Origin: a virus
DNA: 63,990 nt
Direction: 5' to 3' (one strand)
Virus record (IMG/VR): IMGVR_UViG_3300021960_000068
Location: 1-63,990 of that record
Shown piece after piece: positions 1-63,990 of this stretch. Below the pieces are notes generated by a model. It was given only the letters and a program-made list of their open reading frames with translations. It did no database searches and was not told where the DNA came from. The position numbers and the translations under genes were made by a program. The first letter of the stretch is position 1. Every line of letters starts with the position of its first letter.

Positions 1-303
1 CTTCATCTTTAGTTTTAATCTGCATCTTTAACAAATGTACCGTTAACCATTTTACCCGTGCGCTTTGCAATGACATCATACGCAGACTTAATACAGTCTT
101 CAATAAACATATCTTCAAACTTAGCGATGCTTGTAAGCACAACAATCATATCACCTATAGCATCTTGTATTTCTGCTTTGTCGTTTTTAAGTAACGCCTC
201 TGCAAGCTCACCTGATTCTTCCATAAGCTTTAGATACTGAGTTCTAGCATCACCTTTATCGTATATGCCTTTGTCAGTAGCCCAACTACGTATGTCATCA
301 AAC
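1..303. repeat. Terminal redundancy, left copy
   Basis: This stretch is repeated at 63688-63990 in the same orientation, with five substitutions (positions 5, 42, 66, 72 and 177) and no gaps. It contains the first codons of the gene completed at 63416-63712 (here only bases 1-25, minus strand) and the 3' end of the MazG gene. The simplest reading is a circular contig whose ends overlap. All five differences are synonymous, which suggests that two closely related strains contributed to the ends rather than sequencing error. Confidence 0.95.
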
Positions 304-773
304 ACATTACCCGGTGTTTCATCTAACGCTGGTTCAGCGATGAAAGCCTCGTAATAAGCTTTGTTATATATATAACTACGATCTTCGTTATACATAGACG
401 TTTTAGCATTAGCCATTATCCATGGTATCGTTTGCTCGTTAATCTCGAACTGGCCGTGATACGTTCGCCATTTTAAACCTACGCTATCCATTAAATGTCC
501 TTTGAGTTTGTTTAAAGGTACTGGAAATGTTGAGGTTTGTTCTGTTGCGTTTATCTTCATTTTATTAAATAAATTTTTATACAATTTCCTGTCTGTCTTA
601 TAGCCATAAGACTTTTGAAGTTCTATTTCGCGGTCTGATATATAATCTATATCGTCTGACTGCTCAAGAACTTCATACTCATTCTCCTTATATCCTTGTA
701 TAAGGGTTACGCGGGTATTAAGATCACGTGTTACGCCTATCTTTTTACCCGGTATGTGATACAAATAATACAT
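15..773 (-). CDS. GIY-YIG-like / MazG nucleotide pyrophosphohydrolase fusion
   Basis: This 252-residue protein has two recognisable parts. The N-terminus (about residues 1-70) starts MYYLYHIPGKKIGVT and has a downstream Arg and a conserved-looking Glu helix, resembling a GIY-YIG nuclease domain. The C-terminal ~95 residues carry the MazG pattern EESGE followed by EIQDAIGD (EExxE...ExxD), the metal-binding signature of all-alpha NTP pyrophosphatases that hydrolyse (d)NTP to (d)NMP and PPi. The middle, about residues 70-150, is unassigned. Its ATG directly abuts the TAG of the thymidylate-synthase-like gene upstream, and its stop overlaps the next MazG-like gene, so the three look co-translated. 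The MazG call is firm; the GIY-YIG call is by pattern only and may be a degenerate, non-catalytic domain. Confidence 0.8.
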   Translation of the reverse strand: MYYLYHIPGKKIGVTRDLNTRVTLIQGYKENEYEVLEQSDDIDYISDREIELQKSYGYKTDRKLYKNLFNKMKINATEQTSTFPVPLNKLKGHLMDSVGLKWRTYHGQFEINEQTIPWIMANAKTSMYNEDRSYIYNKAYYEAFIAEPALDETPGNVFDDIRSWATDKGIYDKGDARTQYLKLMEESGELAEALLKNDKAEIQDAIGDMIVVLTSIAKFEDMFIEDCIKSAYDVIAKRTGKMVNGTFVKDAD

Positions 774-1427
774 CTAATTTAATTTATCGTTATACAAATG
801 TAAGTTGTGTGCGTGATGGTAATACCAGCCGGTTTGAATAGACAATCTGTCTGCGACCATCTCTTGCAATGATGCAAACTGATACTGATCATTACAGAAA
901 CCGTACCATAGATCATTAGATCGCATATAGACAGACATACAAAGCTTATCATCAATGATACTAAACTGAACTGCATATGTACAGGGTGTGTCGTGTCTGT
1001 AATCGTATATTTCTTTACCATCATATATACTTATAGCAGCTTGCCTAGTGCTTTTATTCTTCCTAAGTATGTCTACTACTTTACCTAACTGGTTTTCTCT
1101 GTTCCATTGCCAACCATAATTAGAGTTGACATTGCCGTTAGCATCTGCCATACGTTTCCATATCTCAGGTATCTTACCATATAGCTCACCTAACTTACTT
1201 ATATTTCTGTTACCAGATAAATACCAAGCCCACTCGGCCGCAGCATATTTCTGATTCCATTTTCTATATCCTGCTTTTATCTTCTTATCAGAAGGGTTGT
1301 GAATATAAAACCCAACATTAAACAAAGCTTTAGTGTTATCAAAGTCTACACCTTTATCTTTTATCTTGATGTAGAAATAATCAAAAGCTTCGCTTGCTGT
1401 TTTGAAATTACTCTTTGTGCTTATCAT
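774..1427 (-). CDS. Thymidylate synthase-family enzyme, probable dCMP (hydroxy)methylase
   Basis: This 217-residue protein belongs to the thymidylate synthase/dCMP hydroxymethylase family, which transfers a one-carbon unit from methylene-tetrahydrofolate to C5 of a pyrimidine nucleotide. The catalytic Cys is C149 in DTPCTY, and the phosphate-binding RS is R169-S170. The spacing matches E. coli ThyA exactly (C146, R166). The residue aligned with ThyA Asn177, which selects dUMP, is Asp180 (GFCND). Asn to Asp at this site is the hallmark of T4 dCMP hydroxymethylase. The Trp equivalent to ThyA W80 is kept (W90). The protein is shorter than ThyA (264). It overlaps the 3' end of the upstream small gene by 20 bp and abuts the MazG fusion. 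Family membership is solid; dCMP specificity is inferred from Asp180, and whether the product is methyl- or hydroxymethyl-dCMP cannot be read here. Confidence 0.85.
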   Translation of the reverse strand: MISTKSNFKTASEAFDYFYIKIKDKGVDFDNTKALFNVGFYIHNPSDKKIKAGYRKWNQKYAAAEWAWYLSGNRNISKLGELYGKIPEIWKRMADANGNVNSNYGWQWNRENQLGKVVDILRKNKSTRQAAISIYDGKEIYDYRHDTPCTYAVQFSIIDDKLCMSVYMRSNDLWYGFCNDQYQFASLQEMVADRLSIQTGWYYHHAHNLHLYNDKLN

Positions 1428-1668
1428 AATAATATTTATAAAACTTATAAATGTTCTCCCATATCATATCTTTAATGTATATACTAGGGGATCTGTTTAT
1501 TTTACCGTTTAACGTTATATCTATATACCATTCAGCTGGACCTTTAGCAAAGGGTGATATGTATATCTTGTTTCGTATACACCATAGCCTAGCCTCGTAT
1601 TCTTCTTCGGTAGGGCTGTAGCTACCCATATCCCACTCTTTGTTTTTCTTATGCCAAGCCGCTGCCAT
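1408..1668 (-). CDS. Hypothetical protein, 86 aa
   Basis: A small charged protein rich in Trp and Tyr (many Lys, ending DKHKE). No recognised domain. It starts immediately after the primase-helicase stop (ATG at 1668, stop at 1669) and its end overlaps the thymidylate-synthase-like gene by 20 bp, which supports real translation within the operon. The second half (PAEWYIDITLNGK) looks like a short beta-rich module. Function unknown. Confidence 0.7.
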   Translation of the reverse strand: MAAAWHKKNKEWDMGSYSPTEEEYEARLWCIRNKIYISPFAKGPAEWYIDITLNGKINRSPSIYIKDMIWENIYKFYKYYYDKHKE

Positions 1669-3381
1669 TTATTCCCATGGCATTTTTTCACCATCAGCAA
1701 TTGCGTGCTGTACGTGAGGTGCAAACCTACCCGAGGCTGGTTGCCATTTGAAATGAGCTTCAGCACCGTTTTCACCTAAGTTTTGAAACTTTACTTTAAG
1801 TATCTTTGCTTTAACGGTTTTCTCTTCATAGTCTCTGTGGACTAATATACCGTGATAACTAGCATCGTACCATTCGCCTCCACCTTTAATGTTATACATA
1901 GTCGGCTCTTCAATCTTACCGTCTTTGTCTTTATACATCTTAGTTGGGTGCGCTACAATAAACACTAGCACATCATACTTTTTAGCAAACATTTCTATCT
2001 TAGTTAGATACTCCATGGTGTACCTGTTGACGTCTTCTGTTTTACAATCAACGTCTCGTACTTTATTAAACGGATCTATAACAAGGCATTTAATACCTTT
2101 GCGCTTAACAAGCTCAGCACCTTTACGTAGCACTGACTCAAGCGTGTAACGTTCCATATCAATATGAAAAAAGTTATCGTTACAATGTTCAGCTACTTGT
2201 CTCCACTTGTCTGTACCGATATCCTTTTTAGAAGGCATATCTCCCCAGACTTTACGCATTAGCTTATGAGCATGTAAATATGTCGGCGCATTTTCTGGAC
2301 TAGCGAATGCTGTTTTCCAACCATAATTAGCGTTGTACCCAACAACCATTTGATCGACAAAGTCACTCTTGCCGGAACTAGGGATGCCAGTGACAGTAAT
2401 AAATTGACCAGTGTAAGTCGAAAAGATATCATCAAAATTTGGTAAGCCAACTTGATATCCTGGTTTAAAGCCATTCGTAACAAAGTCGGTAACCTCATTT
2501 TCAATATCCCTGAACGTCGTAACATTCTCAAGCGGTACTGGTCTTGCTCTTGAAATACGCTCTGCCAGTTTTTCTTTTCCATACTTAATTAAATATTCAT
2601 TAGCGTCTTTACACTCTTCAAAGTCTGCTAAGAAACAAACTTCAGCACCTAGCCTTCTAACTAGTTCTTGTTGTAACGCTTGACCAGCGTCATCAGAGTC
2701 AACAGCTAGTATTACTTTTTCTTTATCTTCAAAGTAATCAATACAATTATCTAGGTAATCTAGGTTGTTTGTATTAAGCGTTGCTCCGTTTGGAACTGAT
2801 ATAGCGTTTTTAATACCAGCTTCATACAAAGCTAGCACGTCCATTTCACCTTCAGTTATTACACAGTGATCATAACCAACAATGCTGTTGATATTGTAAA
2901 ATACTTTTTCAGCTCCTTTGTAAAGCTTAAAGTTTTTACGACCGTCTCTGTATTTTATATTGATGAGTTGATCACCCATTATATAATTAAACTGAATTGT
3001 ATTCTCGGTTTTACCGGTCTGTGGCATCCACTCAGGACCTTGCCCGACTTTTAAATCGTCAAGAGTCCTTTGTGATATACCTCGTGATTCAAACCATTCA
3101 GTTACTTTGTTTTCAACAGGTAAGTACTTAGTTACTTCAGGTCTAACGTAGACTTTTTCACTAGCACCTTTACGTTGATACGTATGTAACTGAAAAGTTG
3201 TATTACAATTATGACAAGTACCGAGACCACGTTCCCAATCATAGCTAGCACATTCGGCTTTCTGGTTTTTGGGTTGTCTATCATGAGAACACAACGGGCA
3301 TACGCCCTGTGATTTGCCCTCTTTAAGACCGTAATGATTGAACTCGTCAATCAAAAATCCATTGATCTCTGTTGTCTGCAT
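1669..3381 (-). CDS. Bifunctional primase-helicase (T7 gp4 / Twinkle type)
   Basis: 570 residues. The N-terminal zinc-binding region has CPLC (C28, C31) and CHNC (about residues 56-59). A TOPRIM domain follows at about 160-240, with the Glu motif ITEGEMD and the DxD motif AVDSDDAG. The C-terminal RecA/DnaB-type helicase has Walker A GIPSSGKS (about 333-340), Walker B CLVIDPFNK and a sensor-like FIVAHPT. It would prime lagging-strand synthesis and unwind DNA at the phage fork. The start is the ATG at 3381, just after the small upstream ORFs. It is the main replication protein in the window, since no DNA polymerase is visible. Confidence 0.93.
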   Translation of the reverse strand: MQTTEINGFLIDEFNHYGLKEGKSQGVCPLCSHDRQPKNQKAECASYDWERGLGTCHNCNTTFQLHTYQRKGASEKVYVRPEVTKYLPVENKVTEWFESRGISQRTLDDLKVGQGPEWMPQTGKTENTIQFNYIMGDQLINIKYRDGRKNFKLYKGAEKVFYNINSIVGYDHCVITEGEMDVLALYEAGIKNAISVPNGATLNTNNLDYLDNCIDYFEDKEKVILAVDSDDAGQALQQELVRRLGAEVCFLADFEECKDANEYLIKYGKEKLAERISRARPVPLENVTTFRDIENEVTDFVTNGFKPGYQVGLPNFDDIFSTYTGQFITVTGIPSSGKSDFVDQMVVGYNANYGWKTAFASPENAPTYLHAHKLMRKVWGDMPSKKDIGTDKWRQVAEHCNDNFFHIDMERYTLESVLRKGAELVKRKGIKCLVIDPFNKVRDVDCKTEDVNRYTMEYLTKIEMFAKKYDVLVFIVAHPTKMYKDKDGKIEEPTMYNIKGGGEWYDASYHGILVHRDYEEKTVKAKILKVKFQNLGENGAEAHFKWQPASGRFAPHVQHAIADGEKMPWE

Positions 3382-3385
3382 TTAA

Positions 3386-3457
3386 TTAATCTTCTATTAG
3401 TGTTACATTACCATCATTATCTGTATTGATACTAATGTAATCGTTTTCATCTATCAT
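3386..3457 (-). CDS. Possible 23-aa acidic microprotein
   Basis: A short ORF beginning MIDENDYISI. Its ATG overlaps the stop of the 28-aa gene upstream (ATGA) and its stop lies 4 nt before the primase-helicase start. The tight start-stop coupling on both sides is the only support; the peptide is acidic and has no known domain. It could be a translational relay rather than a functional product. Confidence 0.35.
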   Translation of the reverse strand: MIDENDYISINTDNDGNVTLIED

Positions 3458-3540
3458 TGGTCTCTGCATTCTGGACATATATCGCAAAAGTCATATTCCT
3501 CCTGCGACATTTTCTCGTTACACATTTCGCACAGTGGCAT
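3454..3540 (-). CDS. Zinc-ribbon microprotein, 28 aa
   Basis: A 28-residue protein with two Cys pairs, CEMC near the N-terminus and CDICPEC near the C-terminus, spaced like a minimal zinc knuckle. The start codon shares a base with the SSB-like gene stop (TAATG) and the stop overlaps the next ATG (ATGA). It sits between the SSB and primase genes, so a DNA-linked or accessory role is plausible but not shown. Confidence 0.55.
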   Translation of the reverse strand: MPLCEMCNEKMSQEEYDFCDICPECRDQ

Positions 3541-3848
3541 TAGAACGGTAAGTCTTCTTCAACAGCCGCCGGCTGTGGTGCTTGCTTTGGTTGATCATCG
3601 CGTGGCGCTGCGGCTACGTTATTACCATTAGTCCATACTACCTGTACATTACCAAGGTAAGTCTTCTTTTCTTGAGCTTCTCGCTCTTCTTTTGTTTGCG
3701 CGACAACGATAGGACCTTGATTACCAAACTGATCTGATTCGTCATTAATAGTTATTGTTATCGGTAAGTATTTACCTTTCTTACCTGGAATAATTTTATC
3801 TTTAGGTATTTCAGATAGGTTAATACTTGCTTTAATTATACTTGCCAT
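3540..3848 (-). CDS. Single-stranded DNA-binding protein (SSB-like)
   Basis: 102 residues. The N-terminal part (about 1-75) is beta-rich. It is followed by a Pro/Gln-rich linker and ends in the acidic-hydrophobic tip VEEDLPF, which matches the C-terminal peptide by which bacterial SSB recruits replication partners (DDDIPF in E. coli). Its place between ERF, exonuclease and primase-helicase genes fits coating of ssDNA during replication and recombination. The OB-fold itself is not obvious by eye, so the call rests on tail and context. It is translationally coupled to neighbours by TAATG junctions on both sides. Confidence 0.7.
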   Translation of the reverse strand: MASIIKASINLSEIPKDKIIPGKKGKYLPITITINDESDQFGNQGPIVVAQTKEEREAQEKKTYLGNVQVVWTNGNNVAAAPRDDQPKQAPQPAAVEEDLPF

Positions 3849-4027
3849 TATGCGTAGTTATTGATTTGGTTAAACATGCGCTGCAACTGATCTTTAGTAG
3901 CGTTGCTATTGCGTCGTAGATTATCTACTGCTTTAACATGGTTTTGATTAGCATAAAAATTGTTTACACTAGTTTCAACTCCTGTTACTGTACAAACTTT
4001 AGTTTGATTTTTTCTAGCTCGTGCCAT
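3848..4027 (-). CDS. Hypothetical basic protein, 59 aa
   Basis: I chose the ATG at 4027 (MARARKNQTK) because an in-frame upstream extension would run into the exonuclease gene. The protein has a Lys/Arg-rich N-terminus, one Cys (VCTVTG) and a Gln/Asn-rich helical C-terminus. The stop overlaps the SSB start (TAATG). A small nucleic-acid-binding role is possible from charge and location, but no family is recognised. Confidence 0.65.
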   Translation of the reverse strand: MARARKNQTKVCTVTGVETSVNNFYANQNHVKAVDNLRRNSNATKDQLQRMFNQINNYA

Positions 4028-4037
4028 AATAATTGGT

Positions 4038-4766
4038 TTAAAGGGTTTCGTTAATAAAAAATTGTGAAGGATCAAAACCTTCTTGTCTATAAAATAATTG
4101 GTATTGTTCAACTGCTTTCTTTACTTTATCAGCTCCACGCTGTAAAAACTCAGGCGAGCAATCGAATATACCTATTTGATGTGTTGTTTTATCTATTGCA
4201 ATAAACAACATCTCGTAACCAAACAACTGTTGGTATATGTAAGCCTGACTGTCGTAGTTATATTTAGATGCTGACCATCTAAACTTATTAAGATCTGCTG
4301 TTGTCTTCAAATCAATGATAAGTTTCTCATCGTGATTTAATATATCAGCTTTACCTTTCCACAACTCATTTTCTAGCTCACCAATACCAGGTACTTCGTA
4401 GTCGCAATTACCTCTGATAAGACCTTCACAAACATCGTTTGATAAAATCTTATCTGTCATCAGCTCGATCATATCGACTTCAGACTGAAGCAAGCACAAT
4501 TCACCACCTGATATCTCTTTGTATGCTTTAGTATTCCTGTTAGACGATTCTACAACCTTAAAGTTTTTAAGTTTTTCAGGTTCTAGTATCGCCGTGTGGA
4601 AATACCCACCAATTAAAAAGGCAGGTATTTGCTTTGACGGTTTACCTAAAGCTAAAGGATCTTTTAAAAGTGTAGATATATCAGAGTTACTAAGGTACTG
4701 CTTACCGAAGTCACCATAGTAATGCTCATCAATCTTAAGCTTTTCAATAATCTCATTCTTGCTCAT
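4038..4766 (-). CDS. PD-(D/E)XK exonuclease (RecE / exonuclease VIII-like)
   Basis: 242 residues from the ATG at 4766 (MSKNEII), which overlaps the ERF stop by 14 bp; the longer reading frame is not needed. The nuclease core has GKADIL followed by IIDLKTT (the D...(D/E)xK pair) and a later QAYIYQ motif, the arrangement of RecE/Cas4-like 5'-3' exonucleases. Paired with the adjacent ERF annealing protein it forms a two-component single-strand-annealing recombination system like RecE/RecT, with SSB immediately downstream. It would make 3' overhangs for annealing, repair or concatemer formation. Confidence 0.85.
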   Translation of the reverse strand: MSKNEIIEKLKIDEHYYGDFGKQYLSNSDISTLLKDPLALGKPSKQIPAFLIGGYFHTAILEPEKLKNFKVVESSNRNTKAYKEISGGELCLLQSEVDMIELMTDKILSNDVCEGLIRGNCDYEVPGIGELENELWKGKADILNHDEKLIIDLKTTADLNKFRWSASKYNYDSQAYIYQQLFGYEMLFIAIDKTTHQIGIFDCSPEFLQRGADKVKKAVEQYQLFYRQEGFDPSQFFINETL

Positions 4767-5307
4767 ACTTTTTAAGTTGCGCTTTAGCTGGTATAGATAC
4801 TTTGTACTTTGTGTTGATAGCATTCATTGTGCCACCAGCTTTTATGTACTCCACTGCTTTCTTAAAAGCATCAGTATTTATATCCAACGTTGGTTTAGAT
4901 TTAGCCTCGGCTTTTCCGTGGTCATTGGACGCATCTGAGTCTTGCGTATCATCTATTAGGAATAAATTTCCTAATGCGTATTTCTTCCCATAACTTGAAG
5001 CAGAACCAAACTGCTGCGGTACTTGCATGCCTTTCTGAGCTAGGTCTACACCTACAACTGCTTTAGCAGATATTGATGCTTCACCATCAGAGATAGTTGC
5101 AGTCGACTCAATCATAGGTACGCTATCAAATAACGTTAGCACCTCTTCGTTTATCGTGACTGATACTCCTAACTCTAGTAGAAAGGGTTTTGTTGCTTCA
5201 AGAATGTCTTCGGCTGATCGGAAGTAGTATTTGCCGAATGAATTAAACCTACTTTTCTTCGATTTAAATTTTGTCTGGATAATAGCCAGCTTTTCATTTA
5301 GTGTCAT
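4753..5307 (-). CDS. ERF-family single-strand annealing protein
   Basis: 184 residues. The family signature is at about 98-125: FGSASSYGKKYALGNLF followed by an acidic stretch (DDTQDSD). The N-terminal half is the usual alpha/beta core, and the C-terminal tail is Lys-rich and helical. ERF proteins anneal complementary ssDNA and help circularise or recombine phage genomes. The gene opens a recombination cassette (ERF, exonuclease, SSB). The 63-bp space before it (5308-5370) follows the sigma-factor gene and is AT-rich; a promoter is possible there but none is clear. Confidence 0.87.
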   Translation of the reverse strand: MTLNEKLAIIQTKFKSKKSRFNSFGKYYFRSAEDILEATKPFLLELGVSVTINEEVLTLFDSVPMIESTATISDGEASISAKAVVGVDLAQKGMQVPQQFGSASSYGKKYALGNLFLIDDTQDSDASNDHGKAEAKSKPTLDINTDAFKKAVEYIKAGGTMNAINTKYKVSIPAKAQLKKYEQE

Positions 5308-5370
5308 AGGTATATTGGTATTTACTTATTAATATAATTACACATAAAAATACAGTTTTACAATTATAAC

Positions 5371-6129
5371 TTACAGATAGTCAATCACTTGCGAGTGATC
5401 AACGTTGTCAATTAATTTCTGTACGGCTTGCTTTTTTAGCTCACTTACACGCACATAATTGCTTGTACCTTCTATGTTTAGTTTAGCCGCGATATCTTTA
5501 GCTTGATGCTTATCGCAGTCGAGTCCGTAGCTTAATCTTAGCACCTCGTACTCTTTTTCGTTTAGGTGCTTTTGAAGTAAGCCTTTGAGATAAATATTCA
5601 GTAGAGCTATATTGTATGGCTCTGATTTATCCGCGATTTGATGTATCATCATTTCGCCTTCGTCATTAGCCGGTTGCGCATCTATAGATAAAAATATAGA
5701 ATTAAAAAACATTGCAACCATTTTATGATCTTTAGGGTTTTTACGTATTTCGTTCATCTTATGCTCAGGTATACGTATATCGCCCCTGTGCATATCAATA
5801 CGCCTACGTATAGCACCTTTAATACGTTTACTAAAAAACGATTTTAAGGTTTTTTCTAAGTCATCAGAATCATCTAGCTTTTCCCAAAGAAGTTTATCAA
5901 CTGATTTAATTAAAGCTTCATTGCCGATTTGTATAAGATCGTTTATACTAAGTACGCCTGATGCTTGTTGTGTAGTTGAAAACTTACGCGCTAGATTTTC
6001 TACAAGCGGCATAAACTTAACTATAAGCTCATTACGTGTGTAATCTTTAAAATCCCAATTACCTTCAGGCATAGAAGCTTTTAAGTCTTCTTTGTACCTT
6101 ATATAGTTCTGTACGTTATACTTTTTCAT
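5371..6129 (-). CDS. Phage-encoded sigma-70-family RNA polymerase sigma factor
   Basis: 252 residues. Region 2 (about 30-115) includes LIVKFMPLVENLARKF and INDLIQIGNEALIKS, the core-binding and -10 recognition helices. Region 4 (about 190-245) includes LNEKEYEVLRLSYGL followed by an HTH with AKDIAAKLN. The linker is short and there is no region 1.1, as in alternative sigma factors. It would redirect host RNA polymerase to phage promoters. The start overlaps the end of the HTH gene by 14 bp, so regulator and sigma factor are coupled. The seven 32-bp promoter-like elements at 10.7-15.4 kb, or promoters of the right arm, are candidate targets; which of these it reads is not known. Confidence 0.85.
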   Translation of the reverse strand: MKKYNVQNYIRYKEDLKASMPEGNWDFKDYTRNELIVKFMPLVENLARKFSTTQQASGVLSINDLIQIGNEALIKSVDKLLWEKLDDSDDLEKTLKSFFSKRIKGAIRRRIDMHRGDIRIPEHKMNEIRKNPKDHKMVAMFFNSIFLSIDAQPANDEGEMMIHQIADKSEPYNIALLNIYLKGLLQKHLNEKEYEVLRLSYGLDCDKHQAKDIAAKLNIEGTSNYVRVSELKKQAVQKLIDNVDHSQVIDYL

Positions 6130-6751
6130 CTTCTTTTAGTTGCTGATTTAATAATTCTTTTTCTTTTTTAAGCTCATTACCTATATTACGATATATAGTT
6201 CTTGCTGAGCAATTAAAATACTTAGCAAGCTTGTCTATAGTGATAACATCTTGCATTTCGTTTAGAATTAGCATAGCATCGTATATATCATCTTGTGTAA
6301 CAGTTTTAGTTCTACCCATAATACTACCAACAATGTGTAGCTTTTCGGATGGTGTTAGCTGACAAGTATCTTTAAAAATAATCTTACGCATTTTATTACG
6401 TGGAGGTTCTTCTAAATCATACATACTTACATCATAGATAATATTCTTTAATAGCTGTTCTGAAACAGTAAATGTTACAAAGCCGTTTTTCTTATTGCAA
6501 ATATTTCTAGCTACATATTCAAACTCATCTTGATCCATAGCAGGATTAAGATACCATATAACTAGCAGATGCCATTTTAAAGAACGATACGTTGTAATCT
6601 TAGCTTTAGTTCTAAATAGATCGTAGCACTGGTGTGTACCATTATAGTACACAGTGCCCCAATCATGCACCTCATCAGGATAATCACTGATAGGTTCTCG
6701 TCGGTATATGATACGGTTGCTGTCTAAAAATTTGGTATTTCGGTATGACAT
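6116..6751 (-). CDS. HTH DNA-binding protein, putative transcription regulator
   Basis: 211 residues. The C-terminus (about 165-205) has an HTH pattern with IDKLAKYFNCSARTIYRNI, like resolvase or sigma region 4 type HTHs, followed by a Lys/Glu-rich helix. The N-terminal 150 residues are rich in aromatic residues and have no recognised domain. It overlaps and precedes the sigma-factor gene. A dyad element (6746-6787) lies across its start codon, and a close relative of that element lies in the central control region (15584-15626), so autoregulation and control of the divergent arms is a reasonable guess. An accessory role in replication initiation is the main alternative. Confidence 0.65.
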   Translation of the reverse strand: MSYRNTKFLDSNRIIYRREPISDYPDEVHDWGTVYYNGTHQCYDLFRTKAKITTYRSLKWHLLVIWYLNPAMDQDEFEYVARNICNKKNGFVTFTVSEQLLKNIIYDVSMYDLEEPPRNKMRKIIFKDTCQLTPSEKLHIVGSIMGRTKTVTQDDIYDAMLILNEMQDVITIDKLAKYFNCSARTIYRNIGNELKKEKELLNQQLKEDEKV

Positions 6752-6787
6752 TAGCCTATTACTTATTACTATTAGGGGCTGTTGTCA
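6746..6787. promoter_or_regulatory. Dyad element A (TGACATTAG...TGTCA)
   Basis: TGACATTAG is followed after 19 bp by AGGGGCTGTTGTCA, so TGACA and TGTCA form an inverted repeat. The same layout occurs at 15584-15626 with the shared core AGGGGCTRTTGTCAC. Copy A overlaps the start codon of the HTH gene, where a bound protein would block that gene. It is a candidate operator; no protein is proven to bind it. Confidence 0.45.
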
Positions 6788-6884
6788 CAGTCCCGTGTGG
6801 TTTTAACGTACATATAATAATATGCTCGTTTATAAAATCATCTTCTTCTCTAAGCCTCATAAATAATTCTTTAGTTTTACTCAT
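6759..6884 (-). CDS. Hypothetical protein, 41 aa
   Basis: A short ORF (MSKTKELFMRLREEDD...) whose ATG overlaps the stop of the upstream gene (ATGA at 6881-6884). It has an acidic helical N-terminus and a short hydrophobic stretch (EHIIICTL). Dyad element A lies inside its 3' end. No domain is recognised. The MSKTKEL start is shared with the 74-aa gene at 12679-12903, perhaps by chance. Confidence 0.5.
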   Translation of the reverse strand: MSKTKELFMRLREEDDFINEHIIICTLKPHGTVTTAPNSNK

Positions 6885-7072
6885 TTTAAAAATGTTATTA
6901 GTTTGAGTCGTTTGTTATATTTATGAAATAAATTAACTTTATTTTCATTTATTTTTAACACTAATGCGTCATTAAGTATTTGATACTTTAGATGCCAAAT
7001 GCTATTTTCCAGGTACTTTACGTGGCGCTTTTTTCTTTTGAAAAGCTTTAACTTTTGTTGCAATTTTTCCAT
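6881..7072 (-). CDS. Hypothetical highly basic protein, 63 aa
   Basis: Lys-rich throughout (KLKLFKRKKRHVKYL near residues 8-22) and mostly helical or coiled-coil in appearance. Its ATG lies 2 nt from the preceding stop at 7075 and its end overlaps the next gene by ATGA. It may bind nucleic acid, judging by charge alone. No family is recognised. Confidence 0.55.
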   Translation of the reverse strand: MEKLQQKLKLFKRKKRHVKYLENSIWHLKYQILNDALVLKINENKVNLFHKYNKRLKLITFLK

Positions 7073-7074
7073 AA

Positions 7075-7554
7075 TTAACTGATATAATGTGGTCGTATAA
7101 TTTTCTGCTCATTTTTGTTTTTTACTGTGTGTTTTTCGTTTTCATAATAATTCCAATATGCTGTAACGCTATCGTTATTAACTTTATACTCGTCAGGCAT
7201 ACACTGCGGTGGTTCTGTAAATGTTTCAGAAGTAATACCGTCAGGACAAAAGCTTAATGCGTATCTGCATTTATCTATAGTCATATGGATTTTACCATAT
7301 CTTTTAGTATACTCTTGCCCTAACGCTATCATGTGCTCGTACAACCAAAAATAATTTGGCCTGCTTTCCCTTACCCATATAGTAGACGGGTGATTTAAGT
7401 GTGCTTGTCTGTAAGGCACATCATTGGGATCACCATACACGTGATGTGCGGTGCAAAGCATTTGAGCTGATTCCAATATCATCTTTACTTTGTGCTTGTC
7501 ATAAAAATAACTAGCAGCTCTGTAAGGATCGTGATCGAGATAAAATATATTCAT
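7075..7554 (-). CDS. Conserved phage protein of unknown function, 159 aa
   Basis: The N-terminus MNIFYLDHDP, followed by DKHKVKMILESAQMLCTAH, is a pattern I recall from many environmental phage hypothetical proteins. Repeated His, Trp and Tyr and several Cys suggest a compact enzyme, but no catalytic motif can be named. The start overlaps the stop of the 28-aa gene upstream (ATGA). It lies between DNA ligase and regulatory genes, so a DNA-metabolism role is possible. Confidence 0.7.
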   Translation of the reverse strand: MNIFYLDHDPYRAASYFYDKHKVKMILESAQMLCTAHHVYGDPNDVPYRQAHLNHPSTIWVRESRPNYFWLYEHMIALGQEYTKRYGKIHMTIDKCRYALSFCPDGITSETFTEPPQCMPDEYKVNNDSVTAYWNYYENEKHTVKNKNEQKIIRPHYIS

Positions 7555-7637
7555 TCGTAGTGCTTATCTAATAACATATGAGCAACTTCTTCGCTAATCA
7601 TATTGTCATTATAAAGTTTCCATATTAATTTACTCAT
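7551..7637 (-). CDS. Small helical protein, 28 aa
   Basis: MSKLIWKLYND... ending in LLDKHYE. Its start overlaps the 3' end of the DNA ligase gene by 8 bp and its stop overlaps the next ATG (ATGA), the junction style of this operon. It is too short to classify. Confidence 0.45.
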   Translation of the reverse strand: MSKLIWKLYNDNMISEEVAHMLLDKHYE

Positions 7638-8463
7638 AATTTCTAATTGTTTTGTAAAGAGGGTGTCTGTAGCTACCGGCTTTAGTACGTTCGAAGTACG
7701 TAAATGTAGCTATTTTACCGATATAGTCGTGAATATTTTCTAGTATATAACGACGATCAGAGTAGTTGTAACCCTTACCGATTGGACAACCAAACTCATT
7801 ACCATCATCATCTACCATCAAGAACTTACCAATAAGACCTGTAAACTTACCTTTACCAGCTTCATAGCCAATAATAGTAGCTTCGGTGTCACTGAAGTCT
7901 TTGAATTTTTGTAGGTTGTAGCTACGTTTTTGCTCATACGGACCGTTAAGTCTTAGTATAGAGCCTTCGTAACCTTGTTTTAAAAAGCCGTCGTAGTGTA
8001 CGTTAGCAGCCTCTTCATACTTGTTAACCTGTATAGTTTCAACAGATATAACTGAATCTGACCATAAGTTTTTACTTGACAATAGCCAGTTAAGTCTGTC
8101 TTCGTAACTAGGACCTTCAGCTATCATATCGTATACATGGTATTGTATTAGTCTATGTGCATTTAGACGATCCTCGTCAGTCGGTTTTTGTTTTCTGACC
8201 AATGATATGATTTGTTCGAAATCGTCTCTTAGATCGTGATTATACAACTCACCATCAAGAACAGCATTAGGTTGCTGATCAAAGAACTTTTCAAGATCTA
8301 TCTTAATATGTTGTAAGTTGTGGAACTCTTTACCGGTACGTGAGTACGCACCATCTTTAGTAAATATACAGCGCACGCCATCGAGCTTAGGTTGTATAAA
8401 AACCTTCTCTGAGAAATCAATTCTGTTCTCATTTACTTTATGCGCTAGCATAGGTTTTATCAT
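7630..8463 (-). CDS. ATP-dependent DNA ligase
   Basis: 277 residues. The adenylation motif I is KLDGVR (Lys26 is the likely AMP acceptor), with LDGELYN (motif III-like), YEGSILR (motif IV-like) and LQKFKDF (motif V-like) downstream. The C-terminal ~85 residues form a small OB-like domain. The protein is a minimal T7-like ligase with no BRCT or zinc finger, and would seal nicks in replicating and recombining phage DNA. The start codon overlaps the next upstream gene's stop (8460-8463, ATGA). Confidence 0.93.
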   Translation of the reverse strand: MIKPMLAHKVNENRIDFSEKVFIQPKLDGVRCIFTKDGAYSRTGKEFHNLQHIKIDLEKFFDQQPNAVLDGELYNHDLRDDFEQIISLVRKQKPTDEDRLNAHRLIQYHVYDMIAEGPSYEDRLNWLLSSKNLWSDSVISVETIQVNKYEEAANVHYDGFLKQGYEGSILRLNGPYEQKRSYNLQKFKDFSDTEATIIGYEAGKGKFTGLIGKFLMVDDDGNEFGCPIGKGYNYSDRRYILENIHDYIGKIATFTYFERTKAGSYRHPLYKTIRNYE

Positions 8464-8705
8464 AATTTTCCGTATTTAGTTTGTAATCTTTCTATTTTTC
8501 TTTTAATTATAGCTGCTTTCTCATATTCCTCTTTGTCTTCATACGTTGACAATAGGGTCATAAGTCGCGCTAGTTCTCCTATCATTATCTCTTCATCTGT
8601 TGCGGGTGGAAACTGAGTAATCTCAAGGTCACCTGAATCAAATAAAGTTTTAATAATTTTATCAGCAATTTTATCTGCTAGATAATCTAGTTCTTTTTCT
8701 GTCAT
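8460..8705 (-). CDS. Hypothetical protein with UVR-like coiled coil, 81 aa
   Basis: The C-terminal third (EDKEEYEKAAIIKRKIERLQ) resembles the UvrB/UvrC interaction motif (UVR), a short helical hairpin. The N-terminal half is an acidic helix (DYLADKIADKIIKTL). It is coupled to ligase by an ATGA overlap and to the upstream gene by another. It may be an adapter in repair or merely a coiled coil. Confidence 0.65.
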   Translation of the reverse strand: MTEKELDYLADKIADKIIKTLFDSGDLEITQFPPATDEEIMIGELARLMTLLSTYEDKEEYEKAAIIKRKIERLQTKYGKL

Positions 8706-9148
8706 ACTAATTCTTCTTTATTGTATTTTTTAAGTACCGCGTCTGGTTTACCTACAAATATAACTTTTTTAGAAAACGTGTGGTATATAGATATATAGGT
8801 TTGTTCACCTTCTTTAGGAAACAAAGTGTACACGTAGTCCGCCCAGCCATAATCATCATCAATAGGTGATAAGTATAAGCCACCAGGTCGATCTTTAAAT
8901 TCTTTTATAAACTGAGCCGCAAAACAACCTGGGCCATTTGCGTATCTATTAAGCTGTGGAGTTCTGCCTAAACCGTTTCCTATGCTAATACCTTCTAGCC
9001 ATTTGGCATATTCTACTGCCATATATTCAGGATAACCATCATATTGCTGATAAATATTCACAAGCGCAAGCTCTGGTTTTTCATGTGCTTTGTCATACGC
9101 CAAGCCTTCTTGACGTGGTATAATTCGTGTTAGTGATCTTGTGCCCAT
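8702..9148 (-). CDS. Conserved hypothetical protein (MGTRSL type), 148 aa
   Basis: I took the ATG at 9148 because MGTRSLTRI is a start pattern I recall from a family of phage and bacterial hypothetical proteins, and because the longer frame would fully overlap a better small gene (9150-9284). It is rich in Tyr, Trp and Gly (QQYDGYPEYMAVEYAKWL; YGWADYVYTLF). Some relatives are annotated only as hypothetical. Function unknown. Confidence 0.72.
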   Translation of the reverse strand: MGTRSLTRIIPRQEGLAYDKAHEKPELALVNIYQQYDGYPEYMAVEYAKWLEGISIGNGLGRTPQLNRYANGPGCFAAQFIKEFKDRPGGLYLSPIDDDYGWADYVYTLFPKEGEQTYISIYHTFSKKVIFVGKPDAVLKKYNKEELV

Positions 9149-9149
9149 A

Positions 9150-9284
9150 TTATTTAAATTTACTTGCCACGTGGCGTATTTCTTCTTTTTCATACTGTTC
9201 AAGCCCAGGTGTTTGCTGAGCATACATACGAAGTACGTAGTGAACAAACGTGCAGTCGCTTTCTGTTAGTTTAATTGTCTTCAT
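9150..9284 (-). CDS. Hypothetical protein, 44 aa
   Basis: MKTIKLTESDCTFVHYVLR... ends VASKFK. The stop is 1 nt before the start of the downstream MGTRSL gene, and the ORF displaces an N-terminal extension of that gene. Mostly helical with one Cys. No family recognised. Confidence 0.55.
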   Translation of the reverse strand: MKTIKLTESDCTFVHYVLRMYAQQTPGLEQYEKEEIRHVASKFK

Positions 9285-9297
9285 AATCTTGTTCCCA

Positions 9298-9525
9298 TTA
9301 AATTTTAGCTTTATTAATTGTTGTTATTAATGTTTCTACAGATTTTTTATCAGTAAAGCGTATCGTTGAGGTTTCAAAAACTTCAACCACCCATTTATTA
9401 TCTACAACCTCATCGCTTGCTTGAGTAATTAACCCAAAACCTCTTGCCAAATCATACGTGTAATAATAAAAATTATCACCGAATTCTTTTGTAAATCCTA
9501 AATCTACTAAGTCTTGTTCTTTCAT
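9298..9525 (-). CDS. Hypothetical protein, 75 aa
   Basis: A beta-rich small protein (DNFYYYTYDLARGFGLIT; KWVVEVFETSTIRF) of a kind common in phage early regions. The start overlaps the upstream stop (ATGA at 9522-9525). Function unknown. Confidence 0.6.
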   Translation of the reverse strand: MKEQDLVDLGFTKEFGDNFYYYTYDLARGFGLITQASDEVVDNKWVVEVFETSTIRFTDKKSVETLITTINKAKI

Positions 9526-9731
9526 AGTCCTGATTTTTTAAGGAAGTAGTTGTATACTTCTGGTATATGTTTCTTGTAGTAAGGCTGGCTATCTTTAACC
9601 CACTGTTTAAGCTCTGCTTTATTAGTAAAAGGTAGCCTGTTTATGTGATTAGCCATATTAAACATAGGTTCTATATCATCAATAAAATCACCGACTGTCC
9701 AGCCTTCCCATATATGTTTGTCTCTATTCAT
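9522..9731 (-). CDS. Hypothetical protein, 69 aa
   Basis: MNRDKHIWEGWTVGDFIDD..., helical and Trp-containing. Coupled on both sides by overlapping start/stop codons (ATGA downstream, TAATG upstream). No domain recognised. Confidence 0.6.
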   Translation of the reverse strand: MNRDKHIWEGWTVGDFIDDIEPMFNMANHINRLPFTNKAELKQWVKDSQPYYKKHIPEVYNYFLKKSGL

Positions 9732-9877
9732 TATTCCCAGTATTTGTTTACTAGATCTTCAGACCAAAGCGCTTTACTTAAATCTTTTATTGTTTCCATA
9801 AACTCATCAAATACAACTTCGTCTGTACCTAAATCTATACTGTACGTTTTCTCGTAATGTTTAATTATTATTTTCAT
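9731..9877 (-). CDS. Hypothetical protein, 48 aa
   Basis: MKIIIKHYEKTYSIDLG followed by an acidic helix ending NKYWE. The start is 1 nt from the GP88-like stop at 9879 and its stop overlaps the next ATG (TAATG). The N-terminus reads as a beta strand pair. Function unknown. Confidence 0.55.
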   Translation of the reverse strand: MKIIIKHYEKTYSIDLGTDEVVFDEFMETIKDLSKALWSEDLVNKYWE

Positions 9878-9878
9878 A

Positions 9879-10484
9879 TTAGTGAAATATTAGTCCTATT
9901 TTTTTGTTTTTGCTAAACCACTTTGTTGCCATCAAATCAATACTAGAAGCATCCACATAACCGTTAGATAGCAGATCGCTATTAGTAGAAAAGATTTTTG
10001 TGTGTCTATGTTTTCTTTCATTTATCATATGTTTTTGTTTGCCAGAATCACTGAATATAATATCGTAATTACTTGGTAATGAGGTTTTTAAAATTAAATC
10101 TACCATATTGGTATAACTGTAAAACCTTACGTTTGGGTTTTGCTTTGCAATGGTAATCCACTTTTTTAGATACGCGCCGGAATAATAATCACCGCTATCA
10201 TGGACACGTACGTAATCAGGTTTTTTACGTTTTATTTCAGCGTTCATTGCATCTACAAATCTGTCTGTTTTAGTTAGCTCGTAGCGCTTTTCGAAAGCAG
10301 GTTTTACATTGCTCCAGATATATGCGCCTTTCTTAGCGTAACAAAACTTTATACAGTCTTTAGCCATTGGGCATGTTAGTTTACCACTGGCTGATTTGTA
10401 TGCAGGTATACCGAAGTTAAACACCTTAAGCCCTAATTCTTTACTGGTCTTTTTTAATTTACTATTTTGAGTCAGAAGATTCAT
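9879..10484 (-). CDS. GP88-family phage protein
   Basis: 201 residues. The Cys cluster LTCPMAKDCIKFCYAKKG (about residues 36-53) and the later VRVHDSGDYYS with a downstream Trp are the features of the 'gene product 88' family first named in mycobacteriophages. The CxxxxxCxxxCYA spacing suggests metal or iron-sulfur binding and recalls radical-SAM motifs, but no activity is established. It sits at the head of the replication side of the left arm. Confidence 0.75.
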   Translation of the reverse strand: MNLLTQNSKLKKTSKELGLKVFNFGIPAYKSASGKLTCPMAKDCIKFCYAKKGAYIWSNVKPAFEKRYELTKTDRFVDAMNAEIKRKKPDYVRVHDSGDYYSGAYLKKWITIAKQNPNVRFYSYTNMVDLILKTSLPSNYDIIFSDSGKQKHMINERKHRHTKIFSTNSDLLSNGYVDASSIDLMATKWFSKNKKIGLIFH

Positions 10485-10490
10485 AGTACT

Positions 10491-10703
10491 CTATCTATTG
10501 TTTCTAAAGTGCTCATTTGATAGTATATTTTCAATTTTATCTTCCATACTTACTATATCTTTTGCAAGCTCAAGTATAGTATCTAGACCTCTTTGCTCTG
10601 AATAGCTAAGGTTCACGTCTATATCGCAGTCAAATAGTGTATCTACTACGTCCTGCATATCGTTTGAGGTATTTTCATACCTGCAATAACTCATGTTTGG
10701 CAT
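10491..10703 (-). CDS. Conserved phage hypothetical protein (MSYCRYENT), 70 aa
   Basis: The MPNMSYCRYENTSNDMQD start resembles a short family I recall in many marine phages; initiation at the second Met is possible. Acidic and helical after residue 20. A 32-bp promoter-like element lies 14 nt upstream of the ATG, which would leave an almost leaderless mRNA. Confidence 0.68.
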   Translation of the reverse strand: MPNMSYCRYENTSNDMQDVVDTLFDCDIDVNLSYSEQRGLDTILELAKDIVSMEDKIENILSNEHFRNNR

Positions 10704-10717
10704 ATTTATTTTTATTT

Positions 10718-10749
10718 ATTATCCGTTAGTGTTCGTGTTTTGTTTTTAA
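10718..10749 (-). promoter_or_regulatory. 32-bp promoter-like element, copy 1
   Basis: Read on the minus strand it is a divergent member (TTAAAAACAAAACACGA, N7, CGGATAAT) of a family of seven elements at 10.7-15.4 kb. GATAAT resembles a -10 box. It lies directly after the tRNA-Gln gene and 14 nt before the ATG of the 70-aa gene. Confidence 0.6.
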
Positions 10750-10753
10750 TAGT

Positions 10754-10825
10754 TGTCTCACTAGGAATCGAACCTAGACTCTTCTGAACCAAAATCAGAC
10801 GTGTTACCAATTACACCATGAGACA
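10754..10825 (-). tRNA. tRNA-Gln (UUG)
   Basis: A clean 72-nt cloverleaf on the minus strand: acceptor TGTCTCA/TGAGACA, D arm with TGTAATTGGTAACA, anticodon arm TCTGA-TTTTGGT-TCAGA with anticodon TTG at 10790-10792 (plus strand CAA), and T arm CTAGG-TTCGATT-CCTAG. CCA is not encoded. It would raise decoding of CAA, a frequent codon in the Gln-rich structural genes of this AT-rich phage. Confidence 0.95.
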
Positions 10826-10832
10826 GGTGGTT

Positions 10833-11099
10833 TTAATCTAATAAAGTCATGTATGCTGAAGGATTAGCTGATCTAAACCAGTCAATACCTTTACGCATTT
10901 CATTTATTAGTTTTTGAGATGCAAAATTAGTACGCTCAAGTATCATATTGCAACCCATAATAAAGTCATACATACTAAGCTCATTAGCATTTAACTCTGC
11001 TGGTTCGCCTGTAAATATGTTTTCTACTGTACCACCTTTTGGGTACACATCGCCATTAAACCATTTCGGTAGCGGCTTCATCTGTGTTTTCGTACTCAT
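10833..11099 (-). CDS. Conserved marine phage hypothetical protein, 88 aa
   Basis: KWFNGDVYPKGGTVENIFTG followed by LNANELSMYDFIMG is a pattern I recall from hypothetical proteins in cyanophages and other marine phages. The start may be 11099 or the internal Met at 11081; both overlap the upstream gene. It ends 8 nt before the tRNA-Gln 5' end. Function unknown. Confidence 0.68.
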   Translation of the reverse strand: MSTKTQMKPLPKWFNGDVYPKGGTVENIFTGEPAELNANELSMYDFIMGCNMILERTNFASQKLINEMRKGIDWFRSANPSAYMTLLD

Positions 11100-11520
11100 A
11101 TCCTTGTTCTATTAGTTTGTTTTCTATTTCTTCTTTTATATCGTTTACCATACTACCGTAAGACTCTTCAACGGCTTCCATAAATGGGTGCCAATCTAAG
11201 TCATCAACATACATACTTTGACCCTCCTGTATTGCTTCAGCGATTTCATCCGCTAAATCATTTTCATAATAGTGTATGTCTTCACTTACGCACACGCTAT
11301 CAGGGTTATGAGTGGCAATATAAACTGTATATCCATCTGCAGTTGTTTCTTCGTAGCAATAAAAATCAAAGTGTTTATTACTCCATTGATCTGAAACTTC
11401 GCAGTCGTAATGCTTTTCTAGTAAATTCCAAGCTTTAGTTTCGTCCATATCGTGGTACTCTAAGTACCCTTTAGCTTCTAACTTATCAGTTATTAGCTTG
11501 TCTGTTAGTATTTTTTCCAT
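11056..11520 (-). CDS. Acidic hypothetical protein, 154 aa
   Basis: Strongly acidic with many Asp, Glu and Tyr, and helical C-terminal segments (DIKEEIENKLIEQG). It overlaps neighbours at both ends (16 bp upstream, 44 bp downstream or less). Acidic small proteins in phage early regions are sometimes DNA mimics or host-takeover proteins, but nothing here identifies one. Confidence 0.62.
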   Translation of the reverse strand: MEKILTDKLITDKLEAKGYLEYHDMDETKAWNLLEKHYDCEVSDQWSNKHFDFYCYEETTADGYTVYIATHNPDSVCVSEDIHYYENDLADEIAEAIQEGQSMYVDDLDWHPFMEAVEESYGSMVNDIKEEIENKLIEQGYEYENTDEAATEMV

Positions 11521-11858
11521 TTGTTTTTGCTATAATAGTTTTTAAGAATATAATTAAATATAAAGTTTATGCGATTATTTTCGCCGTATATCATGATACG
11601 CTTTTTACTTGTCCAAGCCCTAAGCTCACCATCTTTACTAATCACCTTGTAAGGCACTTCGTAAGTTGGGTTTATTTGATATCTTGTGTAACAGTTTCTA
11701 TCAATTCTTACATAACCCGTTTGATAAGAGGCTATTGTCACACGTTTACCTCTTACATAAAAAGGTATAGCAAACTCTCTAGTTCCATTAACCTGCTGTC
11801 GCGGCGTTGTAATCTCTTCGACTTCCAAGTATTTCATCAACGTAGTCGTGTTTTCCAT
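11505..11858 (-). CDS. Hypothetical basic protein, 117 aa
   Basis: Beta-rich with many Arg and Tyr (FYVRGKRVTIASYQTGYVRI). The N-terminus overlaps the upstream gene by 71 bp; an internal Met at 11837 would reduce this to 50 bp. No known domain. Confidence 0.58.
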   Translation of the reverse strand: MENTTTLMKYLEVEEITTPRQQVNGTREFAIPFYVRGKRVTIASYQTGYVRIDRNCYTRYQINPTYEVPYKVISKDGELRAWTSKKRIMIYGENNRINFIFNYILKNYYSKNKWKKY

Positions 11859-12063
11859 AATCTAATTCTATTAGTTTTAATATATAATTCCAAGTTTCAA
11901 GCTCGCGCTTTGCAGCGTCAAGACATATTTCTAACTCGCGCATAGTTACTACACCAGTATTCTTACGCTCAATGTCATACTCTAGTCTTCTAACTTCGAG
12001 TTGCATTGCGTGTATTTTAGCAAACGCTTTGTCGTGTGCTTTTAGTTTAATCGTTTCCTTCAT
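11788..12063 (-). CDS. Coiled-coil hypothetical protein, 91 aa
   Basis: I took MKETIKLK at 12063 as the start since it is close to the upstream stop at 12047. Long charged helices (AMQLEVRRLEYDIERK; LEICLDAAKRELETW) suggest a coiled-coil dimer. The 3' end overlaps the next gene in another frame. Function unknown. Confidence 0.58.
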   Translation of the reverse strand: MKETIKLKAHDKAFAKIHAMQLEVRRLEYDIERKNTGVVTMRELEICLDAAKRELETWNYILKLIELDYGKHDYVDEILGSRRDYNAATAG

Positions 12064-12301
12064 AGTCATCAAAAATTTCATCACCCCAAATAATAGATAA
12101 AGCTGTTTGATTTACATAATCTGTATCAGAAAACAAATGAACTCGTCTTAGCTCGCCAACGGTTAAGTCTTGTACGAAGTAAGTATTTTCAAGTCTAGCA
12201 ATAACTTGCCTGACACTTGAGCTGTATTTACCTTCGTTTTCTTTAAGCTTAGCTCGCACGCGAGGCTTTAGCTTATCGTAAAGTGTCGGTATTTTAGTCA
12301 T
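12047..12301 (-). CDS. Hypothetical protein, 84 aa
   Basis: MTKIPTLYDKLKPRVRAKL... continues VRQVIARLENTYFVQDLT and ends in an acidic tail (DDYEGND). A possible small HTH-like helical protein. It follows the tRNA-like element at 12317-12384. No family assignment. Confidence 0.6.
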   Translation of the reverse strand: MTKIPTLYDKLKPRVRAKLKENEGKYSSSVRQVIARLENTYFVQDLTVGELRRVHLFSDTDYVNQTALSIIWGDEIFDDYEGND

Positions 12302-12316
12302 AATTTATAATTTTAG

Positions 12317-12384
12317 TGGACGTGGCAGGAATCGAACCTGCGTTTAGGTAATGCACAAAGCAGAACCCCTAACCCTTCACGCCC
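12317..12384 (-). ncRNA. tRNA-like element 1 (T arm and acceptor stem, atypical body)
   Basis: The 3' half is a perfect tRNA T arm (GCAGG-TTCGATT-CCTGC, 12325-12341) followed by CACGTCC and A. A matching 5' acceptor strand GGGCGTG (12378-12384) pairs with one G-T wobble. The 36 nt between do not make standard D and anticodon arms. Instead a single long hairpin (TTAGG...CCTAA) abuts the T arm. An alternative fold pairs GCACAAA (12385-12391) with TTTGTGC (12353-12359). It lies in a 164-bp gene-free gap (12302-12465) with further GC-rich inverted repeats at 12404-12440. It may be a degenerate tRNA, an odd class II tRNA or another structured RNA. Confidence 0.4.
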
Positions 12385-12465
12385 ATTTGTGCAGTCATTT
12401 CCTAAGCGCGGTGCACCACTGTCGTTAAACCGGTGCGCGTCTTTGTTATTTATTCGCTGCACATT

Positions 12466-12660
12466 CTACTTACGCCGCCAAGACCTGTGCACTGCTGCAC
12501 TGGTTTCTTGACTGACGATTTGTATTGTATTACCGGTTTTATGCTCAATAATTGGTACATAACTGTACGTTTGGGTTGTTGAGCACGACACACAAGTTTT
12601 GTAGCCCATATCTAATCGCAACTGTGGTATTTTTACACCGGGTTTACATCTACAATACAT
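12466..12660 (-). CDS. Small zinc-ribbon-like conserved protein, 64 aa
   Basis: MYCRCKPG at the N-terminus and CVSC at about residues 23-26 form a four-Cys zinc-ribbon pattern, followed by a beta-rich stretch (YVPIIEHKTGNTIQIV) that I recall from marine phage small proteins. Copy 2 of the 32-bp promoter-like element ends about 17 nt upstream of its ATG. Function unknown. Confidence 0.68.
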   Translation of the reverse strand: MYCRCKPGVKIPQLRLDMGYKTCVSCSTTQTYSYVPIIEHKTGNTIQIVSQETSAAVHRSWRRK

Positions 12661-12677
12661 ATTTATTATTTTATATT

Positions 12678-12709
12678 ATTATCCAACAGGTGTCGTATTT
12701 TGTTTGTAA
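12678..12709 (-). promoter_or_regulatory. 32-bp promoter-like element, copy 2
   Basis: Minus strand TTACAAACAAAATACGA, N7, TGGATAAT. It overlaps the last codons and stop of the 74-aa gene upstream: the gene's TAA lies inside GGATAAT. Downstream after an A/T-rich leader of 17 nt is the ATG of the 64-aa zinc-ribbon gene. Confidence 0.7.
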
Positions 12710-12903
12710 TCAGGTAATAATTCTACAGCTAGTTTTTCAACAGCTTTTTCAATAATGTGATTACAAGCGTTGTAATATTCATCACCTGATAGTTTATCTA
12801 CGATAGTTCCATCAACTGACCAGCTAATAGAATCCATCATAACTTCTTTTAAGTTATCCGCTACAGCTTCTGCAATCGAATCTAGTTCTTTCGTTTTACT
12901 CAT
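12679..12903 (-). CDS. Hypothetical acidic helical protein, 74 aa
   Basis: MSKTKELDSIAEAVADNLKE... with repeated amphipathic helices and an acidic middle. The C-terminus (DYKQNTTPVG) is encoded by the sequence that also forms promoter-like copy 2, so its tail may be set by the promoter rather than by function. The start overlaps the upstream stop (ATGA). Confidence 0.58.
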   Translation of the reverse strand: MSKTKELDSIAEAVADNLKEVMMDSISWSVDGTIVDKLSGDEYYNACNHIIEKAVEKLAVELLPDYKQNTTPVG

Positions 12904-13052
12904 TTTCTATTATTTAGTTGGTTTATTTGCTCCATTTTGTAAGCTTCATATTCTTCTCTAGGTATCCATTTATCTATTTCAGAAAAATATACCATTCCGT
13001 CTTCATATCTAAATATAATTCCGTTAAAGTTTCCTGGTTCTAAAAATTCCAT
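12900..13052 (-). CDS. Hypothetical protein, 50 aa
   Basis: MEFLEPGNFNGIIFRYEDG... is acidic, with an aromatic beta-like first half and a helical Glu/Lys-rich second half (IPREEYEAYKMEQINQL). Coupled downstream by ATGA and placed 1 nt after the upstream stop at 13054. No family recognised. Confidence 0.55.
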   Translation of the reverse strand: MEFLEPGNFNGIIFRYEDGMVYFSEIDKWIPREEYEAYKMEQINQLNNRK

Positions 13053-13053
13053 A

Positions 13054-13245
13054 TTAAAAGTAGTTTATTGTGTTATCAGAGTGGGACATCCACTCAATAT
13101 TGTTTAATTTATAGCCTTCGCTTGTTATAAACTCTTCAAAATCTTCAGTTTGCCAATGCGCAAGCGTAGTTTTATCAAAGTGGTCAGCGAGGTTGTATTG
13201 GTCTACTGAGCCATTTGCGAAGTCAAGTATAGTTATATAGTACAT
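13054..13245 (-). CDS. Hypothetical protein, 63 aa
   Basis: MYYITILDFANGSVDQYNL..., acidic and aromatic, alpha/beta in appearance. It overlaps the upstream gene by 13 bp. No domain recognised. Confidence 0.58.
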   Translation of the reverse strand: MYYITILDFANGSVDQYNLADHFDKTTLAHWQTEDFEEFITSEGYKLNNIEWMSHSDNTINYF

Positions 13246-13475
13246 TTCTTGATTTGTTTTAGTTGTTCGACTGAGTATTGTTTGCTAGTTTCACGCCACA
13301 TAGCATGGTGAGTGAACTTTCTAACTTTTGGGAAGCTAGATTTCTGACTGTGTACAATACGAGTGTATTCGTTGTCAGTTAGTCCACTGCACCTGCCTTC
13401 GTGGGCGAACTTGCGTCTATGCTCCGCAGCTCGCTGTTTTCTCATACGCGTAGAGTATTCGCATAGCTCTTTCAT
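13233..13475 (-). CDS. Hypothetical basic protein, 80 aa
   Basis: I took MKELCEYSTR at 13475, six bases after the upstream stop; an in-frame ATG at 13490 would add five residues and overlap that gene. The protein is very Arg/Lys/His rich (RMRKQRAAEHRRKFAHEG), suggesting nucleic-acid contact. No known fold. Confidence 0.58.
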   Translation of the reverse strand: MKELCEYSTRMRKQRAAEHRRKFAHEGRCSGLTDNEYTRIVHSQKSSFPKVRKFTHHAMWRETSKQYSVEQLKQIKKCTI

Positions 13476-13480
13476 AGTTG

Positions 13481-13684
13481 TTACGCCCATGGGTTATCTG
13501 ATTTAGGTACATAGGTTAGACCTTTGTAGTTGAACCATTCAGAGATACCTTCTTGGATATTACCGTCGCCTGTTAGCCTTTGTTTGAAGCCAAATGATGG
13601 AGGTAGATTACCTACGTTGTAAGGTTTGTAAATTTCGCCGTTAAGCTTGATTGTCTTGTTTGACAAGAATTTGATTGATTGCAT
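13481..13684 (-). CDS. Hypothetical protein, 67 aa
   Basis: Beta-rich (FLSNKTIKLNGEIYKPYNVG). The next promoter-like element (copy 3) ends 20 nt before its ATG at 13684, so this gene and the coupled ones after it form a likely short transcription unit. Function unknown. Confidence 0.58.
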   Translation of the reverse strand: MQSIKFLSNKTIKLNGEIYKPYNVGNLPPSFGFKQRLTGDGNIQEGISEWFNYKGLTYVPKSDNPWA

Positions 13685-13704
13685 AGTTTGTATTTGTTTA
13701 TTAT

Positions 13705-13736
13705 ATTATCCAGTAAGCGTCGTATTTTATTTGTAA
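13705..13736 (-). promoter_or_regulatory. 32-bp promoter-like element, copy 3
   Basis: Minus strand TTACAAATAAAATACGA, N7, TGGATAAT. The stop TAA of the 47-aa gene upstream is part of the element (codons TAC AAA TAA). It is followed by an AT-rich leader to the ATG at 13684. Confidence 0.7.
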
Positions 13737-13870
13737 TACTCTGCTTGCCATTGTGGAATACCTGAGTTATAACGCTCATACCATTCGCGCTCAACTGTTT
13801 CGATTTGCGCTCGGGTTAGTTTTGCAACGGTTAGTCGAGTTCTTTTTCGTGTAGTTTTGCTTCTAGCCAT
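13727..13870 (-). CDS. Small Arg-rich protein, 47 aa
   Basis: MARSKTTRKRTRLTV... with a basic N-terminus, then a helix (AQIETVEREWYERY) and an aromatic tail ending EYYK. It overlaps the end of the 79-aa gene by 40 bp in another frame. The protein-like composition of the second half supports a real gene. A DNA- or RNA-binding peptide is plausible. Confidence 0.5.
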   Translation of the reverse strand: MARSKTTRKRTRLTVAKLTRAQIETVEREWYERYNSGIPQWQAEYYK

Positions 13871-14070
13871 TCGTATTCTTCTTTGTTAATTTTATCTTCT
13901 ATTTTTACAATTAAGTCGTTAAATAAGTCTTGAGTAGTTTCACCGTCTTCTAAGTCACATTCGTGAGTTACAAAGCTTAGTACTCTTTGAGCTACGTGAG
14001 CCCAACCATTTAAGTCGTATAGGTCAGCGAAGTAGTCTATTGTTTCTTCGTTCCAAGTAAATTCTTTCAT
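13831..14070 (-). CDS. Acidic hypothetical protein, 79 aa
   Basis: MKEFTWNEETIDYFADLYDL... rich in Glu and Asp, with helical segments through to HEKELD. Coupled to the upstream 55-aa gene by ATGA. Function unknown. Confidence 0.58.
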   Translation of the reverse strand: MKEFTWNEETIDYFADLYDLNGWAHVAQRVLSFVTHECDLEDGETTQDLFNDLIVKIEDKINKEEYEWLEAKLHEKELD

Positions 14071-14234
14071 TTATTTTTATTTAAGTTAATTAACAACTGT
14101 CTTTCTCGCATAGCTTTAAAAGTATCACTTATCAGTTCACTTCTCTGTTCGCTTGTAAGACCAGCGATGTAGTTAGTATTGTAGCGTTCGTTTGCTAGTT
14201 TGTGTAAGTGGTCGTAGTAGTTTATACGTTTCAT
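14067..14234 (-). CDS. Hypothetical protein, 55 aa
   Basis: MKRINYYDHLHKLANERYN... with a helical second half (SEQRSELISDTFKAMRERQ). Promoter-like copy 4 ends 16 nt upstream of its ATG. The stop overlaps the next start (ATGA). No family recognised. Confidence 0.55.
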   Translation of the reverse strand: MKRINYYDHLHKLANERYNTNYIAGLTSEQRSELISDTFKAMRERQLLINLNKNK

Positions 14235-14250
14235 ATTAGTTGTTTATTAT

Positions 14251-14282
14251 ATTATCCAAAGAGTGTTGTATTTTATCTGTAG
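14251..14282 (-). promoter_or_regulatory. 32-bp promoter-like element, copy 4
   Basis: Minus strand CTACAGATAAAATACAA, N7, TGGATAAT. The upstream gene's final codons TAC AGA TAA are part of it. Immediately downstream is the 55-aa gene. Confidence 0.65.
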
Positions 14283-14419
14283 ATACCAAAATCTGCATCG
14301 AGCTGACCGGTGATTAAACCAAATATAAGGAAACCAATTCCAGATATTGCCATTGTAGTTAAACCAATTACGGTTGCATAAGTTATAGCTATGATAGCTT
14401 TGTGTGTAAACTTTCTCAT
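14273..14419 (-). CDS. Small membrane protein, 48 aa
   Basis: A basic N-terminus (MRKFTHK) is followed by about 33 hydrophobic residues (AIIAITYATVIGLTTMA then ISGIGFLIFGLITG), enough for one long or two short membrane helices, then an acidic tail. The end is formed by promoter-like copy 4. Small early membrane proteins often act in host takeover or superinfection exclusion; no direct evidence for that here. Confidence 0.6.
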   Translation of the reverse strand: MRKFTHKAIIAITYATVIGLTTMAISGIGFLIFGLITGQLDADFGIYR

Positions 14420-14550
14420 TTGTTAGTTGATTTATAGTAGTTAATTCTTTCTTGTACTTGCTCGCGAGTAATCTCACCGTCAAGTTGCATGAGTATATAT
14501 CCACTCATATCGATTTGTTTGCCGTTTTGGCAAGTTAGTATAAATTGCAT
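14416..14550 (-). CDS. Hypothetical protein, 44 aa
   Basis: MQFILTCQNGKQIDMSGY... ends INYYKSTNK, with a beta-hairpin-like start and a helix rich in Glu and Gln. Coupled to the membrane-protein gene by ATGA. It begins 15 nt after tRNA-like element 2. Confidence 0.5.
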   Translation of the reverse strand: MQFILTCQNGKQIDMSGYILMQLDGEITREQVQERINYYKSTNK

Positions 14551-14564
14551 AGTTAATTATTTAG

Positions 14565-14643
14565 AAGTCGCTGTGAGAATCGAACTCACACAAGTGATAG
14601 AGTTGGTATTCGTCCATCGTTGTCACTTGTAACCGTTGCGACT
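14565..14643 (-). ncRNA. tRNA-like element 2 (T arm and acceptor stem, atypical body)
   Basis: 79 nt: 5' AGTCGC pairs with 3' GCGACT (six pairs, seventh A-A mismatch), and a perfect T arm GTGAG-TTCGATT-CTCAC occupies 14573-14589. The body has an 8-bp stem ACAAGTGA/TCACTTGT directly against the T arm, enclosing 25 nt. That loop can form a weak 7-nt-loop hairpin (TGG-ACGAATA-CCA) lacking the invariant T33. This is the same overall plan as element 1. It may be a decayed tRNA or a distinct structured RNA. The downstream 85 bp to 14736 contain a small TGTCG/CGACA hairpin and no gene. Confidence 0.42.
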
Positions 14644-14736
14644 AGTTTTTACCGCTTGCTCGTTTTATTTTATGTCGCTAAGGCGATAGCTCAACTACGA
14701 CATTAGTTATACTGAATTTAAGCAGTTTGTTTCAAG

Positions 14737-14967
14737 TTATAGTACTTCAGTATTTTGAAGTGCTTTTGGAACAGAAGTTGATGAAGTATACGAGTTGTAC
14801 TTTAACCAACATGACAAGTGGTCAAGATTTTCAGACATTAGCTCATAAGCTTTATCGTGATTGTATTTGAATGTTTTACCATTTTTGAATGTAACTTCAA
14901 TGATAGTATTTTGACCGATTAAAGATTTACGAATGACGAATCTTTTAGAAGTAATTGAATTTTGCAT
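14737..14967 (-). CDS. Hypothetical protein, 76 aa
   Basis: A beta-rich N-terminus (RFVIRKSLIGQNTIIEVTF) is followed by a helix and a Ser/Thr-rich tail. Promoter-like copy 5 lies 45 nt upstream. No known family. Confidence 0.55.
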   Translation of the reverse strand: MQNSITSKRFVIRKSLIGQNTIIEVTFKNGKTFKYNHDKAYELMSENLDHLSCWLKYNSYTSSTSVPKALQNTEVL

Positions 14968-15012
14968 AGTTATGAATTTAAGTATTTATATTTGTTATTT
15001 AGTATTTATATT

Positions 15013-15044
15013 ATTATCCAGTTGCTGTCGTATTTTGTTTGTAA
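15013..15044 (-). promoter_or_regulatory. 32-bp promoter-like element, copy 5
   Basis: Minus strand TTACAAACAAAATACGA, N7, TGGATAAT. It lies in a 206-bp gene-free stretch (14968-15173) and drives towards the 76-aa gene with a 45-nt A/T-rich leader. Confidence 0.7.
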
Positions 15045-15141
15045 AGAGTGTAGTTTTATTTAGTACTAGTTTTTGTTTAGTGGTTATTACACTACGCTTC
15101 TTTGTGTATAACTAATTAGTTTGTTAGTTAGTTACATTTAT

Positions 15142-15173
15142 ATTATCCAAAATAGTTCGTATTTTGTCTGTAA
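15142..15173 (-). promoter_or_regulatory. 32-bp promoter-like element, copy 6 (no gene directly downstream)
   Basis: Minus strand TTACAGACAAAATACGA, N7, TGGATAAT, immediately after the stop of the 42-aa gene. The ~97 bp between it and copy 5 contain only ATG TAA and no ORF, so it either makes a short untranslated RNA or reads through to copy 5. Confidence 0.7.
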
Positions 15174-15302
15174 TTATAGTTTGCTTATTAATTCGTCGAG
15201 CGTAATTTGCAAGCTAGTTTTAGTAACGTTGCCGTTTATATATTGGTTTAGTTCGTCGATTGCAGTTAGTATTTCGATTTTAGTATTAGAATTAATTTGC
15301 AT
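15174..15302 (-). CDS. Hypothetical protein, 42 aa
   Basis: The first gene of the left arm. MQINSNTKIEILTAIDELN... is an Asn/Gln/Thr-rich helical peptide ending LDELISKL. Copy 7 of the promoter-like element is 45 nt upstream and copy 6 starts right after its stop. Being promoter-proximal it should be expressed very early. Confidence 0.55.
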   Translation of the reverse strand: MQINSNTKIEILTAIDELNQYINGNVTKTSLQITLDELISKL

Positions 15303-15347
15303 AGTAATTATTTTTAGTTATTTAGTAGCTTAATTGCTTACGTATAT

Positions 15348-15379
15348 ATTATCCAAACGTACTCGTATTTTGTCTGTAA
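15348..15379 (-). promoter_or_regulatory. 32-bp promoter-like element, copy 7 (outermost left-arm promoter)
   Basis: Minus strand TTACAGACAAAATACGA, N7, TGGATAAT. It is the first copy at the control-region end of the leftward arm, with the 42-aa gene as its first target. Confidence 0.72.
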
Positions 15380-15695
15380 AAATAAAATTAGTTAGTTAGC
15401 TTCCGTCGGAAAAAGTCAAAACATTCTACGTAACTGGCTGATTTTCTGGTATATATATGTTAAAAAAGTCAAAAAGTTGGGGGGCCCGGTGAATTTAAAA
15501 CCGTTTTTGTAAATCGTTGATAATCAATAACATAGGGGGTAGCACTATACCCCAATATTTGTAACGTGATTTTTTCAATAGGGTGACATTAGGGTTATAA
15601 GTATATATAGTAAGGGGCTATTGTCACTATATAACTAGTTTGTAAACTATCACTTTTATCTGTGAGTATATAACCTATAAAAGAATTTAAGAAAT
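15380..15695. promoter_or_regulatory. Central divergent control region, possible origin
   Basis: This is the core of the only gene-free stretch over 300 bp (15303-15695). It holds a direct repeat AAAAAGTCAAAA at 15410-15421 and 15463-15474, a G/C run (15479-15487) and a hairpin GGGGTA/TACCCC at 15536-15553. It also holds dyad element B (15584-15626) and AT-rich sequence with TATATAAC and TATAAAAG shortly before the first rightward ATG, where the right-arm promoter would be expected. Both arms diverge from here, so transcription control is certain in principle. An origin of replication is a guess from repeats, AT-rich tracts and position. Confidence 0.55.
15584..15626. promoter_or_regulatory. 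Dyad element B (TGACATTAG...TGTCA)
   Basis: TGACATTAG is followed after 20 bp by AGGGGCTATTGTCA, giving inverted GTGACA/TGTCAC arms. The same half-sites, order and near-identical spacing occur at 6746-6787 across the start of the HTH gene. It is placed about 70 bp before the first rightward gene, where it could repress or activate the right arm. Confidence 0.5.
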
Positions 15696-18600
15696 ATGGC
15701 TATAATATATTCATACCCAGATATTGGCGACGTACAAGGCAATGACATCATAGTTATTACTGATGCTGATACAGGTAATGCAACCAAATCAGCGACAATA
15801 GACACATTGTCAGCCTATATTGCAGCTCAAGCTGGTGCAGGTACTGTGCAAAGCTTCAGTGTGGACTCTTCGTCTATACCAGGTATTACAACTGTAGTCA
15901 CAAACGCTACAACTGACCCATTGCTGACGGTGAGTATAACAGGAACACCTGGTCCTAACAAGTATTTAGACGGTACTGGCAACTGGACAACCCCTGCTGG
16001 TAGCGGAGGAGGTGCTTTAACGCTCACCACTGATGGAACTTCAGGAGCAGCCACGCTAGTTGGTACTGCACTTAACATACCTATCTACTCTACTAGTGGC
16101 GGTTCTGGAACTGTTGAAAGTATTACAGCGGTAGCTCCACTTACTGGAGGTACTATAACCACAACAGGTAGCATCGGAATAAATCAAGCTTCAGTATCTG
16201 CAAATGGTTACTTATCTTCTACAGACTGGAACACGTTTAACACAAAACAAAGTACTTCTGAAAAAGGGCAAGCTGATGGTTATGCTCCATTAGATAGTAA
16301 CAACAAGGTTCCAGCTGTTCACCTGCCAGATAGTTTGGTTGGAGCTGTGGTATATCAAGGCACGTGGAACGCTTCGAATAATATACCTGCGCTTCCAACA
16401 CCCGCTTTATCAAACAAAGGTCATTATTATATAGTAAGCGCTTCGGGTGTTTACTTAGGTATAACATACGCTATAGGTGATTGGGCTATATCAAACGGAA
16501 CTGATTGGCAAAAAGTAGATAACACGCAAGATGTTAACTCTGTATTCGGGCGTCAAGGTAATGTTGTGGCAAATCAAAGTGATTACGCTACGTTTTACGC
16601 AGATATAAATGACGCATATTCAGACGCAAAAGTAGATCTTAACTTAAATGTTGCTAGCGCGAACGCAACACAAGTACTTTCTTGGAGTGGAACTGATTAC
16701 GTTTGGGTAAACCAACAATCAGGTGGTGGCGGTGGTGATGTTATTTCTGTTAATGGACAACAAGGTGTTGTAAGTCTTGATACAGATGACATACCAGAAG
16801 GCGCTACTAATTTGTACAATGTACAATCTGATTGGACAGCTACTACAGGAGCAGCGGTTATACTTAATAAACCAACGCTTTCAACAGTAGCTACAACAGG
16901 TGAGTATAGTGATTTATTAAATACCCCTAATTTAGCTGCGGTAGCTACATCAGGTAGTTATAATGATCTCACAGATAAACCTACAATACCAGGTGGAACC
17001 AATATAGGTTCTACACCTTCAGCTTCAAATGTAGTCATAACATCGTCAACAGGCAGCGATGGTACTGTCGCAGCAGCCACTCAATCACTAGCAGGTGTAA
17101 TGACCGCAGCTGATAAGCTTAAGCTAGATGGCATAGCTAATAACGCTACAAACTACGGTGATTCAAATGTAAATCTTCTTTTAGATCAAGCTAATGCTCC
17201 TAATAATTATGTATTATCTTGGAATGGGCAAGCTTACACTTGGATAAATCAATCAGGCGGGTTAAACTCGTTTAACGTTCAGTCTGACACAGGCGGCGAT
17301 ATAACTGTTAATCAAGCTAACACATCGTTTAAAATTTCTGGCGGAACTGAGCTGCTCACGACTAGAACTAATAGCAGCATAGATATTTCTTTGCAAACAA
17401 CTGGTGTTGCTGCTGGTAGTTACACAAATACAAACATAACTGTAGATTCTAAAGGTAGAATAACCTCTGCTAGTAATGGATCTGGTAGTAGTGGTATAGA
17501 TGGTTCTGGAACAGCAACACAAATGGCTATATTTGATTCTACATCAACAATAACCTCTACACAAGCTGTAGCTGTAAATAATTCTAGCCAAGTAATAATG
17601 GATGTGTTGCGCAGTAGCAATTCCTATGCAGATGACACAGCTGCTTTAGCTGGTGGCGTTCCATACGGTGGACTATATAGAACTGACAGCACCGTTAAAA
17701 TAAACCTACTTGGAAGTAGCCCTAGTGATGATCCATACACACCTGTTAGTGGGTCAAGTTGGCTTACTTTAAATTATGAATATATAAGTGGTTCTAACCA
17801 AGTTATAAATTTATATGATTTTAATTGGAATACGGTTCAACCAGTAGATGGTAATAGTAATCCTATATCATTTGCACCAGTACCACTCGCTGATCCAGGT
17901 CGTAGTGTTTCTTACGGATCTTGGAAAGTAAGTGATAACTATGAAAAAATATGGTTTGCCGATAGTTTTCAAGGATCTATTATTAGCAATGATTATGGTC
18001 AAACATGGAGTAATTTTACAGGGCCAACAGTTGGTGATGGCGCTGGCCAAATTTATAGTTACAATTCTTCAATGTCTAAAGATGGAAAAGTTTTTTGTTA
18101 TCCCTCTACACCTCAAGGCCAAACAACGCCATTAACAATTGTTAAAAGTGATGATTTTGGACAAACATTTTCCAATATTAATCTAGGTGGAAATACTACT
18201 TTTGATCGGATCTCGTCATCATCCGTTTCTTCAGGAGGTAAGTATATAGCAATTATAGTTAGAATAACTTCTAGCTCTGCACTAACACTATGGATTAGTA
18301 ATGACTATGGTGCTAATTTTACACAATCAACAGGATCATTGCCACTTGGAACCTTCTCAGGCGATCGAGTAGTTGTTTCAGGTACAGGTAAATATATTTA
18401 CGTTATTATTAATTCTTCATCAGATGTTTATAGATCTATTGACTATGGGGTTTCTTTTAGTCTTTCTTCAACGAATTCAAACGGATCAGGATTGGCTTCT
18501 AATATAACTGATATAGACATTAGTGCCGATGGTCAGTCTTTAATATACGTAGATAATACCCAAGCGCGATATTTTTATAATGAATCTTTTGGAGTTGGCG

Positions 18601-18776
18601 CTTTTATATCAGCATCAACCACAACACGAAGGATTAGTATTAGTAATTCAGGAGAGTTTGCTTACGCCGTTCAAAGCAGCAGCTCTTTAGGCACACAGTG
18701 GAAAGATTTTTGGAATACTCAATCTGTAAATAACAACGTGCCTGCATTCCCCTCACAAATAAAATTAATAAATTAA
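15696..18776 (+). CDS. Tail fibre with C-terminal Asp-box (BNR) repeats
   Basis: 1026 residues. The N-terminal anchor (MAIIYSYP..., to about 45) is shared with the next gene, so both probably attach to the same tail site. The middle is a repetitive Gly/Ser/Thr-rich shaft, including the phage fibre repeats YSDLLNTPNL and YNDLTDKPTIP. The last third has four Asp-box-like motifs, SNDYGQTW (about 765), SDDFGQTF (about 820), SNDYGANF (about 870) and SIDYGVSF (about 917), typical of sialidase-type beta-propellers that bind or cleave surface glycans. It is probably the receptor-binding fibre; enzymatic activity is not shown. Confidence 0.82.
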   Translation: MAIIYSYPDIGDVQGNDIIVITDADTGNATKSATIDTLSAYIAAQAGAGTVQSFSVDSSSIPGITTVVTNATTDPLLTVSITGTPGPNKYLDGTGNWTTPAGSGGGALTLTTDGTSGAATLVGTALNIPIYSTSGGSGTVESITAVAPLTGGTITTTGSIGINQASVSANGYLSSTDWNTFNTKQSTSEKGQADGYAPLDSNNKVPAVHLPDSLVGAVVYQGTWNASNNIPALPTPALSNKGHYYIVSASGVYLGITYAIGDWAISNGTDWQKVDNTQDVNSVFGRQGNVVANQSDYATFYADINDAYSDAKVDLNLNVASANATQVLSWSGTDYVWVNQQSGGGGGDVISVNGQQGVVSLDTDDIPEGATNLYNVQSDWTATTGAAVILNKPTLSTVATTGEYSDLLNTPNLAAVATSGSYNDLTDKPTIPGGTNIGSTPSASNVVITSSTGSDGTVAAATQSLAGVMTAADKLKLDGIANNATNYGDSNVNLLLDQANAPNNYVLSWNGQAYTWINQSGGLNSFNVQSDTGGDITVNQANTSFKISGGTELLTTRTNSSIDISLQTTGVAAGSYTNTNITVDSKGRITSASNGSGSSGIDGSGTATQMAIFDSTSTITSTQAVAVNNSSQVIMDVLRSSNSYADDTAALAGGVPYGGLYRTDSTVKINLLGSSPSDDPYTPVSGSSWLTLNYEYISGSNQVINLYDFNWNTVQPVDGNSNPISFAPVPLADPGRSVSYGSWKVSDNYEKIWFADSFQGSIISNDYGQTWSNFTGPTVGDGAGQIYSYNSSMSKDGKVFCYPSTPQGQTTPLTIVKSDDFGQTFSNINLGGNTTFDRISSSSVSSGGKYIAIIVRITSSSALTLWISNDYGANFTQSTGSLPLGTFSGDRVVVSGTGKYIYVIINSSSDVYRSIDYGVSFSLSSTNSNGSGLASNITDIDISADGQSLIYVDNTQARYFYNESFGVGAFISASTTTRRISISNSGEFAYAVQSSSSLGTQWKDFWNTQSVNNNVPAFPSQIKLIN

Positions 18777-18779
18777 AAA

Positions 18780-21700
18780 ATGGCAATAATTTATAGTTAT
18801 CCAATAACTACTCCACAAGACTCGGATCTATTTATAATATCTAGAACACCAGACGATCCAGACGAAATATCAAACTTTAGCGTCGGTGTAGGTACTATTG
18901 CGGAGTATATTATAGACAAGCTTATAGATCCTAATGCTTCTGATTTTCAAATACCTGTGTTTAACCAAGGTGGGATTAGAATAACCGGATCTATAATGAG
19001 TCAAGATAGCTCACCTTCAAATGGTGTAGCTGGTACTAAAATAACTATAGCTGGTAACACAACTACTACAGGTGATGTACAGATAGATACATTAACAAAT
19101 AACTATATACCTGTTAACAACAATCAAGGCGTATTACGCGACTCTGGTTTTTATCAAGTTCAAGCACCTGTTACTGCAGATAGAGCTATTGGTTTAAACA
19201 CAACTAAACTTGATAGTTTTTATGGAGAGTATCCAGATTTAAGAGTTGCATCTAGATCTTTAAATAATCCAGGTGTGTTAGATTTATTCAGACCAGACGG
19301 AGATGTTCAAGCTGGCGACAGAGTTGGTATTTTGCAGTATAGTCTTGATGATGATACTCAATACGCTGTAGCTCAAATAGAAGTAAAAACAATTGGTGAT
19401 TCTGGAAGTGGCAACACAGGAGGTGGTAAGCTTTGCTTTAAAACATCTAAAAATTTTCCCGGTGCTCAAGTAATAGATAGACTTTGTATAGACGATACTG
19501 AAGCAGATTTTCGAGTACCTATAAATGTAACAAGCACAAGCCAATCAAGCTTCGCAGGTCAAGTGACGATACCACTAACGCCTATACAAAATACAGACGC
19601 TGCTTCTAAAGGTTATGTAGATAGTCAATTAGATAAAGATCTTCAAATAGAAGGTGATACAGGTACTGGTTCTATAAATTTAGACACACAAGTATTTGAT
19701 GTAGCTGGTGGTACATATATAGATACCGCTGCTGGAGGCCAAACAATAACTGTAGATATTTCTGCTGTTGATGGAAATCCAGGTATTAACGAAAGATATT
19801 TAACTAAAAACAATACATGGGCTGAAGTAGCTACGATACCTGGAACTTACAGGTTTAATGTAAACGCTGACACGGGTACTGCACAGACAGTAAATACAAC
19901 TGAAACCTTATTACTTGCTGGTGGAACTTATATGAATACATCCGTAGGTATTGGACCTGAAGTTACTTTTAATCACGATGACACTACTCTTACAACTACA
20001 AGTTCTTCTTTGTCCCCGGGAGTTGGTGGTAGTTTTAGCGTTATAGATTCTGTTACTACAAATTTACAAGGTCACGTAACAGATATAAATACGTTAACCG
20101 TTACGTTACCACAAGACACTGATAACTACGTAGACAGTGGTACTTATAGTAATAGTACTGGAACACTATCGCTTACAAGAACAGGTGGTTTAGCAGATGT
20201 TGATGTTTCCGGTTTCTTAGAAGAAGCCCCAAGTGATGGCTCGCAATATGCCCGTCAAAACGGTGGTTGGTCTGTTGTTTCTGGAGGTGGTGGCAGCGGA
20301 ACAGTTACTAGCGTTGCGGCAACTCACGCTGGAGACGCTTTTACAGCTACTATAGGTAATGTATCTACAGTAAATCCTTCAGTTGATATTACATTAAACG
20401 GCTCGTCTTCACAATATATAGATGGCGCTGGTAACTTAACAACGTTCCCTACCATACCAACAGTACCTGCTAATATAGTAGAAACAATAATTACCACAGA
20501 TGGTACATTTATAGATTTAACCCCTGACGTGGCGACAGACGGAGCTGTAACAATAACGGCTGATCTTTCCGCAACGGGGACAGCTGATAATACTACGTTT
20601 TTAAGAGGAGACAATACTTGGGCAGTACCTTCTGGCGGCGGTGGTGGAGTTGGCGGTTCTGGAACAATCAATACTATACCGATTTGGAGTACAACTACTG
20701 ATTTAGCAGATTCTCAAATAACACAAGATAATACAGGTACAGATCCTATATTTGATTTTAACAGCATTACAGGTACTAATCAATATACACCACCCACAAA
20801 CACAGTGTTGTACAAGTTAAAATCAGGTGATGCAAATAAATTTTCTATAACACAAGATGGTGGTGGCGGTGTTGTATTGCCTTCAGGCGATATATTAAAC
20901 AACGGCCCATCATTTAATATGGGTGGTAATGCTTTTGCTAATGGTGAAAACGCTTTATCAGTTGGTTCTGCAACTACTGCTTTTGGAAACGGTTCGTTTG
21001 CCGCTAACTTTTTAACACTAGCATCAGGTGGTGGCGCCTCAGCGTTTGGTTTGTTAACCGAAGCAACGGCTTTAGCATCTGCGGCGTTTGGTAATAAATC
21101 ACAATCTACAGGTAACTATAGTATTGCAGCTGGTCAAGATTCAATTGCATCAGGACAATCATCGGTAGCTATCGGTGAAAAAGGTGACGCTCAAGGTAAA
21201 AATACTTTTGTTTCTGGTTTTGGAGGTACAGCTACGGCAAATAACGCTGTAAAGTTTGGATATGAAGGTTCTGCTAGCGGAAACAACTCAGCTAAATTTG
21301 GTTTTGAATCTATAGCTTCTGGTAGCAATTCATTTGCATCCGGCTGGCAAACGGTTGCCTCTGGTATATATTCTTTTACAGCAGGTGATGGCAATATAGC
21401 TTCTGGAGAAAGAACGGCTGTTTTTGGTATAGATAATAACGTGTCAGGTAAAGGAAGTTTTGCTATTGGCGCTAGAAACACAGTGCCTTCTGAAAATTGT
21501 TTCGTAGGAGGTACAGACAATACGTTGGTTGGTGCCAGCAGTGGTGTGAATGGGGCTCAAACTTCTTTTGTTTTTGGAAATCTAAATACAGCAGAAGGAC
21601 GATATAGCACTGTCTTAGGAACTAATAATAATACAGGCGAATCAACCGGCCAAAATCCTAGTGACTATATTACTCTAATAGGGCACACTAACCTTCTCTT

Positions 21701-22481
21701 GAGCAGCAATAGGTCCACGATGCTTGGCTTTTCTAACCAAAACTACAGTGCGTCAAATGGATATATTGTTGGAGAAGCCAACCTGAACGTATTTGGTAGT
21801 AACAATTATATTTTTGGGCGTGTTAATGATATAGATAGCTGTAGCAACTCTGTAACAATTGGGACAGGAAATGAAACGGTAGGGACTGGAAACATACCTA
21901 GTATCACTTTAGTTGGTGTTGGGTTAAAGTTTGATTCAAGCGGGCCGAATACCGGCTATGGAAGAGCTACGTATGTTGGTTATTATAACGACGATCAAGA
22001 TCAATTTTCTCAGTTTCAAATAGGTAATGGAACTCCCGAAACTAGGAAAAATGCTTTAAGTATAAATAAAGAAAGTGAGATTAAAATATCTGAGTATGGA
22101 TCTGGCGCAGTAACTGGAACTGCAACTTACAATTTAGCTGTTGCAGCTGATGGTAAAATAATTGAAACAGCGATAGGTAGTAATACAAACTACTCTGTTC
22201 AAGTATTAACAGCTAACGCAACTGGTCAAAAAAATTATTTATACGTTCTACAAGGATCATCTGCTATAGAGCTTACGTTACCTTCAAGCCCATCATCTGG
22301 TGATAGTATTAAAGTATCTAATTTAACAACAGTAACAACTTGTACTATAAATCCAGGCTCTGAAAGAATAATGTCTATACCTCAAATTATGACGTTAGAT
22401 AATAATAAAGCTGCATTCGAATTAATATACGTAGGACCAGCATACGGTTGGGTTATAGTCGGTGCAACAGGTGAAATATAA
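18780..22481 (+). CDS. Tail fibre with YadA-like beta-roll
   Basis: 1233 residues. The N-terminus MAIIYSYP and the following pattern match the fibre upstream. A Thr/Gly-rich shaft precedes a region at about 715-940 of short repeats of the type ASGxxS(F/V)A(F/I)G. That is the left-handed parallel beta-roll found in YadA trimeric adhesin heads. The C-terminus ends in a small beta domain after a ...NYLYVLQGSSAIELTL motif. A trimeric adhesive fibre is inferred. The gene follows the previous one by 3 nt. Confidence 0.82.
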   Translation: MAIIYSYPITTPQDSDLFIISRTPDDPDEISNFSVGVGTIAEYIIDKLIDPNASDFQIPVFNQGGIRITGSIMSQDSSPSNGVAGTKITIAGNTTTTGDVQIDTLTNNYIPVNNNQGVLRDSGFYQVQAPVTADRAIGLNTTKLDSFYGEYPDLRVASRSLNNPGVLDLFRPDGDVQAGDRVGILQYSLDDDTQYAVAQIEVKTIGDSGSGNTGGGKLCFKTSKNFPGAQVIDRLCIDDTEADFRVPINVTSTSQSSFAGQVTIPLTPIQNTDAASKGYVDSQLDKDLQIEGDTGTGSINLDTQVFDVAGGTYIDTAAGGQTITVDISAVDGNPGINERYLTKNNTWAEVATIPGTYRFNVNADTGTAQTVNTTETLLLAGGTYMNTSVGIGPEVTFNHDDTTLTTTSSSLSPGVGGSFSVIDSVTTNLQGHVTDINTLTVTLPQDTDNYVDSGTYSNSTGTLSLTRTGGLADVDVSGFLEEAPSDGSQYARQNGGWSVVSGGGGSGTVTSVAATHAGDAFTATIGNVSTVNPSVDITLNGSSSQYIDGAGNLTTFPTIPTVPANIVETIITTDGTFIDLTPDVATDGAVTITADLSATGTADNTTFLRGDNTWAVPSGGGGGVGGSGTINTIPIWSTTTDLADSQITQDNTGTDPIFDFNSITGTNQYTPPTNTVLYKLKSGDANKFSITQDGGGGVVLPSGDILNNGPSFNMGGNAFANGENALSVGSATTAFGNGSFAANFLTLASGGGASAFGLLTEATALASAAFGNKSQSTGNYSIAAGQDSIASGQSSVAIGEKGDAQGKNTFVSGFGGTATANNAVKFGYEGSASGNNSAKFGFESIASGSNSFASGWQTVASGIYSFTAGDGNIASGERTAVFGIDNNVSGKGSFAIGARNTVPSENCFVGGTDNTLVGASSGVNGAQTSFVFGNLNTAEGRYSTVLGTNNNTGESTGQNPSDYITLIGHTNLLLSSNRSTMLGFSNQNYSASNGYIVGEANLNVFGSNNYIFGRVNDIDSCSNSVTIGTGNETVGTGNIPSITLVGVGLKFDSSGPNTGYGRATYVGYYNDDQDQFSQFQIGNGTPETRKNALSINKESEIKISEYGSGAVTGTATYNLAVAADGKIIETAIGSNTNYSVQVLTANATGQKNYLYVLQGSSAIELTLPSSPSSGDSIKVSNLTTVTTCTINPGSERIMSIPQIMTLDNNKAAFELIYVGPAYGWVIVGATGEI

Positions 22482-22504
22482 AATAAATATTTAAATAAAT
22501 ATAA

Positions 22505-23080
22505 ATGAGTAAATATACAGATTTTTTTCCATTAGCCGGAGGCGGTGGCGGTGGGGGTTTAACACCTAAGTTTCAAGATTTTACTACAAGTGGAACTTTC
22601 ACGCCAACATCTAATTTAATATCAGCTGGAGGTTTTATACAAGTTTTAATAGTTGGAGGTGGTTGTGCTGCGGGTAACGGTAACGCTGGCCAAGGAGGTG
22701 AAGCTCAAATAATACCTATGTATTTAACAAATACCAGTGGAGTGACTGTAACGGTAGGAGCTGGCGGTGGTACTTCTGGCGGAAGTGCTAGTGAATTCGA
22801 CGGAGCAACAGCAGGTGGTATTGATATTTCTTCACAAGGAGGTAGTAATTTTGAAGGAAATATTAATTCTGTTTCACCTAGCTGGGGTTCACCTGATACC
22901 GGTAGCACGAGTGGGCCTCCTGTGGCTACTGCTGGTAATGGTATATTTGGGTATGGAGCTGGAGCAGCTTGGGGTAATCCTCCTGGCGCGGGCGTTAGAA
23001 TTCCAAAAGCAAATACTGGCCAAGGAGCTTATGGCGGGACTGCCGCTAGTGGATTTGTTAGAGTAATGTGGTACGAATAA
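22505..23080 (+). CDS. Glycine-rich tail tip / adhesin
   Basis: 191 residues with Gly runs (AGGGGGGGL at about 11-20; VLIVGGGCAAGNGNAGQGG) and a conserved-looking end (GFVRVMWYE). This composition matches the glycine-rich domain of phage fibre tip proteins, which present variable loops for receptor contact. It lies directly after the fibre genes. The probable role is host recognition at the fibre tip. Confidence 0.7.
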   Translation: MSKYTDFFPLAGGGGGGGLTPKFQDFTTSGTFTPTSNLISAGGFIQVLIVGGGCAAGNGNAGQGGEAQIIPMYLTNTSGVTVTVGAGGGTSGGSASEFDGATAGGIDISSQGGSNFEGNINSVSPSWGSPDTGSTSGPPVATAGNGIFGYGAGAAWGNPPGAGVRIPKANTGQGAYGGTAASGFVRVMWYE

Positions 23081-23090
23081 AATACAAAAA

Positions 23091-23456
23091 ATGGAAAATT
23101 TAATAGCAATAATAAAAAATAATAAAGTTGAAAAAGTAATTGTAGCTTCAGATGACTTTGCAGAAACTTTAGAAGAAACCACAATAAATGTAACTGGTCA
23201 AGACGTAGGTGTTGGTTTCGTATATAAAGATGAAAAATTTTATAACCCTTTTGATTTACTAGAGGGTGAGGAAGCTATTTTATATAAATCAGAACAAGAA
23301 AGAAAATGGCGTGATAGAGAATTAAAAGACTCTGATTGGATAGTTCCACTAACAGATCACCCGCAACACGAAGAATATTTAACATACAGACAAGAATTAA
23401 GAGATTACCCACAACAGGCTGACTTCCCTAACGGGGATAGACCTATAAAACCTTAA
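23091..23456 (+). CDS. Putative tail fibre assembly chaperone
   Basis: 121 residues. The C-terminal block with RKWRDRELKDSDW, an internal YRQELRDYP and ending GDRPIKP resembles the phage tail assembly chaperone family (Phage_tail_APC), in which a conserved RxxRDxxLxxSDW and YRQxLRDxP are typical. These proteins are found just after fibre genes and help fold or attach fibres. The N-terminal half is a small beta domain. Confidence 0.65.
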   Translation: MENLIAIIKNNKVEKVIVASDDFAETLEETTINVTGQDVGVGFVYKDEKFYNPFDLLEGEEAILYKSEQERKWRDRELKDSDWIVPLTDHPQHEEYLTYRQELRDYPQQADFPNGDRPIKP

Positions 23457-23462
23457 ACAATT

Positions 23463-23783
23463 ATGGCAACTTGGACAATTTTATCAATGGAATATGAAAA
23501 CAACGCTAGCGAAGATAAGCTGGTAGTAATATCCGCAGCGCAGGGGCAAGACGGTGTTGGTTATGCTAGAAAAGTATTTACTAATACTTTATCTGGCGTT
23601 GTAGGACCTGCCCCACTTACACCTTATGATCAACTAACCGAATCTCAAGTTATAGGTTTAGTTCAAACTGACTTAGGTTCAACTGTAGTAACAGATGCAG
23701 AAACTTATGTAGATGCGCAAGCTACTATTAAAAAAGAACAGATAGAAGATTTACCTACTAATGCAGGGCTTCCTTGGTCATAA
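23463..23783 (+). CDS. Conserved tail-region protein, 106 aa
   Basis: The MATWTILSMEYENN start and the following beta-rich half, then QLTESQVIGLVQTDLG, match a small phage protein commonly found beside fibre genes and annotated only as hypothetical. It may be a minor tail component. After it lies an 86-bp gap (23784-23869) with short inverted repeats and TATA-rich sequence but no clear terminator. Confidence 0.62.
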   Translation: MATWTILSMEYENNASEDKLVVISAAQGQDGVGYARKVFTNTLSGVVGPAPLTPYDQLTESQVIGLVQTDLGSTVVTDAETYVDAQATIKKEQIEDLPTNAGLPWS

Positions 23784-23869
23784 GTAAAAATCACTAAAAC
23801 CAAGTGAGTATATAGAATATACCCGGCCAGGGAAATGGCAAACCAAATAGTAATTTAAAACCAAAACCA

Positions 23870-24160
23870 ATGACACTATTTTACCAGACTCAATCGTGGA
23901 GTAGTCAACCACAAATAAGTGAAGAAACCATCAACCTTTGGAAGCATGTATCTGAAAAGAAACACTGGCGTATAGTCCAGCTACCAAACGGTTTCTACCA
24001 AACAGAATACCTAGATCTAAAAAAAGAAGATTCTTGGATCGACGTAACGAGACGCGAAACCCTCGAAGGAGCTGAGCAAGCAATAGACGCATCAATATCG
24101 CACTATGAAAAAAAGCTTGGTTACTTACGCGGACCACAAGTCGTTAAAACCTTTGAATAA
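23870..24160 (+). CDS. Hypothetical protein, 96 aa
   Basis: Trp- and Gln-rich (MTLFYQTQSWSSQPQIS), with a compact alpha/beta body (WRIVQLPNGFYQTEYLD) and an amphipathic helix near the end. The first gene of the chaperonin segment, 32 bp before groEL. No family recognised. Confidence 0.6.
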   Translation: MTLFYQTQSWSSQPQISEETINLWKHVSEKKHWRIVQLPNGFYQTEYLDLKKEDSWIDVTRRETLEGAEQAIDASISHYEKKLGYLRGPQVVKTFE

Positions 24161-24192
24161 AATTATACAATACAATTAAATTAAATTAAATT

Positions 24193-25749
24193 ATGACTGA
24201 CAAAATTGTCAAAAATCTTAACTTTGGCCAAGAGGCTAAAGATAAGGTGTTTAAAGGTATAGATAAATTAACAAAGGCTGTTAGCTCCACACTTGGGGCT
24301 AGCGGCCAATGTGTAATACTAGAAGATGATCAGGGCAAACCTGTCATTACAAAAGATGGTGTAACCGTAGCAAACGCTATTACACTATTAGACCCAGTAG
24401 AAAATATGGGTGCTACGCTTCTAAAGGAAGCTGCTAGAAAAACTGTTCAAGAAGCTGGCGATGGAACAACAACGGCTACAGTACTAGCGCACTCAATTTT
24501 AACTGAAGCGTATAAAAATATCGATAAAGATAATATACGTAATATTAAAAACGGTATAACAAGTGCTGTTGATAAAGTAATTAATTACTTAGAAAAAAAG
24601 GTTATTGCAGTAGAAGGTAGTATGCTAGATGATGTAGCTACTATTAGTTGTAACAACGATGCTGAGCTTGGCAAAATAATCGGTGATGCTTTTAAAGCTG
24701 CTGGTGAAAACGGTGTTGTTATAATGGAACCTACAACAGAAGACAAAACAGAGTTTGAACTTGTCGATGGTGTGCAATACGAAAAAGGTTTAACAAACTC
24801 TCACTTTATAACAAGCAAAGAAAAACGTATAGCAGAGCTTGATAACCCACTTGTGTTACTAATTGAGTCACCTATAGAATCTGTACGCAAGATTCAATCG
24901 GTACTTGAATACGTAATTAAAAACAAAAAGCCTTTACTTATTATTGGTGATTTAGAAACCGAGGTGTTAGCTACGCTAGCAATGAATAAGGTTAAAGGTA
25001 ATATAAAAGTAAATGTAGTAAACGCACCTACATACGGTATAAATAAAAAAGACACAATGTCTGATTTAGCTATGCTAACCGGTGCTACTGTTATCAATGA
25101 AGATCTTGGTGATGACTTAGACGTTATAAACCCAGACTTCCTAGGATCATGTTTTAAGAGCACAACTAGTGATACAGATACAATACTTCAAGTAGATACT
25201 TCTACTGACGAGATAAAGCGTTTAATTGATTCAGTTAAAAAACTAATATCTAAAGCTAAAGCTCCCGGTGAAATTATAAGACTTGAAAAAAGATTAGCTA
25301 GACTATCAGCGAAAGTTGCAGTTGTAAAAATAGGGGCTAACTCAGAGATAGAGTTAAAAGAAAAATCAGATAGAGTCGAAGATGCTATCTGTGCTACTAA
25401 AGCCGCGGTAAAAGAAGGTATAGTATCTGGAGGTGGTATAGCTCTTCGCGATGCATCTAATAAAACCAAAGGTAAAACCGTTGGTGAAAAGATATTGCTA
25501 GAAGCTATTAAAGCTCCATTTAAAACTATACTAAATAACGCTGGACTAGAAGAGGTTGGTACGCCCGAAGAAGGTATGGGTGTTAATGTAGTTACAGGTG
25601 AAACTGTTCACATGGTTGATACGGGGATTATAGATCCTTTACTTGTAACTAAAAGTGCACTCAAACACGCGGCTTCAGTGGCTACCACTATATTATCTAC
25701 AGATTGTGTAATCAATAATTTAAGAGTTGGAGATGAAAGCAGTAGGTAG
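24193..25749 (+). CDS. groL: Phage-encoded chaperonin GroEL (Cpn60)
   Basis: 518 residues with the full GroEL domain order. ATP-site motifs are ITKDGVTVA (D55, equivalent to E. coli D52) and GDGTTTATV (D90, equivalent to D87), with RVEDAICATKAAVKEG and VSGGG in the second equatorial segment. E. coli GroEL is 548 residues; this one lacks the Gly-Gly-Met tail and ends VGDESSR. It would fold phage proteins in a cage with the GroES encoded by the next gene. Phage groEL genes are known but rare. The start ATG follows an A/T-rich leader without Shine-Dalgarno site. Confidence 0.95.
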   Translation: MTDKIVKNLNFGQEAKDKVFKGIDKLTKAVSSTLGASGQCVILEDDQGKPVITKDGVTVANAITLLDPVENMGATLLKEAARKTVQEAGDGTTTATVLAHSILTEAYKNIDKDNIRNIKNGITSAVDKVINYLEKKVIAVEGSMLDDVATISCNNDAELGKIIGDAFKAAGENGVVIMEPTTEDKTEFELVDGVQYEKGLTNSHFITSKEKRIAELDNPLVLLIESPIESVRKIQSVLEYVIKNKKPLLIIGDLETEVLATLAMNKVKGNIKVNVVNAPTYGINKKDTMSDLAMLTGATVINEDLGDDLDVINPDFLGSCFKSTTSDTDTILQVDTSTDEIKRLIDSVKKLISKAKAPGEIIRLEKRLARLSAKVAVVKIGANSEIELKEKSDRVEDAICATKAAVKEGIVSGGGIALRDASNKTKGKTVGEKILLEAIKAPFKTILNNAGLEEVGTPEEGMGVNVVTGETVHMVDTGIIDPLLVTKSALKHAASVATTILSTDCVINNLRVGDESSR

Positions 25750-25996
25750 AAATATAGTAATAAAAAAGAAAAAAGAAGACACCGTCAAAAAAACTGACGG
25801 TGGTCTTATGTTAACTGGTAAACAAAGAGTTGATATTCGTTATAAAGAAGCGACTATACTTCATTGTGGTGACGACGTTAAAGGTGTAGAAGAAGGTCAA
25901 ACAATATTCTACGATAAAAACGCTGGCCACAGACTTGAAGTAGACAAAGAGGTTTTTTATGTTATACGAGATGTAGACGTTGTAGTTGTGCTATGA
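25733..25996 (+). CDS. groS: Phage-encoded co-chaperonin GroES (Cpn10)
   Basis: 87 residues from the ATG at 25733 (MKAVGRNIVI); the reading frame also opens at a TTG two codons earlier. The mobile-loop tripeptide lies in GGLMLTG (E. coli SAGGIVLTG), and the beta-barrel motifs GQTIFYDKNAG and FYVIRDVDVVVVL close the domain. It overlaps groEL by 17 bp, giving strong coupling. The order groEL then groES is opposite to the usual bacterial groESL operon. Confidence 0.9.
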   Translation: MKAVGRNIVIKKKKEDTVKKTDGGLMLTGKQRVDIRYKEATILHCGDDVKGVEEGQTIFYDKNAGHRLEVDKEVFYVIRDVDVVVVL

Positions 25997-26436
25997 GAAT
26001 AGATGCTAGTGACATTAGGGATTTAAATCTTCTTAAACACTATCGTATAATACGTAAGTGGGCTTGTAAAAATAATGATTTAAACGATGCAGAGCTAGAG
26101 CTTTTAATATATTTAGACTGCATGGATATGTTTACTAGAAAAGATTTTGAAGACGGTACATATTCTTTTAGTTGGGATAATCGTAGATGGAATAAGCTTT
26201 TACAAAACGATTGGATTACGCTTTGGCGAAGAAACAATAGGACTACACAAAAGTATAATATATATAAAGTTTCTTTTAAAGGCAAACAACTAATATCAAG
26301 AGTATATAAAATAATGCTTGGTGAAGAGGATATACCTACTAGCACTAGGCGCAACAGTATAATGAAAGGCAAAAGCTATAGCGATAAAGTTTATTCATTT
26401 GCTATTAACAATGTTAATAAAGATAAAGAAAGATAA
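25993..26436 (+). CDS. Putative winged-helix / MarR-like protein, 147 aa
   Basis: A helical N-terminus (LLKHYRIIRKWACKNN), then LNDAELELLIYLD and a beta-wing-like region rich in Arg and Trp (WITLWRRNNRTTQKYNIYK) recall MarR-type winged-helix DNA-binding proteins. The ATG overlaps the groES stop (ATGA). A regulator of the chaperonin or late genes is possible; the family call is weak. Confidence 0.5.
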   Translation: MRIDASDIRDLNLLKHYRIIRKWACKNNDLNDAELELLIYLDCMDMFTRKDFEDGTYSFSWDNRRWNKLLQNDWITLWRRNNRTTQKYNIYKVSFKGKQLISRVYKIMLGEEDIPTSTRRNSIMKGKSYSDKVYSFAINNVNKDKER

Positions 26437-26438
26437 TT

Positions 26439-26954
26439 ATGGACTATAAAAATCCTTTAAAAATGATCGACCCATTAACTGGTATGGAGATGACAATGCA
26501 ACCACCAGTACCAGCTAATCAGATGGGTGTTGCTAAGCCTGTGTTTAGCCCTCAAGCGCAGGGTATGGCGCAAACTATTTATGGCACGCCCGAGCAACGG
26601 CAAATGTCCATGGGACAGCAAGCGCCCGTGTTTATGAAAGATATTCCAGAAGGTAATAAAGGCGCGGGGCTTAGATCTTTAGACGATAGTGTTGTAGAGC
26701 AAATGGGTTATGACTCAGCTACTAAAATGGTTTCACCGTTAAACGACAATCACCCTGGTCGTAATAGCGTGGGTGCTAAAATGGTAGGTAAAGAAATACC
26801 TAAAAAAATGTCAAAAAAACTAACTGAAAAGCCTAGAGTACCAGTAGTAGAAAATTCAATGCAAGCTTTTGGCGTTACTAAAGATGGTAAAAAAGTAAAT
26901 TTAGGGAAAATAACAAGCACTGAAATTCCTGAAACAGATTTTAAACAAAGATAA
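26439..26954 (+). CDS. Hypothetical low-complexity protein, 171 aa
   Basis: Rich in Met, Pro and Gln (MDPLTGMEMTMQ type start; MGQQAPVFM), becoming Lys-rich later. It looks mostly disordered. Together with the Met-rich protein at 28406-29017 it resembles small virion-associated proteins of environmental phages. No domain recognised. Confidence 0.55.
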   Translation: MDYKNPLKMIDPLTGMEMTMQPPVPANQMGVAKPVFSPQAQGMAQTIYGTPEQRQMSMGQQAPVFMKDIPEGNKGAGLRSLDDSVVEQMGYDSATKMVSPLNDNHPGRNSVGAKMVGKEIPKKMSKKLTEKPRVPVVENSMQAFGVTKDGKKVNLGKITSTEIPETDFKQR

Positions 26955-26956
26955 TT

Positions 26957-27166
26957 ATGGATCACAATATAGGAAAATTACTTGGAAAACCTACACTAGA
27001 AGGACAAGTAGGAGAATCACACGTTTGGGACGGGCCATTAGATACTACTGGTTTTCCAATGGGTAAAGGAAGTAGCTCTGGTATTACAGGTATGCAGGTT
27101 AAAAAATATCCTTGCAAATCGTATAGCTTACAAGGGCCAATAACCCAACGGGCTAAAGGATTTTAA
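26957..27166 (+). CDS. Hypothetical protein, 69 aa
   Basis: Gly- and Lys-rich (MDHNIGKLLGKPTLEG...), probably partly disordered. It starts 2 nt after the previous stop and precedes the holin-like gene by 1 nt. Function unknown. Confidence 0.52.
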   Translation: MDHNIGKLLGKPTLEGQVGESHVWDGPLDTTGFPMGKGSSSGITGMQVKKYPCKSYSLQGPITQRAKGF

Positions 27167-27167
27167 G

Positions 27168-27323
27168 ATGAGTCTTAACGATTTAAAATTATACGCTATT
27201 AATACAACTACACTTGGTGTAACTACATTTGCACAAATAGAAATGAGTTTAAAAGTATTACTTTTGATAGTAACCATTGGTTACACGTTGTCTAAATGGA
27301 TTCAGCTTAAAAAGAAAAAATAA
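27168..27323 (+). CDS. Small holin-like membrane protein, 51 aa
   Basis: The first half is mildly hydrophobic (YAINTTTLGVTTFAQIEM) and is followed by a clear membrane helix (LKVLLLIVTIGYTLSKW) and a Lys-rich C-terminal tail (KKKK). This topology and the direct coupling (TAATG) to an M15 peptidase gene fit a phage holin that releases the lysin. A similar short TM protein family occurs in marine T7-like phages. A second holin-like gene lies at 29026-29424. Confidence 0.6.
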   Translation: MSLNDLKLYAINTTTLGVTTFAQIEMSLKVLLLIVTIGYTLSKWIQLKKKK

Positions 27324-27685
27324 TGTTTAAGTATTTTACTTACGAAGAGTTCGATTCGCCTGACGTACAAGGTAGCGGGCAGATGATGAGTAAAAAACTT
27401 ATAAGCATATTAGATAGCATAAGAGAAGAGCTAGGCACACCTTTACGTATAACATCTGGTTATCGAACACCTTCACATAACGAAGCTGTAGGTGGAACAA
27501 GTAAGTCATCTCATTTAAAAGGACTTGCTGTAGATATAGCTTGCAGCAAAAGTAAAGAACGTTTTTCTTTAATTAGAGAATTATTAGAACACGGTGTAGA
27601 CCGTATAGGTATTGGTGATACTTTTATTCACGCTGATATAGACGATGATAAATCACCTAATGTAATTTGGACATATGGCAACTGA
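27323..27685 (+). CDS. Peptidase M15-family endolysin / D-Ala-D-Ala carboxypeptidase-like
   Basis: 120 residues. The M15_3 zinc-binding motifs are SSHLKGLAVD (His and Asp ligands) and FIHADID (the second His). ITSGYRTPSHNEAVGG is the conserved stretch before them. It is a minimal single-domain peptidoglycan peptidase that cleaves cross-bridges of Gram-negative cell wall. Its position after the holin-like gene supports a lysis role. Confidence 0.85.
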   Translation: MFKYFTYEEFDSPDVQGSGQMMSKKLISILDSIREELGTPLRITSGYRTPSHNEAVGGTSKSSHLKGLAVDIACSKSKERFSLIRELLEHGVDRIGIGDTFIHADIDDDKSPNVIWTYGN

Positions 27686-27935
27686 TAAGAAAACACTTAA
27701 GTGTAACAAACCTCGGCGTACGCCAGATCATAAAACTAAATCACATATTGTAAAAGCTTGCAGTGGTGGTTTAGAAAAAATTATAAGATTTGGTCAGCAA
27801 GGTGTTAGCACAGCTGGTAAAAAAACAGATGCTAAGTCTAAAGCACGTAGAGCTAGTTTTAAAGCTCGTCACGCTAAAAACATTAAAAAAGGAAAAATGT
27901 CTGCCGCGTACTGGGCTGACAAAGTTAAATGGTAA
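27675..27935 (+). CDS. Conserved basic phage protein, 86 aa
   Basis: KCNKPRRTPDHKTKSH, then IIRFGQQGVSTAG and the end MSAAYWADKVKW, form a pattern I recall from short conserved phage proteins of unknown function. It is Lys/Arg-rich and probably binds nucleic acid or packs in the virion. It overlaps the lysin gene by 11 bp. Confidence 0.68.
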   Translation: MATDKKTLKCNKPRRTPDHKTKSHIVKACSGGLEKIIRFGQQGVSTAGKKTDAKSKARRASFKARHAKNIKKGKMSAAYWADKVKW

Positions 27936-28090
27936 TGAAATCAAAAGGACTAGGAGACGACATAGCAAAGTTTACTAAAGCTACAGGTATTAAAACTGTA
28001 GTTGATAAACTTTCAGAGGGATTAAATATTCCTTGCGGTTGTTCTGCTAGACAAGCCTGGTTTAACGATAAAGTACCTTACAACAAATAA
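27935..28090 (+). CDS. Small conserved protein with CGC motif, 51 aa
   Basis: MKSKGLGDDIAKFTKATGI... with a short Cys motif NIPCGCSARQAWFN. The ATG shares a base with the previous stop (TAATG). This small protein type often accompanies the basic protein before it in environmental phages. Function unknown. Confidence 0.6.
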   Translation: MKSKGLGDDIAKFTKATGIKTVVDKLSEGLNIPCGCSARQAWFNDKVPYNK

Positions 28091-28091
28091 T

Positions 28092-28400
28092 ATGGCTTTT
28101 AAATTAACACCACCATTTTCAATAGACAATACTCCTATATACAGTGTAGATATGGAGGACGGTGTGTTAGGAAAAGCTAATAATAACGGTACGATTATTA
28201 TAAATAAAAACGTTTCACCTAATAAAATGCAAGAGGTTATTGATCATGAAATGATACATATAGACCAAATGCGTAGAGGTGATCTTGATTACGATAATGA
28301 AAACGTATATTGGAAAGGTAGGATAATACCTCGCTCGAGTATTAAAGAAGGAGCTAAAAACTTACCATGGGAAAAAGAAGCTTATAACAAAACAAAATAA
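28092..28400 (+). CDS. Putative HExxH zincin-like protein, 102 aa
   Basis: VIDHEMIHIDQM contains HExxH (here HEMIH), the zinc-binding and catalytic motif of metallopeptidases, on a predicted helix at about residues 54-65. The rest is small and Asn/Lys-rich. It could be a minimal metalloprotease acting in virion maturation or host wall entry, or a relic fold. The third ligand cannot be assigned by eye. Confidence 0.55.
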   Translation: MAFKLTPPFSIDNTPIYSVDMEDGVLGKANNNGTIIINKNVSPNKMQEVIDHEMIHIDQMRRGDLDYDNENVYWKGRIIPRSSIKEGAKNLPWEKEAYNKTK

Positions 28401-28405
28401 AAAAA

Positions 28406-29017
28406 ATGTCAGATTTAAAAAAAGCGCAAGAGCTTAGGGCTAGAAGAGAAATGGTTCGGCAAAAACAACAAGATTCTATAGAAAAAAGAGATATGAAAGC
28501 AAACGCTACTCGTGCTGAAAATATAGCACGGAGAAAAAGAGCGGCGGAAAAAGTAGGTAAAACATTTTCTTACAAAGATACAGTAACACCAAATGTTGTG
28601 GGCGGTCCGTTAAACTATGGATCACCAATGAAAAAATCATCGTGTATTAAAATGTACGATAGCAAAGGAAAACCTGCTGGTCTTATGGCTGAAGGATCTA
28701 TGGCTTATATGGAATCTATAGGTCAAGAAAAAAGTAACTTAATGCAAGATATGCCTGTTGATGACAAAGCATCAGCTATGGAAATGTCTCCATATAAAAT
28801 GGATCACGGTTCTCCTGCTAAAGAAACTGATACAAATAAAAAACCAACTACTATGGATTTTAATATTGGATCTGGACTTGTAGATAAAAAAGGTAGCCGC
28901 AGAAAAGAGTTTGAAAAAGCTTTTGCAACTGCAAGAAAAGCTGGTGTAAAAGAATTTACTTATAATGTTGGAGAAGAGCCTAAAAAGAAATACACTACAA
29001 AGCTTAAAGGCGAATAA
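28406..29017 (+). CDS. Met/Lys-rich virion-associated candidate, 203 aa
   Basis: The N-terminus is a long charged helix (KKAQELRARREMVRQ). The centre carries Met-Ser-Pro-Tyr-Lys-Met-type motifs (MSPYKMDHGSPAK), of a style repeated in small proteins of Bacteroidota phages. The C-terminus is Lys-rich. Probably disordered and perhaps packaged with DNA. No enzymatic motif. Confidence 0.52.
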   Translation: MSDLKKAQELRARREMVRQKQQDSIEKRDMKANATRAENIARRKRAAEKVGKTFSYKDTVTPNVVGGPLNYGSPMKKSSCIKMYDSKGKPAGLMAEGSMAYMESIGQEKSNLMQDMPVDDKASAMEMSPYKMDHGSPAKETDTNKKPTTMDFNIGSGLVDKKGSRRKEFEKAFATARKAGVKEFTYNVGEEPKKKYTTKLKGE

Positions 29018-29025
29018 TAAAATAA

Positions 29026-29424
29026 ATGAAAAAAATTCTTCAATTTATAACTGGAGGTCTCATTAAAGACATAGGTCAAGTAATAGATGATCTAGTAACT
29101 ACTGATGAAGAAAGACTTGCAGCTAAACAAAAAGTTGAAGAGTTGCTAGAGCAAGCTGATAAAGATGCTCAAGACCAGGTAACAGCAAGATGGGAGTCGG
29201 ATATGAAGTCCGATTCCTTCTTGTCTAAAAATATAAGACCAATGGTTCTTATATACCTTACCTTTATATTTTCTGTATTAGCATTTTTTGATGGTAACAT
29301 AGGAGAGTTTTCAATAGCAGAGGATTATATACCTATATTTCAGTCGCTATTAATAACTGTGTATGGCGCTTATTTCGTGGGTCGTACGTGGGAAAAAGGT
29401 AAAAAAATAAGTAATAATAAGTAA
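29026..29424 (+). CDS. Holin-like protein (3-TM holin family)
   Basis: 132 residues. A coiled N-terminal half (DEERLAAKQKVEELLEQAD) is followed by SKNIRPMVLIYLTFIFSVLAF and IPIFQSLLITVYGAYFVG, two clear membrane helices, and a Lys-rich tail. This is the organisation of the GTA-type '3TM holin' family. It lies 1.3 kb after the M15 peptidase, so the lysis functions may be split or this may be a second membrane component. Confidence 0.7.
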   Translation: MKKILQFITGGLIKDIGQVIDDLVTTDEERLAAKQKVEELLEQADKDAQDQVTARWESDMKSDSFLSKNIRPMVLIYLTFIFSVLAFFDGNIGEFSIAEDYIPIFQSLLITVYGAYFVGRTWEKGKKISNNK

Positions 29425-29449
29425 AGTTAAATAACTTAAATTAAATTAA

Positions 29450-29719
29450 ATGTCAAATTCAATTACAGCTGAAGAGCTTAAAACTATTAAAGAACAACAA
29501 TCACAACTAAGTACTGTTGTAAATCAGATCGGCCAATTAGAAGCAAATAAACACTCGCTGCTTCATAAGATCGCCGGAATTAATGAAGGTATTGAAGATA
29601 CTAAAAAACAACTAGAAGAAACATACGGAGCTATTAATATTAATTTAGAAGATGGTACGTACACTGAAATTGAAAAAGAAGATGAAGGTGAACTAGCTGT
29701 AGTTAAGTCAGAAGACTAA
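29450..29719 (+). CDS. Coiled-coil protein, 89 aa
   Basis: Heptad-like helix throughout the first two thirds (IKEQQSQLSTVVNQIGQLEAN), then an acidic tail ending KSED. This type is widespread in marine phages beside packaging genes and may be a structural or scaffold accessory. The stop overlaps the next start (TAATG). Confidence 0.6.
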   Translation: MSNSITAEELKTIKEQQSQLSTVVNQIGQLEANKHSLLHKIAGINEGIEDTKKQLEETYGAININLEDGTYTEIEKEDEGELAVVKSED

Positions 29720-29946
29720 TGAGTACTGTTATAAGAAAAATCAGTATTGGTTCTGATTACAAAAACGACGCGATGCATTATGCTGTTGGCCAGCAAGTAT
29801 ATGGCGGGCACGAGATATCGCATATTTTGTTTGAAGATAAAGATGCTTCTTATAACATATTTATAAAGAAAAACAACGAGGTATTGCCATGGAAGAAGTT
29901 TAATTCTAACATGGCAGTATCTGTTGAATATGATTTAGAATATTAA
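29719..29946 (+). CDS. Hypothetical protein, 75 aa
   Basis: Beta-rich (MSTVIRKISIGSDYKND) with ISHILFEDKDASYNIF in the middle. It shares overlapping start/stop codons with both neighbours, which shows tight operon packing. Function unknown. Confidence 0.58.
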   Translation: MSTVIRKISIGSDYKNDAMHYAVGQQVYGGHEISHILFEDKDASYNIFIKKNNEVLPWKKFNSNMAVSVEYDLEY

Positions 29947-30551
29947 TGAGAAGTGTTTTTGATTTTATAGTCACGCCTGTTGAAAGTAGGTATGACAATG
30001 AAGTTGATATAAATGGTAATAAACTTATAGTTAATTCTAGTATAGAAAACTTTAAGTTAATAAGTAGAAAAGCTATAGTTATTTCTACACCATCAGCTTA
30101 TTCAACACCAATAGAAGAAGGTGACGAGGTTATAATACATCACAACGTATTTAGAAGATATTATAACCAAAAAGGTAAAGAGGTTGATAGTAGCAAAACG
30201 CTAAACGATAATCAATACCTATGCCAATTAGATCAAATATATCTTTACAAAAATATATACCAGTGGAAACCTTTGGGTGAACATTGCTTTATAATGCCAA
30301 TAAAAAATACAGACGACTGGTCACAAGAACCAGAAGTAAAAAATAAAGGTATAGTAAAGATAGGTAATAAAACCTTAAAAACTTTAGGTATAAACGAAGG
30401 TGATCTTGTTGGGTTTAAATCTAATAGAGAGTTTGAGTTTGTTATTAACAAACAAAGACTATACTGTATGCAATCAAATGATATTTTAGTTAAGTATGAG
30501 TTCAAAGGAAACGAGGAAGAATATAATCCAAGCTGGGCAAAGAGCAGTTGA
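29946..30551 (+). CDS. Putative tandem GroES-like (Cpn10-fold) protein, 201 aa
   Basis: Two beta-barrel-like halves. In the first, PIEEGDEVIIHHNVFRRYY resembles the GroES segment where the chain turns at GDxV. In the second, GINEGDLVGFKSNREFEF followed by LYCMQSNDILVKYE mirrors the same GroES elements (GDxV... and the final DILA strand). Each half is about 95-100 residues. The true groES is at 25733-25996, so this may be a specialised co-chaperonin or a structural protein built from the same fold. It overlaps the terminase small-subunit gene by 56 bp. Confidence 0.5.
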   Translation: MRSVFDFIVTPVESRYDNEVDINGNKLIVNSSIENFKLISRKAIVISTPSAYSTPIEEGDEVIIHHNVFRRYYNQKGKEVDSSKTLNDNQYLCQLDQIYLYKNIYQWKPLGEHCFIMPIKNTDDWSQEPEVKNKGIVKIGNKTLKTLGINEGDLVGFKSNREFEFVINKQRLYCMQSNDILVKYEFKGNEEEYNPSWAKSS

Positions 30552-30768
30552 GGAGTTAATAAAGGTAGCTAAAGAACCTATAGTTGATTCAGATGATGAT
30601 ATATCTGCTGATAGACTTAAGAACGCGGCTGCTACAAAAAAGCTAGCTATATTCGATGCTTTTGAGATACTCGCTAGAATAGAAGAAGAAAAATCAATGC
30701 TTGACGGTGATGCTAAAGAAACTAAAGAAAAAAGTTTCAAAGGTTTTGCGGAAGGTAGATCAAGATAA
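30496..30768 (+). CDS. Putative terminase small subunit
   Basis: 90 residues. A helical N-terminus (MSSKETRKNIIQAGQRAVEE) and RLKNAAATKKLAIFDAFEIL resemble short terminase small-subunit-like proteins that precede the large subunit in environmental phages. It overlaps the 5' end of the terminase large gene (stop at 30768). It would recognise phage DNA for packaging. The assignment rests on position and general pattern. Confidence 0.62.
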   Translation: MSSKETRKNIIQAGQRAVEELIKVAKEPIVDSDDDISADRLKNAAATKKLAIFDAFEILARIEEEKSMLDGDAKETKEKSFKGFAEGRSR

Positions 30769-32993
30769 TGTACGAGCAGTCTTTAGTTAAAACAATAAAA
30801 GACCACATAAAACCTAAAGTTTTAAAAAGAAACAATAGGTATAAAAAGTGGAGGTATGGTTACGACGTTGAACATGACGTTGTTGTTATTAGTAAAGACG
30901 GAACCATAGGTGAAATCATTGAGATACAAAATCTCAAGATAGCATTGCCTAAAAAACCTGAAAATGTTTTTAGTAATTCTAAAAAAACAGAAGAACAGGT
31001 GTGGGTTAAAGCAGAATATCCAAAAGCTTTATCGAAAATAAAAAGTGTTTTTGATTGGCAGCGATATCCTAATAGTTTTAAAGAAGAATGGTACGATTAC
31101 ATAGATGAAGAATTTAAAAGACGTGAACAAGGTTATTGGTTCTATAATAGAGGTTTGGCTACTTACATTACTGGTTCTCACTATATGTTCTTGCAGTGGA
31201 GTAAGATTGACGTTGGGGCAGCAGACTATAGGGAATCAAACAGATTATTCTTTATATTCTGGGAAGCTTGCAAAGCAGACCAGAGATGCTATGGTATGTG
31301 CTACCTCAAAAACCGACGATCTGGTTTCTCATTTATGGCTTCAGCAGACACGGTTAACCAGGCAACAATCAGCTCAGACTCGAGATTCGGTATATTATCA
31401 AAATCAGGGGCTGATGCTAAAAAAATGTTTACCGACAAGGTAGTACCAATATCAATTAACTATCCTTTCTTTTTCCGTCCTATACAAGACGGTATGGATA
31501 GACCTAAAACAGAGCTAGCTTATAGAGTACCAGCATCAAAACTAACACGTAGAAAGCTAGATGAAGGTATTGCGTCAGAAGAAATAGAAGGTCTTGACAC
31601 AACTATTGACTGGAAAAACACAGGTGATAACAGCTATGATGGTGAAAAACTAAAGCTGCTTGTACATGATGAATCTGGTAAGTGGGAAAGACCTGATAAC
31701 ATACTAAACAACTGGAGAGTTACAAAAACCACAATGCGATTAGGTAGCAAGATTGTTGGTAAATGTATGATGGGATCAACATCAAACGCTATAGAAAAAG
31801 GTGGTGGAAACTTTAAAAAATTGTACTATGCTTCAGACGTTACGCAAAGAAACCGCAATGGGCAGACTAGCTCAGGACTATATAGTTTGTTCATACCTAT
31901 GGAATGGAACTACGAGGGATTCATTGATGCTTATGGCATACCTGTATTCGACAAACCAAAAGACGCCGTTAGAGATCCGCACGGAGACCTCATCACAACA
32001 GGTGTTATCGAACACTGGGAAAATGAAGTAGATGGCCTTAAAAATGACCAGGATAGCTTAAACGAATACTACCGCCAGTTTCCGCGTACAGAGAAACACG
32101 CGTTCAGAGATGAAGCTAAGTTATCTTTATTTAATCTAACTAAAATATACGAGCAGATAGATTACAACGAAGACATGAGAAATAAAACCTTAGTAACGCA
32201 AGGTAATTTCCAATGGACTGGAGGAGTAAAAGATACAACAGTTAATTTTATACCAGAAAACAATGGTAGGTTTTTAGTATCTTGGATTCCACCTGCAATA
32301 TTACAAAATCGTGTAATAATAAAGAATGGAGTTAAACATCCAGGTAACGAGCACGTAGGTGCTTTTGGATGTGACTCATATGATATATCAGGTACAGTAG
32401 ATAAGCGAGGTTCTAAAGGATCTTTGCACGGGCTTACAAAGTTTAGCATGGAAGAAGCTCCTTTTAATATGTTCTTTTTAGAATATATATCAAGACCTCC
32501 GACAGCTGAAATATTCTTTGAAGATGTGCTTATGGCTTTACATTTTTATGGCATGCCTATACTAGCAGAGAATAACAAGCCAAGGCTATTGTATTATTTA
32601 AAAAGAAGAGGTTATAGAAACTTCTCTATAAATAGACCTGACAAAACATTTAACAAGCTTTCAGTTGCAGAAAGAGAAATAGGTGGTATACCTAACTCTA
32701 GCGAGGATATTAAACAAGCGCATGCTGCTGCTATAGAATCTTATATAGAAGATCACGTAGGTTTAAAAGAAACTGAGTATGGTCAAATGTATTTTCAACG
32801 TACGCTCGAAGACTGGGCTAAGTTTAACATAAACAATAGAACAAAGTTCGATGCAACAATAAGTTCTGGTCTAGCTATAATGGCTTGCAACAAAAACAAA
32901 TACTCACCAGTGGCTGAAATAAAAAAAGAGCCAGTTAGTATTAATTTTACAAAATACGATAACACAGGTTATTCTTCAAAAATAATAAAATAA
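30768..32993 (+). CDS. Terminase large subunit
   Basis: 741 residues, longer than the usual 450-600. The ATPase part has an unusual P-loop-like KNRRSGFS (about 183-190) and a Walker B-like LLVHDE with a downstream coupling-type MMGSTSN. The nuclease part lies in the last third, with Asp/Glu-rich motifs around FGCDSYDISG and FFEDVLMALHF. It packages DNA into the procapsid. The start overlaps the small-subunit stop, and the portal ATG follows its stop directly. Confidence 0.85.
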   Translation: MYEQSLVKTIKDHIKPKVLKRNNRYKKWRYGYDVEHDVVVISKDGTIGEIIEIQNLKIALPKKPENVFSNSKKTEEQVWVKAEYPKALSKIKSVFDWQRYPNSFKEEWYDYIDEEFKRREQGYWFYNRGLATYITGSHYMFLQWSKIDVGAADYRESNRLFFIFWEACKADQRCYGMCYLKNRRSGFSFMASADTVNQATISSDSRFGILSKSGADAKKMFTDKVVPISINYPFFFRPIQDGMDRPKTELAYRVPASKLTRRKLDEGIASEEIEGLDTTIDWKNTGDNSYDGEKLKLLVHDESGKWERPDNILNNWRVTKTTMRLGSKIVGKCMMGSTSNAIEKGGGNFKKLYYASDVTQRNRNGQTSSGLYSLFIPMEWNYEGFIDAYGIPVFDKPKDAVRDPHGDLITTGVIEHWENEVDGLKNDQDSLNEYYRQFPRTEKHAFRDEAKLSLFNLTKIYEQIDYNEDMRNKTLVTQGNFQWTGGVKDTTVNFIPENNGRFLVSWIPPAILQNRVIIKNGVKHPGNEHVGAFGCDSYDISGTVDKRGSKGSLHGLTKFSMEEAPFNMFFLEYISRPPTAEIFFEDVLMALHFYGMPILAENNKPRLLYYLKRRGYRNFSINRPDKTFNKLSVAEREIGGIPNSSEDIKQAHAAAIESYIEDHVGLKETEYGQMYFQRTLEDWAKFNINNRTKFDATISSGLAIMACNKNKYSPVAEIKKEPVSINFTKYDNTGYSSKIIK

Positions 32994-35417
32994 ATGGTTT
33001 ATACTAATGTTAATAGTTCTTTTCCAAGTCAGGTAGTACCAGACGCAGAGAAAAATACTTATGATTACGGCTTAGCCGTAGGTAGAGCTATTGAGAACGA
33101 ATGGTTTAGAGGTGACAAAGGTTTAGGTGCTGGTGGTCGTTTTGGTAATAGTTGGCAAGACTTTCACAGACTTAGACTATACGCCAGGGGCGAGCAGTCA
33201 GTTGCTAAATACAAAGATGAATTATCTATTAATGGTGATTTATCTTATTTAAATTTAGACTGGAAACCAGTAGCTGTATTATCTAAGTTTGTAGATATTG
33301 TAGTAAATGGCATGACTGATAAAGGTTATAAAATAAAGTCATTTGCTTCAGATCCTTACGCTGTAAAAGAAAGAACAGCTCACGCTACTGGACTAGCTCA
33401 AGATGCTTTTGCACAACAATTAATAGAACAAGCAAAACAAAATTTAGGCATTGACGTTAAAAGAACCAACGTACCGCAAAACCAATTGCCAAAAAGTAAA
33501 GAAGAATTAGAGCTTCATATGCAGTTATCATATAAGCAAGCTATAGAAATAGCTGAAGAAGAGCTTATTGAAAATGTTTTTGATTATAATAAATATGAAG
33601 AAATTAAAAAAAGAATAGCATATGATTTAGTTGTTTTAGGTATTGGTGCTACAAAAACTAATTTTAATTTAGCTAATGGTATTACTGTTGATTATGTAGA
33701 CCCTGCTAATTTAGTTTATTCATATACAGAAGATCCTAATTTTGAAGATATTTATTATGTAGGCGAAATGAAATCAATGAGCCTACAAGAGGTTAAAAAG
33801 CTTTTCCCTTACTTAACAGATTCTGATTTAGAAGAAATACAAAAATACCCTGGCAATTCTAATTACACGCGTAATTACTATGGCCAAGATGATCAATACA
33901 ACCAGGTTCAGGTTTTATTTTTTGAATATAAAACCTATAATAACCAAGTATTTAAAATAAAAGAAACAGATCAAGGTCTTGAAAAAGCTTTAGAAAAAGA
34001 CGATTCTTTTAATCCACCTGAAAATGCTGAAAACTATAACAAGGTACATCGAGCAATAGAGGTTTTATACAGCGGAGCTAAAATACTTGGCTACGAAAAA
34101 ATGTTAAAGTGGGAGTTAGCTGAGAATATGACACGTCCTTATAGTGATCAAACTAAAGTTCAAATGAACTATAGCATTACAGCTCCAAGAATATATAAAG
34201 GTCGTATAGATAGTTTAGTAAGTAGATGTATTAGTTTTGCTGATATGATACAGCTTACACATTTAAAAATACAACAAGTACTAGCGCGTATGGTACCTGA
34301 TGGTGTATTTGTAGATGTAGATGGTTTAGCAGAAGTAGATCTTGGTAATGGCACAAACTATAATCCGCAAGAAGCCTTAAACATGTATTTCCAAACTGGT
34401 AGTATTGTAGGTAGAAGTTTAACACAAGATGGTGATCCTAACAGAGGTAAAGTACCTATTCAGGAGTTACAAACGTCTTCTGGTATGGCTAAAATCCAGG
34501 CGCTCACACAAACGTATCAATACTATTTACAAATGATACGTGATGTAACCGGGCTTAACGAAGCTAGAGACGGTAGTCAACCAGCTAAAGATTCGTTAGT
34601 AGGTTTACAAAAACTAGCCGCGGCAGCTTCTAATACAGCTACAAAACATATATTACAATCGTTAATGTATTTAACAGTGCGTAACGCTGAAAATATAAGT
34701 TTAAAAGCGGCTGATATGATAAGCTTCCCGCTTTTAAAAAGCTCGTTGATGAACAGTATAAGCACGTTTAATGTTGATACATTAGAACAAATAGAAAAAC
34801 TAAATATGCATGAATTTGGTATATTCTTAGAGCTTGAACCAGAAGAAGAAGATAAGCAAAATCTAGAAAGGAATATACAAATAGCTTTACAAAACGGTGG
34901 TATTGATCTTGAAGATGTTATAGATATTAGAGAAATATCTAATATTAAACTTGCAAATCAGATGCTTAAAATAAAACGTAAGCAAAAGCAGGAGCGTGAT
35001 CAGCAGATTACTCAAGCAAATATACAAGCTCAAGCTCAAGCAAACGCTCAAACAGCTGAACAAGCAGCTTTAGCAGAAATGCAAAAGCAACAAGCTTTAG
35101 CACAAACAGAGTTGCAAATAGAGCAAGGAAAATCTCAGTTTAAAATTCAGCAAATGCAAACTGAAGCTGAAATTAAAAAGCAATTAATGGCGGAGAAGTT
35201 TAACTACGACATGCAATTAGCTAAATTAGATGTTGATGCTCAAAAACAAAAAGAAAAAGAAATAGAAGATCGTAAAGACGAGCGTGCTAGAATTATAGGC
35301 ACGCAACAATCAGAGATGATTTCGCAACGTCAAAACGATGAACTACCTAAAAACTTTGAGTCATCTGGATTTGACTCACTAGGAGGATTTGGACTTGAAC
35401 AGTTTGAACCTCGTTGA
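32994..35417 (+). CDS. Portal protein
   Basis: 807 residues. The long, mostly helical body with DWKPVAVLSKFVDIVVNGM near residue 90 and a Gln/Glu-rich coiled-coil C-terminus (about 660-770, alternating Gln, Ala and Lys) matches large podovirus portals of crAss-like and related phages. The portal forms the dodecameric DNA gate between capsid and neck. Its position between terminase and scaffold/capsid genes confirms the role. Confidence 0.85.
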   Translation: MVYTNVNSSFPSQVVPDAEKNTYDYGLAVGRAIENEWFRGDKGLGAGGRFGNSWQDFHRLRLYARGEQSVAKYKDELSINGDLSYLNLDWKPVAVLSKFVDIVVNGMTDKGYKIKSFASDPYAVKERTAHATGLAQDAFAQQLIEQAKQNLGIDVKRTNVPQNQLPKSKEELELHMQLSYKQAIEIAEEELIENVFDYNKYEEIKKRIAYDLVVLGIGATKTNFNLANGITVDYVDPANLVYSYTEDPNFEDIYYVGEMKSMSLQEVKKLFPYLTDSDLEEIQKYPGNSNYTRNYYGQDDQYNQVQVLFFEYKTYNNQVFKIKETDQGLEKALEKDDSFNPPENAENYNKVHRAIEVLYSGAKILGYEKMLKWELAENMTRPYSDQTKVQMNYSITAPRIYKGRIDSLVSRCISFADMIQLTHLKIQQVLARMVPDGVFVDVDGLAEVDLGNGTNYNPQEALNMYFQTGSIVGRSLTQDGDPNRGKVPIQELQTSSGMAKIQALTQTYQYYLQMIRDVTGLNEARDGSQPAKDSLVGLQKLAAAASNTATKHILQSLMYLTVRNAENISLKAADMISFPLLKSSLMNSISTFNVDTLEQIEKLNMHEFGIFLELEPEEEDKQNLERNIQIALQNGGIDLEDVIDIREISNIKLANQMLKIKRKQKQERDQQITQANIQAQAQANAQTAEQAALAEMQKQQALAQTELQIEQGKSQFKIQQMQTEAEIKKQLMAEKFNYDMQLAKLDVDAQKQKEKEIEDRKDERARIIGTQQSEMISQRQNDELPKNFESSGFDSLGGFGLEQFEPR

Positions 35418-35450
35418 AAATAAAATCCTTTAATTTTATATTATTATATT

Positions 35451-36653
35451 ATGTCAGAAGAAGTAAAACAAGAAGGAGAATTTAAAATAAAGACTCCTAC
35501 TAAACCTAAAAACTTAGGTGAAAAAAACGAAGTAACTAAAATTGAAATACCTAAAGAAGGTATTGAATATCAAGCAGAAGTAATTCCTGAGGTTACTAAA
35601 GTAGAAATAAAAAACGAAGATGCCGTTCAAACACAAGAGACAGATGATAGCAATGCTACTATCGAAGAATCCAAAAACGAAGCAAGTAGCGAAGAAGTGG
35701 CTCAGGAAGTACGGGCCACCGAGGAAGAGCCGGTAATACAAGAAATAACAGAAGAAGAAGTACAAGAGCAAACTGAAACTTTGCAAGAGCAAGTTAACGA
35801 AGCCGTACAACAATCTGTTGAACAAAATATTAATCTACCTGAAAACATTGAAAAAGTTGTAAACTTTATGAATGAAACAGGTGGTACATTAGAAGATTAT
35901 GTTAGGCTAAACGCTGACTATTCTAATGTTGACAATAACACGCTTTTAAGAGAATATTATCTTCAAAGCAAACCTCATCTAGACGCAGAAGATGTATCGC
36001 TTCTTTTAGAAGACTTTACATGGGATGAAGATATAGATGATGAAAAAGATATTCGCAAGAAAAAAATTGCGTATAAAGAAGAAGTTGCAAAAGCCAAAGG
36101 TTTTTTAGAAAGCTTAAAGGATAAATATTACGACGAGATCAAGTTGAGACCGGGCGTAACTCAAGAGCAGCAAAAAGCAGTTGACTTTTTCAATCGATAC
36201 AATGAAGAACAACAAGCAATAACAAGCAACAGGAATTCTTTTATTGATCGTACTAAAAATTTATTTAATGATAATTTCAAAGGTTTTGATTTTAAAGTTG
36301 GTGAAACTAAATTTAGATACGGTGTTAAAAATCCTAAAAACGTGGCTGAATCGCAATCCAATATTGACAACTTCGTTAAGACGTTCTTAAACGATAAAGG
36401 GGAAATTGGAGATATGCAAGGATATCACAAAGCTTTGTTCGCTGCGCGAAACGCTGATACTATAGCTCAACATTTTTATGAGCAAGGAAAAGCTGACGCT
36501 GTTAAAGATGTTATGGCTAAATCGAAAAACATTTCGACTGAGCCTCGTCAAACAGCTGCTGGTGAAGTATTTGTTAATGGAATTAAAGTTAAAGCAATGA
36601 GCGGTGTTGATTCTTCAAAATTGAAAATCAAAAAAGTAACAATAAAAAAATAA
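35451..36653 (+). CDS. Putative head scaffold protein
   Basis: 400 residues. The N-terminal third is extremely Glu/Val/Gln-rich (EEEPVIQEITEEEVQEQ), the middle is helical, and the C-terminus is basic (KLKIKKVTIKK). That composition and position between portal and major capsid protein fit a scaffold that guides procapsid assembly and then leaves or is degraded. No protease domain is apparent. Confidence 0.65.
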   Translation: MSEEVKQEGEFKIKTPTKPKNLGEKNEVTKIEIPKEGIEYQAEVIPEVTKVEIKNEDAVQTQETDDSNATIEESKNEASSEEVAQEVRATEEEPVIQEITEEEVQEQTETLQEQVNEAVQQSVEQNINLPENIEKVVNFMNETGGTLEDYVRLNADYSNVDNNTLLREYYLQSKPHLDAEDVSLLLEDFTWDEDIDDEKDIRKKKIAYKEEVAKAKGFLESLKDKYYDEIKLRPGVTQEQQKAVDFFNRYNEEQQAITSNRNSFIDRTKNLFNDNFKGFDFKVGETKFRYGVKNPKNVAESQSNIDNFVKTFLNDKGEIGDMQGYHKALFAARNADTIAQHFYEQGKADAVKDVMAKSKNISTEPRQTAAGEVFVNGIKVKAMSGVDSSKLKIKKVTIKK

Positions 36654-36665
36654 AAATAAATAATT

Positions 36666-38129
36666 ATGGCTTTAAGTCCTTTATTTGGGAGTATAGTCCC
36701 AAGTCAACAACAACAATTGCTAGCCACCAACTTCCTTTCTTTTAATGGAGGAACTGGTACTGGCGATTCTGATACATTCGCACAACAGTATCTACCTGAA
36801 ATTTATGAAGCAGAAGTAGAGCGCTACGGAAATCGTACGCTTTCTGGATTCTTACGTATGGTAGGAGCTGAAATGCCTATGACTTCTGACCAAGTTATCT
36901 GGTCTGAACAAAACCGTTTACACATCTCTTATGATGGTTGTACCAACGATCAAACAAATACAATTACTATTCCTGTAGCAGCTGACGTTAAAAACGTCGT
37001 GTCTCCACAGGCTACAATTGTAGCACTTGACGGCGCTGGTAACGAGCTTAAGGCTGTTGTAACTGCTTCTAACCTTACTACTGGTGCGCTTACTGTAGCT
37101 CCTTATGATGCTACTACTACAGCTGCACTTGCTACTACTGGAATTAAAATATTCGTATTTGGTTCTGAGTATGCAAAAGGTTCTTCTACACCTAACAACA
37201 CTTCAGCTACTGCAGCTGATGGCTATGTAAGTGTAGATCCTGCTTTCACACAATTTTCTAACTCACCAGTTATTATCCGTAATAAATACGTGGTATCTGG
37301 TTCTGACACAGCTCAGATTGGTTGGGTAGAAGTTGCTACTGAAGACGGAACTGGAGGTTACCTGTGGTATCTAAAGGCTGAGTCTGAAACTCGTTTACGT
37401 TTCGAAGATTATCTTGAAATGAGCGTAGTTGAAGGTGAGAAAGCTGACACTGCTTTAGGTGCTGGTTCTGCAGCAGCTGCTGGTTACAAAGGTACAGAAG
37501 GTTTATTTGCTGCTATTCAAACTCGTGGTAACGTAGAAGCTGGCTTCAACGCCGCTGCAAGCGCATTAGGAGAATTTGATAATATCCTACGTAACTTAGA
37601 TACTCAAGGTGCCATTGAAGAAAACATGCTTTTCTTGAATCGTGAAACGTCTCTAGGATTTGATGATATGCTAGCTGGTATTTCTAGTGGTGCTAACGGT
37701 GGTACTGCTTATGGATTGTTTGAAAACTCTGAAGATATGGCATTAAACCTAGGGTTTAGTGGTTTCCGCAGAGGTTCTTACGACTTCTATAAGACTGACT
37801 GGAAATATCTAAACGATGCTTCTACTCGTGGTGCTATTAGCGATGGATTGATTCCACCAGATTATGGCGTAAGCGCTATTGATGGGGTATTAATTCCAGC
37901 AGGTACATCAACAGTTTACGATCAAGTTCTTGGTAGTAACATCCGTCGTCCATTCTTACACGTACGATACAGAGCGTCACAAACTGACGATCGCCGTATG
38001 AAGACTTGGTTGACTGGTTCTGTTGGAGGTGCTTTCACATCTGATCTAGACGCTATGGAGGTTAACTTCCTATCTGAAAGATGTTTATGTGTACAAGGTG
38101 CAAACAACTTTGTATTATTTACTAAGTAG
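36666..38129 (+). CDS. Major capsid protein
   Basis: 487 residues of balanced composition with better-structured codons than the neighbours. The N-terminal FAQQYLPEIYEAEVERY and ETRLRFEDYLEMS in the middle fit an HK97-fold coat protein of the crAss-like type. A strong hairpin terminator follows the stop (38141-38176), common after capsid genes, which would raise capsid mRNA relative to the genes beyond. Gene order portal, scaffold, capsid supports the call. Confidence 0.85.
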   Translation: MALSPLFGSIVPSQQQQLLATNFLSFNGGTGTGDSDTFAQQYLPEIYEAEVERYGNRTLSGFLRMVGAEMPMTSDQVIWSEQNRLHISYDGCTNDQTNTITIPVAADVKNVVSPQATIVALDGAGNELKAVVTASNLTTGALTVAPYDATTTAALATTGIKIFVFGSEYAKGSSTPNNTSATAADGYVSVDPAFTQFSNSPVIIRNKYVVSGSDTAQIGWVEVATEDGTGGYLWYLKAESETRLRFEDYLEMSVVEGEKADTALGAGSAAAAGYKGTEGLFAAIQTRGNVEAGFNAAASALGEFDNILRNLDTQGAIEENMLFLNRETSLGFDDMLAGISSGANGGTAYGLFENSEDMALNLGFSGFRRGSYDFYKTDWKYLNDASTRGAISDGLIPPDYGVSAIDGVLIPAGTSTVYDQVLGSNIRRPFLHVRYRASQTDDRRMKTWLTGSVGGAFTSDLDAMEVNFLSERCLCVQGANNFVLFTK

Positions 38130-38140
38130 ATTACTTTAAA

Positions 38141-38176
38141 GGTACGGGCGCTTCGGCGCCCTATGCCTTTATTTTA
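38141..38176 (+). terminator. Rho-independent terminator after the capsid gene
   Basis: A perfect stem GGGCGC-TTCG-GCGCCC (38146-38161), extended by GGTA/TGCC, with a UNCG tetraloop, followed by a T-rich run (TTTATTTTATT). It lies 17 bp after the major capsid stop. As more late genes follow, it is probably a partial terminator. Confidence 0.85.
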
Positions 38177-38197
38177 TTAATTTTATTATATTATATT

Positions 38198-38968
38198 ATG
38201 TCAAAAACAAAAGAAGCCCCAACTGTAGAAAAAGGTTGGGAAATTAAAGATAGAACGTATCTAATAGTAGGAAGATACAAACCATTAACACTTAGAATAC
38301 CATCTAAACATAGCGCTAGAAAACCTATGTTGTGGTATGATAGTGAAAAAAATACACAAAGAGAACTTAGGTATGCTACAAATATGAATTCACCATTTGT
38401 AGACGAGCAAAAAGGCGAAGTAACATTAGGCACTATACTATTTAAAGACGGTGCTTTGTTTGTTCCAAAAGAAAAACAAGCCTTACAAAAACTGTTATCT
38501 TTGTATCACCCAATGAATGGAAAACGTTATAAAGAGTTTGATTCTGTTGTTGAAGCAACCGACGAACTTGATATGATGGAACTTCAGATAGACGCATTAA
38601 ATGCTGCTAGAGGTATGGATGTAGAACAGATAGAAGCTATATTAAGAGTTGAGTTTGGAAGTAAAGTAAATGATATGTCATCTAAAGAATTAAAAAGAGA
38701 TGTGCTTATATTTGCTAGACAAAACCCAGTTTTATTTATAGAACTAGCTAAAGACGAAAATGTTCAACTAAGAAACTTTGCTATTAAAGCCGCTGAAGCT
38801 AAAATAATTAAGTTGTCAGATGATCAACGATCTTTCTCTTGGGCATCAAACGGTAAAAAACTTATGACAGTACCATTTGATGAAAATCCTTACTCTGCTA
38901 TGGCAGCTTTCTTTAAGACAGATGAAGGCGTAGAAGTTTTCAAATCTATCGAGAAAAAGTTAAAATAA
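38198..38968 (+). CDS. Head-neck region protein of unknown function, 256 aa
   Basis: An alpha/beta N-terminal domain (TYLIVGRYKPLTLRIPSK; MLWYDSEKNTQREL) is followed by a helical half (LQIDALNAARGMDVEQI). It sits between capsid and neck genes, where crAss-like phages have virion or head-completion genes. No family can be named. Confidence 0.68.
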   Translation: MSKTKEAPTVEKGWEIKDRTYLIVGRYKPLTLRIPSKHSARKPMLWYDSEKNTQRELRYATNMNSPFVDEQKGEVTLGTILFKDGALFVPKEKQALQKLLSLYHPMNGKRYKEFDSVVEATDELDMMELQIDALNAARGMDVEQIEAILRVEFGSKVNDMSSKELKRDVLIFARQNPVLFIELAKDENVQLRNFAIKAAEAKIIKLSDDQRSFSWASNGKKLMTVPFDENPYSAMAAFFKTDEGVEVFKSIEKKLK

Positions 38969-38985
38969 CATGTAACAATAGTATA

Positions 38986-39005
38986 GGGCCCGTTCACTCG
39001 GGCCT
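38986..39005 (+). terminator. GC-rich hairpin after the 256-aa gene
   Basis: GGCCCG-TTCACT-CGGGCC (38987-39004) forms a perfect six-pair stem in otherwise AT-rich sequence between genes. There is no T-run after it, so it may be a weak terminator, an mRNA-stabilising hairpin or a processing site. Confidence 0.4.
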
Positions 39006-39035
39006 AATACGCCCAACAAAAATAAATAATTAAAA

Positions 39036-39725
39036 ATGGCTATAAACGTAAATCAGGTATACAAAGCCGTACTCGTGGTATTGCAACAAGAAAAAAGAGG
39101 TGTACTTACACCTACTGAGTTTAATAAAATTGCTACACAAGCACAGCAAGAAATATTCACAGAGTACTTTGACGAGCTTAATCAACTGTTAAGACAACCT
39201 CAGACTAGTCTAGCGTATGCTGATAGATATGCGTTATTAGACGAAAAAATATCTTTGTTTAAAACATTCGCGACTGTAAGTATTAATGCTAATAAAGTAT
39301 CTGTACCCGCGCAAGTTCAAGAACTAGGCACTGTTGTATACAATAATAGAGAAGTTCAAAGAATACAAAAATACGAAGTATACACAACAAACATATCACC
39401 GCTTACAAAACCTACAGCATTTTATCCGGTATACACATACGAGGACGGCGAAATAGAATTATATCCTAACCCATTAACTGGTAGTGTTACTTTAAACTTT
39501 TTAAAGTTTCCAGCTGACGTTAAATGGGGCTTTACTATCGATACAGAGCTTGGTAATTATATCTACAACGAACAAGCTTCAACTCAATTTGAAATACATA
39601 AATCAGACCAACCTCTTTTAATAGATAAAATATTAGGTTATGCAGGTGTAATGAGTAGAGATCAATTAGCTTTACAATTAGCAGCTAGCAAAGAGCAACA
39701 AATAGACGTAGACGGACAAAAATAA
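39036..39725 (+). CDS. Neck / ring protein A1
   Basis: 229 residues starting MAINVNQVYKAVLVV, with PTEFNKIATQAQQEIF and later PVYTYEDGEIELYP. It is clearly paralogous to the product of 40325-41089, with the same start, the TPxEFNK...Q.DIF block and the PVYxYE...I...P block. Such proteins are found between capsid and tail genes of environmental podoviruses and are thought to build neck or connector rings. It follows an A-rich leader. Confidence 0.65.
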   Translation: MAINVNQVYKAVLVVLQQEKRGVLTPTEFNKIATQAQQEIFTEYFDELNQLLRQPQTSLAYADRYALLDEKISLFKTFATVSINANKVSVPAQVQELGTVVYNNREVQRIQKYEVYTTNISPLTKPTAFYPVYTYEDGEIELYPNPLTGSVTLNFLKFPADVKWGFTIDTELGNYIYNEQASTQFEIHKSDQPLLIDKILGYAGVMSRDQLALQLAASKEQQIDVDGQK

Positions 39726-39731
39726 TAAATC

Positions 39732-40313
39732 ATGGCAACAACTATATCAAACGCTTTTATATCGCTTAATGATATTATAAACAACTTTTTAATATCATAC
39801 ACAGGACCTGGTAAATTAATACCAGACGCTGTAAGAACTGAGGTTATATTCCATGCTCGTAGATGCTTACAGGAGTTTGCTTATGAAACTTTAAAAAGTC
39901 AATTTACTGAAGGTCCTACAACTGTAACATCCGGAACTGCTGTTGATTTGCCGGCTGATTTTGTAGCTGTTATATCAGCTAGCATCGTAATTGGTGGTAC
40001 AACATTTCCTCTTGAAGATACTTCTTCACCTTCTCCAGGCACTGGTCAATATTATATAAACTATATAAATAAAACAATCACGTATGGTGATTCAGGTGAT
40101 GCAACTTTAACATATCTTTCTAACGCTCTTACTACAGATGAGTCAGCTGCTATACCTAAATTAGCAGAAGAAGCTTTATACTCTTGTATGATATATTCAA
40201 TACTTGCTAATAGAGAGAATACAAGACCAGACGTTTTACAAAGATTACTTATAGAAAAAACCGACAAGCTAGACAAAGCTAAATCAAGACTAGTCTTTAC
40301 TAACTTCGACTAA
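39732..40313 (+). CDS. Neck / ring protein B1
   Basis: 193 residues. ISLNDIINNFLISYTGPGKLIP, then EVIFHARRCLQEFAYETLKS, and near the end IPKLAEEALYSCMIYSILA. The same three blocks occur in the larger product of 41093-42307, so the two are paralogues. The fold is probably helical with a beta insertion. It is a likely head-tail connector. Confidence 0.65.
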   Translation: MATTISNAFISLNDIINNFLISYTGPGKLIPDAVRTEVIFHARRCLQEFAYETLKSQFTEGPTTVTSGTAVDLPADFVAVISASIVIGGTTFPLEDTSSPSPGTGQYYINYINKTITYGDSGDATLTYLSNALTTDESAAIPKLAEEALYSCMIYSILANRENTRPDVLQRLLIEKTDKLDKAKSRLVFTNFD

Positions 40314-40324
40314 AATAAAATAGC

Positions 40325-41089
40325 ATGGCGATTAACGTAAACAACGTGTATCAAACTGTGTTGCTTATATTAAACAAAGAGCAGCGTGGTTATATGACGC
40401 CTGATGAGTTTAATAAAACAGCTACACAAGTACAATTAGATATATTCGAGCAATATTTCGATGATTTAAATCAACAACTAAGAGTACCACAAGCTGATTA
40501 TGATTACACTGACAGGCAGGTAAATTTAGATGATCAAATATCTACGTTTAAATGTTTAGGTAATTGCGGTCCACAAGCTGGTTATTTTGAATTACCTTCT
40601 CAAGATAACTTTACTAATAATACTATAGTTTACAATGACAACCCACAATCAGGTCAATTTGCTTTTTATAGAATAGGAACTCTAACTTGGGAAGATAATA
40701 CTTTGACATACCCAATTGAAATAGAAAGGTTGCAACGAAAAGATTTTTATGAAATACAAAAATCTGAATACACACTGCCAAGCGAAGATTTTCCTGTGTA
40801 TCTATATGAAAATAAACAAATTAGAGTTTTACCAAATGCTATTATAGATGACGTTAAAGCTACATTTATAAGAAAACCTTTAAATGTTATTTGGGCTTAT
40901 TCGACTGGACCTCAAGGTCAGTATATTCAAGACGTAGCCAACTCGCAGGACTTTGAGTTAGAATCTAATGAGCAAGTTAATGTTATACTTAGAATCCTTC
41001 AATACTCTGGTATTATAATTAGAGATCCACAAATAGTTCAAGCTGCTGCTTCTGAAATACAGCAAAATGAAGTAAATAAAAAAAGCTAA
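40325..41089 (+). CDS. Neck / ring protein A2 (paralogue of A1)
   Basis: 254 residues starting MAINVNNVYQTVLLILNK. It matches A1 through TPDEFNKTATQVQLDIF, the DDLNQQLRVPQADY region and DFPVYLYENKQIRVLPN. It is 25 residues longer, mainly in the middle (around 75-130). Tandem order A1-B1-A2-B2 indicates duplication of a two-gene unit. It would form another ring of the neck. Confidence 0.65.
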   Translation: MAINVNNVYQTVLLILNKEQRGYMTPDEFNKTATQVQLDIFEQYFDDLNQQLRVPQADYDYTDRQVNLDDQISTFKCLGNCGPQAGYFELPSQDNFTNNTIVYNDNPQSGQFAFYRIGTLTWEDNTLTYPIEIERLQRKDFYEIQKSEYTLPSEDFPVYLYENKQIRVLPNAIIDDVKATFIRKPLNVIWAYSTGPQGQYIQDVANSQDFELESNEQVNVILRILQYSGIIIRDPQIVQAAASEIQQNEVNKKS

Positions 41090-41092
41090 TAT

Positions 41093-42307
41093 ATGTCACT
41101 ACTAACAGAAAACAATAGGCAATATTACGAAGGCGCGCAAGGGTTTCAGGGTAATGGATCTAACAAAAGCTTTACTACAACCTTCGATACAGATTTAGTA
41201 TTTGGAGCGTCGAGTAATACTAATGTAAACTACGCTTTAAATAATTTTAAAATATACACTAGTACTAATGCTCAGCCATCTACTTGGAGCGAAGTTACTT
41301 CTGGTTACACAGTTGTTGGAAATACAATTACTTTTGACACAGCTCCAGCTGATCTGCTGTATATAGTAGTTCAACTTAAAAAACTAGACGGTGGTAACTA
41401 TGCTAGTACGCCGCAAGAAAAAGCTTACGGTAACACTGTAGAAAAAAACTATGGATCATATAGCTACATATCTTTAGATGATGTTGTAAATAACTTTTTA
41501 GTAGCTTATGTAGGTGATGGTAAACTTATACCAAGTGTAAAAAGAACTGACGTAGTATTTCACGTTAAGCGTGGACTTCAAGAGTTTAGCTATGATACTT
41601 TAAAAAGCGTAAACAAACTAGAGGTTACTGTGCCTCACAACTTAAGCATACCAATACCTCAAGATTATGTTAACTATGTTAATCTGTATTGGATAGATAA
41701 CTCAGGCGTTAAACACGTTATAATGCCAGGGGATATGCTTACTACAAAACCAACAGATGTATTTTTAGATGATAATAAAGGAGTTCCTATTCAAGATGAT
41801 TTTGGTAACAGCGTTGAAACAACTTCTATAACAAACGATCGCTGGAAAAACAACTTCTTTAAAAACGCAAACAATCAAGACTTACTTAACGATACTATAT
41901 TAGGCTGGGAATATTACTACGGCTATCCAGAGTTTGGTTACGGCCAGCTGTTTGGGTTAGACCCGCAGTTTGCTAATGCTAATGGTTACTTCAATATAGA
42001 TGAAAGATACAATAAGTTTTCTTTTTCTGCTAATCTAGTAGATAGAATAGTTGTATTAGAATACATCTCCGATGGACTTGCAACTAACGAAGATACTAAG
42101 ATACCTAAGATGGCAGAAGAAGCTATCTACGCTCATGTATCGCATGCTATATTAGCTTCTAGGATAAACCAAAACGAATATGTAATTCAACGTTTAAAGA
42201 AAGAGCGTAGTGCTAAACTTAGAAACGCTAAAATACGTTTGTCAAATATCAAGCTTAACGAGATAGTACAGGTTATGCGGGGTAAATCTAAATGGATTAA
42301 ACACTAA
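41093..42307 (+). CDS. Neck / ring protein B2 with N-terminal extension
   Basis: 404 residues, twice B1. The first ~120 residues are a beta-rich extra domain (YYEGAQGFQGNGSNKSFTTT) like those of tail-tube attachment proteins. The B core then begins at YISLDDVVNNFLVAYVGDGK and carries HVKRGLQEFSYDTLKS and IPKMAEEAIYAHVSHAILA. An insert rich in Tyr/Phe separates two core blocks. The C-terminus is basic (KSKWIKH). Confidence 0.65.
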   Translation: MSLLTENNRQYYEGAQGFQGNGSNKSFTTTFDTDLVFGASSNTNVNYALNNFKIYTSTNAQPSTWSEVTSGYTVVGNTITFDTAPADLLYIVVQLKKLDGGNYASTPQEKAYGNTVEKNYGSYSYISLDDVVNNFLVAYVGDGKLIPSVKRTDVVFHVKRGLQEFSYDTLKSVNKLEVTVPHNLSIPIPQDYVNYVNLYWIDNSGVKHVIMPGDMLTTKPTDVFLDDNKGVPIQDDFGNSVETTSITNDRWKNNFFKNANNQDLLNDTILGWEYYYGYPEFGYGQLFGLDPQFANANGYFNIDERYNKFSFSANLVDRIVVLEYISDGLATNEDTKIPKMAEEAIYAHVSHAILASRINQNEYVIQRLKKERSAKLRNAKIRLSNIKLNEIVQVMRGKSKWIKH

Positions 42308-42313
42308 AATTAA

Positions 42314-45300
42314 ATGGCTGAAGTAAAAAACGCGTTCATTAAATCAAAAATGAACAAAGACCTTGATGCTAGACTTATACCACAAGGTGAATATCGCGAC
42401 GCTGTAAACATACAGGTTAGTAAGTCAGAGGGCGACGACGTTGGGGCTTTAGAAAATGTACTTGGCAACGTTAGTAGAGCTGATTTTGAAGCAGATTCAG
42501 GTGTTTCCAATTTAACTTGCATAGGTTATTTTGTAAATGAATTTGATAGTAATGTATATTTGTTTTTTACAGATTACACAGATGCATATTCTACACCTAT
42601 ACCAACATATGATCCTAATGCAAATAATTTTATATATCAATGTAGTTTAGCTTCTAATCCAAATCCAACAACTCCAGCTACAATAAAAAAATTAGTTGAA
42701 GGTTCTTTTCTTAATTTTTCAACTAATCGACCTATAATAGGCGTTAATGTTTTAGAAAATTTTTTATTTTTTACTGATAATAGAAACCAACCTAGAAAAA
42801 TAAATATTAGTCTTGCTAACCCTAATAATGTTTCTAATCCAACTTATTACAATATAGAAGAAAACATATCTGTAGCTAAATACTATCCTTATAAACCTAT
42901 AGACGTTATAAAAGAAACATCTACGCTTGGTGAATATGAGACTACGATGTATGATGCTTTTAGCGAATTTATACCTTTAAACGAAGGAACACCAGGAGGA
43001 GCACCAACACCTCCAAACGTAAACAATCCGTATTATGAATCTAACTTCCCTGGTGATCCACAGTTTTTAGAAGATAAGTTTGTAAGATTTAGTTATAGGT
43101 TTAAATTTTCAGATGGTGAATATTCTTTAATATCTCCATTTACTCAAATTTGTTTTATACCTAAGCAAGATGGTTATTTTTTACAAGGTGACGAGAAACA
43201 AACTTTTGGAAGTACTATTGTTAAATTTATGGAAAATAAAGTTAATAAAATAGACTTGCAAATACCATTGCCTTCTGCTGGTGATCAATTATTAAATAAT
43301 TTCCATATATCTGAAATAGATATTATATATAAAGAATCAGATGGTTTAGCGTTGCAGGTGGTAGAAACAATACCTATTGACGCTAGTTTTGCGAATAGTG
43401 TAGGGTCAAATACTGTATTTGAGTATTCTTATTTGTCGCAAAAACCTTATAAAACTTTACCATCAAGTGAAATAACAAGAGTTTATGATAAAGTCCCTGT
43501 AAGGGCATTAGGTCAGGAAATTATATCTAACAGAGTCGTTTATAGTAATTTTCAAGATAAACATACACCACCTAGTTTTATAAAATATCAAGTCGGTGCT
43601 AATGAAAAATATATACCAACAAACGCTAATTCTTCAAAAACAAGTATAGAATATCCTAATCATTCGCTAAAACAAAACAGAAACTATCAAGTTGGTTTTG
43701 TGCTTGCTGACAGATATGGTAGACAATCTACCGTTATACTTTCTAACGATCAAGACCCTACGTCTGCGGGTGGTTTTGGAGCTGATACTGTTTATTTGCC
43801 TTATAGACCTGTAAATGATTCAATAGATTTTCTTGGTGATTCGTTAAAAATATCTGTTAATGCGGTTATACAGAGTAATAAAAACGATATTAATACTCCA
43901 AATCAACCTGGTCTATACAACGGTGATTCTACCAGTACTGATTATAATCCTTTAGGTTGGGAAACCTATAAGATAGTTGTTAAGCAATTAGAACAAGAAT
44001 ATTATAATGTATATACCGCTGGTGCTATGAAGGGTTTGCCTGAAGATAACACCTCAGATTTAAACACTTCTTTTATTACTTTAGTAAACGATAATATTAA
44101 TAAAGTTCCAAGAGATTTGACTGAGGTTGGTCCTCAGGATAAAACATTTAGAAGTAGCGTTAGACTTTTTGGTAGAGTAGAAAACAATACTGCAAACTTT
44201 AGCAATATAGGCAACGAGCAATATTTACCAAATAATACAAAACTTTCGTTTACAACTAATGCGATAGAAGATTTGTTTGATTTATTTACAATAGATACAA
44301 GTACACATGCTATAACATCTGATCAAAATCCGTATCACGCTTTTTACAAAGCTGAATCTAATCCTTTTGTAGCTGAATTTATAACAACGCAGACAACTGC
44401 GGATCAATTTGGAGTTATCGCGGAATCAAATCAACCTTATCTTATAATAGAAAACTTAGCTATACTTGAAACAGCGCCTACTATATCTAGGCTTGATTTA
44501 TTTTACGAAACAAGCACGGTTGGAGATATAGATACGTTAAATCAAAACGCTGGGCCTACTAGCGGCGGGGGTGTTCGAAATGTAAATACAGCTTTTCAAT
44601 ATACTCATTTTGAAGATTATGCTACTGGAACAGATGTAACAAACACGTTTTGGTTTATTGATTTTGGTGACAACAAAATAGATCCAGCCTCAGCTGTTTT
44701 AACATCTGTAACAGATAATTCAGGGTCTGGAACAAATAGATACCTTGAATGGACTTTAGTTTCTTTGCCTGATAGTGAGTACAAGTTGCAGACAAACGCA
44801 TATTTTTATTACTCCGCATCACCAGATAATGCAGGTCTTCAAGAATCATATAACTTTACTTTTGAAGTAACAACAAATCAAGGTATAAGTACTGTTACTG
44901 GTGTTAGTGGGTTGTTACAAAACTCTGATCCATCAATAGATAATTCTAACGCAACAACTATACAAGCGTTAGTCGGGCAACAATCTGTTTTACCAAATTT
45001 AACTGGTAAAAATGGATCAAATGACCAAAACTCAAATACTACAACATATACACAAAACCTAACGTTTAGTATAGTTAGCTCAACAGGTAATGGCGTATAC
45101 TCTGTTGTTAACAATAATGAAGTTCAAAACAGTAATACTCAAGCAGCTGGAACAGGTAGTTTTACAGTTAGAGTTACTGATAATGGAAACCCGACGGCCA
45201 AAACTGTAGATAAAACTTTTGATATTGTTTTTGATAAACCAAATACAAATTTACTTTCTTACAAAGCTTTCCCTACATTAAGCGGTGCGATAAATGGTAC

Positions 45301-46408
45301 GCTTACCGATAGTCGAGGAGCTGCTATATACTTTACAGCTAATTTTGATAATCTAACAGACAATATACCAAACAATTTTGGAAATATAAATTATAATTCT
45401 AATGGTTACAATACTAGTTTTTATTTAAAAGGATTAGTACAAAATTTATCTACACCAATAAACAACAGATCTGTTTGTGATCCTAACCAAGTAGGCTTTA
45501 TGGGTGCACCTGGTAGTCAAAATTCTGGTTTTGCAAATGAAAGACAAACAACAGGTGGTCTTACAACTGGCGCTTTTTACGTATATTTTAATCCTATGAT
45601 TTCTAAATCTATGAGCGGTATGTTTAACCCTGAAGAGATTAATTTTAGATACCAAATAGCTTATAGAGTAGATTCTAACGATACTTGGTCTACAGCTGTT
45701 GATATAAATGGTAACGCTGCAGACTATTCAGGAACATGGAAATATGATGGTCAGGGCACAGAAGGTTTAGATAATCAATACTATGTTGGTTCTAACTGGC
45801 TTTCTAGCGGTAGTCCTCAGGTAGTAGTTGCTAAAATTGAAAATAACTCTGCACCAAGGTATGCTGGTTTAGTTTATGCGTTTGATACTCCGGGCGAATA
45901 TAGAATTTTGCACTCAAATATGGCTTCTACTTTTGGAAAGCTAACACCTCAAGGAGATAATCAAAACGGCTTCAGTTGTACCGCATTTCCTTATTACAGT
46001 ACTGAAATGGAGCATGTATTTGAAACAGGTGATTTTTATTATCCAGGTAGTTCTGCTGGTGGCATTGATGATGCTATAGCTGCAGGTAGCGGAGATTCTA
46101 ACAATGTGTTTAGATATAGAATAAGCCAGGGAAGTTGTTCATCATTGCCAAGCTTAAATATTTATGCTAGAGAACCTGTAGCGAAATATGTAACACAATT
46201 GTACACGGATCAAGCTTTAAGCACTAAACTTCAATCTATATCGGGAGGAACTTCTTATGTAATTAGAAGAATGGAAAACTTAAGCTCAACTGCTAGCGCT
46301 TATTTAAATCCTGAATATACTAAAAATGGTACGTACCAAATATCTTTTCAAAACACTACAGGGCTCGTGAGCACAGGGCTAGACAGCCCAAAACCTTGTT
46401 ATTATTAA
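42314..46408 (+). CDS. Large neck/tail structural protein (P22 gp10-like 'stabilisation' type), N-terminal part
   Basis: 1364 residues. The start with MNKDLDARLIPQGEYRDAV and VGALENVLGN is a pattern I recall from very large tail or 'muzzle/stabilisation' proteins of crAss-like and marine podoviruses. The middle is beta-rich, and at about 970 a cadherin/Ig-like strand set (SFTVRVTDNGN) occurs. The usual C-terminal segment of this family (RNPESFAVYGYRKYF) is found instead in the next gene, so the protein appears split. It probably forms the DNA channel below the rings. Confidence 0.7.
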   Translation: MAEVKNAFIKSKMNKDLDARLIPQGEYRDAVNIQVSKSEGDDVGALENVLGNVSRADFEADSGVSNLTCIGYFVNEFDSNVYLFFTDYTDAYSTPIPTYDPNANNFIYQCSLASNPNPTTPATIKKLVEGSFLNFSTNRPIIGVNVLENFLFFTDNRNQPRKINISLANPNNVSNPTYYNIEENISVAKYYPYKPIDVIKETSTLGEYETTMYDAFSEFIPLNEGTPGGAPTPPNVNNPYYESNFPGDPQFLEDKFVRFSYRFKFSDGEYSLISPFTQICFIPKQDGYFLQGDEKQTFGSTIVKFMENKVNKIDLQIPLPSAGDQLLNNFHISEIDIIYKESDGLALQVVETIPIDASFANSVGSNTVFEYSYLSQKPYKTLPSSEITRVYDKVPVRALGQEIISNRVVYSNFQDKHTPPSFIKYQVGANEKYIPTNANSSKTSIEYPNHSLKQNRNYQVGFVLADRYGRQSTVILSNDQDPTSAGGFGADTVYLPYRPVNDSIDFLGDSLKISVNAVIQSNKNDINTPNQPGLYNGDSTSTDYNPLGWETYKIVVKQLEQEYYNVYTAGAMKGLPEDNTSDLNTSFITLVNDNINKVPRDLTEVGPQDKTFRSSVRLFGRVENNTANFSNIGNEQYLPNNTKLSFTTNAIEDLFDLFTIDTSTHAITSDQNPYHAFYKAESNPFVAEFITTQTTADQFGVIAESNQPYLIIENLAILETAPTISRLDLFYETSTVGDIDTLNQNAGPTSGGGVRNVNTAFQYTHFEDYATGTDVTNTFWFIDFGDNKIDPASAVLTSVTDNSGSGTNRYLEWTLVSLPDSEYKLQTNAYFYYSASPDNAGLQESYNFTFEVTTNQGISTVTGVSGLLQNSDPSIDNSNATTIQALVGQQSVLPNLTGKNGSNDQNSNTTTYTQNLTFSIVSSTGNGVYSVVNNNEVQNSNTQAAGTGSFTVRVTDNGNPTAKTVDKTFDIVFDKPNTNLLSYKAFPTLSGAINGTLTDSRGAAIYFTANFDNLTDNIPNNFGNINYNSNGYNTSFYLKGLVQNLSTPINNRSVCDPNQVGFMGAPGSQNSGFANERQTTGGLTTGAFYVYFNPMISKSMSGMFNPEEINFRYQIAYRVDSNDTWSTAVDINGNAADYSGTWKYDGQGTEGLDNQYYVGSNWLSSGSPQVVVAKIENNSAPRYAGLVYAFDTPGEYRILHSNMASTFGKLTPQGDNQNGFSCTAFPYYSTEMEHVFETGDFYYPGSSAGGIDDAIAAGSGDSNNVFRYRISQGSCSSLPSLNIYAREPVAKYVTQLYTDQALSTKLQSISGGTSYVIRRMENLSSTASAYLNPEYTKNGTYQISFQNTTGLVSTGLDSPKPCYY

Positions 46409-46410
46409 TT

Positions 46411-47844
46411 ATGGGAGCGGTAATAGAAGTAAAATATTTTAACTCTTTTTTACTAAGGAAGACAGTTGAAGCTGGAGCAACGGGTACAACACCTCCTATT
46501 TGGATGGGTAGCACAGGTATCCCGTCTGGTGATGGATCTTTTCCTGAAACCCCAATAGTTAATACAGATCAATCTAAAAGCTGGGTTGTAGAAGAAGCTC
46601 GTATACGTGGTGGTTATAACAATACAAATGTTGATTATGGCGTAAGAGCATATTTAGTAGATGAAGAACCAAATGGAAGTGTAAGAAGTAATGCGCTTAT
46701 ATATTCAGGTATATTTAATTCTAGAACTGGTATTAATGATACAAACGTTTTCAATGTTGCTGAGGATATAACTAAAGCCGCGGATCCAGCAAACGGTAGT
46801 ATACAAAAATTATATGCTGAAGATACAAACCTTATTATATTTCAAGAAAATAAAGTTAGTAGAGCGCTTATAGATAAAGATGCTATATATTCTGCTGAAG
46901 GCGGTGGAACTGTTACGTCTGCTAATTTAGTTATAGGTCAAATTGTTCCTTACGCTGGTAATTTTGGTATTAGTAGAAACCCAGAAAGCTTTGCTGTATA
47001 TGGCTATAGAAAATATTTTGTAGATAAAAACAGAAATGCTATACTACGCTTATCACAAGATGGTATTACTGAAATATCTAATTATGGTGTATATGATTAT
47101 TTTAGAGACGAACTTTCTAATTTAAACGTTGGTGATAAAGCTATAGGTGCTTGGGATGTATACACAAAACAATATGTAGTTAGTTTACAAGGTTCTAACA
47201 TAACACCGACAATATCAGGAGCGCAAGGTCAGTTTTCAGACACATATCAAACTTTAGCGTTTGATGAATCTGTACTTGGTTGGACTAGTAGATTTACTTA
47301 TAAACCAGAGCAAGTATTTAGTCTTAAGGCTAAGTTTTATAGTATAAATGATGGCGCTTTGTATGAACACAACTATCAAGAGTTTGGTAGCGATGATAAT
47401 AGGTCTAAGTTTTATGGCATATACTCTGATTCTAGGATTACATTTATATTTAACCCAAAAGTTAGCGCGTCTAAGGTATTTAAAACAGTAAACTACGAAG
47501 GCTCATCAGGTTGGGAAGTTTTTGAATTTAATGCAGCTAGAAGTTTTGATCAAAATGATACAGCTAATTTGGTTTATAGTTACGATGAAGGAAGTTATAT
47601 GCAAAACGGTATACAATATTACGCTGGGTTTTATAAAAAAGAAGGTAAGTATTTAGCTAACCTTATAAATAACAGTCCAGCTACATCTCAAGAAGTTGTA
47701 TACGGTGCAAGTGTTTCAGGTGTAAAAGGCTACTATGCAACTGTGACTATAAGAACAGATGATAGTACACAGGTGGCAGGAGCAGGTGGTAAGACTCGTG
47801 AGTTGTTTGCGGTATCTTCTGAATATGTAGAATCAAGTTATTAA
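46411..47844 (+). CDS. Large neck/tail structural protein, C-terminal part as a separate gene
   Basis: 478 residues from the ATG at 46411; the frame also opens at a TTG at 46396. It contains LIIFQENKVSRALIDKDA, RNPESFAVYGYRKYFVDKN and ISNYGVYDYFRDEL, blocks that I recall near the C-terminus of the single large protein in related phages. The frame differs from that of the upstream gene (2 nt between stop and ATG), so this is not simple read-through. It is either a natural gene split or the result of a frameshift. Confidence 0.65.
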   Translation: MGAVIEVKYFNSFLLRKTVEAGATGTTPPIWMGSTGIPSGDGSFPETPIVNTDQSKSWVVEEARIRGGYNNTNVDYGVRAYLVDEEPNGSVRSNALIYSGIFNSRTGINDTNVFNVAEDITKAADPANGSIQKLYAEDTNLIIFQENKVSRALIDKDAIYSAEGGGTVTSANLVIGQIVPYAGNFGISRNPESFAVYGYRKYFVDKNRNAILRLSQDGITEISNYGVYDYFRDELSNLNVGDKAIGAWDVYTKQYVVSLQGSNITPTISGAQGQFSDTYQTLAFDESVLGWTSRFTYKPEQVFSLKAKFYSINDGALYEHNYQEFGSDDNRSKFYGIYSDSRITFIFNPKVSASKVFKTVNYEGSSGWEVFEFNAARSFDQNDTANLVYSYDEGSYMQNGIQYYAGFYKKEGKYLANLINNSPATSQEVVYGASVSGVKGYYATVTIRTDDSTQVAGAGGKTRELFAVSSEYVESSY

Positions 47845-47849
47845 ATTAT

Positions 47850-48260
47850 ATGGAATTAAATATACGTCGTCTTCAAGATGACGATTGGGAAACACTATGT
47901 TCTTGGTGGGATGCGTGGCCTGAATGGGTTAATCCACCTAAAGACTTTTTACCTGACAACGGTACTGGTGGGCTTATGGTTTACAAACATAATACACTTA
48001 TTGTTGCAGGATTTATATATTATACTAATTCTAAAGGAGCTTTACTGGAGTGGATAGTATCTAATCCAGAGTATAGAGAAGCTGACAGAAAACAAGCGTT
48101 AGAGCTTCTTATAAAAGGAGCTGAAAACGTTTGTAAAGCTAATGGTATTAAATATATGTTTAGTATAGGTAGATCAAAGCCTTTGATAGAAACACATCGT
48201 AAACTAGATTGGACAATAGATGAAAGTCCTTCTTATGAAATAACTAAAAAAATAAATTAA
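47850..48260 (+). CDS. GNAT-like acetyltransferase domain protein
   Basis: 136 residues. RRLQDDDWETLCSWW at the start, a central strand pair (GLMVYKHNTLIVAGFIYY), then LEWIVSNPEYREAD and a helix with ALELLIKGAENVCKANG follow the GNAT order, though the canonical Q/RxxGxG/A acetyl-CoA loop is not evident. Similar proteins are found among tail genes of marine podoviruses. It may modify a virion or host protein, or be a structural reuse of the fold. Confidence 0.6.
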   Translation: MELNIRRLQDDDWETLCSWWDAWPEWVNPPKDFLPDNGTGGLMVYKHNTLIVAGFIYYTNSKGALLEWIVSNPEYREADRKQALELLIKGAENVCKANGIKYMFSIGRSKPLIETHRKLDWTIDESPSYEITKKIN

Positions 48261-48261
48261 T

Positions 48262-48978
48262 ATGTCAGTAGTATCTGGAGCAATCGCCGCTGGTAAAGCT
48301 AAAAAAGCTGCACGAGCGGCAGGGAGAGAGCAGAAGAAAAACGAGGCTGAGCTAGAAAGTATAAAAAAATCTAGACAGGCTATTATAAATCCTTATGCTA
48401 GCACTAAAGATTTAAGTGATTTATCTAAAGATTTGAGTGGCCAGTTTTCTAATCCATACAACAACTTAGGAGTTGCAACTGCAGCTGCTGAAATACAAAT
48501 GGAACAGTCTGACATTGCTTTAGCAAATACTTTAGATACTATTAGAGCTACAGGTGCTTCTGCTGGTGGCGCTACTGCTCTTGCGCAAGCCGCTCTGCAA
48601 AGTAAAAAGGGTATTGCTGCTAGTATAGAACAACAAGAAGCACAAAACGAAAAACTTAAAGCTCAAGGAGAGCAAGCGTTGCAACAACAAAAAGTATCTG
48701 AACAGCAAAGGCTACAGTCTATTGCTATATCAGAAGGGCAAAGAGTTCAGTCAGCTGAAGCTGCTGGTAAACAGTTTGAATACCAAGCTCAAGAAGCTAG
48801 AACAAATGCAGATCTTGACAGAGCTTCAGGTATGATACAACAAGCTTCTGCTAATAAAGCTTCTGCTAACCAAGCAAGAGCTTCTGCTATATCTGGTATT
48901 GGAACTGGTATAGCTGGAGCTGTAGGAGCGGTTGCTGGCGGCGGCGGGTTTGCTCAAGGTGGAATATTCGGAGGATAA
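48262..48978 (+). CDS. Internal virion protein (small, Ala/Gln-rich)
   Basis: 238 residues with a membrane-like Gly/Ala C-terminus (ISGIGTGIAGAVGAVAGGGG) and an Ala/Gln-rich helical body (TAAAEIQMEQSDIALAN). T7 gp14-type internal virion proteins have this composition; they are ejected with the DNA to form a channel. It precedes two more ejection-protein candidates, the usual order. Confidence 0.62.
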   Translation: MSVVSGAIAAGKAKKAARAAGREQKKNEAELESIKKSRQAIINPYASTKDLSDLSKDLSGQFSNPYNNLGVATAAAEIQMEQSDIALANTLDTIRATGASAGGATALAQAALQSKKGIAASIEQQEAQNEKLKAQGEQALQQQKVSEQQRLQSIAISEGQRVQSAEAAGKQFEYQAQEARTNADLDRASGMIQQASANKASANQARASAISGIGTGIAGAVGAVAGGGGFAQGGIFGG

Positions 48979-48994
48979 TAATAAAAATATAAAT

Positions 48995-50584
48995 ATGAGT
49001 TATAGAAATCCACAAATAATCGTTGATCGCTCAGCAGAGATATATGCTCAAGGCGCTGCTAAAACAGGTGCGCTATTTGCTCAAGGCGTTGCAGGTTATT
49101 TTGAAAATAAAAATAAAACAGCAGCGGCTAAAAAAAAGAAAGACGACGCTTATAGACTTGGGTTAAATGGTATTGCTTTGAAAGCTGATGAAAGACTAGC
49201 TGATGCTACAAGCGAAATACAAGGTAGTACTTTATATGGAGATATTCAAGATCAAGCAAGAGCTAAGTTAGACGGTAGTGAGGGGCAGATAGGTATTATA
49301 GAAAAACAAGCTCAACTACGTTTAAATCCTGATTTAAGCAAAGAGCTATCAAAACAATACAGAAAAGATATAGCTGATTATCAAAAATGGGAAACTAATA
49401 TAGTTGACAAAGTAAGTAGTACAATGGCTGACTTAGAACCTATAAAAGATTTAACAGCTACAACTATCGGTGTTCCTGGTAAACAAGATTTTATAGGTGA
49501 AGGCAATGAAAAGTTTTCAAACTTTGCTGTTGCATACGCTTTAGATGGTAAGCAAGTGCCTGGAGTTGAATCAACAAGAGGTGTTGAAGGAGATTTAATT
49601 AAGTTTAATATAAATATAGATCCTAAAAACGAAACTATAAAAAAGTTTATAGAAAGTGGAGCTTTAAATGTTGAAGATTTAAAAGCTACAGAAGATGGTA
49701 AATATCAATTAAACTGGGAAAGAAATTTAAACAATTGGGACGGTGGTTTAATAGCTGACGTTCCAGATTCTATGGATATACAAAGCGCTTTAGAAGAAGG
49801 TGGTTTAATAAAAGACGGTGTTATAACTCAAGAGTTTACAACTGGTATTGACTATGATATAAAACCAATTAAAAATACTGGTTACCAACGTGTAACTGAA
49901 AAAATATTTTTTGATCCTAAACTAATTACAGAAAATCCTACTGTTCAAGCTGAGTTTAAAAAACATGCCGCTGGTTTTCTTGCTCCAGGTTCTTCACTAG
50001 ACGAGCAGATGTTAGGTTTAAGAAATAATTTTAATTACTCAGGAAGTAGACAAGATTGGCAGGATATGACGCCTGAAAAACAAGAAGAATATATTATAAC
50101 TGAATTAGAGGAGCAAGCTGTAGAACAAGCCATGCAAGGAGGCAAAGATTTTAAAGTTCAATTTGACCAAAAATCTGGTAAATATTTTACATACGGTAAA
50201 ACAACAGAGCGTAAAATATCTGATAGCAAAACAACTGATAGCAAATCTAGTAAAGCAGATATTAGTTACATTGAAAAAATAAAAATACCTATACAGTCCG
50301 GTCCACCTTTAGAATCAGGCCAAAGACCTATTGATTTAGACGAGTTAGAAAATGAGTTGAATACAGAAGGCTTTAGAGTTACTAAATCAGAAGAGGTTGG
50401 CCCAAGAGGTGTTAATAAAATTACTATAACTAAATCTATAGGTGGAGCTGATAACCAAGCTGTTATTACAGAGGAAATGACTCCTCAAGATATTAAACGT
50501 CAACTTGAATTAGTTGAAACTGGTAGCATGCCAGTTAAAACAGAAGAAGAAGATTTTAGTCTTTATAAAATACAAAACCAATAA
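48995..50584 (+). CDS. Internal virion / ejection protein, 529 aa
   Basis: I took MSYRNPQIIVDRSAE (ATG 48995) as the start rather than an upstream frame opening in the previous gene. Ala- and Lys-rich helices occupy the N-terminus (YFENKNKTAAAKKKKDDAY) and the rest is acidic alpha/beta. By position between the Ala-rich protein and the giant protein it should be an ejected internal protein, like T7 gp15. Confidence 0.62.
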   Translation: MSYRNPQIIVDRSAEIYAQGAAKTGALFAQGVAGYFENKNKTAAAKKKKDDAYRLGLNGIALKADERLADATSEIQGSTLYGDIQDQARAKLDGSEGQIGIIEKQAQLRLNPDLSKELSKQYRKDIADYQKWETNIVDKVSSTMADLEPIKDLTATTIGVPGKQDFIGEGNEKFSNFAVAYALDGKQVPGVESTRGVEGDLIKFNINIDPKNETIKKFIESGALNVEDLKATEDGKYQLNWERNLNNWDGGLIADVPDSMDIQSALEEGGLIKDGVITQEFTTGIDYDIKPIKNTGYQRVTEKIFFDPKLITENPTVQAEFKKHAAGFLAPGSSLDEQMLGLRNNFNYSGSRQDWQDMTPEKQEEYIITELEEQAVEQAMQGGKDFKVQFDQKSGKYFTYGKTTERKISDSKTTDSKSSKADISYIEKIKIPIQSGPPLESGQRPIDLDELENELNTEGFRVTKSEEVGPRGVNKITITKSIGGADNQAVITEEMTPQDIKRQLELVETGSMPVKTEEEDFSLYKIQNQ

Positions 50585-50593
50585 AATATAATT

Positions 50594-53500
50594 ATGGCTA
50601 AATACAAGATTGGTACGGATCTATATGATTTACCTGAAGAAAAAGTAGAATCTTTTTTGTCTAAATATCCTGATGCTGTAGAAGTTACAGAAGAAATACA
50701 AACTGACCCTACGGAGGGAAAGACAAACGGTGCTGTGGAAACGGATGCGGCTGTAGCACCAGTAACAACTCCAAGCAGAGCATCCATGATTGTAGATGCT
50801 CAACCAGAGAGTACGGTATCAGACTCGGCAGATACTTCTGGGGAATTACAAGCAAATGATCAAGGTTATTTTAGACAAGAAAGAAAAAAAGGTAGATCAG
50901 CAGATTCTATTAGAAGAGATACATACGAAGAAGGTTCTTTAGCTGCTATAGAATTTGATAAAAAATCTGATGAAAGAAAACAGCAAGCTACGTTAGCAAC
51001 TAAAGAAATACAAACAGCGCAAGAAAATATACCTCAAAAAGATATACAATCGCAGCAAGCAAACATATATTTTGATTTACCAAGTATAGCCCCTAGAAAT
51101 AAAATAGATTATGTCTATCAAGGTGTTTATGGTGGCCAATCTAGAAAGCCTATGTTTGAATCTGATGAAGATTATACTACTTATTTAAAGGATAAGCTAG
51201 GTGATAAGTATGATCAATATTTAGAGTTTAATAAAACAGGTTCTATAACGCCTAATGGTACTCAAGAAAATGAAGACGAATTAAGATCATTACAAGTAGA
51301 TGCTAGAAATCAAATATCTGCTAAAATAAGTAATGACATGTTATATAATGTTCCTGAAGATGTGCAGCGGTACATGACATCAAGTCCTGTTTTTGCCAGT
51401 GGTAATACTCTGGAAGAACAAAAATTTGCTATAGATGAATTAGGAAACAACATAGGTCAGATGAGAGTCAACTATGCTGAAGGAGTTAAAGCTTATAACG
51501 AAAACGCTGTTCCGTTAATAGATCAAATAAAATCTATAGATAACACTATAAAAGATTTAGGTGGAACTAATAAAGGTTTACAATTTTATGAAGCTGGTCA
51601 AGTAGGGGGTTTAGACTCTCCTAAACGTATACAGCAGTATAATGATTTAATAGAACAAAGAAATTCTTTATTAAACCAATATAATGAAGGAGGTTTCAAT
51701 GTTTTATACGATGGTTTAATATCTCAAGAAAGAGTAATAAATCAAGAAGCTAAAAATTATATTAACCTAGTTAATACTAGCAGAAATAAAATAGTAGATT
51801 CTGAATTATTAAAAGAAGCTATATCAAAAGATTACTCCGCGACAGCTAGAGTTGGTAGAGCTTTTGATGAGTTTTTTTTACAGAGCGGTAGAAATGTTTT
51901 AGATCTTAGCGCTGAAATAGGTTTACAAGCTTATAAATTCTCTTTAATGCCTCAATACAGGCCAGCTATAGATGATGTTATAAGCGTTGTTCAGCAGAAC
52001 AATAAAAATTATAACTTAGAAATGGATGCTAAAAGAAAGCAACTTCCAACAGCTCCAACGTTAGACGATATAGGTGAAAATAATATAGGATTTTTTGATT
52101 GGTTTTCTGTAGCCATGCAAGATAACTCTCCGACTATAGCTACGACTTTTATACCAGGTGGTTTAGCAGTTAAAGGTGCTGCTGGTGTTAAAGCAGCTGT
52201 TAAAACTGGAAGCTACGCTGCTAAAAAAGCCGCATTACAAAACCAAAAAAAGCTTTGGTTGGCTGGTAAAAGAACATTACAAACAGCTTTCTTTGTTGCT
52301 GAAACAGGTGGTCAATATGGTAGGCTGCAAACAGAAGAAGGTGATAGAGAAAAACAAATATCTTTATTACAATCTCAACTAAACGAAACTGAAAGTTTAG
52401 AAGATAGAACAAAAATTTATAATAAAATTGAAGAATTAAAATCTGTAGAAGATTATTCTTTATTTCAAAAAGCCTTTACTTCTTTTGGATATGGAACTAC
52501 AGCTACACTAGCCGAAACTTTTGGTACTTTAAAGCTTATACAAGGCGGTAAAGCTTTAGCTAAAAACATAGGTACTCAAGCCGCTAAAAAAGAATTTTAT
52601 TCTAAGCCATCTACATTTGCTGCTGGCATCATAAGCAAAGCAGTTCCTGGTCTAAGCCCTTTGGTTAAAGGTGTTGCTGTAGAAGAAATGGAAGAAACAC
52701 TTACGCAAGTAAGTCACAACATGTTTGACATGTTTGTTTTAGGTGAAGACAAAAATTTAATAGATGGTTTAGATAAAGATTTTTTTGCTAATGTAGCTGT
52801 TACTAGCTTTGGTATTATGTCTCCTAAGACTACCGGCAATGTTGTTAACATTATTAAAAATGAATTTAGAACTAAACAAGAAGTAGTAGATAATCAAAAC
52901 TTAGCTGTAGAATTAATTGAATTAAACGAGGCTATACCTGCTAGTGCAGAAGACGCTAAAGTTATAAGAGAAAGAAAAAGAAACATATTAGAAGAGCTCG
53001 CTTTAAACGACGCTGTCAGTCTTCACAAACTTAGGTACATGACACCTGTTCAAATAGAAGAGGTTGCTGATTTAAATAGACAAAAACGTAAGTTAAAAGA
53101 GCAAATGTTTTCTCTTGGTAGAACAGGTGAAAGATCTAAAGTTCAAGAGCAAAAGCAAGCTGAAATAAACAAAGAGCTTTATGCTATAGAAAGAAAACAA
53201 CAAGAGATTTTAAATTCAAAAGAAAGAGCTAATAGACAAAAAGCTAAACAAGTTTCTGAGGAATTAGGAGATAGCTTTGCTAATGCAGACGCTGCTTACT
53301 GGTATGGTTTTAATGATTTTTATAATGAAATTGCTATGGCCCAAATGGGTGATGGTGATTTTATAAGCGCTACTGCAGAAGTAAATAATGAATTAGGTAT
53401 ACCTGTTTTAGATTATAAAAATTTAGACGAAGAGTTAAAAAAATATAATGAAACTGATAGAGCTGCTATCAAACTTGGTTTACTAGGCGAAATAAATACT

Positions 53501-56500
53501 GAAACAGGTGAGGTAATACAGCCTCCTGTATATGCCATGCAGATTGGTAAAGATATTATAATAAATCAACCTCTTATAGATCAACAAATAGGTTTAGCGC
53601 CTACAAGCGGCGGTGCTAAATACGCTGCTCTGGCTCCTCTTGAAGAACTTTTTCACCTTAATAACAAGGGTAAGAAAATGAAATTCGATGGTGATGCTAA
53701 GCTTGCCGTTGATGAAGCTATTAAAGTATTAGAAAATAAACTAGAGCTAGGCGAAATATCTCAAGAAAACTTTAACGACTTAACTGAAAGGTTTAAACTT
53801 TATAAAGATGGTGAGACATTTGACGTGGAAGAACTCATAGCGCAGATGAACAACGCTGTTGCATTAGGCGATATAAAACTTAGCGATATAGCTAGTACAC
53901 CATCTTTAAAATCTTTTTTAAACGGAGCTATACGTAATGTATTTGGAGATCAAAGCTGGATGCTTAATCTTAAAACATCAGATGATGTGTTTAATTTTAT
54001 TAAAAACTTTCAAGCTGATATTCAAGGAGAGGTAAGTCTTCAACTACCAGACGAAGATGATTCTACTATTAAACAATCTAAAATATACCAAGAAGTAGAA
54101 ACATTTAAAGATGATTTAGTAAATGAACAAACTAAAGATGCTACTGCTTTTTTAATTGCTGATAAACTAGAAAACGAAGTTGATCGTAGATTAAAATTAG
54201 ATGTTGATCCAGAGACCAAAGAAGATATAGTTAGAAACTTTTTGTTCGATGATAAAAGAGGTTTGCTTGGGTTATTACAAAAATACGATCCAGCTAGAAA
54301 CGAAAGTATAATGGGTTACTTAAATTCAACTACGCCTGGCGGTAAATTACTAGACGCTAGACTTATTGAGTTTTATCAAAATGATCCTAGATACAATCAA
54401 ATAATTCAGTCAACTACAGATGAAGCTGTTCAACGTAAAGCCGAAAGAGTAACTTCAGAAGACACCACAGAGACAACTGCTGAAGATGTTACAGATAAAC
54501 CTTTAGCCAAAAAACCTACTGAAACTGTAGTATATAGTGACGAAGTTTTAAGTAGCGTAGGCGCGGCTAACGCTGAAGCGCTAGAAAATAGAATTACAAA
54601 AGAAATACAAAAAGCGTTTAAAGGTCAAGATATCTCTAGGTTTAAAGAGCTAAAAGATATACCAAAAAACATAACACAGTTATACGCTGATATGTTTGGA
54701 CTTTCAACTGTAGACGGTATCGTTGATTTTAAAAGAAACTTTCCTAAGCTAGACGAAGGAGCTGTTAGAAAAATACGTACGTTTTTAAATAGAAATGCTG
54801 AAGATGATTTTCGTAGGTTTCCAAAAACAAAAGGTGACGATAAGAAAGCTACTGGTGTAAAGCAAACTAAGCTAGGTAAAGTTATGTATGATGCTAATGA
54901 TAATTTTATTGGCACATTAAAACAATACAAAGACATACTTCAAGGTAAAAATATAACTCTTCCAGCTTACAATGGTGAGATGATTGAGTTTAATAGGTTA
55001 GATAAAGACGGTAACAAGTTACCATTATATAGAGACTCACAACACTATAAAGCAGCGTTAAAGTTTCATATACAAAATCGTATAGCTGAAGATGTTATGC
55101 CTGATAAAGCTAAGAGATTAAGCGCTGGACTTAAGTTTAGTAAAAAAGCATTGATAGATGTTACTCAGGCTAGAGATATTAACGCGGTAGCAAAATTACT
55201 AGGTATATCTAAAATTACTGTAAATGATAACAATAGAGTTGAAAAACAAAAGCAAATGGAAGAAGCTATAGTAGCTGCTAAAATTCCTAGTTGGATGTTT
55301 GAGGGTTCTAAGTTTGGTAATTTTGCTAGAAGAAAAGTTAACGGTGTTAGAGTAGATTTACCCGCTAGAGGTGGTTTATATTACGGCGGTAAAGATCCAG
55401 CGTATCAAAGAGCTTTAGGTTTAGCAAAACAAAACGATGCTGATTACAATATAAAACCCCCTAAAAGAGTTAATATTAAAAAAGCTTTTACTAAAGAGGG
55501 ACAACAACAAGGTAAAGATAATTTAAAAGCTTTAGAGTTTTTTGGTAATAAATTAGCTGATGCTGTAGCTAAAAATCAAATGCCACTAGAAATAGCTTCA
55601 TTATTTATTTCTTCTGGTTATCAAGCTACAAATGGTATTATAAAAATAGCCGCACCATTTAAATACTTTTCTAAAGTTTTTAAATACGGAACTACACCAA
55701 AACATAGTAAAGGTGAAAAGTTTAGAGAAGAACACAATCCTCCTGCTTCAGTAATTGGAGCCACATTAATATATGGTATAGCAACTAATAATATGAGTAC
55801 TGTAATGCCTAATATTAAAAACAACTATTATCAAACTAAACTTTCTAAAGCTGATGATCAAAAACTAGATGACGCTAAGTTAGATGCTACGTTACCTGTT
55901 GGAACAACTATAGCAGATAACCCTGCTATTAGATTTATTGAAGCTGGTATTGATCTTAATAGTATTGTTAATTACGAAACAGGTCAGACTATAGCAGAAG
56001 AGCTAGGTGTTGCTTTAAAATCTAGTGATGTAAATGTAGATACTGTATTTGAACAGAATAAAATACTAAAAGAAGTATTAAGTGGAGATATAACAGCTAA
56101 AACAGGGCAGGATAGATTAAATGAATTTGCTAAATTAAAATCTATACCTAAAGCTGGTGTTGGTAATAATAACGAAAATAATACTATTAAGTTTAGCAAG
56201 CAAGTACCTAATCAAGAAATACTTGATAACTTAGGTAATGCAGATCAGGCTATGGCTAATGCTAGAAACCCTGAAGCGCCTGTTAAAAAAATACGTGTAT
56301 TTGATTTTGATGATACATTAGCTAAATCAAATAGTCAAGTTCTTTACGAACTTTCCGATGGCACAACAGGTAAATTAAACGCTACTCAATTTGCGGAAAG
56401 ATCTAGCGAACTACAAGAGCAAGGAGCTGAGTTTGATTTTTCAGAGTTTAGTAAGGTTATTGATGGCAAAAAAGGGCCTGTGTTTAAAGCTATAGAAAAC

Positions 56501-58828
56501 ATAGTTAAAGCTAGAGGTGCTGAAGACGTGTTTATACTTACAGCTAGACCTGCTAACGCTGCTGGTCCTATAAAAGAATTTATGGACGCGCTTGGTGTTA
56601 ACTTACCTATAGAAAATATTGTAGGTTTAGGCGATGGTAAGGCGGAAGCTAAAGCACGTTGGATGACGGGTAAAGCTGCTGAAGGTTACAACGACTTTTT
56701 CTTTGTAGATGATGCGTATAAAAATGTTAAAGCAGTTCAAGATGCGTTAGATGTGTTTGATGTTAAATCTAAAACACAACAAGCTAAAATTAAGTTTAGT
56801 AAAGCATCTGATCTTGATAAAGGTTTTAATAACATACTAGAAAACAAAACCGGTATAGCATCTGAAAAAGAATACGGTAGAGTAAAAGCTGAAGTAGCTG
56901 GAGCTGGTAAAGGTAGATTAAATTTCTTTATACCACCGTCAGCTGAAGACTTTACAGGTTTATTATACGCTACGCTTGGTAAAGGCAAACTAGGTGATCA
57001 ACAAATGGCGTGGTATAAGACTCATTTGTTAAACCCATATGCTAGAGCTATGAATGAATTATCATCTGCTCGTATAGCTATGATGAATGATTATAAGTCA
57101 TTAAAGAAACAATTAGAAATAGTACCTAAAGACTTACGTAAGAAAGTTCCAGGCGAACCGTTTACGCGTGAGCAAGCTGTACGTGTGTACATATGGAATA
57201 AACAAGGTATGGATATACCTGGAATAAGTAAAAAAGATCAAGCTGATCTTAGTAAGTATGTAATTGACAACGCTGAGCTACAGGTATTTGCTGATAGACT
57301 TATCGCTATACAAAAAGGTGATCAGTACGCTGGGCCTAAAGAAGGTTGGCCAGCTGGTACAATAACCACTGACATGCTTGAAGGTCTTAACACTACAAAA
57401 CGAACTAAGTACTTAGAGCAATGGCAGCAAAATGCAGATGTTATATTTTCTGAAAAGAACCTAAACAAACTTGAAGCTGCTTATGGTAAACCATATCGTA
57501 AAGCTTTAGAGAATATGCTACAACGTATGAAGTCTGGTCGTAATAGAAACTTCCAAGGCGATACGTTAACAGGTAGAGTTACTGATTGGCTTACAGGTAG
57601 TATTGGTACAATAATGTTCTTCAACACAAGATCAGCAATACTTCAAACTATATCTAGTATTAACTTTGTTAACTTCACTGATAACAATATACTAGCTGCG
57701 GGTAAAGCTTTTGCAAATCAAAAACAATACTGGTCTGACTTTATGACGCTTATGAACTCTGACTTCTTAAAAGAACGTCGTGGTGGTTTACGCATCAACG
57801 TTAACGAAGCTGATATTGCAGACATGGCAAAAAGAGGTGGAGCTAGAGGTGTTATAAATAAACTACTTGAGTTTGGTTTTACACCTACACAGATAGCAGA
57901 TAGCTTTGCTATCGCCTCTGGTGGCGCTACGTTTTATCGTAATAGAATAAAGTCTTTGAAAAAACAAGGTATGACAGATGCTGAGGCTGAAGCTCAAGCG
58001 TTTGTAGATTTTAGAGAGACAGCAGAAGAGTCACAACAGTCGTCAAGACCTGATAGAATATCAATGCAACAAGCCGGTCAATTAGGACGTCTTGTATTGG
58101 CTTTTGCTAACACGCCAGCTCAGTATGCTAGACTTATAAAGAAAGCTGCTAGCGATCTTAAGAATGGCAGAGGTGATGCTAAGACTAATATAAGTAAGAT
58201 TATATACTACGGTGTTGCGCAAAACTTATTGTTTAATGCTTTACAACAAGCTTTGTTTGCGTTTGCTTTTGATGATGATGAAGAAGATACAGACGAGCAG
58301 CAAAAGAAATATGTTAGCATAGCTAACGGTATGATGGACTCACTTCTAAGAGGTATGGGGTTAGGCGGCGCTGTAGTTTCAGTAGGTAAAAATGCTATTA
58401 TACGTATTATAAACGAGATGGAAAAGAAACAACCTAAGCTTGAGAAAGTAGGTTATGAACTTACTAAACTATCTCCACCTATATCTGCTAAGCTATCACG
58501 TGTAAACCAAGCCGCGAGGTCTTACCAATGGGATAAAAAAGAAATGATGGAAAAAGGCTGGAGCTTAGATAACCCAGCTTACTTAGCAGGTGCTAATGTT
58601 ATAGCAGCACTTACCAACATACCGCTTGATAGAGCTGTAAAGAAAACTAATAACGTAGTACAAGCTACATCACAAGATTTAGAAACTTGGGAACGCTTAG
58701 CGTTACTAGGTGGTTGGCAAGACTGGGAAATCGGTATTGACGAGGAAAAACCTAGTAACAAACCGCAACCTAGAAAAACAAAACCAAGATCTAGAAAAAC
58801 TAAAAAACGTAAAACCACAACAAGATAA
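50594..58828 (+). CDS. Giant internal virion polyvalent protein with HAD-like domain
   Basis: 2744 residues, the longest gene. A Lys/Gln-rich N-terminus is followed by long helical stretches (about 750-1000 and 1200-1400). At about 1895-2070 there is a HAD-type phosphatase/kinase-like domain: VFDFDDTLA, the Thr-bearing VFILTARP and later the acidic FFFVDDAYKN. The last ~650 residues are a helical conserved block (TGSIGTIMFFNTRSAILQ; FANTPAQYARLIKKAAS) as in large marine phage ejection proteins, then an Arg/Lys-rich tail (RSRKTKKRKTTTR). It is probably packaged in the capsid and injected. I saw no polymerase DxDGD-type motif, so there is no sign of a virion RNA polymerase. Confidence 0.72.
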   Translation: MAKYKIGTDLYDLPEEKVESFLSKYPDAVEVTEEIQTDPTEGKTNGAVETDAAVAPVTTPSRASMIVDAQPESTVSDSADTSGELQANDQGYFRQERKKGRSADSIRRDTYEEGSLAAIEFDKKSDERKQQATLATKEIQTAQENIPQKDIQSQQANIYFDLPSIAPRNKIDYVYQGVYGGQSRKPMFESDEDYTTYLKDKLGDKYDQYLEFNKTGSITPNGTQENEDELRSLQVDARNQISAKISNDMLYNVPEDVQRYMTSSPVFASGNTLEEQKFAIDELGNNIGQMRVNYAEGVKAYNENAVPLIDQIKSIDNTIKDLGGTNKGLQFYEAGQVGGLDSPKRIQQYNDLIEQRNSLLNQYNEGGFNVLYDGLISQERVINQEAKNYINLVNTSRNKIVDSELLKEAISKDYSATARVGRAFDEFFLQSGRNVLDLSAEIGLQAYKFSLMPQYRPAIDDVISVVQQNNKNYNLEMDAKRKQLPTAPTLDDIGENNIGFFDWFSVAMQDNSPTIATTFIPGGLAVKGAAGVKAAVKTGSYAAKKAALQNQKKLWLAGKRTLQTAFFVAETGGQYGRLQTEEGDREKQISLLQSQLNETESLEDRTKIYNKIEELKSVEDYSLFQKAFTSFGYGTTATLAETFGTLKLIQGGKALAKNIGTQAAKKEFYSKPSTFAAGIISKAVPGLSPLVKGVAVEEMEETLTQVSHNMFDMFVLGEDKNLIDGLDKDFFANVAVTSFGIMSPKTTGNVVNIIKNEFRTKQEVVDNQNLAVELIELNEAIPASAEDAKVIRERKRNILEELALNDAVSLHKLRYMTPVQIEEVADLNRQKRKLKEQMFSLGRTGERSKVQEQKQAEINKELYAIERKQQEILNSKERANRQKAKQVSEELGDSFANADAAYWYGFNDFYNEIAMAQMGDGDFISATAEVNNELGIPVLDYKNLDEELKKYNETDRAAIKLGLLGEINTETGEVIQPPVYAMQIGKDIIINQPLIDQQIGLAPTSGGAKYAALAPLEELFHLNNKGKKMKFDGDAKLAVDEAIKVLENKLELGEISQENFNDLTERFKLYKDGETFDVEELIAQMNNAVALGDIKLSDIASTPSLKSFLNGAIRNVFGDQSWMLNLKTSDDVFNFIKNFQADIQGEVSLQLPDEDDSTIKQSKIYQEVETFKDDLVNEQTKDATAFLIADKLENEVDRRLKLDVDPETKEDIVRNFLFDDKRGLLGLLQKYDPARNESIMGYLNSTTPGGKLLDARLIEFYQNDPRYNQIIQSTTDEAVQRKAERVTSEDTTETTAEDVTDKPLAKKPTETVVYSDEVLSSVGAANAEALENRITKEIQKAFKGQDISRFKELKDIPKNITQLYADMFGLSTVDGIVDFKRNFPKLDEGAVRKIRTFLNRNAEDDFRRFPKTKGDDKKATGVKQTKLGKVMYDANDNFIGTLKQYKDILQGKNITLPAYNGEMIEFNRLDKDGNKLPLYRDSQHYKAALKFHIQNRIAEDVMPDKAKRLSAGLKFSKKALIDVTQARDINAVAKLLGISKITVNDNNRVEKQKQMEEAIVAAKIPSWMFEGSKFGNFARRKVNGVRVDLPARGGLYYGGKDPAYQRALGLAKQNDADYNIKPPKRVNIKKAFTKEGQQQGKDNLKALEFFGNKLADAVAKNQMPLEIASLFISSGYQATNGIIKIAAPFKYFSKVFKYGTTPKHSKGEKFREEHNPPASVIGATLIYGIATNNMSTVMPNIKNNYYQTKLSKADDQKLDDAKLDATLPVGTTIADNPAIRFIEAGIDLNSIVNYETGQTIAEELGVALKSSDVNVDTVFEQNKILKEVLSGDITAKTGQDRLNEFAKLKSIPKAGVGNNNENNTIKFSKQVPNQEILDNLGNADQAMANARNPEAPVKKIRVFDFDDTLAKSNSQVLYELSDGTTGKLNATQFAERSSELQEQGAEFDFSEFSKVIDGKKGPVFKAIENIVKARGAEDVFILTARPANAAGPIKEFMDALGVNLPIENIVGLGDGKAEAKARWMTGKAAEGYNDFFFVDDAYKNVKAVQDALDVFDVKSKTQQAKIKFSKASDLDKGFNNILENKTGIASEKEYGRVKAEVAGAGKGRLNFFIPPSAEDFTGLLYATLGKGKLGDQQMAWYKTHLLNPYARAMNELSSARIAMMNDYKSLKKQLEIVPKDLRKKVPGEPFTREQAVRVYIWNKQGMDIPGISKKDQADLSKYVIDNAELQVFADRLIAIQKGDQYAGPKEGWPAGTITTDMLEGLNTTKRTKYLEQWQQNADVIFSEKNLNKLEAAYGKPYRKALENMLQRMKSGRNRNFQGDTLTGRVTDWLTGSIGTIMFFNTRSAILQTISSINFVNFTDNNILAAGKAFANQKQYWSDFMTLMNSDFLKERRGGLRINVNEADIADMAKRGGARGVINKLLEFGFTPTQIADSFAIASGGATFYRNRIKSLKKQGMTDAEAEAQAFVDFRETAEESQQSSRPDRISMQQAGQLGRLVLAFANTPAQYARLIKKAASDLKNGRGDAKTNISKIIYYGVAQNLLFNALQQALFAFAFDDDEEDTDEQQKKYVSIANGMMDSLLRGMGLGGAVVSVGKNAIIRIINEMEKKQPKLEKVGYELTKLSPPISAKLSRVNQAARSYQWDKKEMMEKGWSLDNPAYLAGANVIAALTNIPLDRAVKKTNNVVQATSQDLETWERLALLGGWQDWEIGIDEEKPSNKPQPRKTKPRSRKTKKRKTTTR

Positions 58829-58830
58829 TT

Positions 58831-58974
58831 ATGGGAAAGATTAGTCCAGCGTGTAAAGCTGCAGCAAAAAAGAAGTTTGAAGTATGGCCATCGGCATATG
58901 CCTCAGGTTGGGGTGTGCGTTGTACTAAAGCTGGTGGACCTGGTAAAATGGGGAAAAGTAAAAATAAAAAGTAA
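58831..58974 (+). CDS. Small basic Cys-containing protein, 47 aa
   Basis: MGKISPACKAAAKKKFEVWPSAYASGWGVRC carries the short YASGWxVRC pattern, which I recall from small phage proteins (DUF5872-like). The Gly/Lys-rich end is disordered. Its stop overlaps the next ATG (TAATG). Function unknown; a role with packaged DNA is possible from charge. Confidence 0.68.
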   Translation: MGKISPACKAAAKKKFEVWPSAYASGWGVRCTKAGGPGKMGKSKNKK

Positions 58975-59249
58975 TGTATACACAAAATTCTCCGTTCCCT
59001 AAAAAATCTAAAGTAAAAGGTGGAGGCACTAAGAAAGTTTGTCTGCCTGCTTCTAAGGTAAGATCAATGAGTAAGGCTGAAAAAGATAAAGTAATTAGAG
59101 CTAAAAGATCTGCAGCTGCTAAAGGAGATTATAAACGCTCTAGTAAATCAAACGTAAAAGGCGCTCGTAAGAAAGGAGCTACACTACGTGATTGGTTTGA
59201 AAAAGAAAATTGGATTAACGTTGCAACAGGAGAACCATGCGGAAAATAA
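58974..59249 (+). CDS. DUF5872-like basic protein, 91 aa
   Basis: Strongly Lys/Arg-rich (KVKGGGTKKVCLPASKVRSM), with a conserved-looking end TLRDWFEKENWINVATGEPCG. That end resembles the DUF5872 motif, a small nucleic-acid-related domain of phages and viruses. It is translationally coupled to the previous gene and is the last clear gene of the right arm. Confidence 0.7.
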   Translation: MYTQNSPFPKKSKVKGGGTKKVCLPASKVRSMSKAEKDKVIRAKRSAAAKGDYKRSSKSNVKGARKKGATLRDWFEKENWINVATGEPCGK

Positions 59250-59314
59250 TAGATAAGTTACAAGCGGCTTGGAATAGTTTACTATACAAGCTTATGTTTA
59301 AGAAATATAGATAA
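59237..59314 (+). CDS. Possible 25-aa microprotein at the end of the right arm
   Basis: MRKIIDKLQAAWNSLLYKL..., an amphipathic cationic helix that would be membrane-active in appearance. It overlaps the previous gene by 13 bp. It lies just before the convergent terminator. Support is weak (size only). Confidence 0.28.
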   Translation: MRKIIDKLQAAWNSLLYKLMFKKYR

Positions 59315-59363
59315 GGAACAAAAATAAACTGGGCGTACCATACCCAACAGTTCCTAATAAAGA

Positions 59364-59394
59364 AAGGGCCCTCAAACGAGAGCCCTTTTTTTTT
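59364..59394. terminator. Convergent terminator between the two arms
   Basis: GGGCCCTC-AAAC-GAGAGCCC forms a stem with one internal mismatch, followed by eight T on the plus strand and an A/T-rich flank on the other side. It ends all rightward transcription and overlaps the stop of nrdA (59393), so it may also stop leftward transcripts arriving from that side. Confidence 0.85.
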
Positions 59395-61159
59395 ATCCGT
59401 CACAAGCGGCGCAGTCAGGATCCATAGCTTGTTGAGCAATGTCACCGCGTAGTACTGATTCAGTACGCATATAATATAAGGTCTTGATACCTTTCTTCCA
59501 AGCATCCATGTGAACCTGGTTAATCCACTTAGGTGTAGCCTCTGAAGGAAACGCTAGGTTTAAACTAACTGATTGATCAATATACTGTTGGCGTATACCA
59601 GCTTGATTAACAAGCTCTAGTTGATTAATCTCTTTGAAAGTTTTAAACACGTTTTTAACTTTGTCAAAGCCTGTAGTTTCTAAATCATCTTGCTCAGATA
59701 ATACTACTAGCTTTTTATTAACATAACCGTAGTCATCTAACGGTAGGTCTTGTATGCTACCACCATCAGCCATTATCTTATCCCAAATTTCTTTAGTGTT
59801 TAATCCAGCTTTTCTTAATACTTTTTCGAGCTCTCTGTTCTTCCTAATGAACGTACCCTTCGCGCTTTGTTCAGTGAAAACATTAGCGGCCCAAGGCTCA
59901 ATACCAGGACTAACATTACCGGCAAGCTTACTATTAGACACAGTAGGAGCAATAGCCCTAAGATGAGTGTTACGAAACCCAGTGCCAACGCACCACAAAG
60001 GTTCACCATAAAGTTCAGCGAGATCTCTACTCGCTCGCTCAGATTCGATTTTAATCTGGCTAAATATTCTTCTAGTTTCATATTGTGCTGTTAATCCCTC
60101 GAAGGGTATTCCATTTTTTTGTAGGTACGTGTGCCAGCCCAGTACTCCAAGGCCAAGCGCTCTACCTTTTTCCGCTGATCTAACTGAATTTGCAAAGCCA
60201 ACTTTGCCTTTCGCTTTTTGTATAAACTCTTCAAGTACTCCGTCCAAGAACCAAATAGCATCGTATATAAGGTTTGTATTCTTCCACTCTTCATATCTTG
60301 ATATATTTAAACTTGATAAGCAGCAAACAAAGCTATGGCTTTCATCTGTGTGTAATGTAATCTCACTACAGATATTTGTCATGTGTACTTTTAAAGCATT
60401 GTCTTTGTATGCTTTTGGATTTGCTTTGTTAGTATTTCCTTTAAACAAGATATACGGTTCTCCAGTTGCTTTTCGTTTTCTAATAAGTTTACTCCATCGA
60501 GCTCTAGCGTCCGCATCTCCCTGTTCAAGACGTCGCATAAACTTATCACCAACAACTGCGCATTGATGTAGGTTAAGCGACTGTCTGTTAACATCTCCTT
60601 TAGGTTCTCTGATCTCAAGCCACTCTTCAAAATCATCGTGCTCAATGTTAATATTAACTGAGGCAGCTCCTCGTCTAACCGATCCTTGATTTGTAGCAAG
60701 TATTGTTGAGTCATATATTTTGCAGAAAGGTACGACTCCGTCTGATGTTCCATTGCCTGTAATTTTAGCGCCAGCGGGTCTGATTTGATTTATACCAATG
60801 CCAACTCCACCGCCATGCTTAGCGAGCAACATCATCTCTAAGTTCTTACCTCCTATATCATGTATACTATCTGCTACATCAATACCAAAGCAAGAAATAG
60901 GTAACCCACGATCAGTACCTGTGTTACTAAGTACAGGGCTAGCAAGGTTAAGCCAACCTTTCCAGATATAATTAAAAAACGTTTCACTTAGCTCTGGTCT
61001 GTCAAGTCTACGCGCAACTGTCTTGCATACTCGCTCGTATGCATCTCTTGGGGTTTCGTCGTAGAGTAAATATCCCCCGGATATAGTTTTCTTGTATACG
61101 TCTGTGTCTCCCCACTCTGGGTAGTCAACTCCTTTTTTCCATTCATTATTCCACATCAT
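59393..61159 (-). CDS. nrdA: Ribonucleotide reductase class I, large subunit
   Basis: 588 residues. The redox motif NICSE (about 262-266), a later CVGTGF and the C-terminal CAACDG tail, which is the mobile CxxC pair reduced by thioredoxin/glutaredoxin, identify a class I alpha subunit. The Tyr pair in LYYMRTES near the end fits the radical-transfer path. It is shorter than bacterial NrdA (about 760) and has no ATP-cone, so it should lack dATP inhibition, common in phage enzymes. It makes dNDPs with NrdB, encoded upstream at 61618-62586. Confidence 0.93.
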   Translation of the reverse strand: MMWNNEWKKGVDYPEWGDTDVYKKTISGGYLLYDETPRDAYERVCKTVARRLDRPELSETFFNYIWKGWLNLASPVLSNTGTDRGLPISCFGIDVADSIHDIGGKNLEMMLLAKHGGGVGIGINQIRPAGAKITGNGTSDGVVPFCKIYDSTILATNQGSVRRGAASVNINIEHDDFEEWLEIREPKGDVNRQSLNLHQCAVVGDKFMRRLEQGDADARARWSKLIRKRKATGEPYILFKGNTNKANPKAYKDNALKVHMTNICSEITLHTDESHSFVCCLSSLNISRYEEWKNTNLIYDAIWFLDGVLEEFIQKAKGKVGFANSVRSAEKGRALGLGVLGWHTYLQKNGIPFEGLTAQYETRRIFSQIKIESERASRDLAELYGEPLWCVGTGFRNTHLRAIAPTVSNSKLAGNVSPGIEPWAANVFTEQSAKGTFIRKNRELEKVLRKAGLNTKEIWDKIMADGGSIQDLPLDDYGYVNKKLVVLSEQDDLETTGFDKVKNVFKTFKEINQLELVNQAGIRQQYIDQSVSLNLAFPSEATPKWINQVHMDAWKKGIKTLYYMRTESVLRGDIAQQAMDPDCAACDG

Positions 61160-61332
61160 TTAAAGAATAGCAATGCGTATGCTATCATCACGTTTAAATT
61201 AACTAATACTAAGTTCCATTGCTTTGCAACCCAAACTTGTGGTGTACAAAACAAACCTGCTAGAAAGTATATTACTACACCAGGTGTTTCGGGTAATAAA
61301 TGGGGAGCAGTTATAAAAAAACCAGTCCCCAT
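61156..61332 (-). CDS. Small membrane protein between nrdB and nrdA, 58 aa
   Basis: I chose MGTGFFITAP at 61332, after the upstream stop at 61343. It has two hydrophobic spans (GVVIYFLAGLFCT and LVLVNLNVMIAYALLFF). The stop overlaps nrdA's ATG (ATGA). A longer frame exists to 61431 but would overlap the coiled-coil gene heavily. Function unknown. Confidence 0.6.
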   Translation of the reverse strand: MGTGFFITAPHLLPETPGVVIYFLAGLFCTPQVWVAKQWNLVLVNLNVMIAYALLFFK

Positions 61333-61342
61333 ATAACCAAGC

Positions 61343-61582
61343 CTATTTGCTAGCCTCTCCGTAGGAGAAAGCTTCCTCTTCTTCACTAGGCTTTTCAGCC
61401 ACTTTCTTTTTAAGCTCTGCGATTGCATCATCGTAACCTTCTAATTGTTTTAATATTTCTTGTTGACCAAATATCATGGTCTTTATATTCTCTAATTCAT
61501 TTATAATTTGCTGCAGTACGTTTGTTGTAGCAGCCATACGTTTTTCTAACGCATCAGTTCTACTCTGTTTCTGACCTTTCAT
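61343..61582 (-). CDS. Coiled-coil protein, 79 aa
   Basis: A long heptad-like helix (ALEKRMAATTNVLQQIINE; GYDDAIAELKKKVAEK) and an acidic tail (SEEEEAFSYGEASK). It lies between nrdB and nrdA and could be a small scaffold. No family recognised. Confidence 0.58.
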   Translation of the reverse strand: MKGQKQSRTDALEKRMAATTNVLQQIINELENIKTMIFGQQEILKQLEGYDDAIAELKKKVAEKPSEEEEAFSYGEASK

Positions 61583-61617
61583 ATAATTGTTCTATTAATT
61601 CTTGCTCATTAATTAGT

Positions 61618-62586
61618 TTACCAAATGTCTTCGAAGTCCTCACCTTCGTTAGCTTTCGAATAATCCGTTGGCCGAACCGCGAAAAAATCAGTATGAGTGA
61701 GCCCCCCGGTAAGATGATAGAACCAATCAAGATTATCCGCTGCAGCCTTGTCATACGTGAAGTACGAATCAAGGTCAGTGTAACCAAGCTCAACCAGTTT
61801 TTCATTTGTTCTTTTCTTTATAAAGTGTTTTAAATCATTTGACTTGATACCTTCAATGTCACCCATCTCAAACATCTTATCTATATACTTAGTCTCAAGA
61901 TCAACCATAGTCTCTGCTGCTTTAATAATATCTTTTTTACAAAGATCTTTTAGTTGATTATTCTCTGCGCACATATCACGATATAGTTTACAACCCATTT
62001 TACTGTGTAGACTTTCATCACGCACAGACCATTTCATCTGTTGGCCTATTCCTTTAAGCATGTTACGCAGCTGAAAAGAATATAGAACAGCGAAAGCAGA
62101 ATACAAACTAACCCCTTCAGCGAAGGCGGAAAAAACAGCAAGGCTACGAGCAATGCCACGTGGGTCATCACCGTTGTAACCAACCAGGTTATCAAATCTA
62201 TTTGCTGTTGCTTCTTCGTGGAGAAACGCTTCGAAGTTTTCAAGCCCAAGTGTTTCATTTAAATAACTATATGCGACAGCGTGAATTGTTTCTTGCGAAC
62301 CAAACATCATTGCCATTTGTTGTATCTCGTGTTTAGGAAACCAACCAACTACTTTCTGCGTCCAATAATCAGACACAGCACATTCAGTCTGAGCAAAGCC
62401 TAGTAGGATATTTCCCACTAGGTTTTTTTCTTTGTCTGTTAGTTTCTCTTTCCAGTCTTTAACATCGCCTTGCATTGGTATCTCGGTGTGTAACCAAAAA
62501 GCCTGTGCTTGCTTAAGCCAACCTTCAGTATAGTACTCTGGGTACTCAAACGGTTTATACGCTATGCGCTCGTCAAACAGTCCCAT
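61618..62586 (-). CDS. nrdB: Ribonucleotide reductase class I, small subunit
   Basis: 322 residues. The diiron motifs are ETIHAVAY (ExxHxxxY, with the radical Tyr kept), AEGVSLYSA and RDESLHSKMG (the second Glu/His set). It provides the radical cofactor that activates NrdA. The C-terminus EDFEDIW matches the acidic peptide that docks the beta subunit on alpha. The start shares a base with the upstream gene's stop (TAATG). It is transcribed before nrdA in the same leftward unit. Confidence 0.94.
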   Translation of the reverse strand: MGLFDERIAYKPFEYPEYYTEGWLKQAQAFWLHTEIPMQGDVKDWKEKLTDKEKNLVGNILLGFAQTECAVSDYWTQKVVGWFPKHEIQQMAMMFGSQETIHAVAYSYLNETLGLENFEAFLHEEATANRFDNLVGYNGDDPRGIARSLAVFSAFAEGVSLYSAFAVLYSFQLRNMLKGIGQQMKWSVRDESLHSKMGCKLYRDMCAENNQLKDLCKKDIIKAAETMVDLETKYIDKMFEMGDIEGIKSNDLKHFIKKRTNEKLVELGYTDLDSYFTYDKAAADNLDWFYHLTGGLTHTDFFAVRPTDYSKANEGEDFEDIW

Positions 62587-62750
62587 TACTTATAAGTTTC
62601 AAAAGCAACGTCAATAAAAGGCAAATAAAAAACGTAAGCAGTTTGTGTTGGTTCTTCATAAGTTCTCATTCCAAATAATATACCTGGGTAAAACCCAAAT
62701 GATAACGTCCAGTTCTTTCTAACGTCCTTGCCCTCTGTATTTTTTGACAT
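62586..62750 (-). CDS. Conserved small protein upstream of nrdB, 54 aa
   Basis: I started at MSKNTEGKDV (62750); further upstream the frame overlaps the 44-aa gene. The pattern NWTLSFGFYPGILFGMRTYEE...YVFYLPFIDVAFE is one I recall from small phage proteins next to nrdB. Probably membrane-associated or hydrophobic, beta-rich. Function unknown. Confidence 0.68.
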   Translation of the reverse strand: MSKNTEGKDVRKNWTLSFGFYPGILFGMRTYEEPTQTAYVFYLPFIDVAFETYK

Positions 62751-62853
62751 AATTTTTAGATTTTTTATTATTACTGTTTCTAGTTTTAGCGTGTACACCT
62801 GGTCTACTTACTTTAGGAGATTCAAGATGTATTGATAAATTTATTTTAGCCAT
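62719..62853 (-). CDS. Conserved marine phage microprotein (KKYRGQGR end), 44 aa
   Basis: MAKINLSIHLESPKVSRPG... with an Asn/Lys-rich second half that ends KNYVKKYRGQGR. I recall this end in very small proteins of marine phages. Lys/Arg-rich, so nucleic-acid contact is possible. It overlaps the upstream gene by 8 bp and ends (TAG) inside the next gene. Confidence 0.65.
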   Translation of the reverse strand: MAKINLSIHLESPKVSRPGVHAKTRNSNNKKSKNYVKKYRGQGR

Positions 62854-63019
62854 ATACTTTTATATTATACTTATCGTGTTCATGTACAATGTCTTTATAT
62901 TTGACATATCCTTTCTGATCCCAAGACCACTTAACAAAATTATCGATCTGACGCTCGGCATACTTCTGCCTAGCTACTTGTTTCGCAAGTTTAGGATTAG
63001 GCGTATTGTCTCGTCGCAT
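62846..63019 (-). CDS. Hypothetical basic protein, 57 aa
   Basis: MRRDNTPNPKLAKQVARQKYA..., with FVKWSWDQKGYVKYKDI in the middle and a His/Tyr-rich tail. It overlaps the endonuclease-like gene's 3' end by 46 bp in another frame. The aromatic and charged pattern looks protein-like, but no family is recognised. Confidence 0.52.
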   Translation of the reverse strand: MRRDNTPNPKLAKQVARQKYAERQIDNFVKWSWDQKGYVKYKDIVHEHDKYNIKVYG

Positions 63020-63435
63020 TCCTTTTGATTTTGTGGTTTATATAATGTAACTCCAGGTAGATGATCTACTACGTATCTTTTAAACATCTTCCAGCGTATT
63101 GGAAATGATTCATTAGCTCTACCTTTGGTTTCAATAATAAAACCTTGGCCAATAAAATCAGGTGTGTACTTTATGTTCAGTATCTTTTTGCTACCTCTAT
63201 TTTTGTAATCACCCTTACCATTACCGCATCGTTCATAAGACTCATTAGGAAAATCAAACCCAGAGAATATCTCGTATGTTTGTCCTTCGTATACAGCTTG
63301 TATATTAGCTTTCTTTAAAGCCATATACATATACCGCTCAAGGCCAGAAGCAAAGTTGATACCATCATATGATATCTTCCTTGCTTGTACTGGTCCTTTC
63401 TTTTTACTACGTTTTTTAAACTTCTTCCTTATCAT
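62974..63435 (-). CDS. PD-(D/E)XK endonuclease (T7 endonuclease I-like)
   Basis: 153 residues from MIRKKFKKRSKK (63435), which is close to the upstream stop; another in-frame ATG is at 63450. The core has YTPDFIG and IIETKGRA (the D...ExK pair), preceded by GLERYMYMALKKANIQAVYE, as in phage Holliday-junction resolvases of the endonuclease I type. It would cut branched DNA before packaging and may degrade host DNA. A basic N-terminus helps DNA binding. Confidence 0.75.
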   Translation of the reverse strand: MIRKKFKKRSKKKGPVQARKISYDGINFASGLERYMYMALKKANIQAVYEGQTYEIFSGFDFPNESYERCGNGKGDYKNRGSKKILNIKYTPDFIGQGFIIETKGRANESFPIRWKMFKRYVVDHLPGVTLYKPQNQKECDETIRLILNLRNK

Positions 63436-63712
63436 AGTGTAGCCCGTCATTACCGTTCTGACCGATGATGTTCATACGTTTCAGCATAGCCTCTTCGATC
63501 TCATCACCTAAACAGTATCGTGCTGCTTCAATATAAAGCAACGCATCCATTAGTTCTTCTTGCACATCGACTAAAAACCTATCTAAGTCCTTGACTTCGT
63601 TTTTAATCTCACCCATCATTGTAGCACCGTACTTTTCTTGACCAACAAGACTACGCTGATCCATCTTAGCTAGTACCCTACGTACAACTTCGTCTTTAGT
63701 TTTAATCTGCAT
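63416..63712 (-). CDS. MazG-like nucleotide pyrophosphohydrolase, 98 aa
   Basis: I chose MQIKTKDEVV (63712), which overlaps the stop of the MazG fusion by 11 bp. The body QEKYGATMMGEIKNEVKDL and FLVDVQEELMDALLYIEAARY resembles small all-alpha NTP-PPases and MazG-like proteins found in phages. The exact substrate is not readable. Its first 25 bp are also present at 1-25, as part of the terminal repeat. Confidence 0.65.
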   Translation of the reverse strand: MQIKTKDEVVRRVLAKMDQRSLVGQEKYGATMMGEIKNEVKDLDRFLVDVQEELMDALLYIEAARYCLGDEIEEAMLKRMNIIGQNGNDGLHYDKEEV

Positions 63713-63990
63713 CTTTAACAAATGTACCATTAACCATTTTACCCGTGCGCTTAGCAATCACATCATACGCAGACTTAATACAGTCTTCAATAAACATATC
63801 TTCAAACTTAGCGATGCTTGTAAGCACAACAATCATATCACCTATAGCATCTTGTATTTCTGCCTTGTCGTTTTTAAGTAACGCCTCTGCAAGCTCACCT
63901 GATTCTTCCATAAGCTTTAGATACTGAGTTCTAGCATCACCTTTATCGTATATGCCTTTGTCAGTAGCCCAACTACGTATGTCATCAAAC
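63688..63990. repeat. Terminal redundancy, right copy
   Basis: 303 bp matching 1-303 at 298 positions with no gaps. It contains the end of the 98-aa MazG-like gene's 5' region and the C-terminal part of the MazG fusion. See the left copy for the list of differences. Confidence 0.95.
63702..63990 (-). CDS. GIY-YIG/MazG fusion protein, partial second copy
   Basis: The reading frame is open to the window edge and its last residues, from EESGELAEALLKND to the end, are identical to those of the gene at 15-773. It is the same gene seen again because the contig ends overlap, not a paralogue. The four nucleotide differences from the left copy inside the shared part of this gene are all silent. Confidence 0.9.
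   Translation of the reverse strand, partial: FDDIRSWATDKGIYDKGDARTQYLKLMEESGELAEALLKNDKAEIQDAIGDMIVVLTSIAKFEDMFIEDCIKSAYDVIAKRTGKMVNGTFVKDAD

Follow-up and report, generated by a model that had tools for sequence, protein, structure and literature searches.

The window, a stretch of 63,990 nucleotides covering positions 1 to 63,990 of the viral record IMGVR_UViG_3300021960_000068, contains on its plus strand one open frame running from an ATG at 50594 to a stop at 58828. The frame encodes 2744 aa, and the frame itself, synteny and relatives led us to assign the whole gene to a giant virion protein. The first and last 303 bases of the record are 98.35% alike, indicating that the viral contig is probably near complete. 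Its terminase is 63.5% identical to that of MW202828, 46% to those of Flavobacterium elemo phages and around 38% and lower to those of Cellulophaga phages; by its terminase and portal families, the record is tied to short-tailed phages of Flavobacteriaceae.

The 2744-aa gene is the final gene of the virion module and, like those of polyvalent proteins, is encoded among virion genes. It follows genes for 136, 238 and 550 aa (47850..50584, plus strand), assigned to the module from their order and size, which sit like phi38:1 gp98-gp100, annotated as structural; the 238- and 550-aa genes recall the small and middle ejection proteins of T7 and P22 in size and order. The positional counterparts of the giant gene are recorded as 'structural protein' in elemoA (gp21, 3694 aa) and phi38:1 (gp101, 1691 aa) and as 'virion structural protein' in phi13:2 (gp127, 1990 aa), and in MW202828 the counterpart is a 3859-aa gene with an unrelated automatic name. 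The terms ejection-protein candidate and polyvalent, both used in a preliminary description of this DNA, fit a last virion gene with structurally annotated counterparts, and judging from this setting the product is very likely a virion ejection protein.

Sequence likeness to the giants of these isolates is weak, the best match joining residues 621-874 (52454..53215, plus strand) to elemoA gp21 with 25.9% identity (E 8e-3). In tblastn searches of 50,697 phage records, from which the closest genomes were possibly excluded, neither the whole protein (E <= 1e-5) nor its haloacid dehalogenase-type (HAD) domain (E <= 1) had a match. Eleven matches were found in bacterial genomes, all on contigs assembled from metagenomes (3.4 to 42 kb) with various taxon names, and therefore no host was assigned.

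The rear of the protein is a constant helical block (residues 2074-2727; 56813..58774, plus strand), delimited from the model and from relatives, which agrees with the earlier recognition of a conserved helical block after the HAD domain. From residue ~2096 onward the predicted structure is nearly entirely helical, with pLDDT under 50 in much of the last 200 residues, and the block had no convincing match in Pfam. Using it as query against IMG/VR, we found at least 589 stretches encoding a relative and analysed 80 of them. Eighty-one frames contain the block; in 72 of them, 69 of which are distinct, it is preceded by over 1200 aa. This block-based sample shares some contigs with a first sample based on the HAD domain. 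The protein ends in a basic tail, also described previously (last 20 residues by charge count; 58766..58825, plus strand), and in 55 of the 72 relatives K+R exceeds D+E by at least 6 over this length, which corresponds to the basic C-terminus of T7 gp16-like proteins. A hydropathy profile contained one weak hydrophobic peak (residues 2588-2606, mean 1.35) and no clear transmembrane helix.

In the whole protein, Pfam produced two matches alone, both far under cut-off, and across 17 giants it returned three marginal families at E <= 0.01. In the viral library a single entry passed 0.001, A0A218MLT5 (E 2.3e-11 over 958 columns), which comes from an uncultured virus and bears the name UDP-N-acetylglucosamine kinase. 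Alignments of relatives were more informative about residues 1000-1850, for which the preliminary description had seen no recognised domain: that statement does not hold, as they reveal a zincin-type domain, a sigma-like candidate and a region with an EHxxP motif. After thinning, alignments A3 and A4 contained 49 and 50 sequences, and A8 and A9 contained 48 and 42 of those 50.

The zincin-type metallopeptidase domain occupies residues ~960-1090 (53471..53863, plus strand) and was delimited from the aligned relatives. Residues E1018, H1021 and E1080 are identical in all 50 aligned relatives, and at position 1017 His is present in 45 of them and Glu in the remaining five, namely the window and four others with the sequence EELFH. 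HExxH with a Glu in the following helix is accordingly found in 45 of the 50 aligned sequences, and the window site, with its first His replaced, reads E1017-E1018-L-F-H1021 plus E1080. The HExxH motif lies 814-1164 residues before the HAD domain, in very different surroundings, in 63 of 70 giants (79 before rows were dropped), and it occurs in 62 of the 72 frames of the block-based sample. In that sample, whose contigs are partly common to the first, 6 of 64 domains carry EELFH and three carry neither form. Structural comparison of residues 895-1152 with VIA was weak (Z ~3.6-4.4 to lethal-factor chains), as was the comparison with PDB sequences, where snapalysin-type proteases made up two of eight matches (E 1.7). 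According to PMC5512222, polyvalent-protein metallopeptidases combine HExxH with a Glu further downstream and are proposed to cut themselves or to attack proteins of the host. The window departs from this at one zinc ligand, in a conserved manner; activity is therefore likely lost or altered there, and metallopeptidase activity in the window's subgroup is, on sequence grounds, doubtful.

Residues ~1155-1264 (54056..54385, plus strand) constitute a candidate segment resembling region 2 of sigma-70, for which the evidence is mixed. VIA comparison of the 878-1904 model returned two rows alone at Z >= 5 (6.2 and 5.0), both of them chain F of a Thermus RNA polymerase, which we take to be the sigma subunit, aligned to window residues ~1155-1275. 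A profile of residues 1140-1420 (A5) had nine matches among PDB sequences (best E 0.0031), including six sigma factors. We then scanned 47 sliding windows over residues 878-2744 against 30 cellular sigma factors in profile-profile comparisons, which peaked solely at 1123-1297 (74 and 78%), with values of at most 5.3% for windows outside the segment and at most 1.6% for reversed sigma factors. Comparisons focused on the segment reached 81-91% with the 30 sigma factors in one register, that of the sigma motif FD...F.TYA, and controls with TetR (28 proteins) and TPR (13 proteins) stayed under 0.5%. The segment was ranked first separately by four of six subfamilies (3.9, 31, 78 and 17%).

Family models gave a sparser picture. 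TIGR02937 was the NCBIfam model matching most A5 members, with 3 of 50 (best 5.1e-5) and a match covering positions 4-150 of 165 in one of them (L009); 11 of the 25 NCBIfam models listed are sigma models. Among ten chosen members, three (L009, L069 and L079) matched sigma models and seven had no match, and no curated cut-off was reached wherever one is given. Pfam Sigma70_r2 matched 2 of 50 members (best E 0.016), and in the window protein itself neither Pfam nor NCBIfam matched a sigma model to the segment. A segment HMM matched 44 of the 72 frames, and the segment is also present in the HAD-less giants L012 and L013; in the giants of the isolates elemoA, MW202828, phi13:2 and phi38:1 it had no clear match. 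Elsewhere, at 5371-6129, the same phage carries a distinct sigma-like gene.

The likeness to sigma factors could instead be a chance resemblance of short helices, a reading to which we give slightly less than an even chance. It would explain why single-sequence sigma HMM scores were no higher than those on reversed decoys (best 4.5 versus 4.1), why the realigned profile found one sigma factor (ECF SigE, E 0.22) among seven PDB matches, and why profile-profile values dropped to 22-30% in the scan and 9-36% on the segment when 11 primary-like sigma factors were used alone. It also agrees with the 3.9% of the window's own subfamily, whose score of 22.2 equals the off-target scores of two failing subfamilies, with the scarcity of NCBIfam matches in the window and the chosen members, and with the VIA Z of 6.2, which lies inside the range of meaningless matches. 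In the single-sequence test, matches of any kind came from 35 of 50 giants, the window's best lying outside the segment, and 15 of the 35 best matches fell inside the expected 10.8% of the length, which is not an independent count because the sequences are related. Chance resemblance is harder to reconcile with the gap separating the segment from non-overlapping windows, reversed sequences and the TetR and TPR controls, with the agreement of separate subfamilies on one region, with the predominance of sigma factors among the PDB matches of A5, and with the top rank of TIGR02937 by members among NCBIfam models. In sigma region 2, an aromatic WW pair opens the -10 element; such a pair was not seen in the aligned block of the segment, and no window beyond the segment clearly matched full-length sigma factors in the 47-window scan, as the helix-turn-helix of a region 4 would. 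On balance, we consider the segment plausibly homologous to sigma-70 region 2, and its binding to RNA polymerase rather unlikely.

Beyond this segment lies a confidently predicted region (residues ~1418-1853; 54845..56152, plus strand), defined by the model and the alignment, in which most block-mean pLDDT values are over 85. It contains the EHxxP motif, with E1713 and H1714 conserved in 45 and P1717 in 44 of the 50 aligned sequences. Family searches with residues 1300-1420 and 1420-1860 found no prominent family.

The HAD phosphatase domain spans residues ~1898-2065 (56285..56788, plus strand) and was assigned by profile, motifs and fold. The preliminary description had noticed HAD-like motifs inside the 2744-residue protein, and they lie where it had placed them: VFDFDDTLA at 1902-1910, VFILTARP at 1979-1986 and FFFVDDAYKN at 2035-2044. 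HAD superfamily motifs I-IV (DxDxT, T/S, K, DD) are present in all 75 unique relatives, reduced from 84, and D1904, D1906, T1908, T1983, K2020, K2027, D2039 and D2040 are invariant among them; mutation of the catalytic Asp residues in homologues, which had been proposed as counter-evidence, is therefore not seen. Residues 1889-2066 match phrog_415 with E 1.4e-5 in the whole protein and 2.7e-7 as an isolated domain, and the phosphatase half of T4 PseT also hits this family (E 3e-24). The invariance of the catalytic residues leads us to expect an active enzyme, and the domain is, in all probability, a working phosphatase.

AlphaFold2 predicted the HAD core with block-mean pLDDT of 75-87. Foldseek comparison of both models with the PDB returned nothing at E <= 0.001, perhaps because the models contain several domains, and VIA was therefore used for a second look at the HAD domain. 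The top VIA rows were HAD phosphatases over model residues 17-179, with Z from 10.1 down: T4 Pnkp 3'-phosphatase (5uj0; Z 10.1, 120 residues, 2.6 A) ranked first and 4xru (Pnkp1; Z 9.7, 123 residues, 2.8 A) second, followed by Nir2 (Z 9.0) and by NagD-like and other HAD phosphatases (8.0-8.7). The predicted model thus gives Pnkp a small lead over other HAD folds. Of the phosphatase/kinase-like activity suggested earlier, the phosphatase half is supported by this best fold, and the kinase half falls, since the P-loop [AG]x4GK[ST] is absent from the whole protein. A T4-type PNK was likewise rejected, phrog_505, the full-length family, having no match anywhere in the record. Going by the model, 3'-phosphatase-like is a better guess than kinase-like for this domain.

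Comparisons aimed at the substrate were less decisive. The window member scored 13.1 bits with TIGR01664 (DNA 3'-phosphatase), under the cut-off of 107.65, and the best E over eight members was 5.4e-4; a direct HMM comparison with PseT was marginal (2.7 bits), and the best PDB sequence match of the HAD profile, a baculovirus protein at E 0.033, was not convincing. Given the small Z lead, the TIGR01664 score and the marginal PseT match, we call the domain a HAD phosphatase, with 3' ends as a putative substrate. The domain might instead act on small nucleotides or proteins, for example by removing a defence signal or reversing host phosphorylation. This alternative is possible, if short of probable, as HAD folds are catalytically broad, and acid-phosphatase, NagD-like and phosphoserine-phosphatase structures (Z 7-8.5) as well as the Legionella effector Ceg4 (Z 7.1) resemble the HAD model. 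In addition, NCBIfam HAD-IA v3 matches six of eight members (best 1.3e-5; the window member is under cut-off), the window member scores above the cut-off of Pfam DUF2608 (23.7 versus 22.6 bits), and motifs I and II are spaced by ~75 residues, versus 42 in T4 PseT. Against it, the top two folds and the best phage family, phrog_415, are all of the polynucleotide 3'-phosphatase type, and we tentatively retain polynucleotide 3' ends as the leading candidate substrate.

In 35 of the 72 giants sharing the C-terminal block the HAD domain is found, its matched stretch including the full set of four motifs in 34, and it is absent from the other 37. This absence is not in the preliminary description, and neither are the metallopeptidase-type domain and the sigma-like segment. 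Over the 330 residues preceding the block, 31 of the 37 HAD-less giants are mutually similar. Sixteen of these 31 have EHxxP within 400 aa before the block, 11 have EH without P and four have no EH. The motif lies 112-173 residues ahead of the block in those 16 and 324-498 residues ahead in 28 of the 35 HAD giants, and the longer distance in the latter indicates that HAD is an extra domain between the two. Two of the giants (L194 and L173) contain other inserts, by eye resembling PD-(D/E)XK nucleases.

To follow the domain among relatives, we mapped it onto a quick-method tree built from 75 rows of the C-terminal core. Six changes between its presence and absence are required, at least five of them forced by well-supported branches, as compared with about 25 when the HAD labels are shuffled. 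The window's closest core neighbour, L144, is 97% identical there and lacks HAD. Strong homology to L144 begins at aa 2046 (89% to the end) and to L150 at aa 2041 (86%), in an onset zone at residues 2041-2074 (56714..56815, plus strand) in comparison with these two HAD-less giants; the DNA of L150 is ~93% identical across the downstream genes. Before the onset there are short or low-identity matches only, the best covering residues 15-111 (61%, L144) and others showing 25-50%. Homology starting this late indicates that most of the front has been exchanged, with a border near the end of HAD, and from these alignments a front of ~2000 residues is exchanged between near relatives.

We consider it probable that the protein is the largest, last-encoded polyvalent ejection protein of a short-tailed phage, with a constant rear and a front of swappable cargo. 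If the protein works as T7 gp16 does, its C-terminal block and tail would serve both to package it and to take it through the portal and across the host inner membrane, and the front part would enter the cytoplasm alongside the first DNA. There, the HAD domain would strip terminal phosphates, most likely 3'-phosphates left on RNA or DNA ends by host nucleases or, alternatively, phosphates of small nucleotides, and would in this way mend or reset phosphate ends. In most relatives the modules could be separated from one another by the metallopeptidase, and RNA polymerase may be a target of the sigma-like segment. The front would then be a set of early tools, varying among close relatives as expected of arms-race cargo. 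That the whole protein is instead a scaffold or tape-measure-like component staying in the particle, with HAD and zincin folds of structural value only, is suggested by its giant size, helical nature and last place in the virion module and by the altered zincin site of the window's subgroup, yet it is quite improbable, because the HAD catalytic residues are invariant, the domain is absent from 37 of 72 giants, and replacement of most of the front alongside a retained C-terminal block suits cargo better than a scaffold.

A bolder version of the cargo reading has the virion bringing in a sigma-region-2-like domain that is joined to a protease-type domain and exchangeable enzymes and acts as a packaged hijacker of host polymerase. 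We regard this as unlikely at present. If so, the segment would grip the clamp of host RNA polymerase in the cytoplasm and hold the enzyme at the entering genome, where transcription would start immediately and perhaps pull DNA in. A virion-packaged sigma-like hijacker would then exist in a large uncultured-virus family (at least 589 IMG/VR stretches), serving the same purpose as the packaged polymerase of N4 by other means. None of the papers listed in our literature search announced a virion-delivered sigma factor in its title or abstract opening; should the segment bind RNA polymerase, it would mean a takeover of transcription from the particle that is apparently undescribed in the literature listings. 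More broadly, the early minutes of infection, with genome protection and start-up, are poorly known for short-tailed relatives of Flavobacteriaceae phages, and the family offers a natural experiment: in a single, probably delivered protein, most of the cargo part varies between near relatives, about half of which carry a phosphatase.

Several known systems resemble parts of this protein. Among isolates, phages of Elemovirus, Pachyviridae and Pervagoviridae have giant structural proteins at the same position in the virion module; the DxDxT pattern was not found in the giants of elemoA, MW202828, phi13:2 and phi38:1, and BLAST found no match to the C-terminal block in these four. The phosphatase half of T4 PseT/Pnkp has the same HAD fold and motifs, belongs with phrog_415 and is the best structural match, but the window HAD lacks a kinase half, has a longer stretch between motifs I and II and lies inside a giant virion protein. 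A literature search found no HAD domain combined with an ejection protein.

The polyvalent proteins of phages and conjugative elements described by Iyer et al. 2017 (PMC5512222) are likewise giant, multidomain and mosaic, are encoded among virion genes and recurrently carry a zincin-like metallopeptidase; the window differs from them in having Glu as its first zinc ligand. It combines several unrelated domains, as they do, namely HAD and the zincin-type domain, the site of which is altered in the window. The main text of PMC5512222 nowhere contains the terms haloacid, dehalogenase, PNK, polynucleotide kinase or sigma.

The T7 ejection proteins, as given in PMC8954989, form a small-middle-large series of 196, 747 and 1318 aa. 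Like T7/P22 gp16 in that source, the window protein is, by gene order and size, the last of such a series (here 238, 550 and 2744 aa) and has a predicted enzymatic front, a conserved rear and a basic C-terminus. Unlike T7 gp16, it is twice the size, has no transglycosylase recognised by Pfam and shows no clear transmembrane helix, its one weak hydrophobic peak lying in the C-terminal block, whereas T7 gp16-like proteins have putative transmembrane helices near the C-terminus. The N4 virion RNA polymerase (gp50) is described in PMC5512222 as a giant virion protein with a zincin domain, serving transcription at entry. The N4 protein is itself a T7-like polymerase, whereas the window protein has at most a sigma-2-like segment. 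Polyvalent and modular ejection proteins are thus already known, and the real novelty would be the sigma-like part.

In two relatives of the giant protein (the predicted polyvalent ejection protein of 2744 aa encoded at 50594-58828, +), those at loci L194 and L173, an insert lies directly ahead of the C-terminal block and replaces the HAD phosphatase domain. Judged by eye from their sequences, both inserts look like PD-(D/E)XK nucleases. The giant protein of MW202828 (741-12320) contains two HExxH motifs, with matches from residues 1615 and 2500, and one of the members of the alignment profile of residues 1140-1420 carries a LysM domain in its middle region (Pfam E 1.2e-9). A motif search for this LysM-bearing member did not reveal which one it is. 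The predicted structure of residues 878-1904 matched BFVD entry A0A218MLT5, from an uncultured virus, with an E of 2.3e-11 across 958 columns; its record is named UDP-N-acetylglucosamine kinase, and the protein is perhaps a relative bearing one more different enzyme.

At three loci (L006, L010 and L074) at least two frames occupy the place of the one giant gene, reflecting either an assembly error or a real split. Contigs with the giant gene (L100-L110) were also found binned into metagenome-assembled genomes, under names that include Aliivibrio, Woesearchaeota and Ilumatobacteraceae.

The ends of the window form an inexact terminal repeat, positions 1-303 and 63688-63990 being 98.35% identical across 303 bases. 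Other features of the window include a tRNA-Gln (10752-10825), a phage-encoded GroEL-type chaperonin (24193-25749; phrog_5725, E 5.3e-134) and the large and small subunits of a ribonucleotide reductase (59393-62586, -). The 252-aa product predicted at 5371-6129 (-) matched Sigma70_r2 with 25.1 bits against a cut-off of 24, neighbours in frame included, giving the phage a sigma-like gene of its own.

Two overlapping frames of 1364 and 482 aa (42314-47844) align to separate portions of a single virion family, phrog_14478, indicating either a split gene or a frameshift. Unlike the window, the isolate phages elemoA and phi38:1 have one gene at this position.
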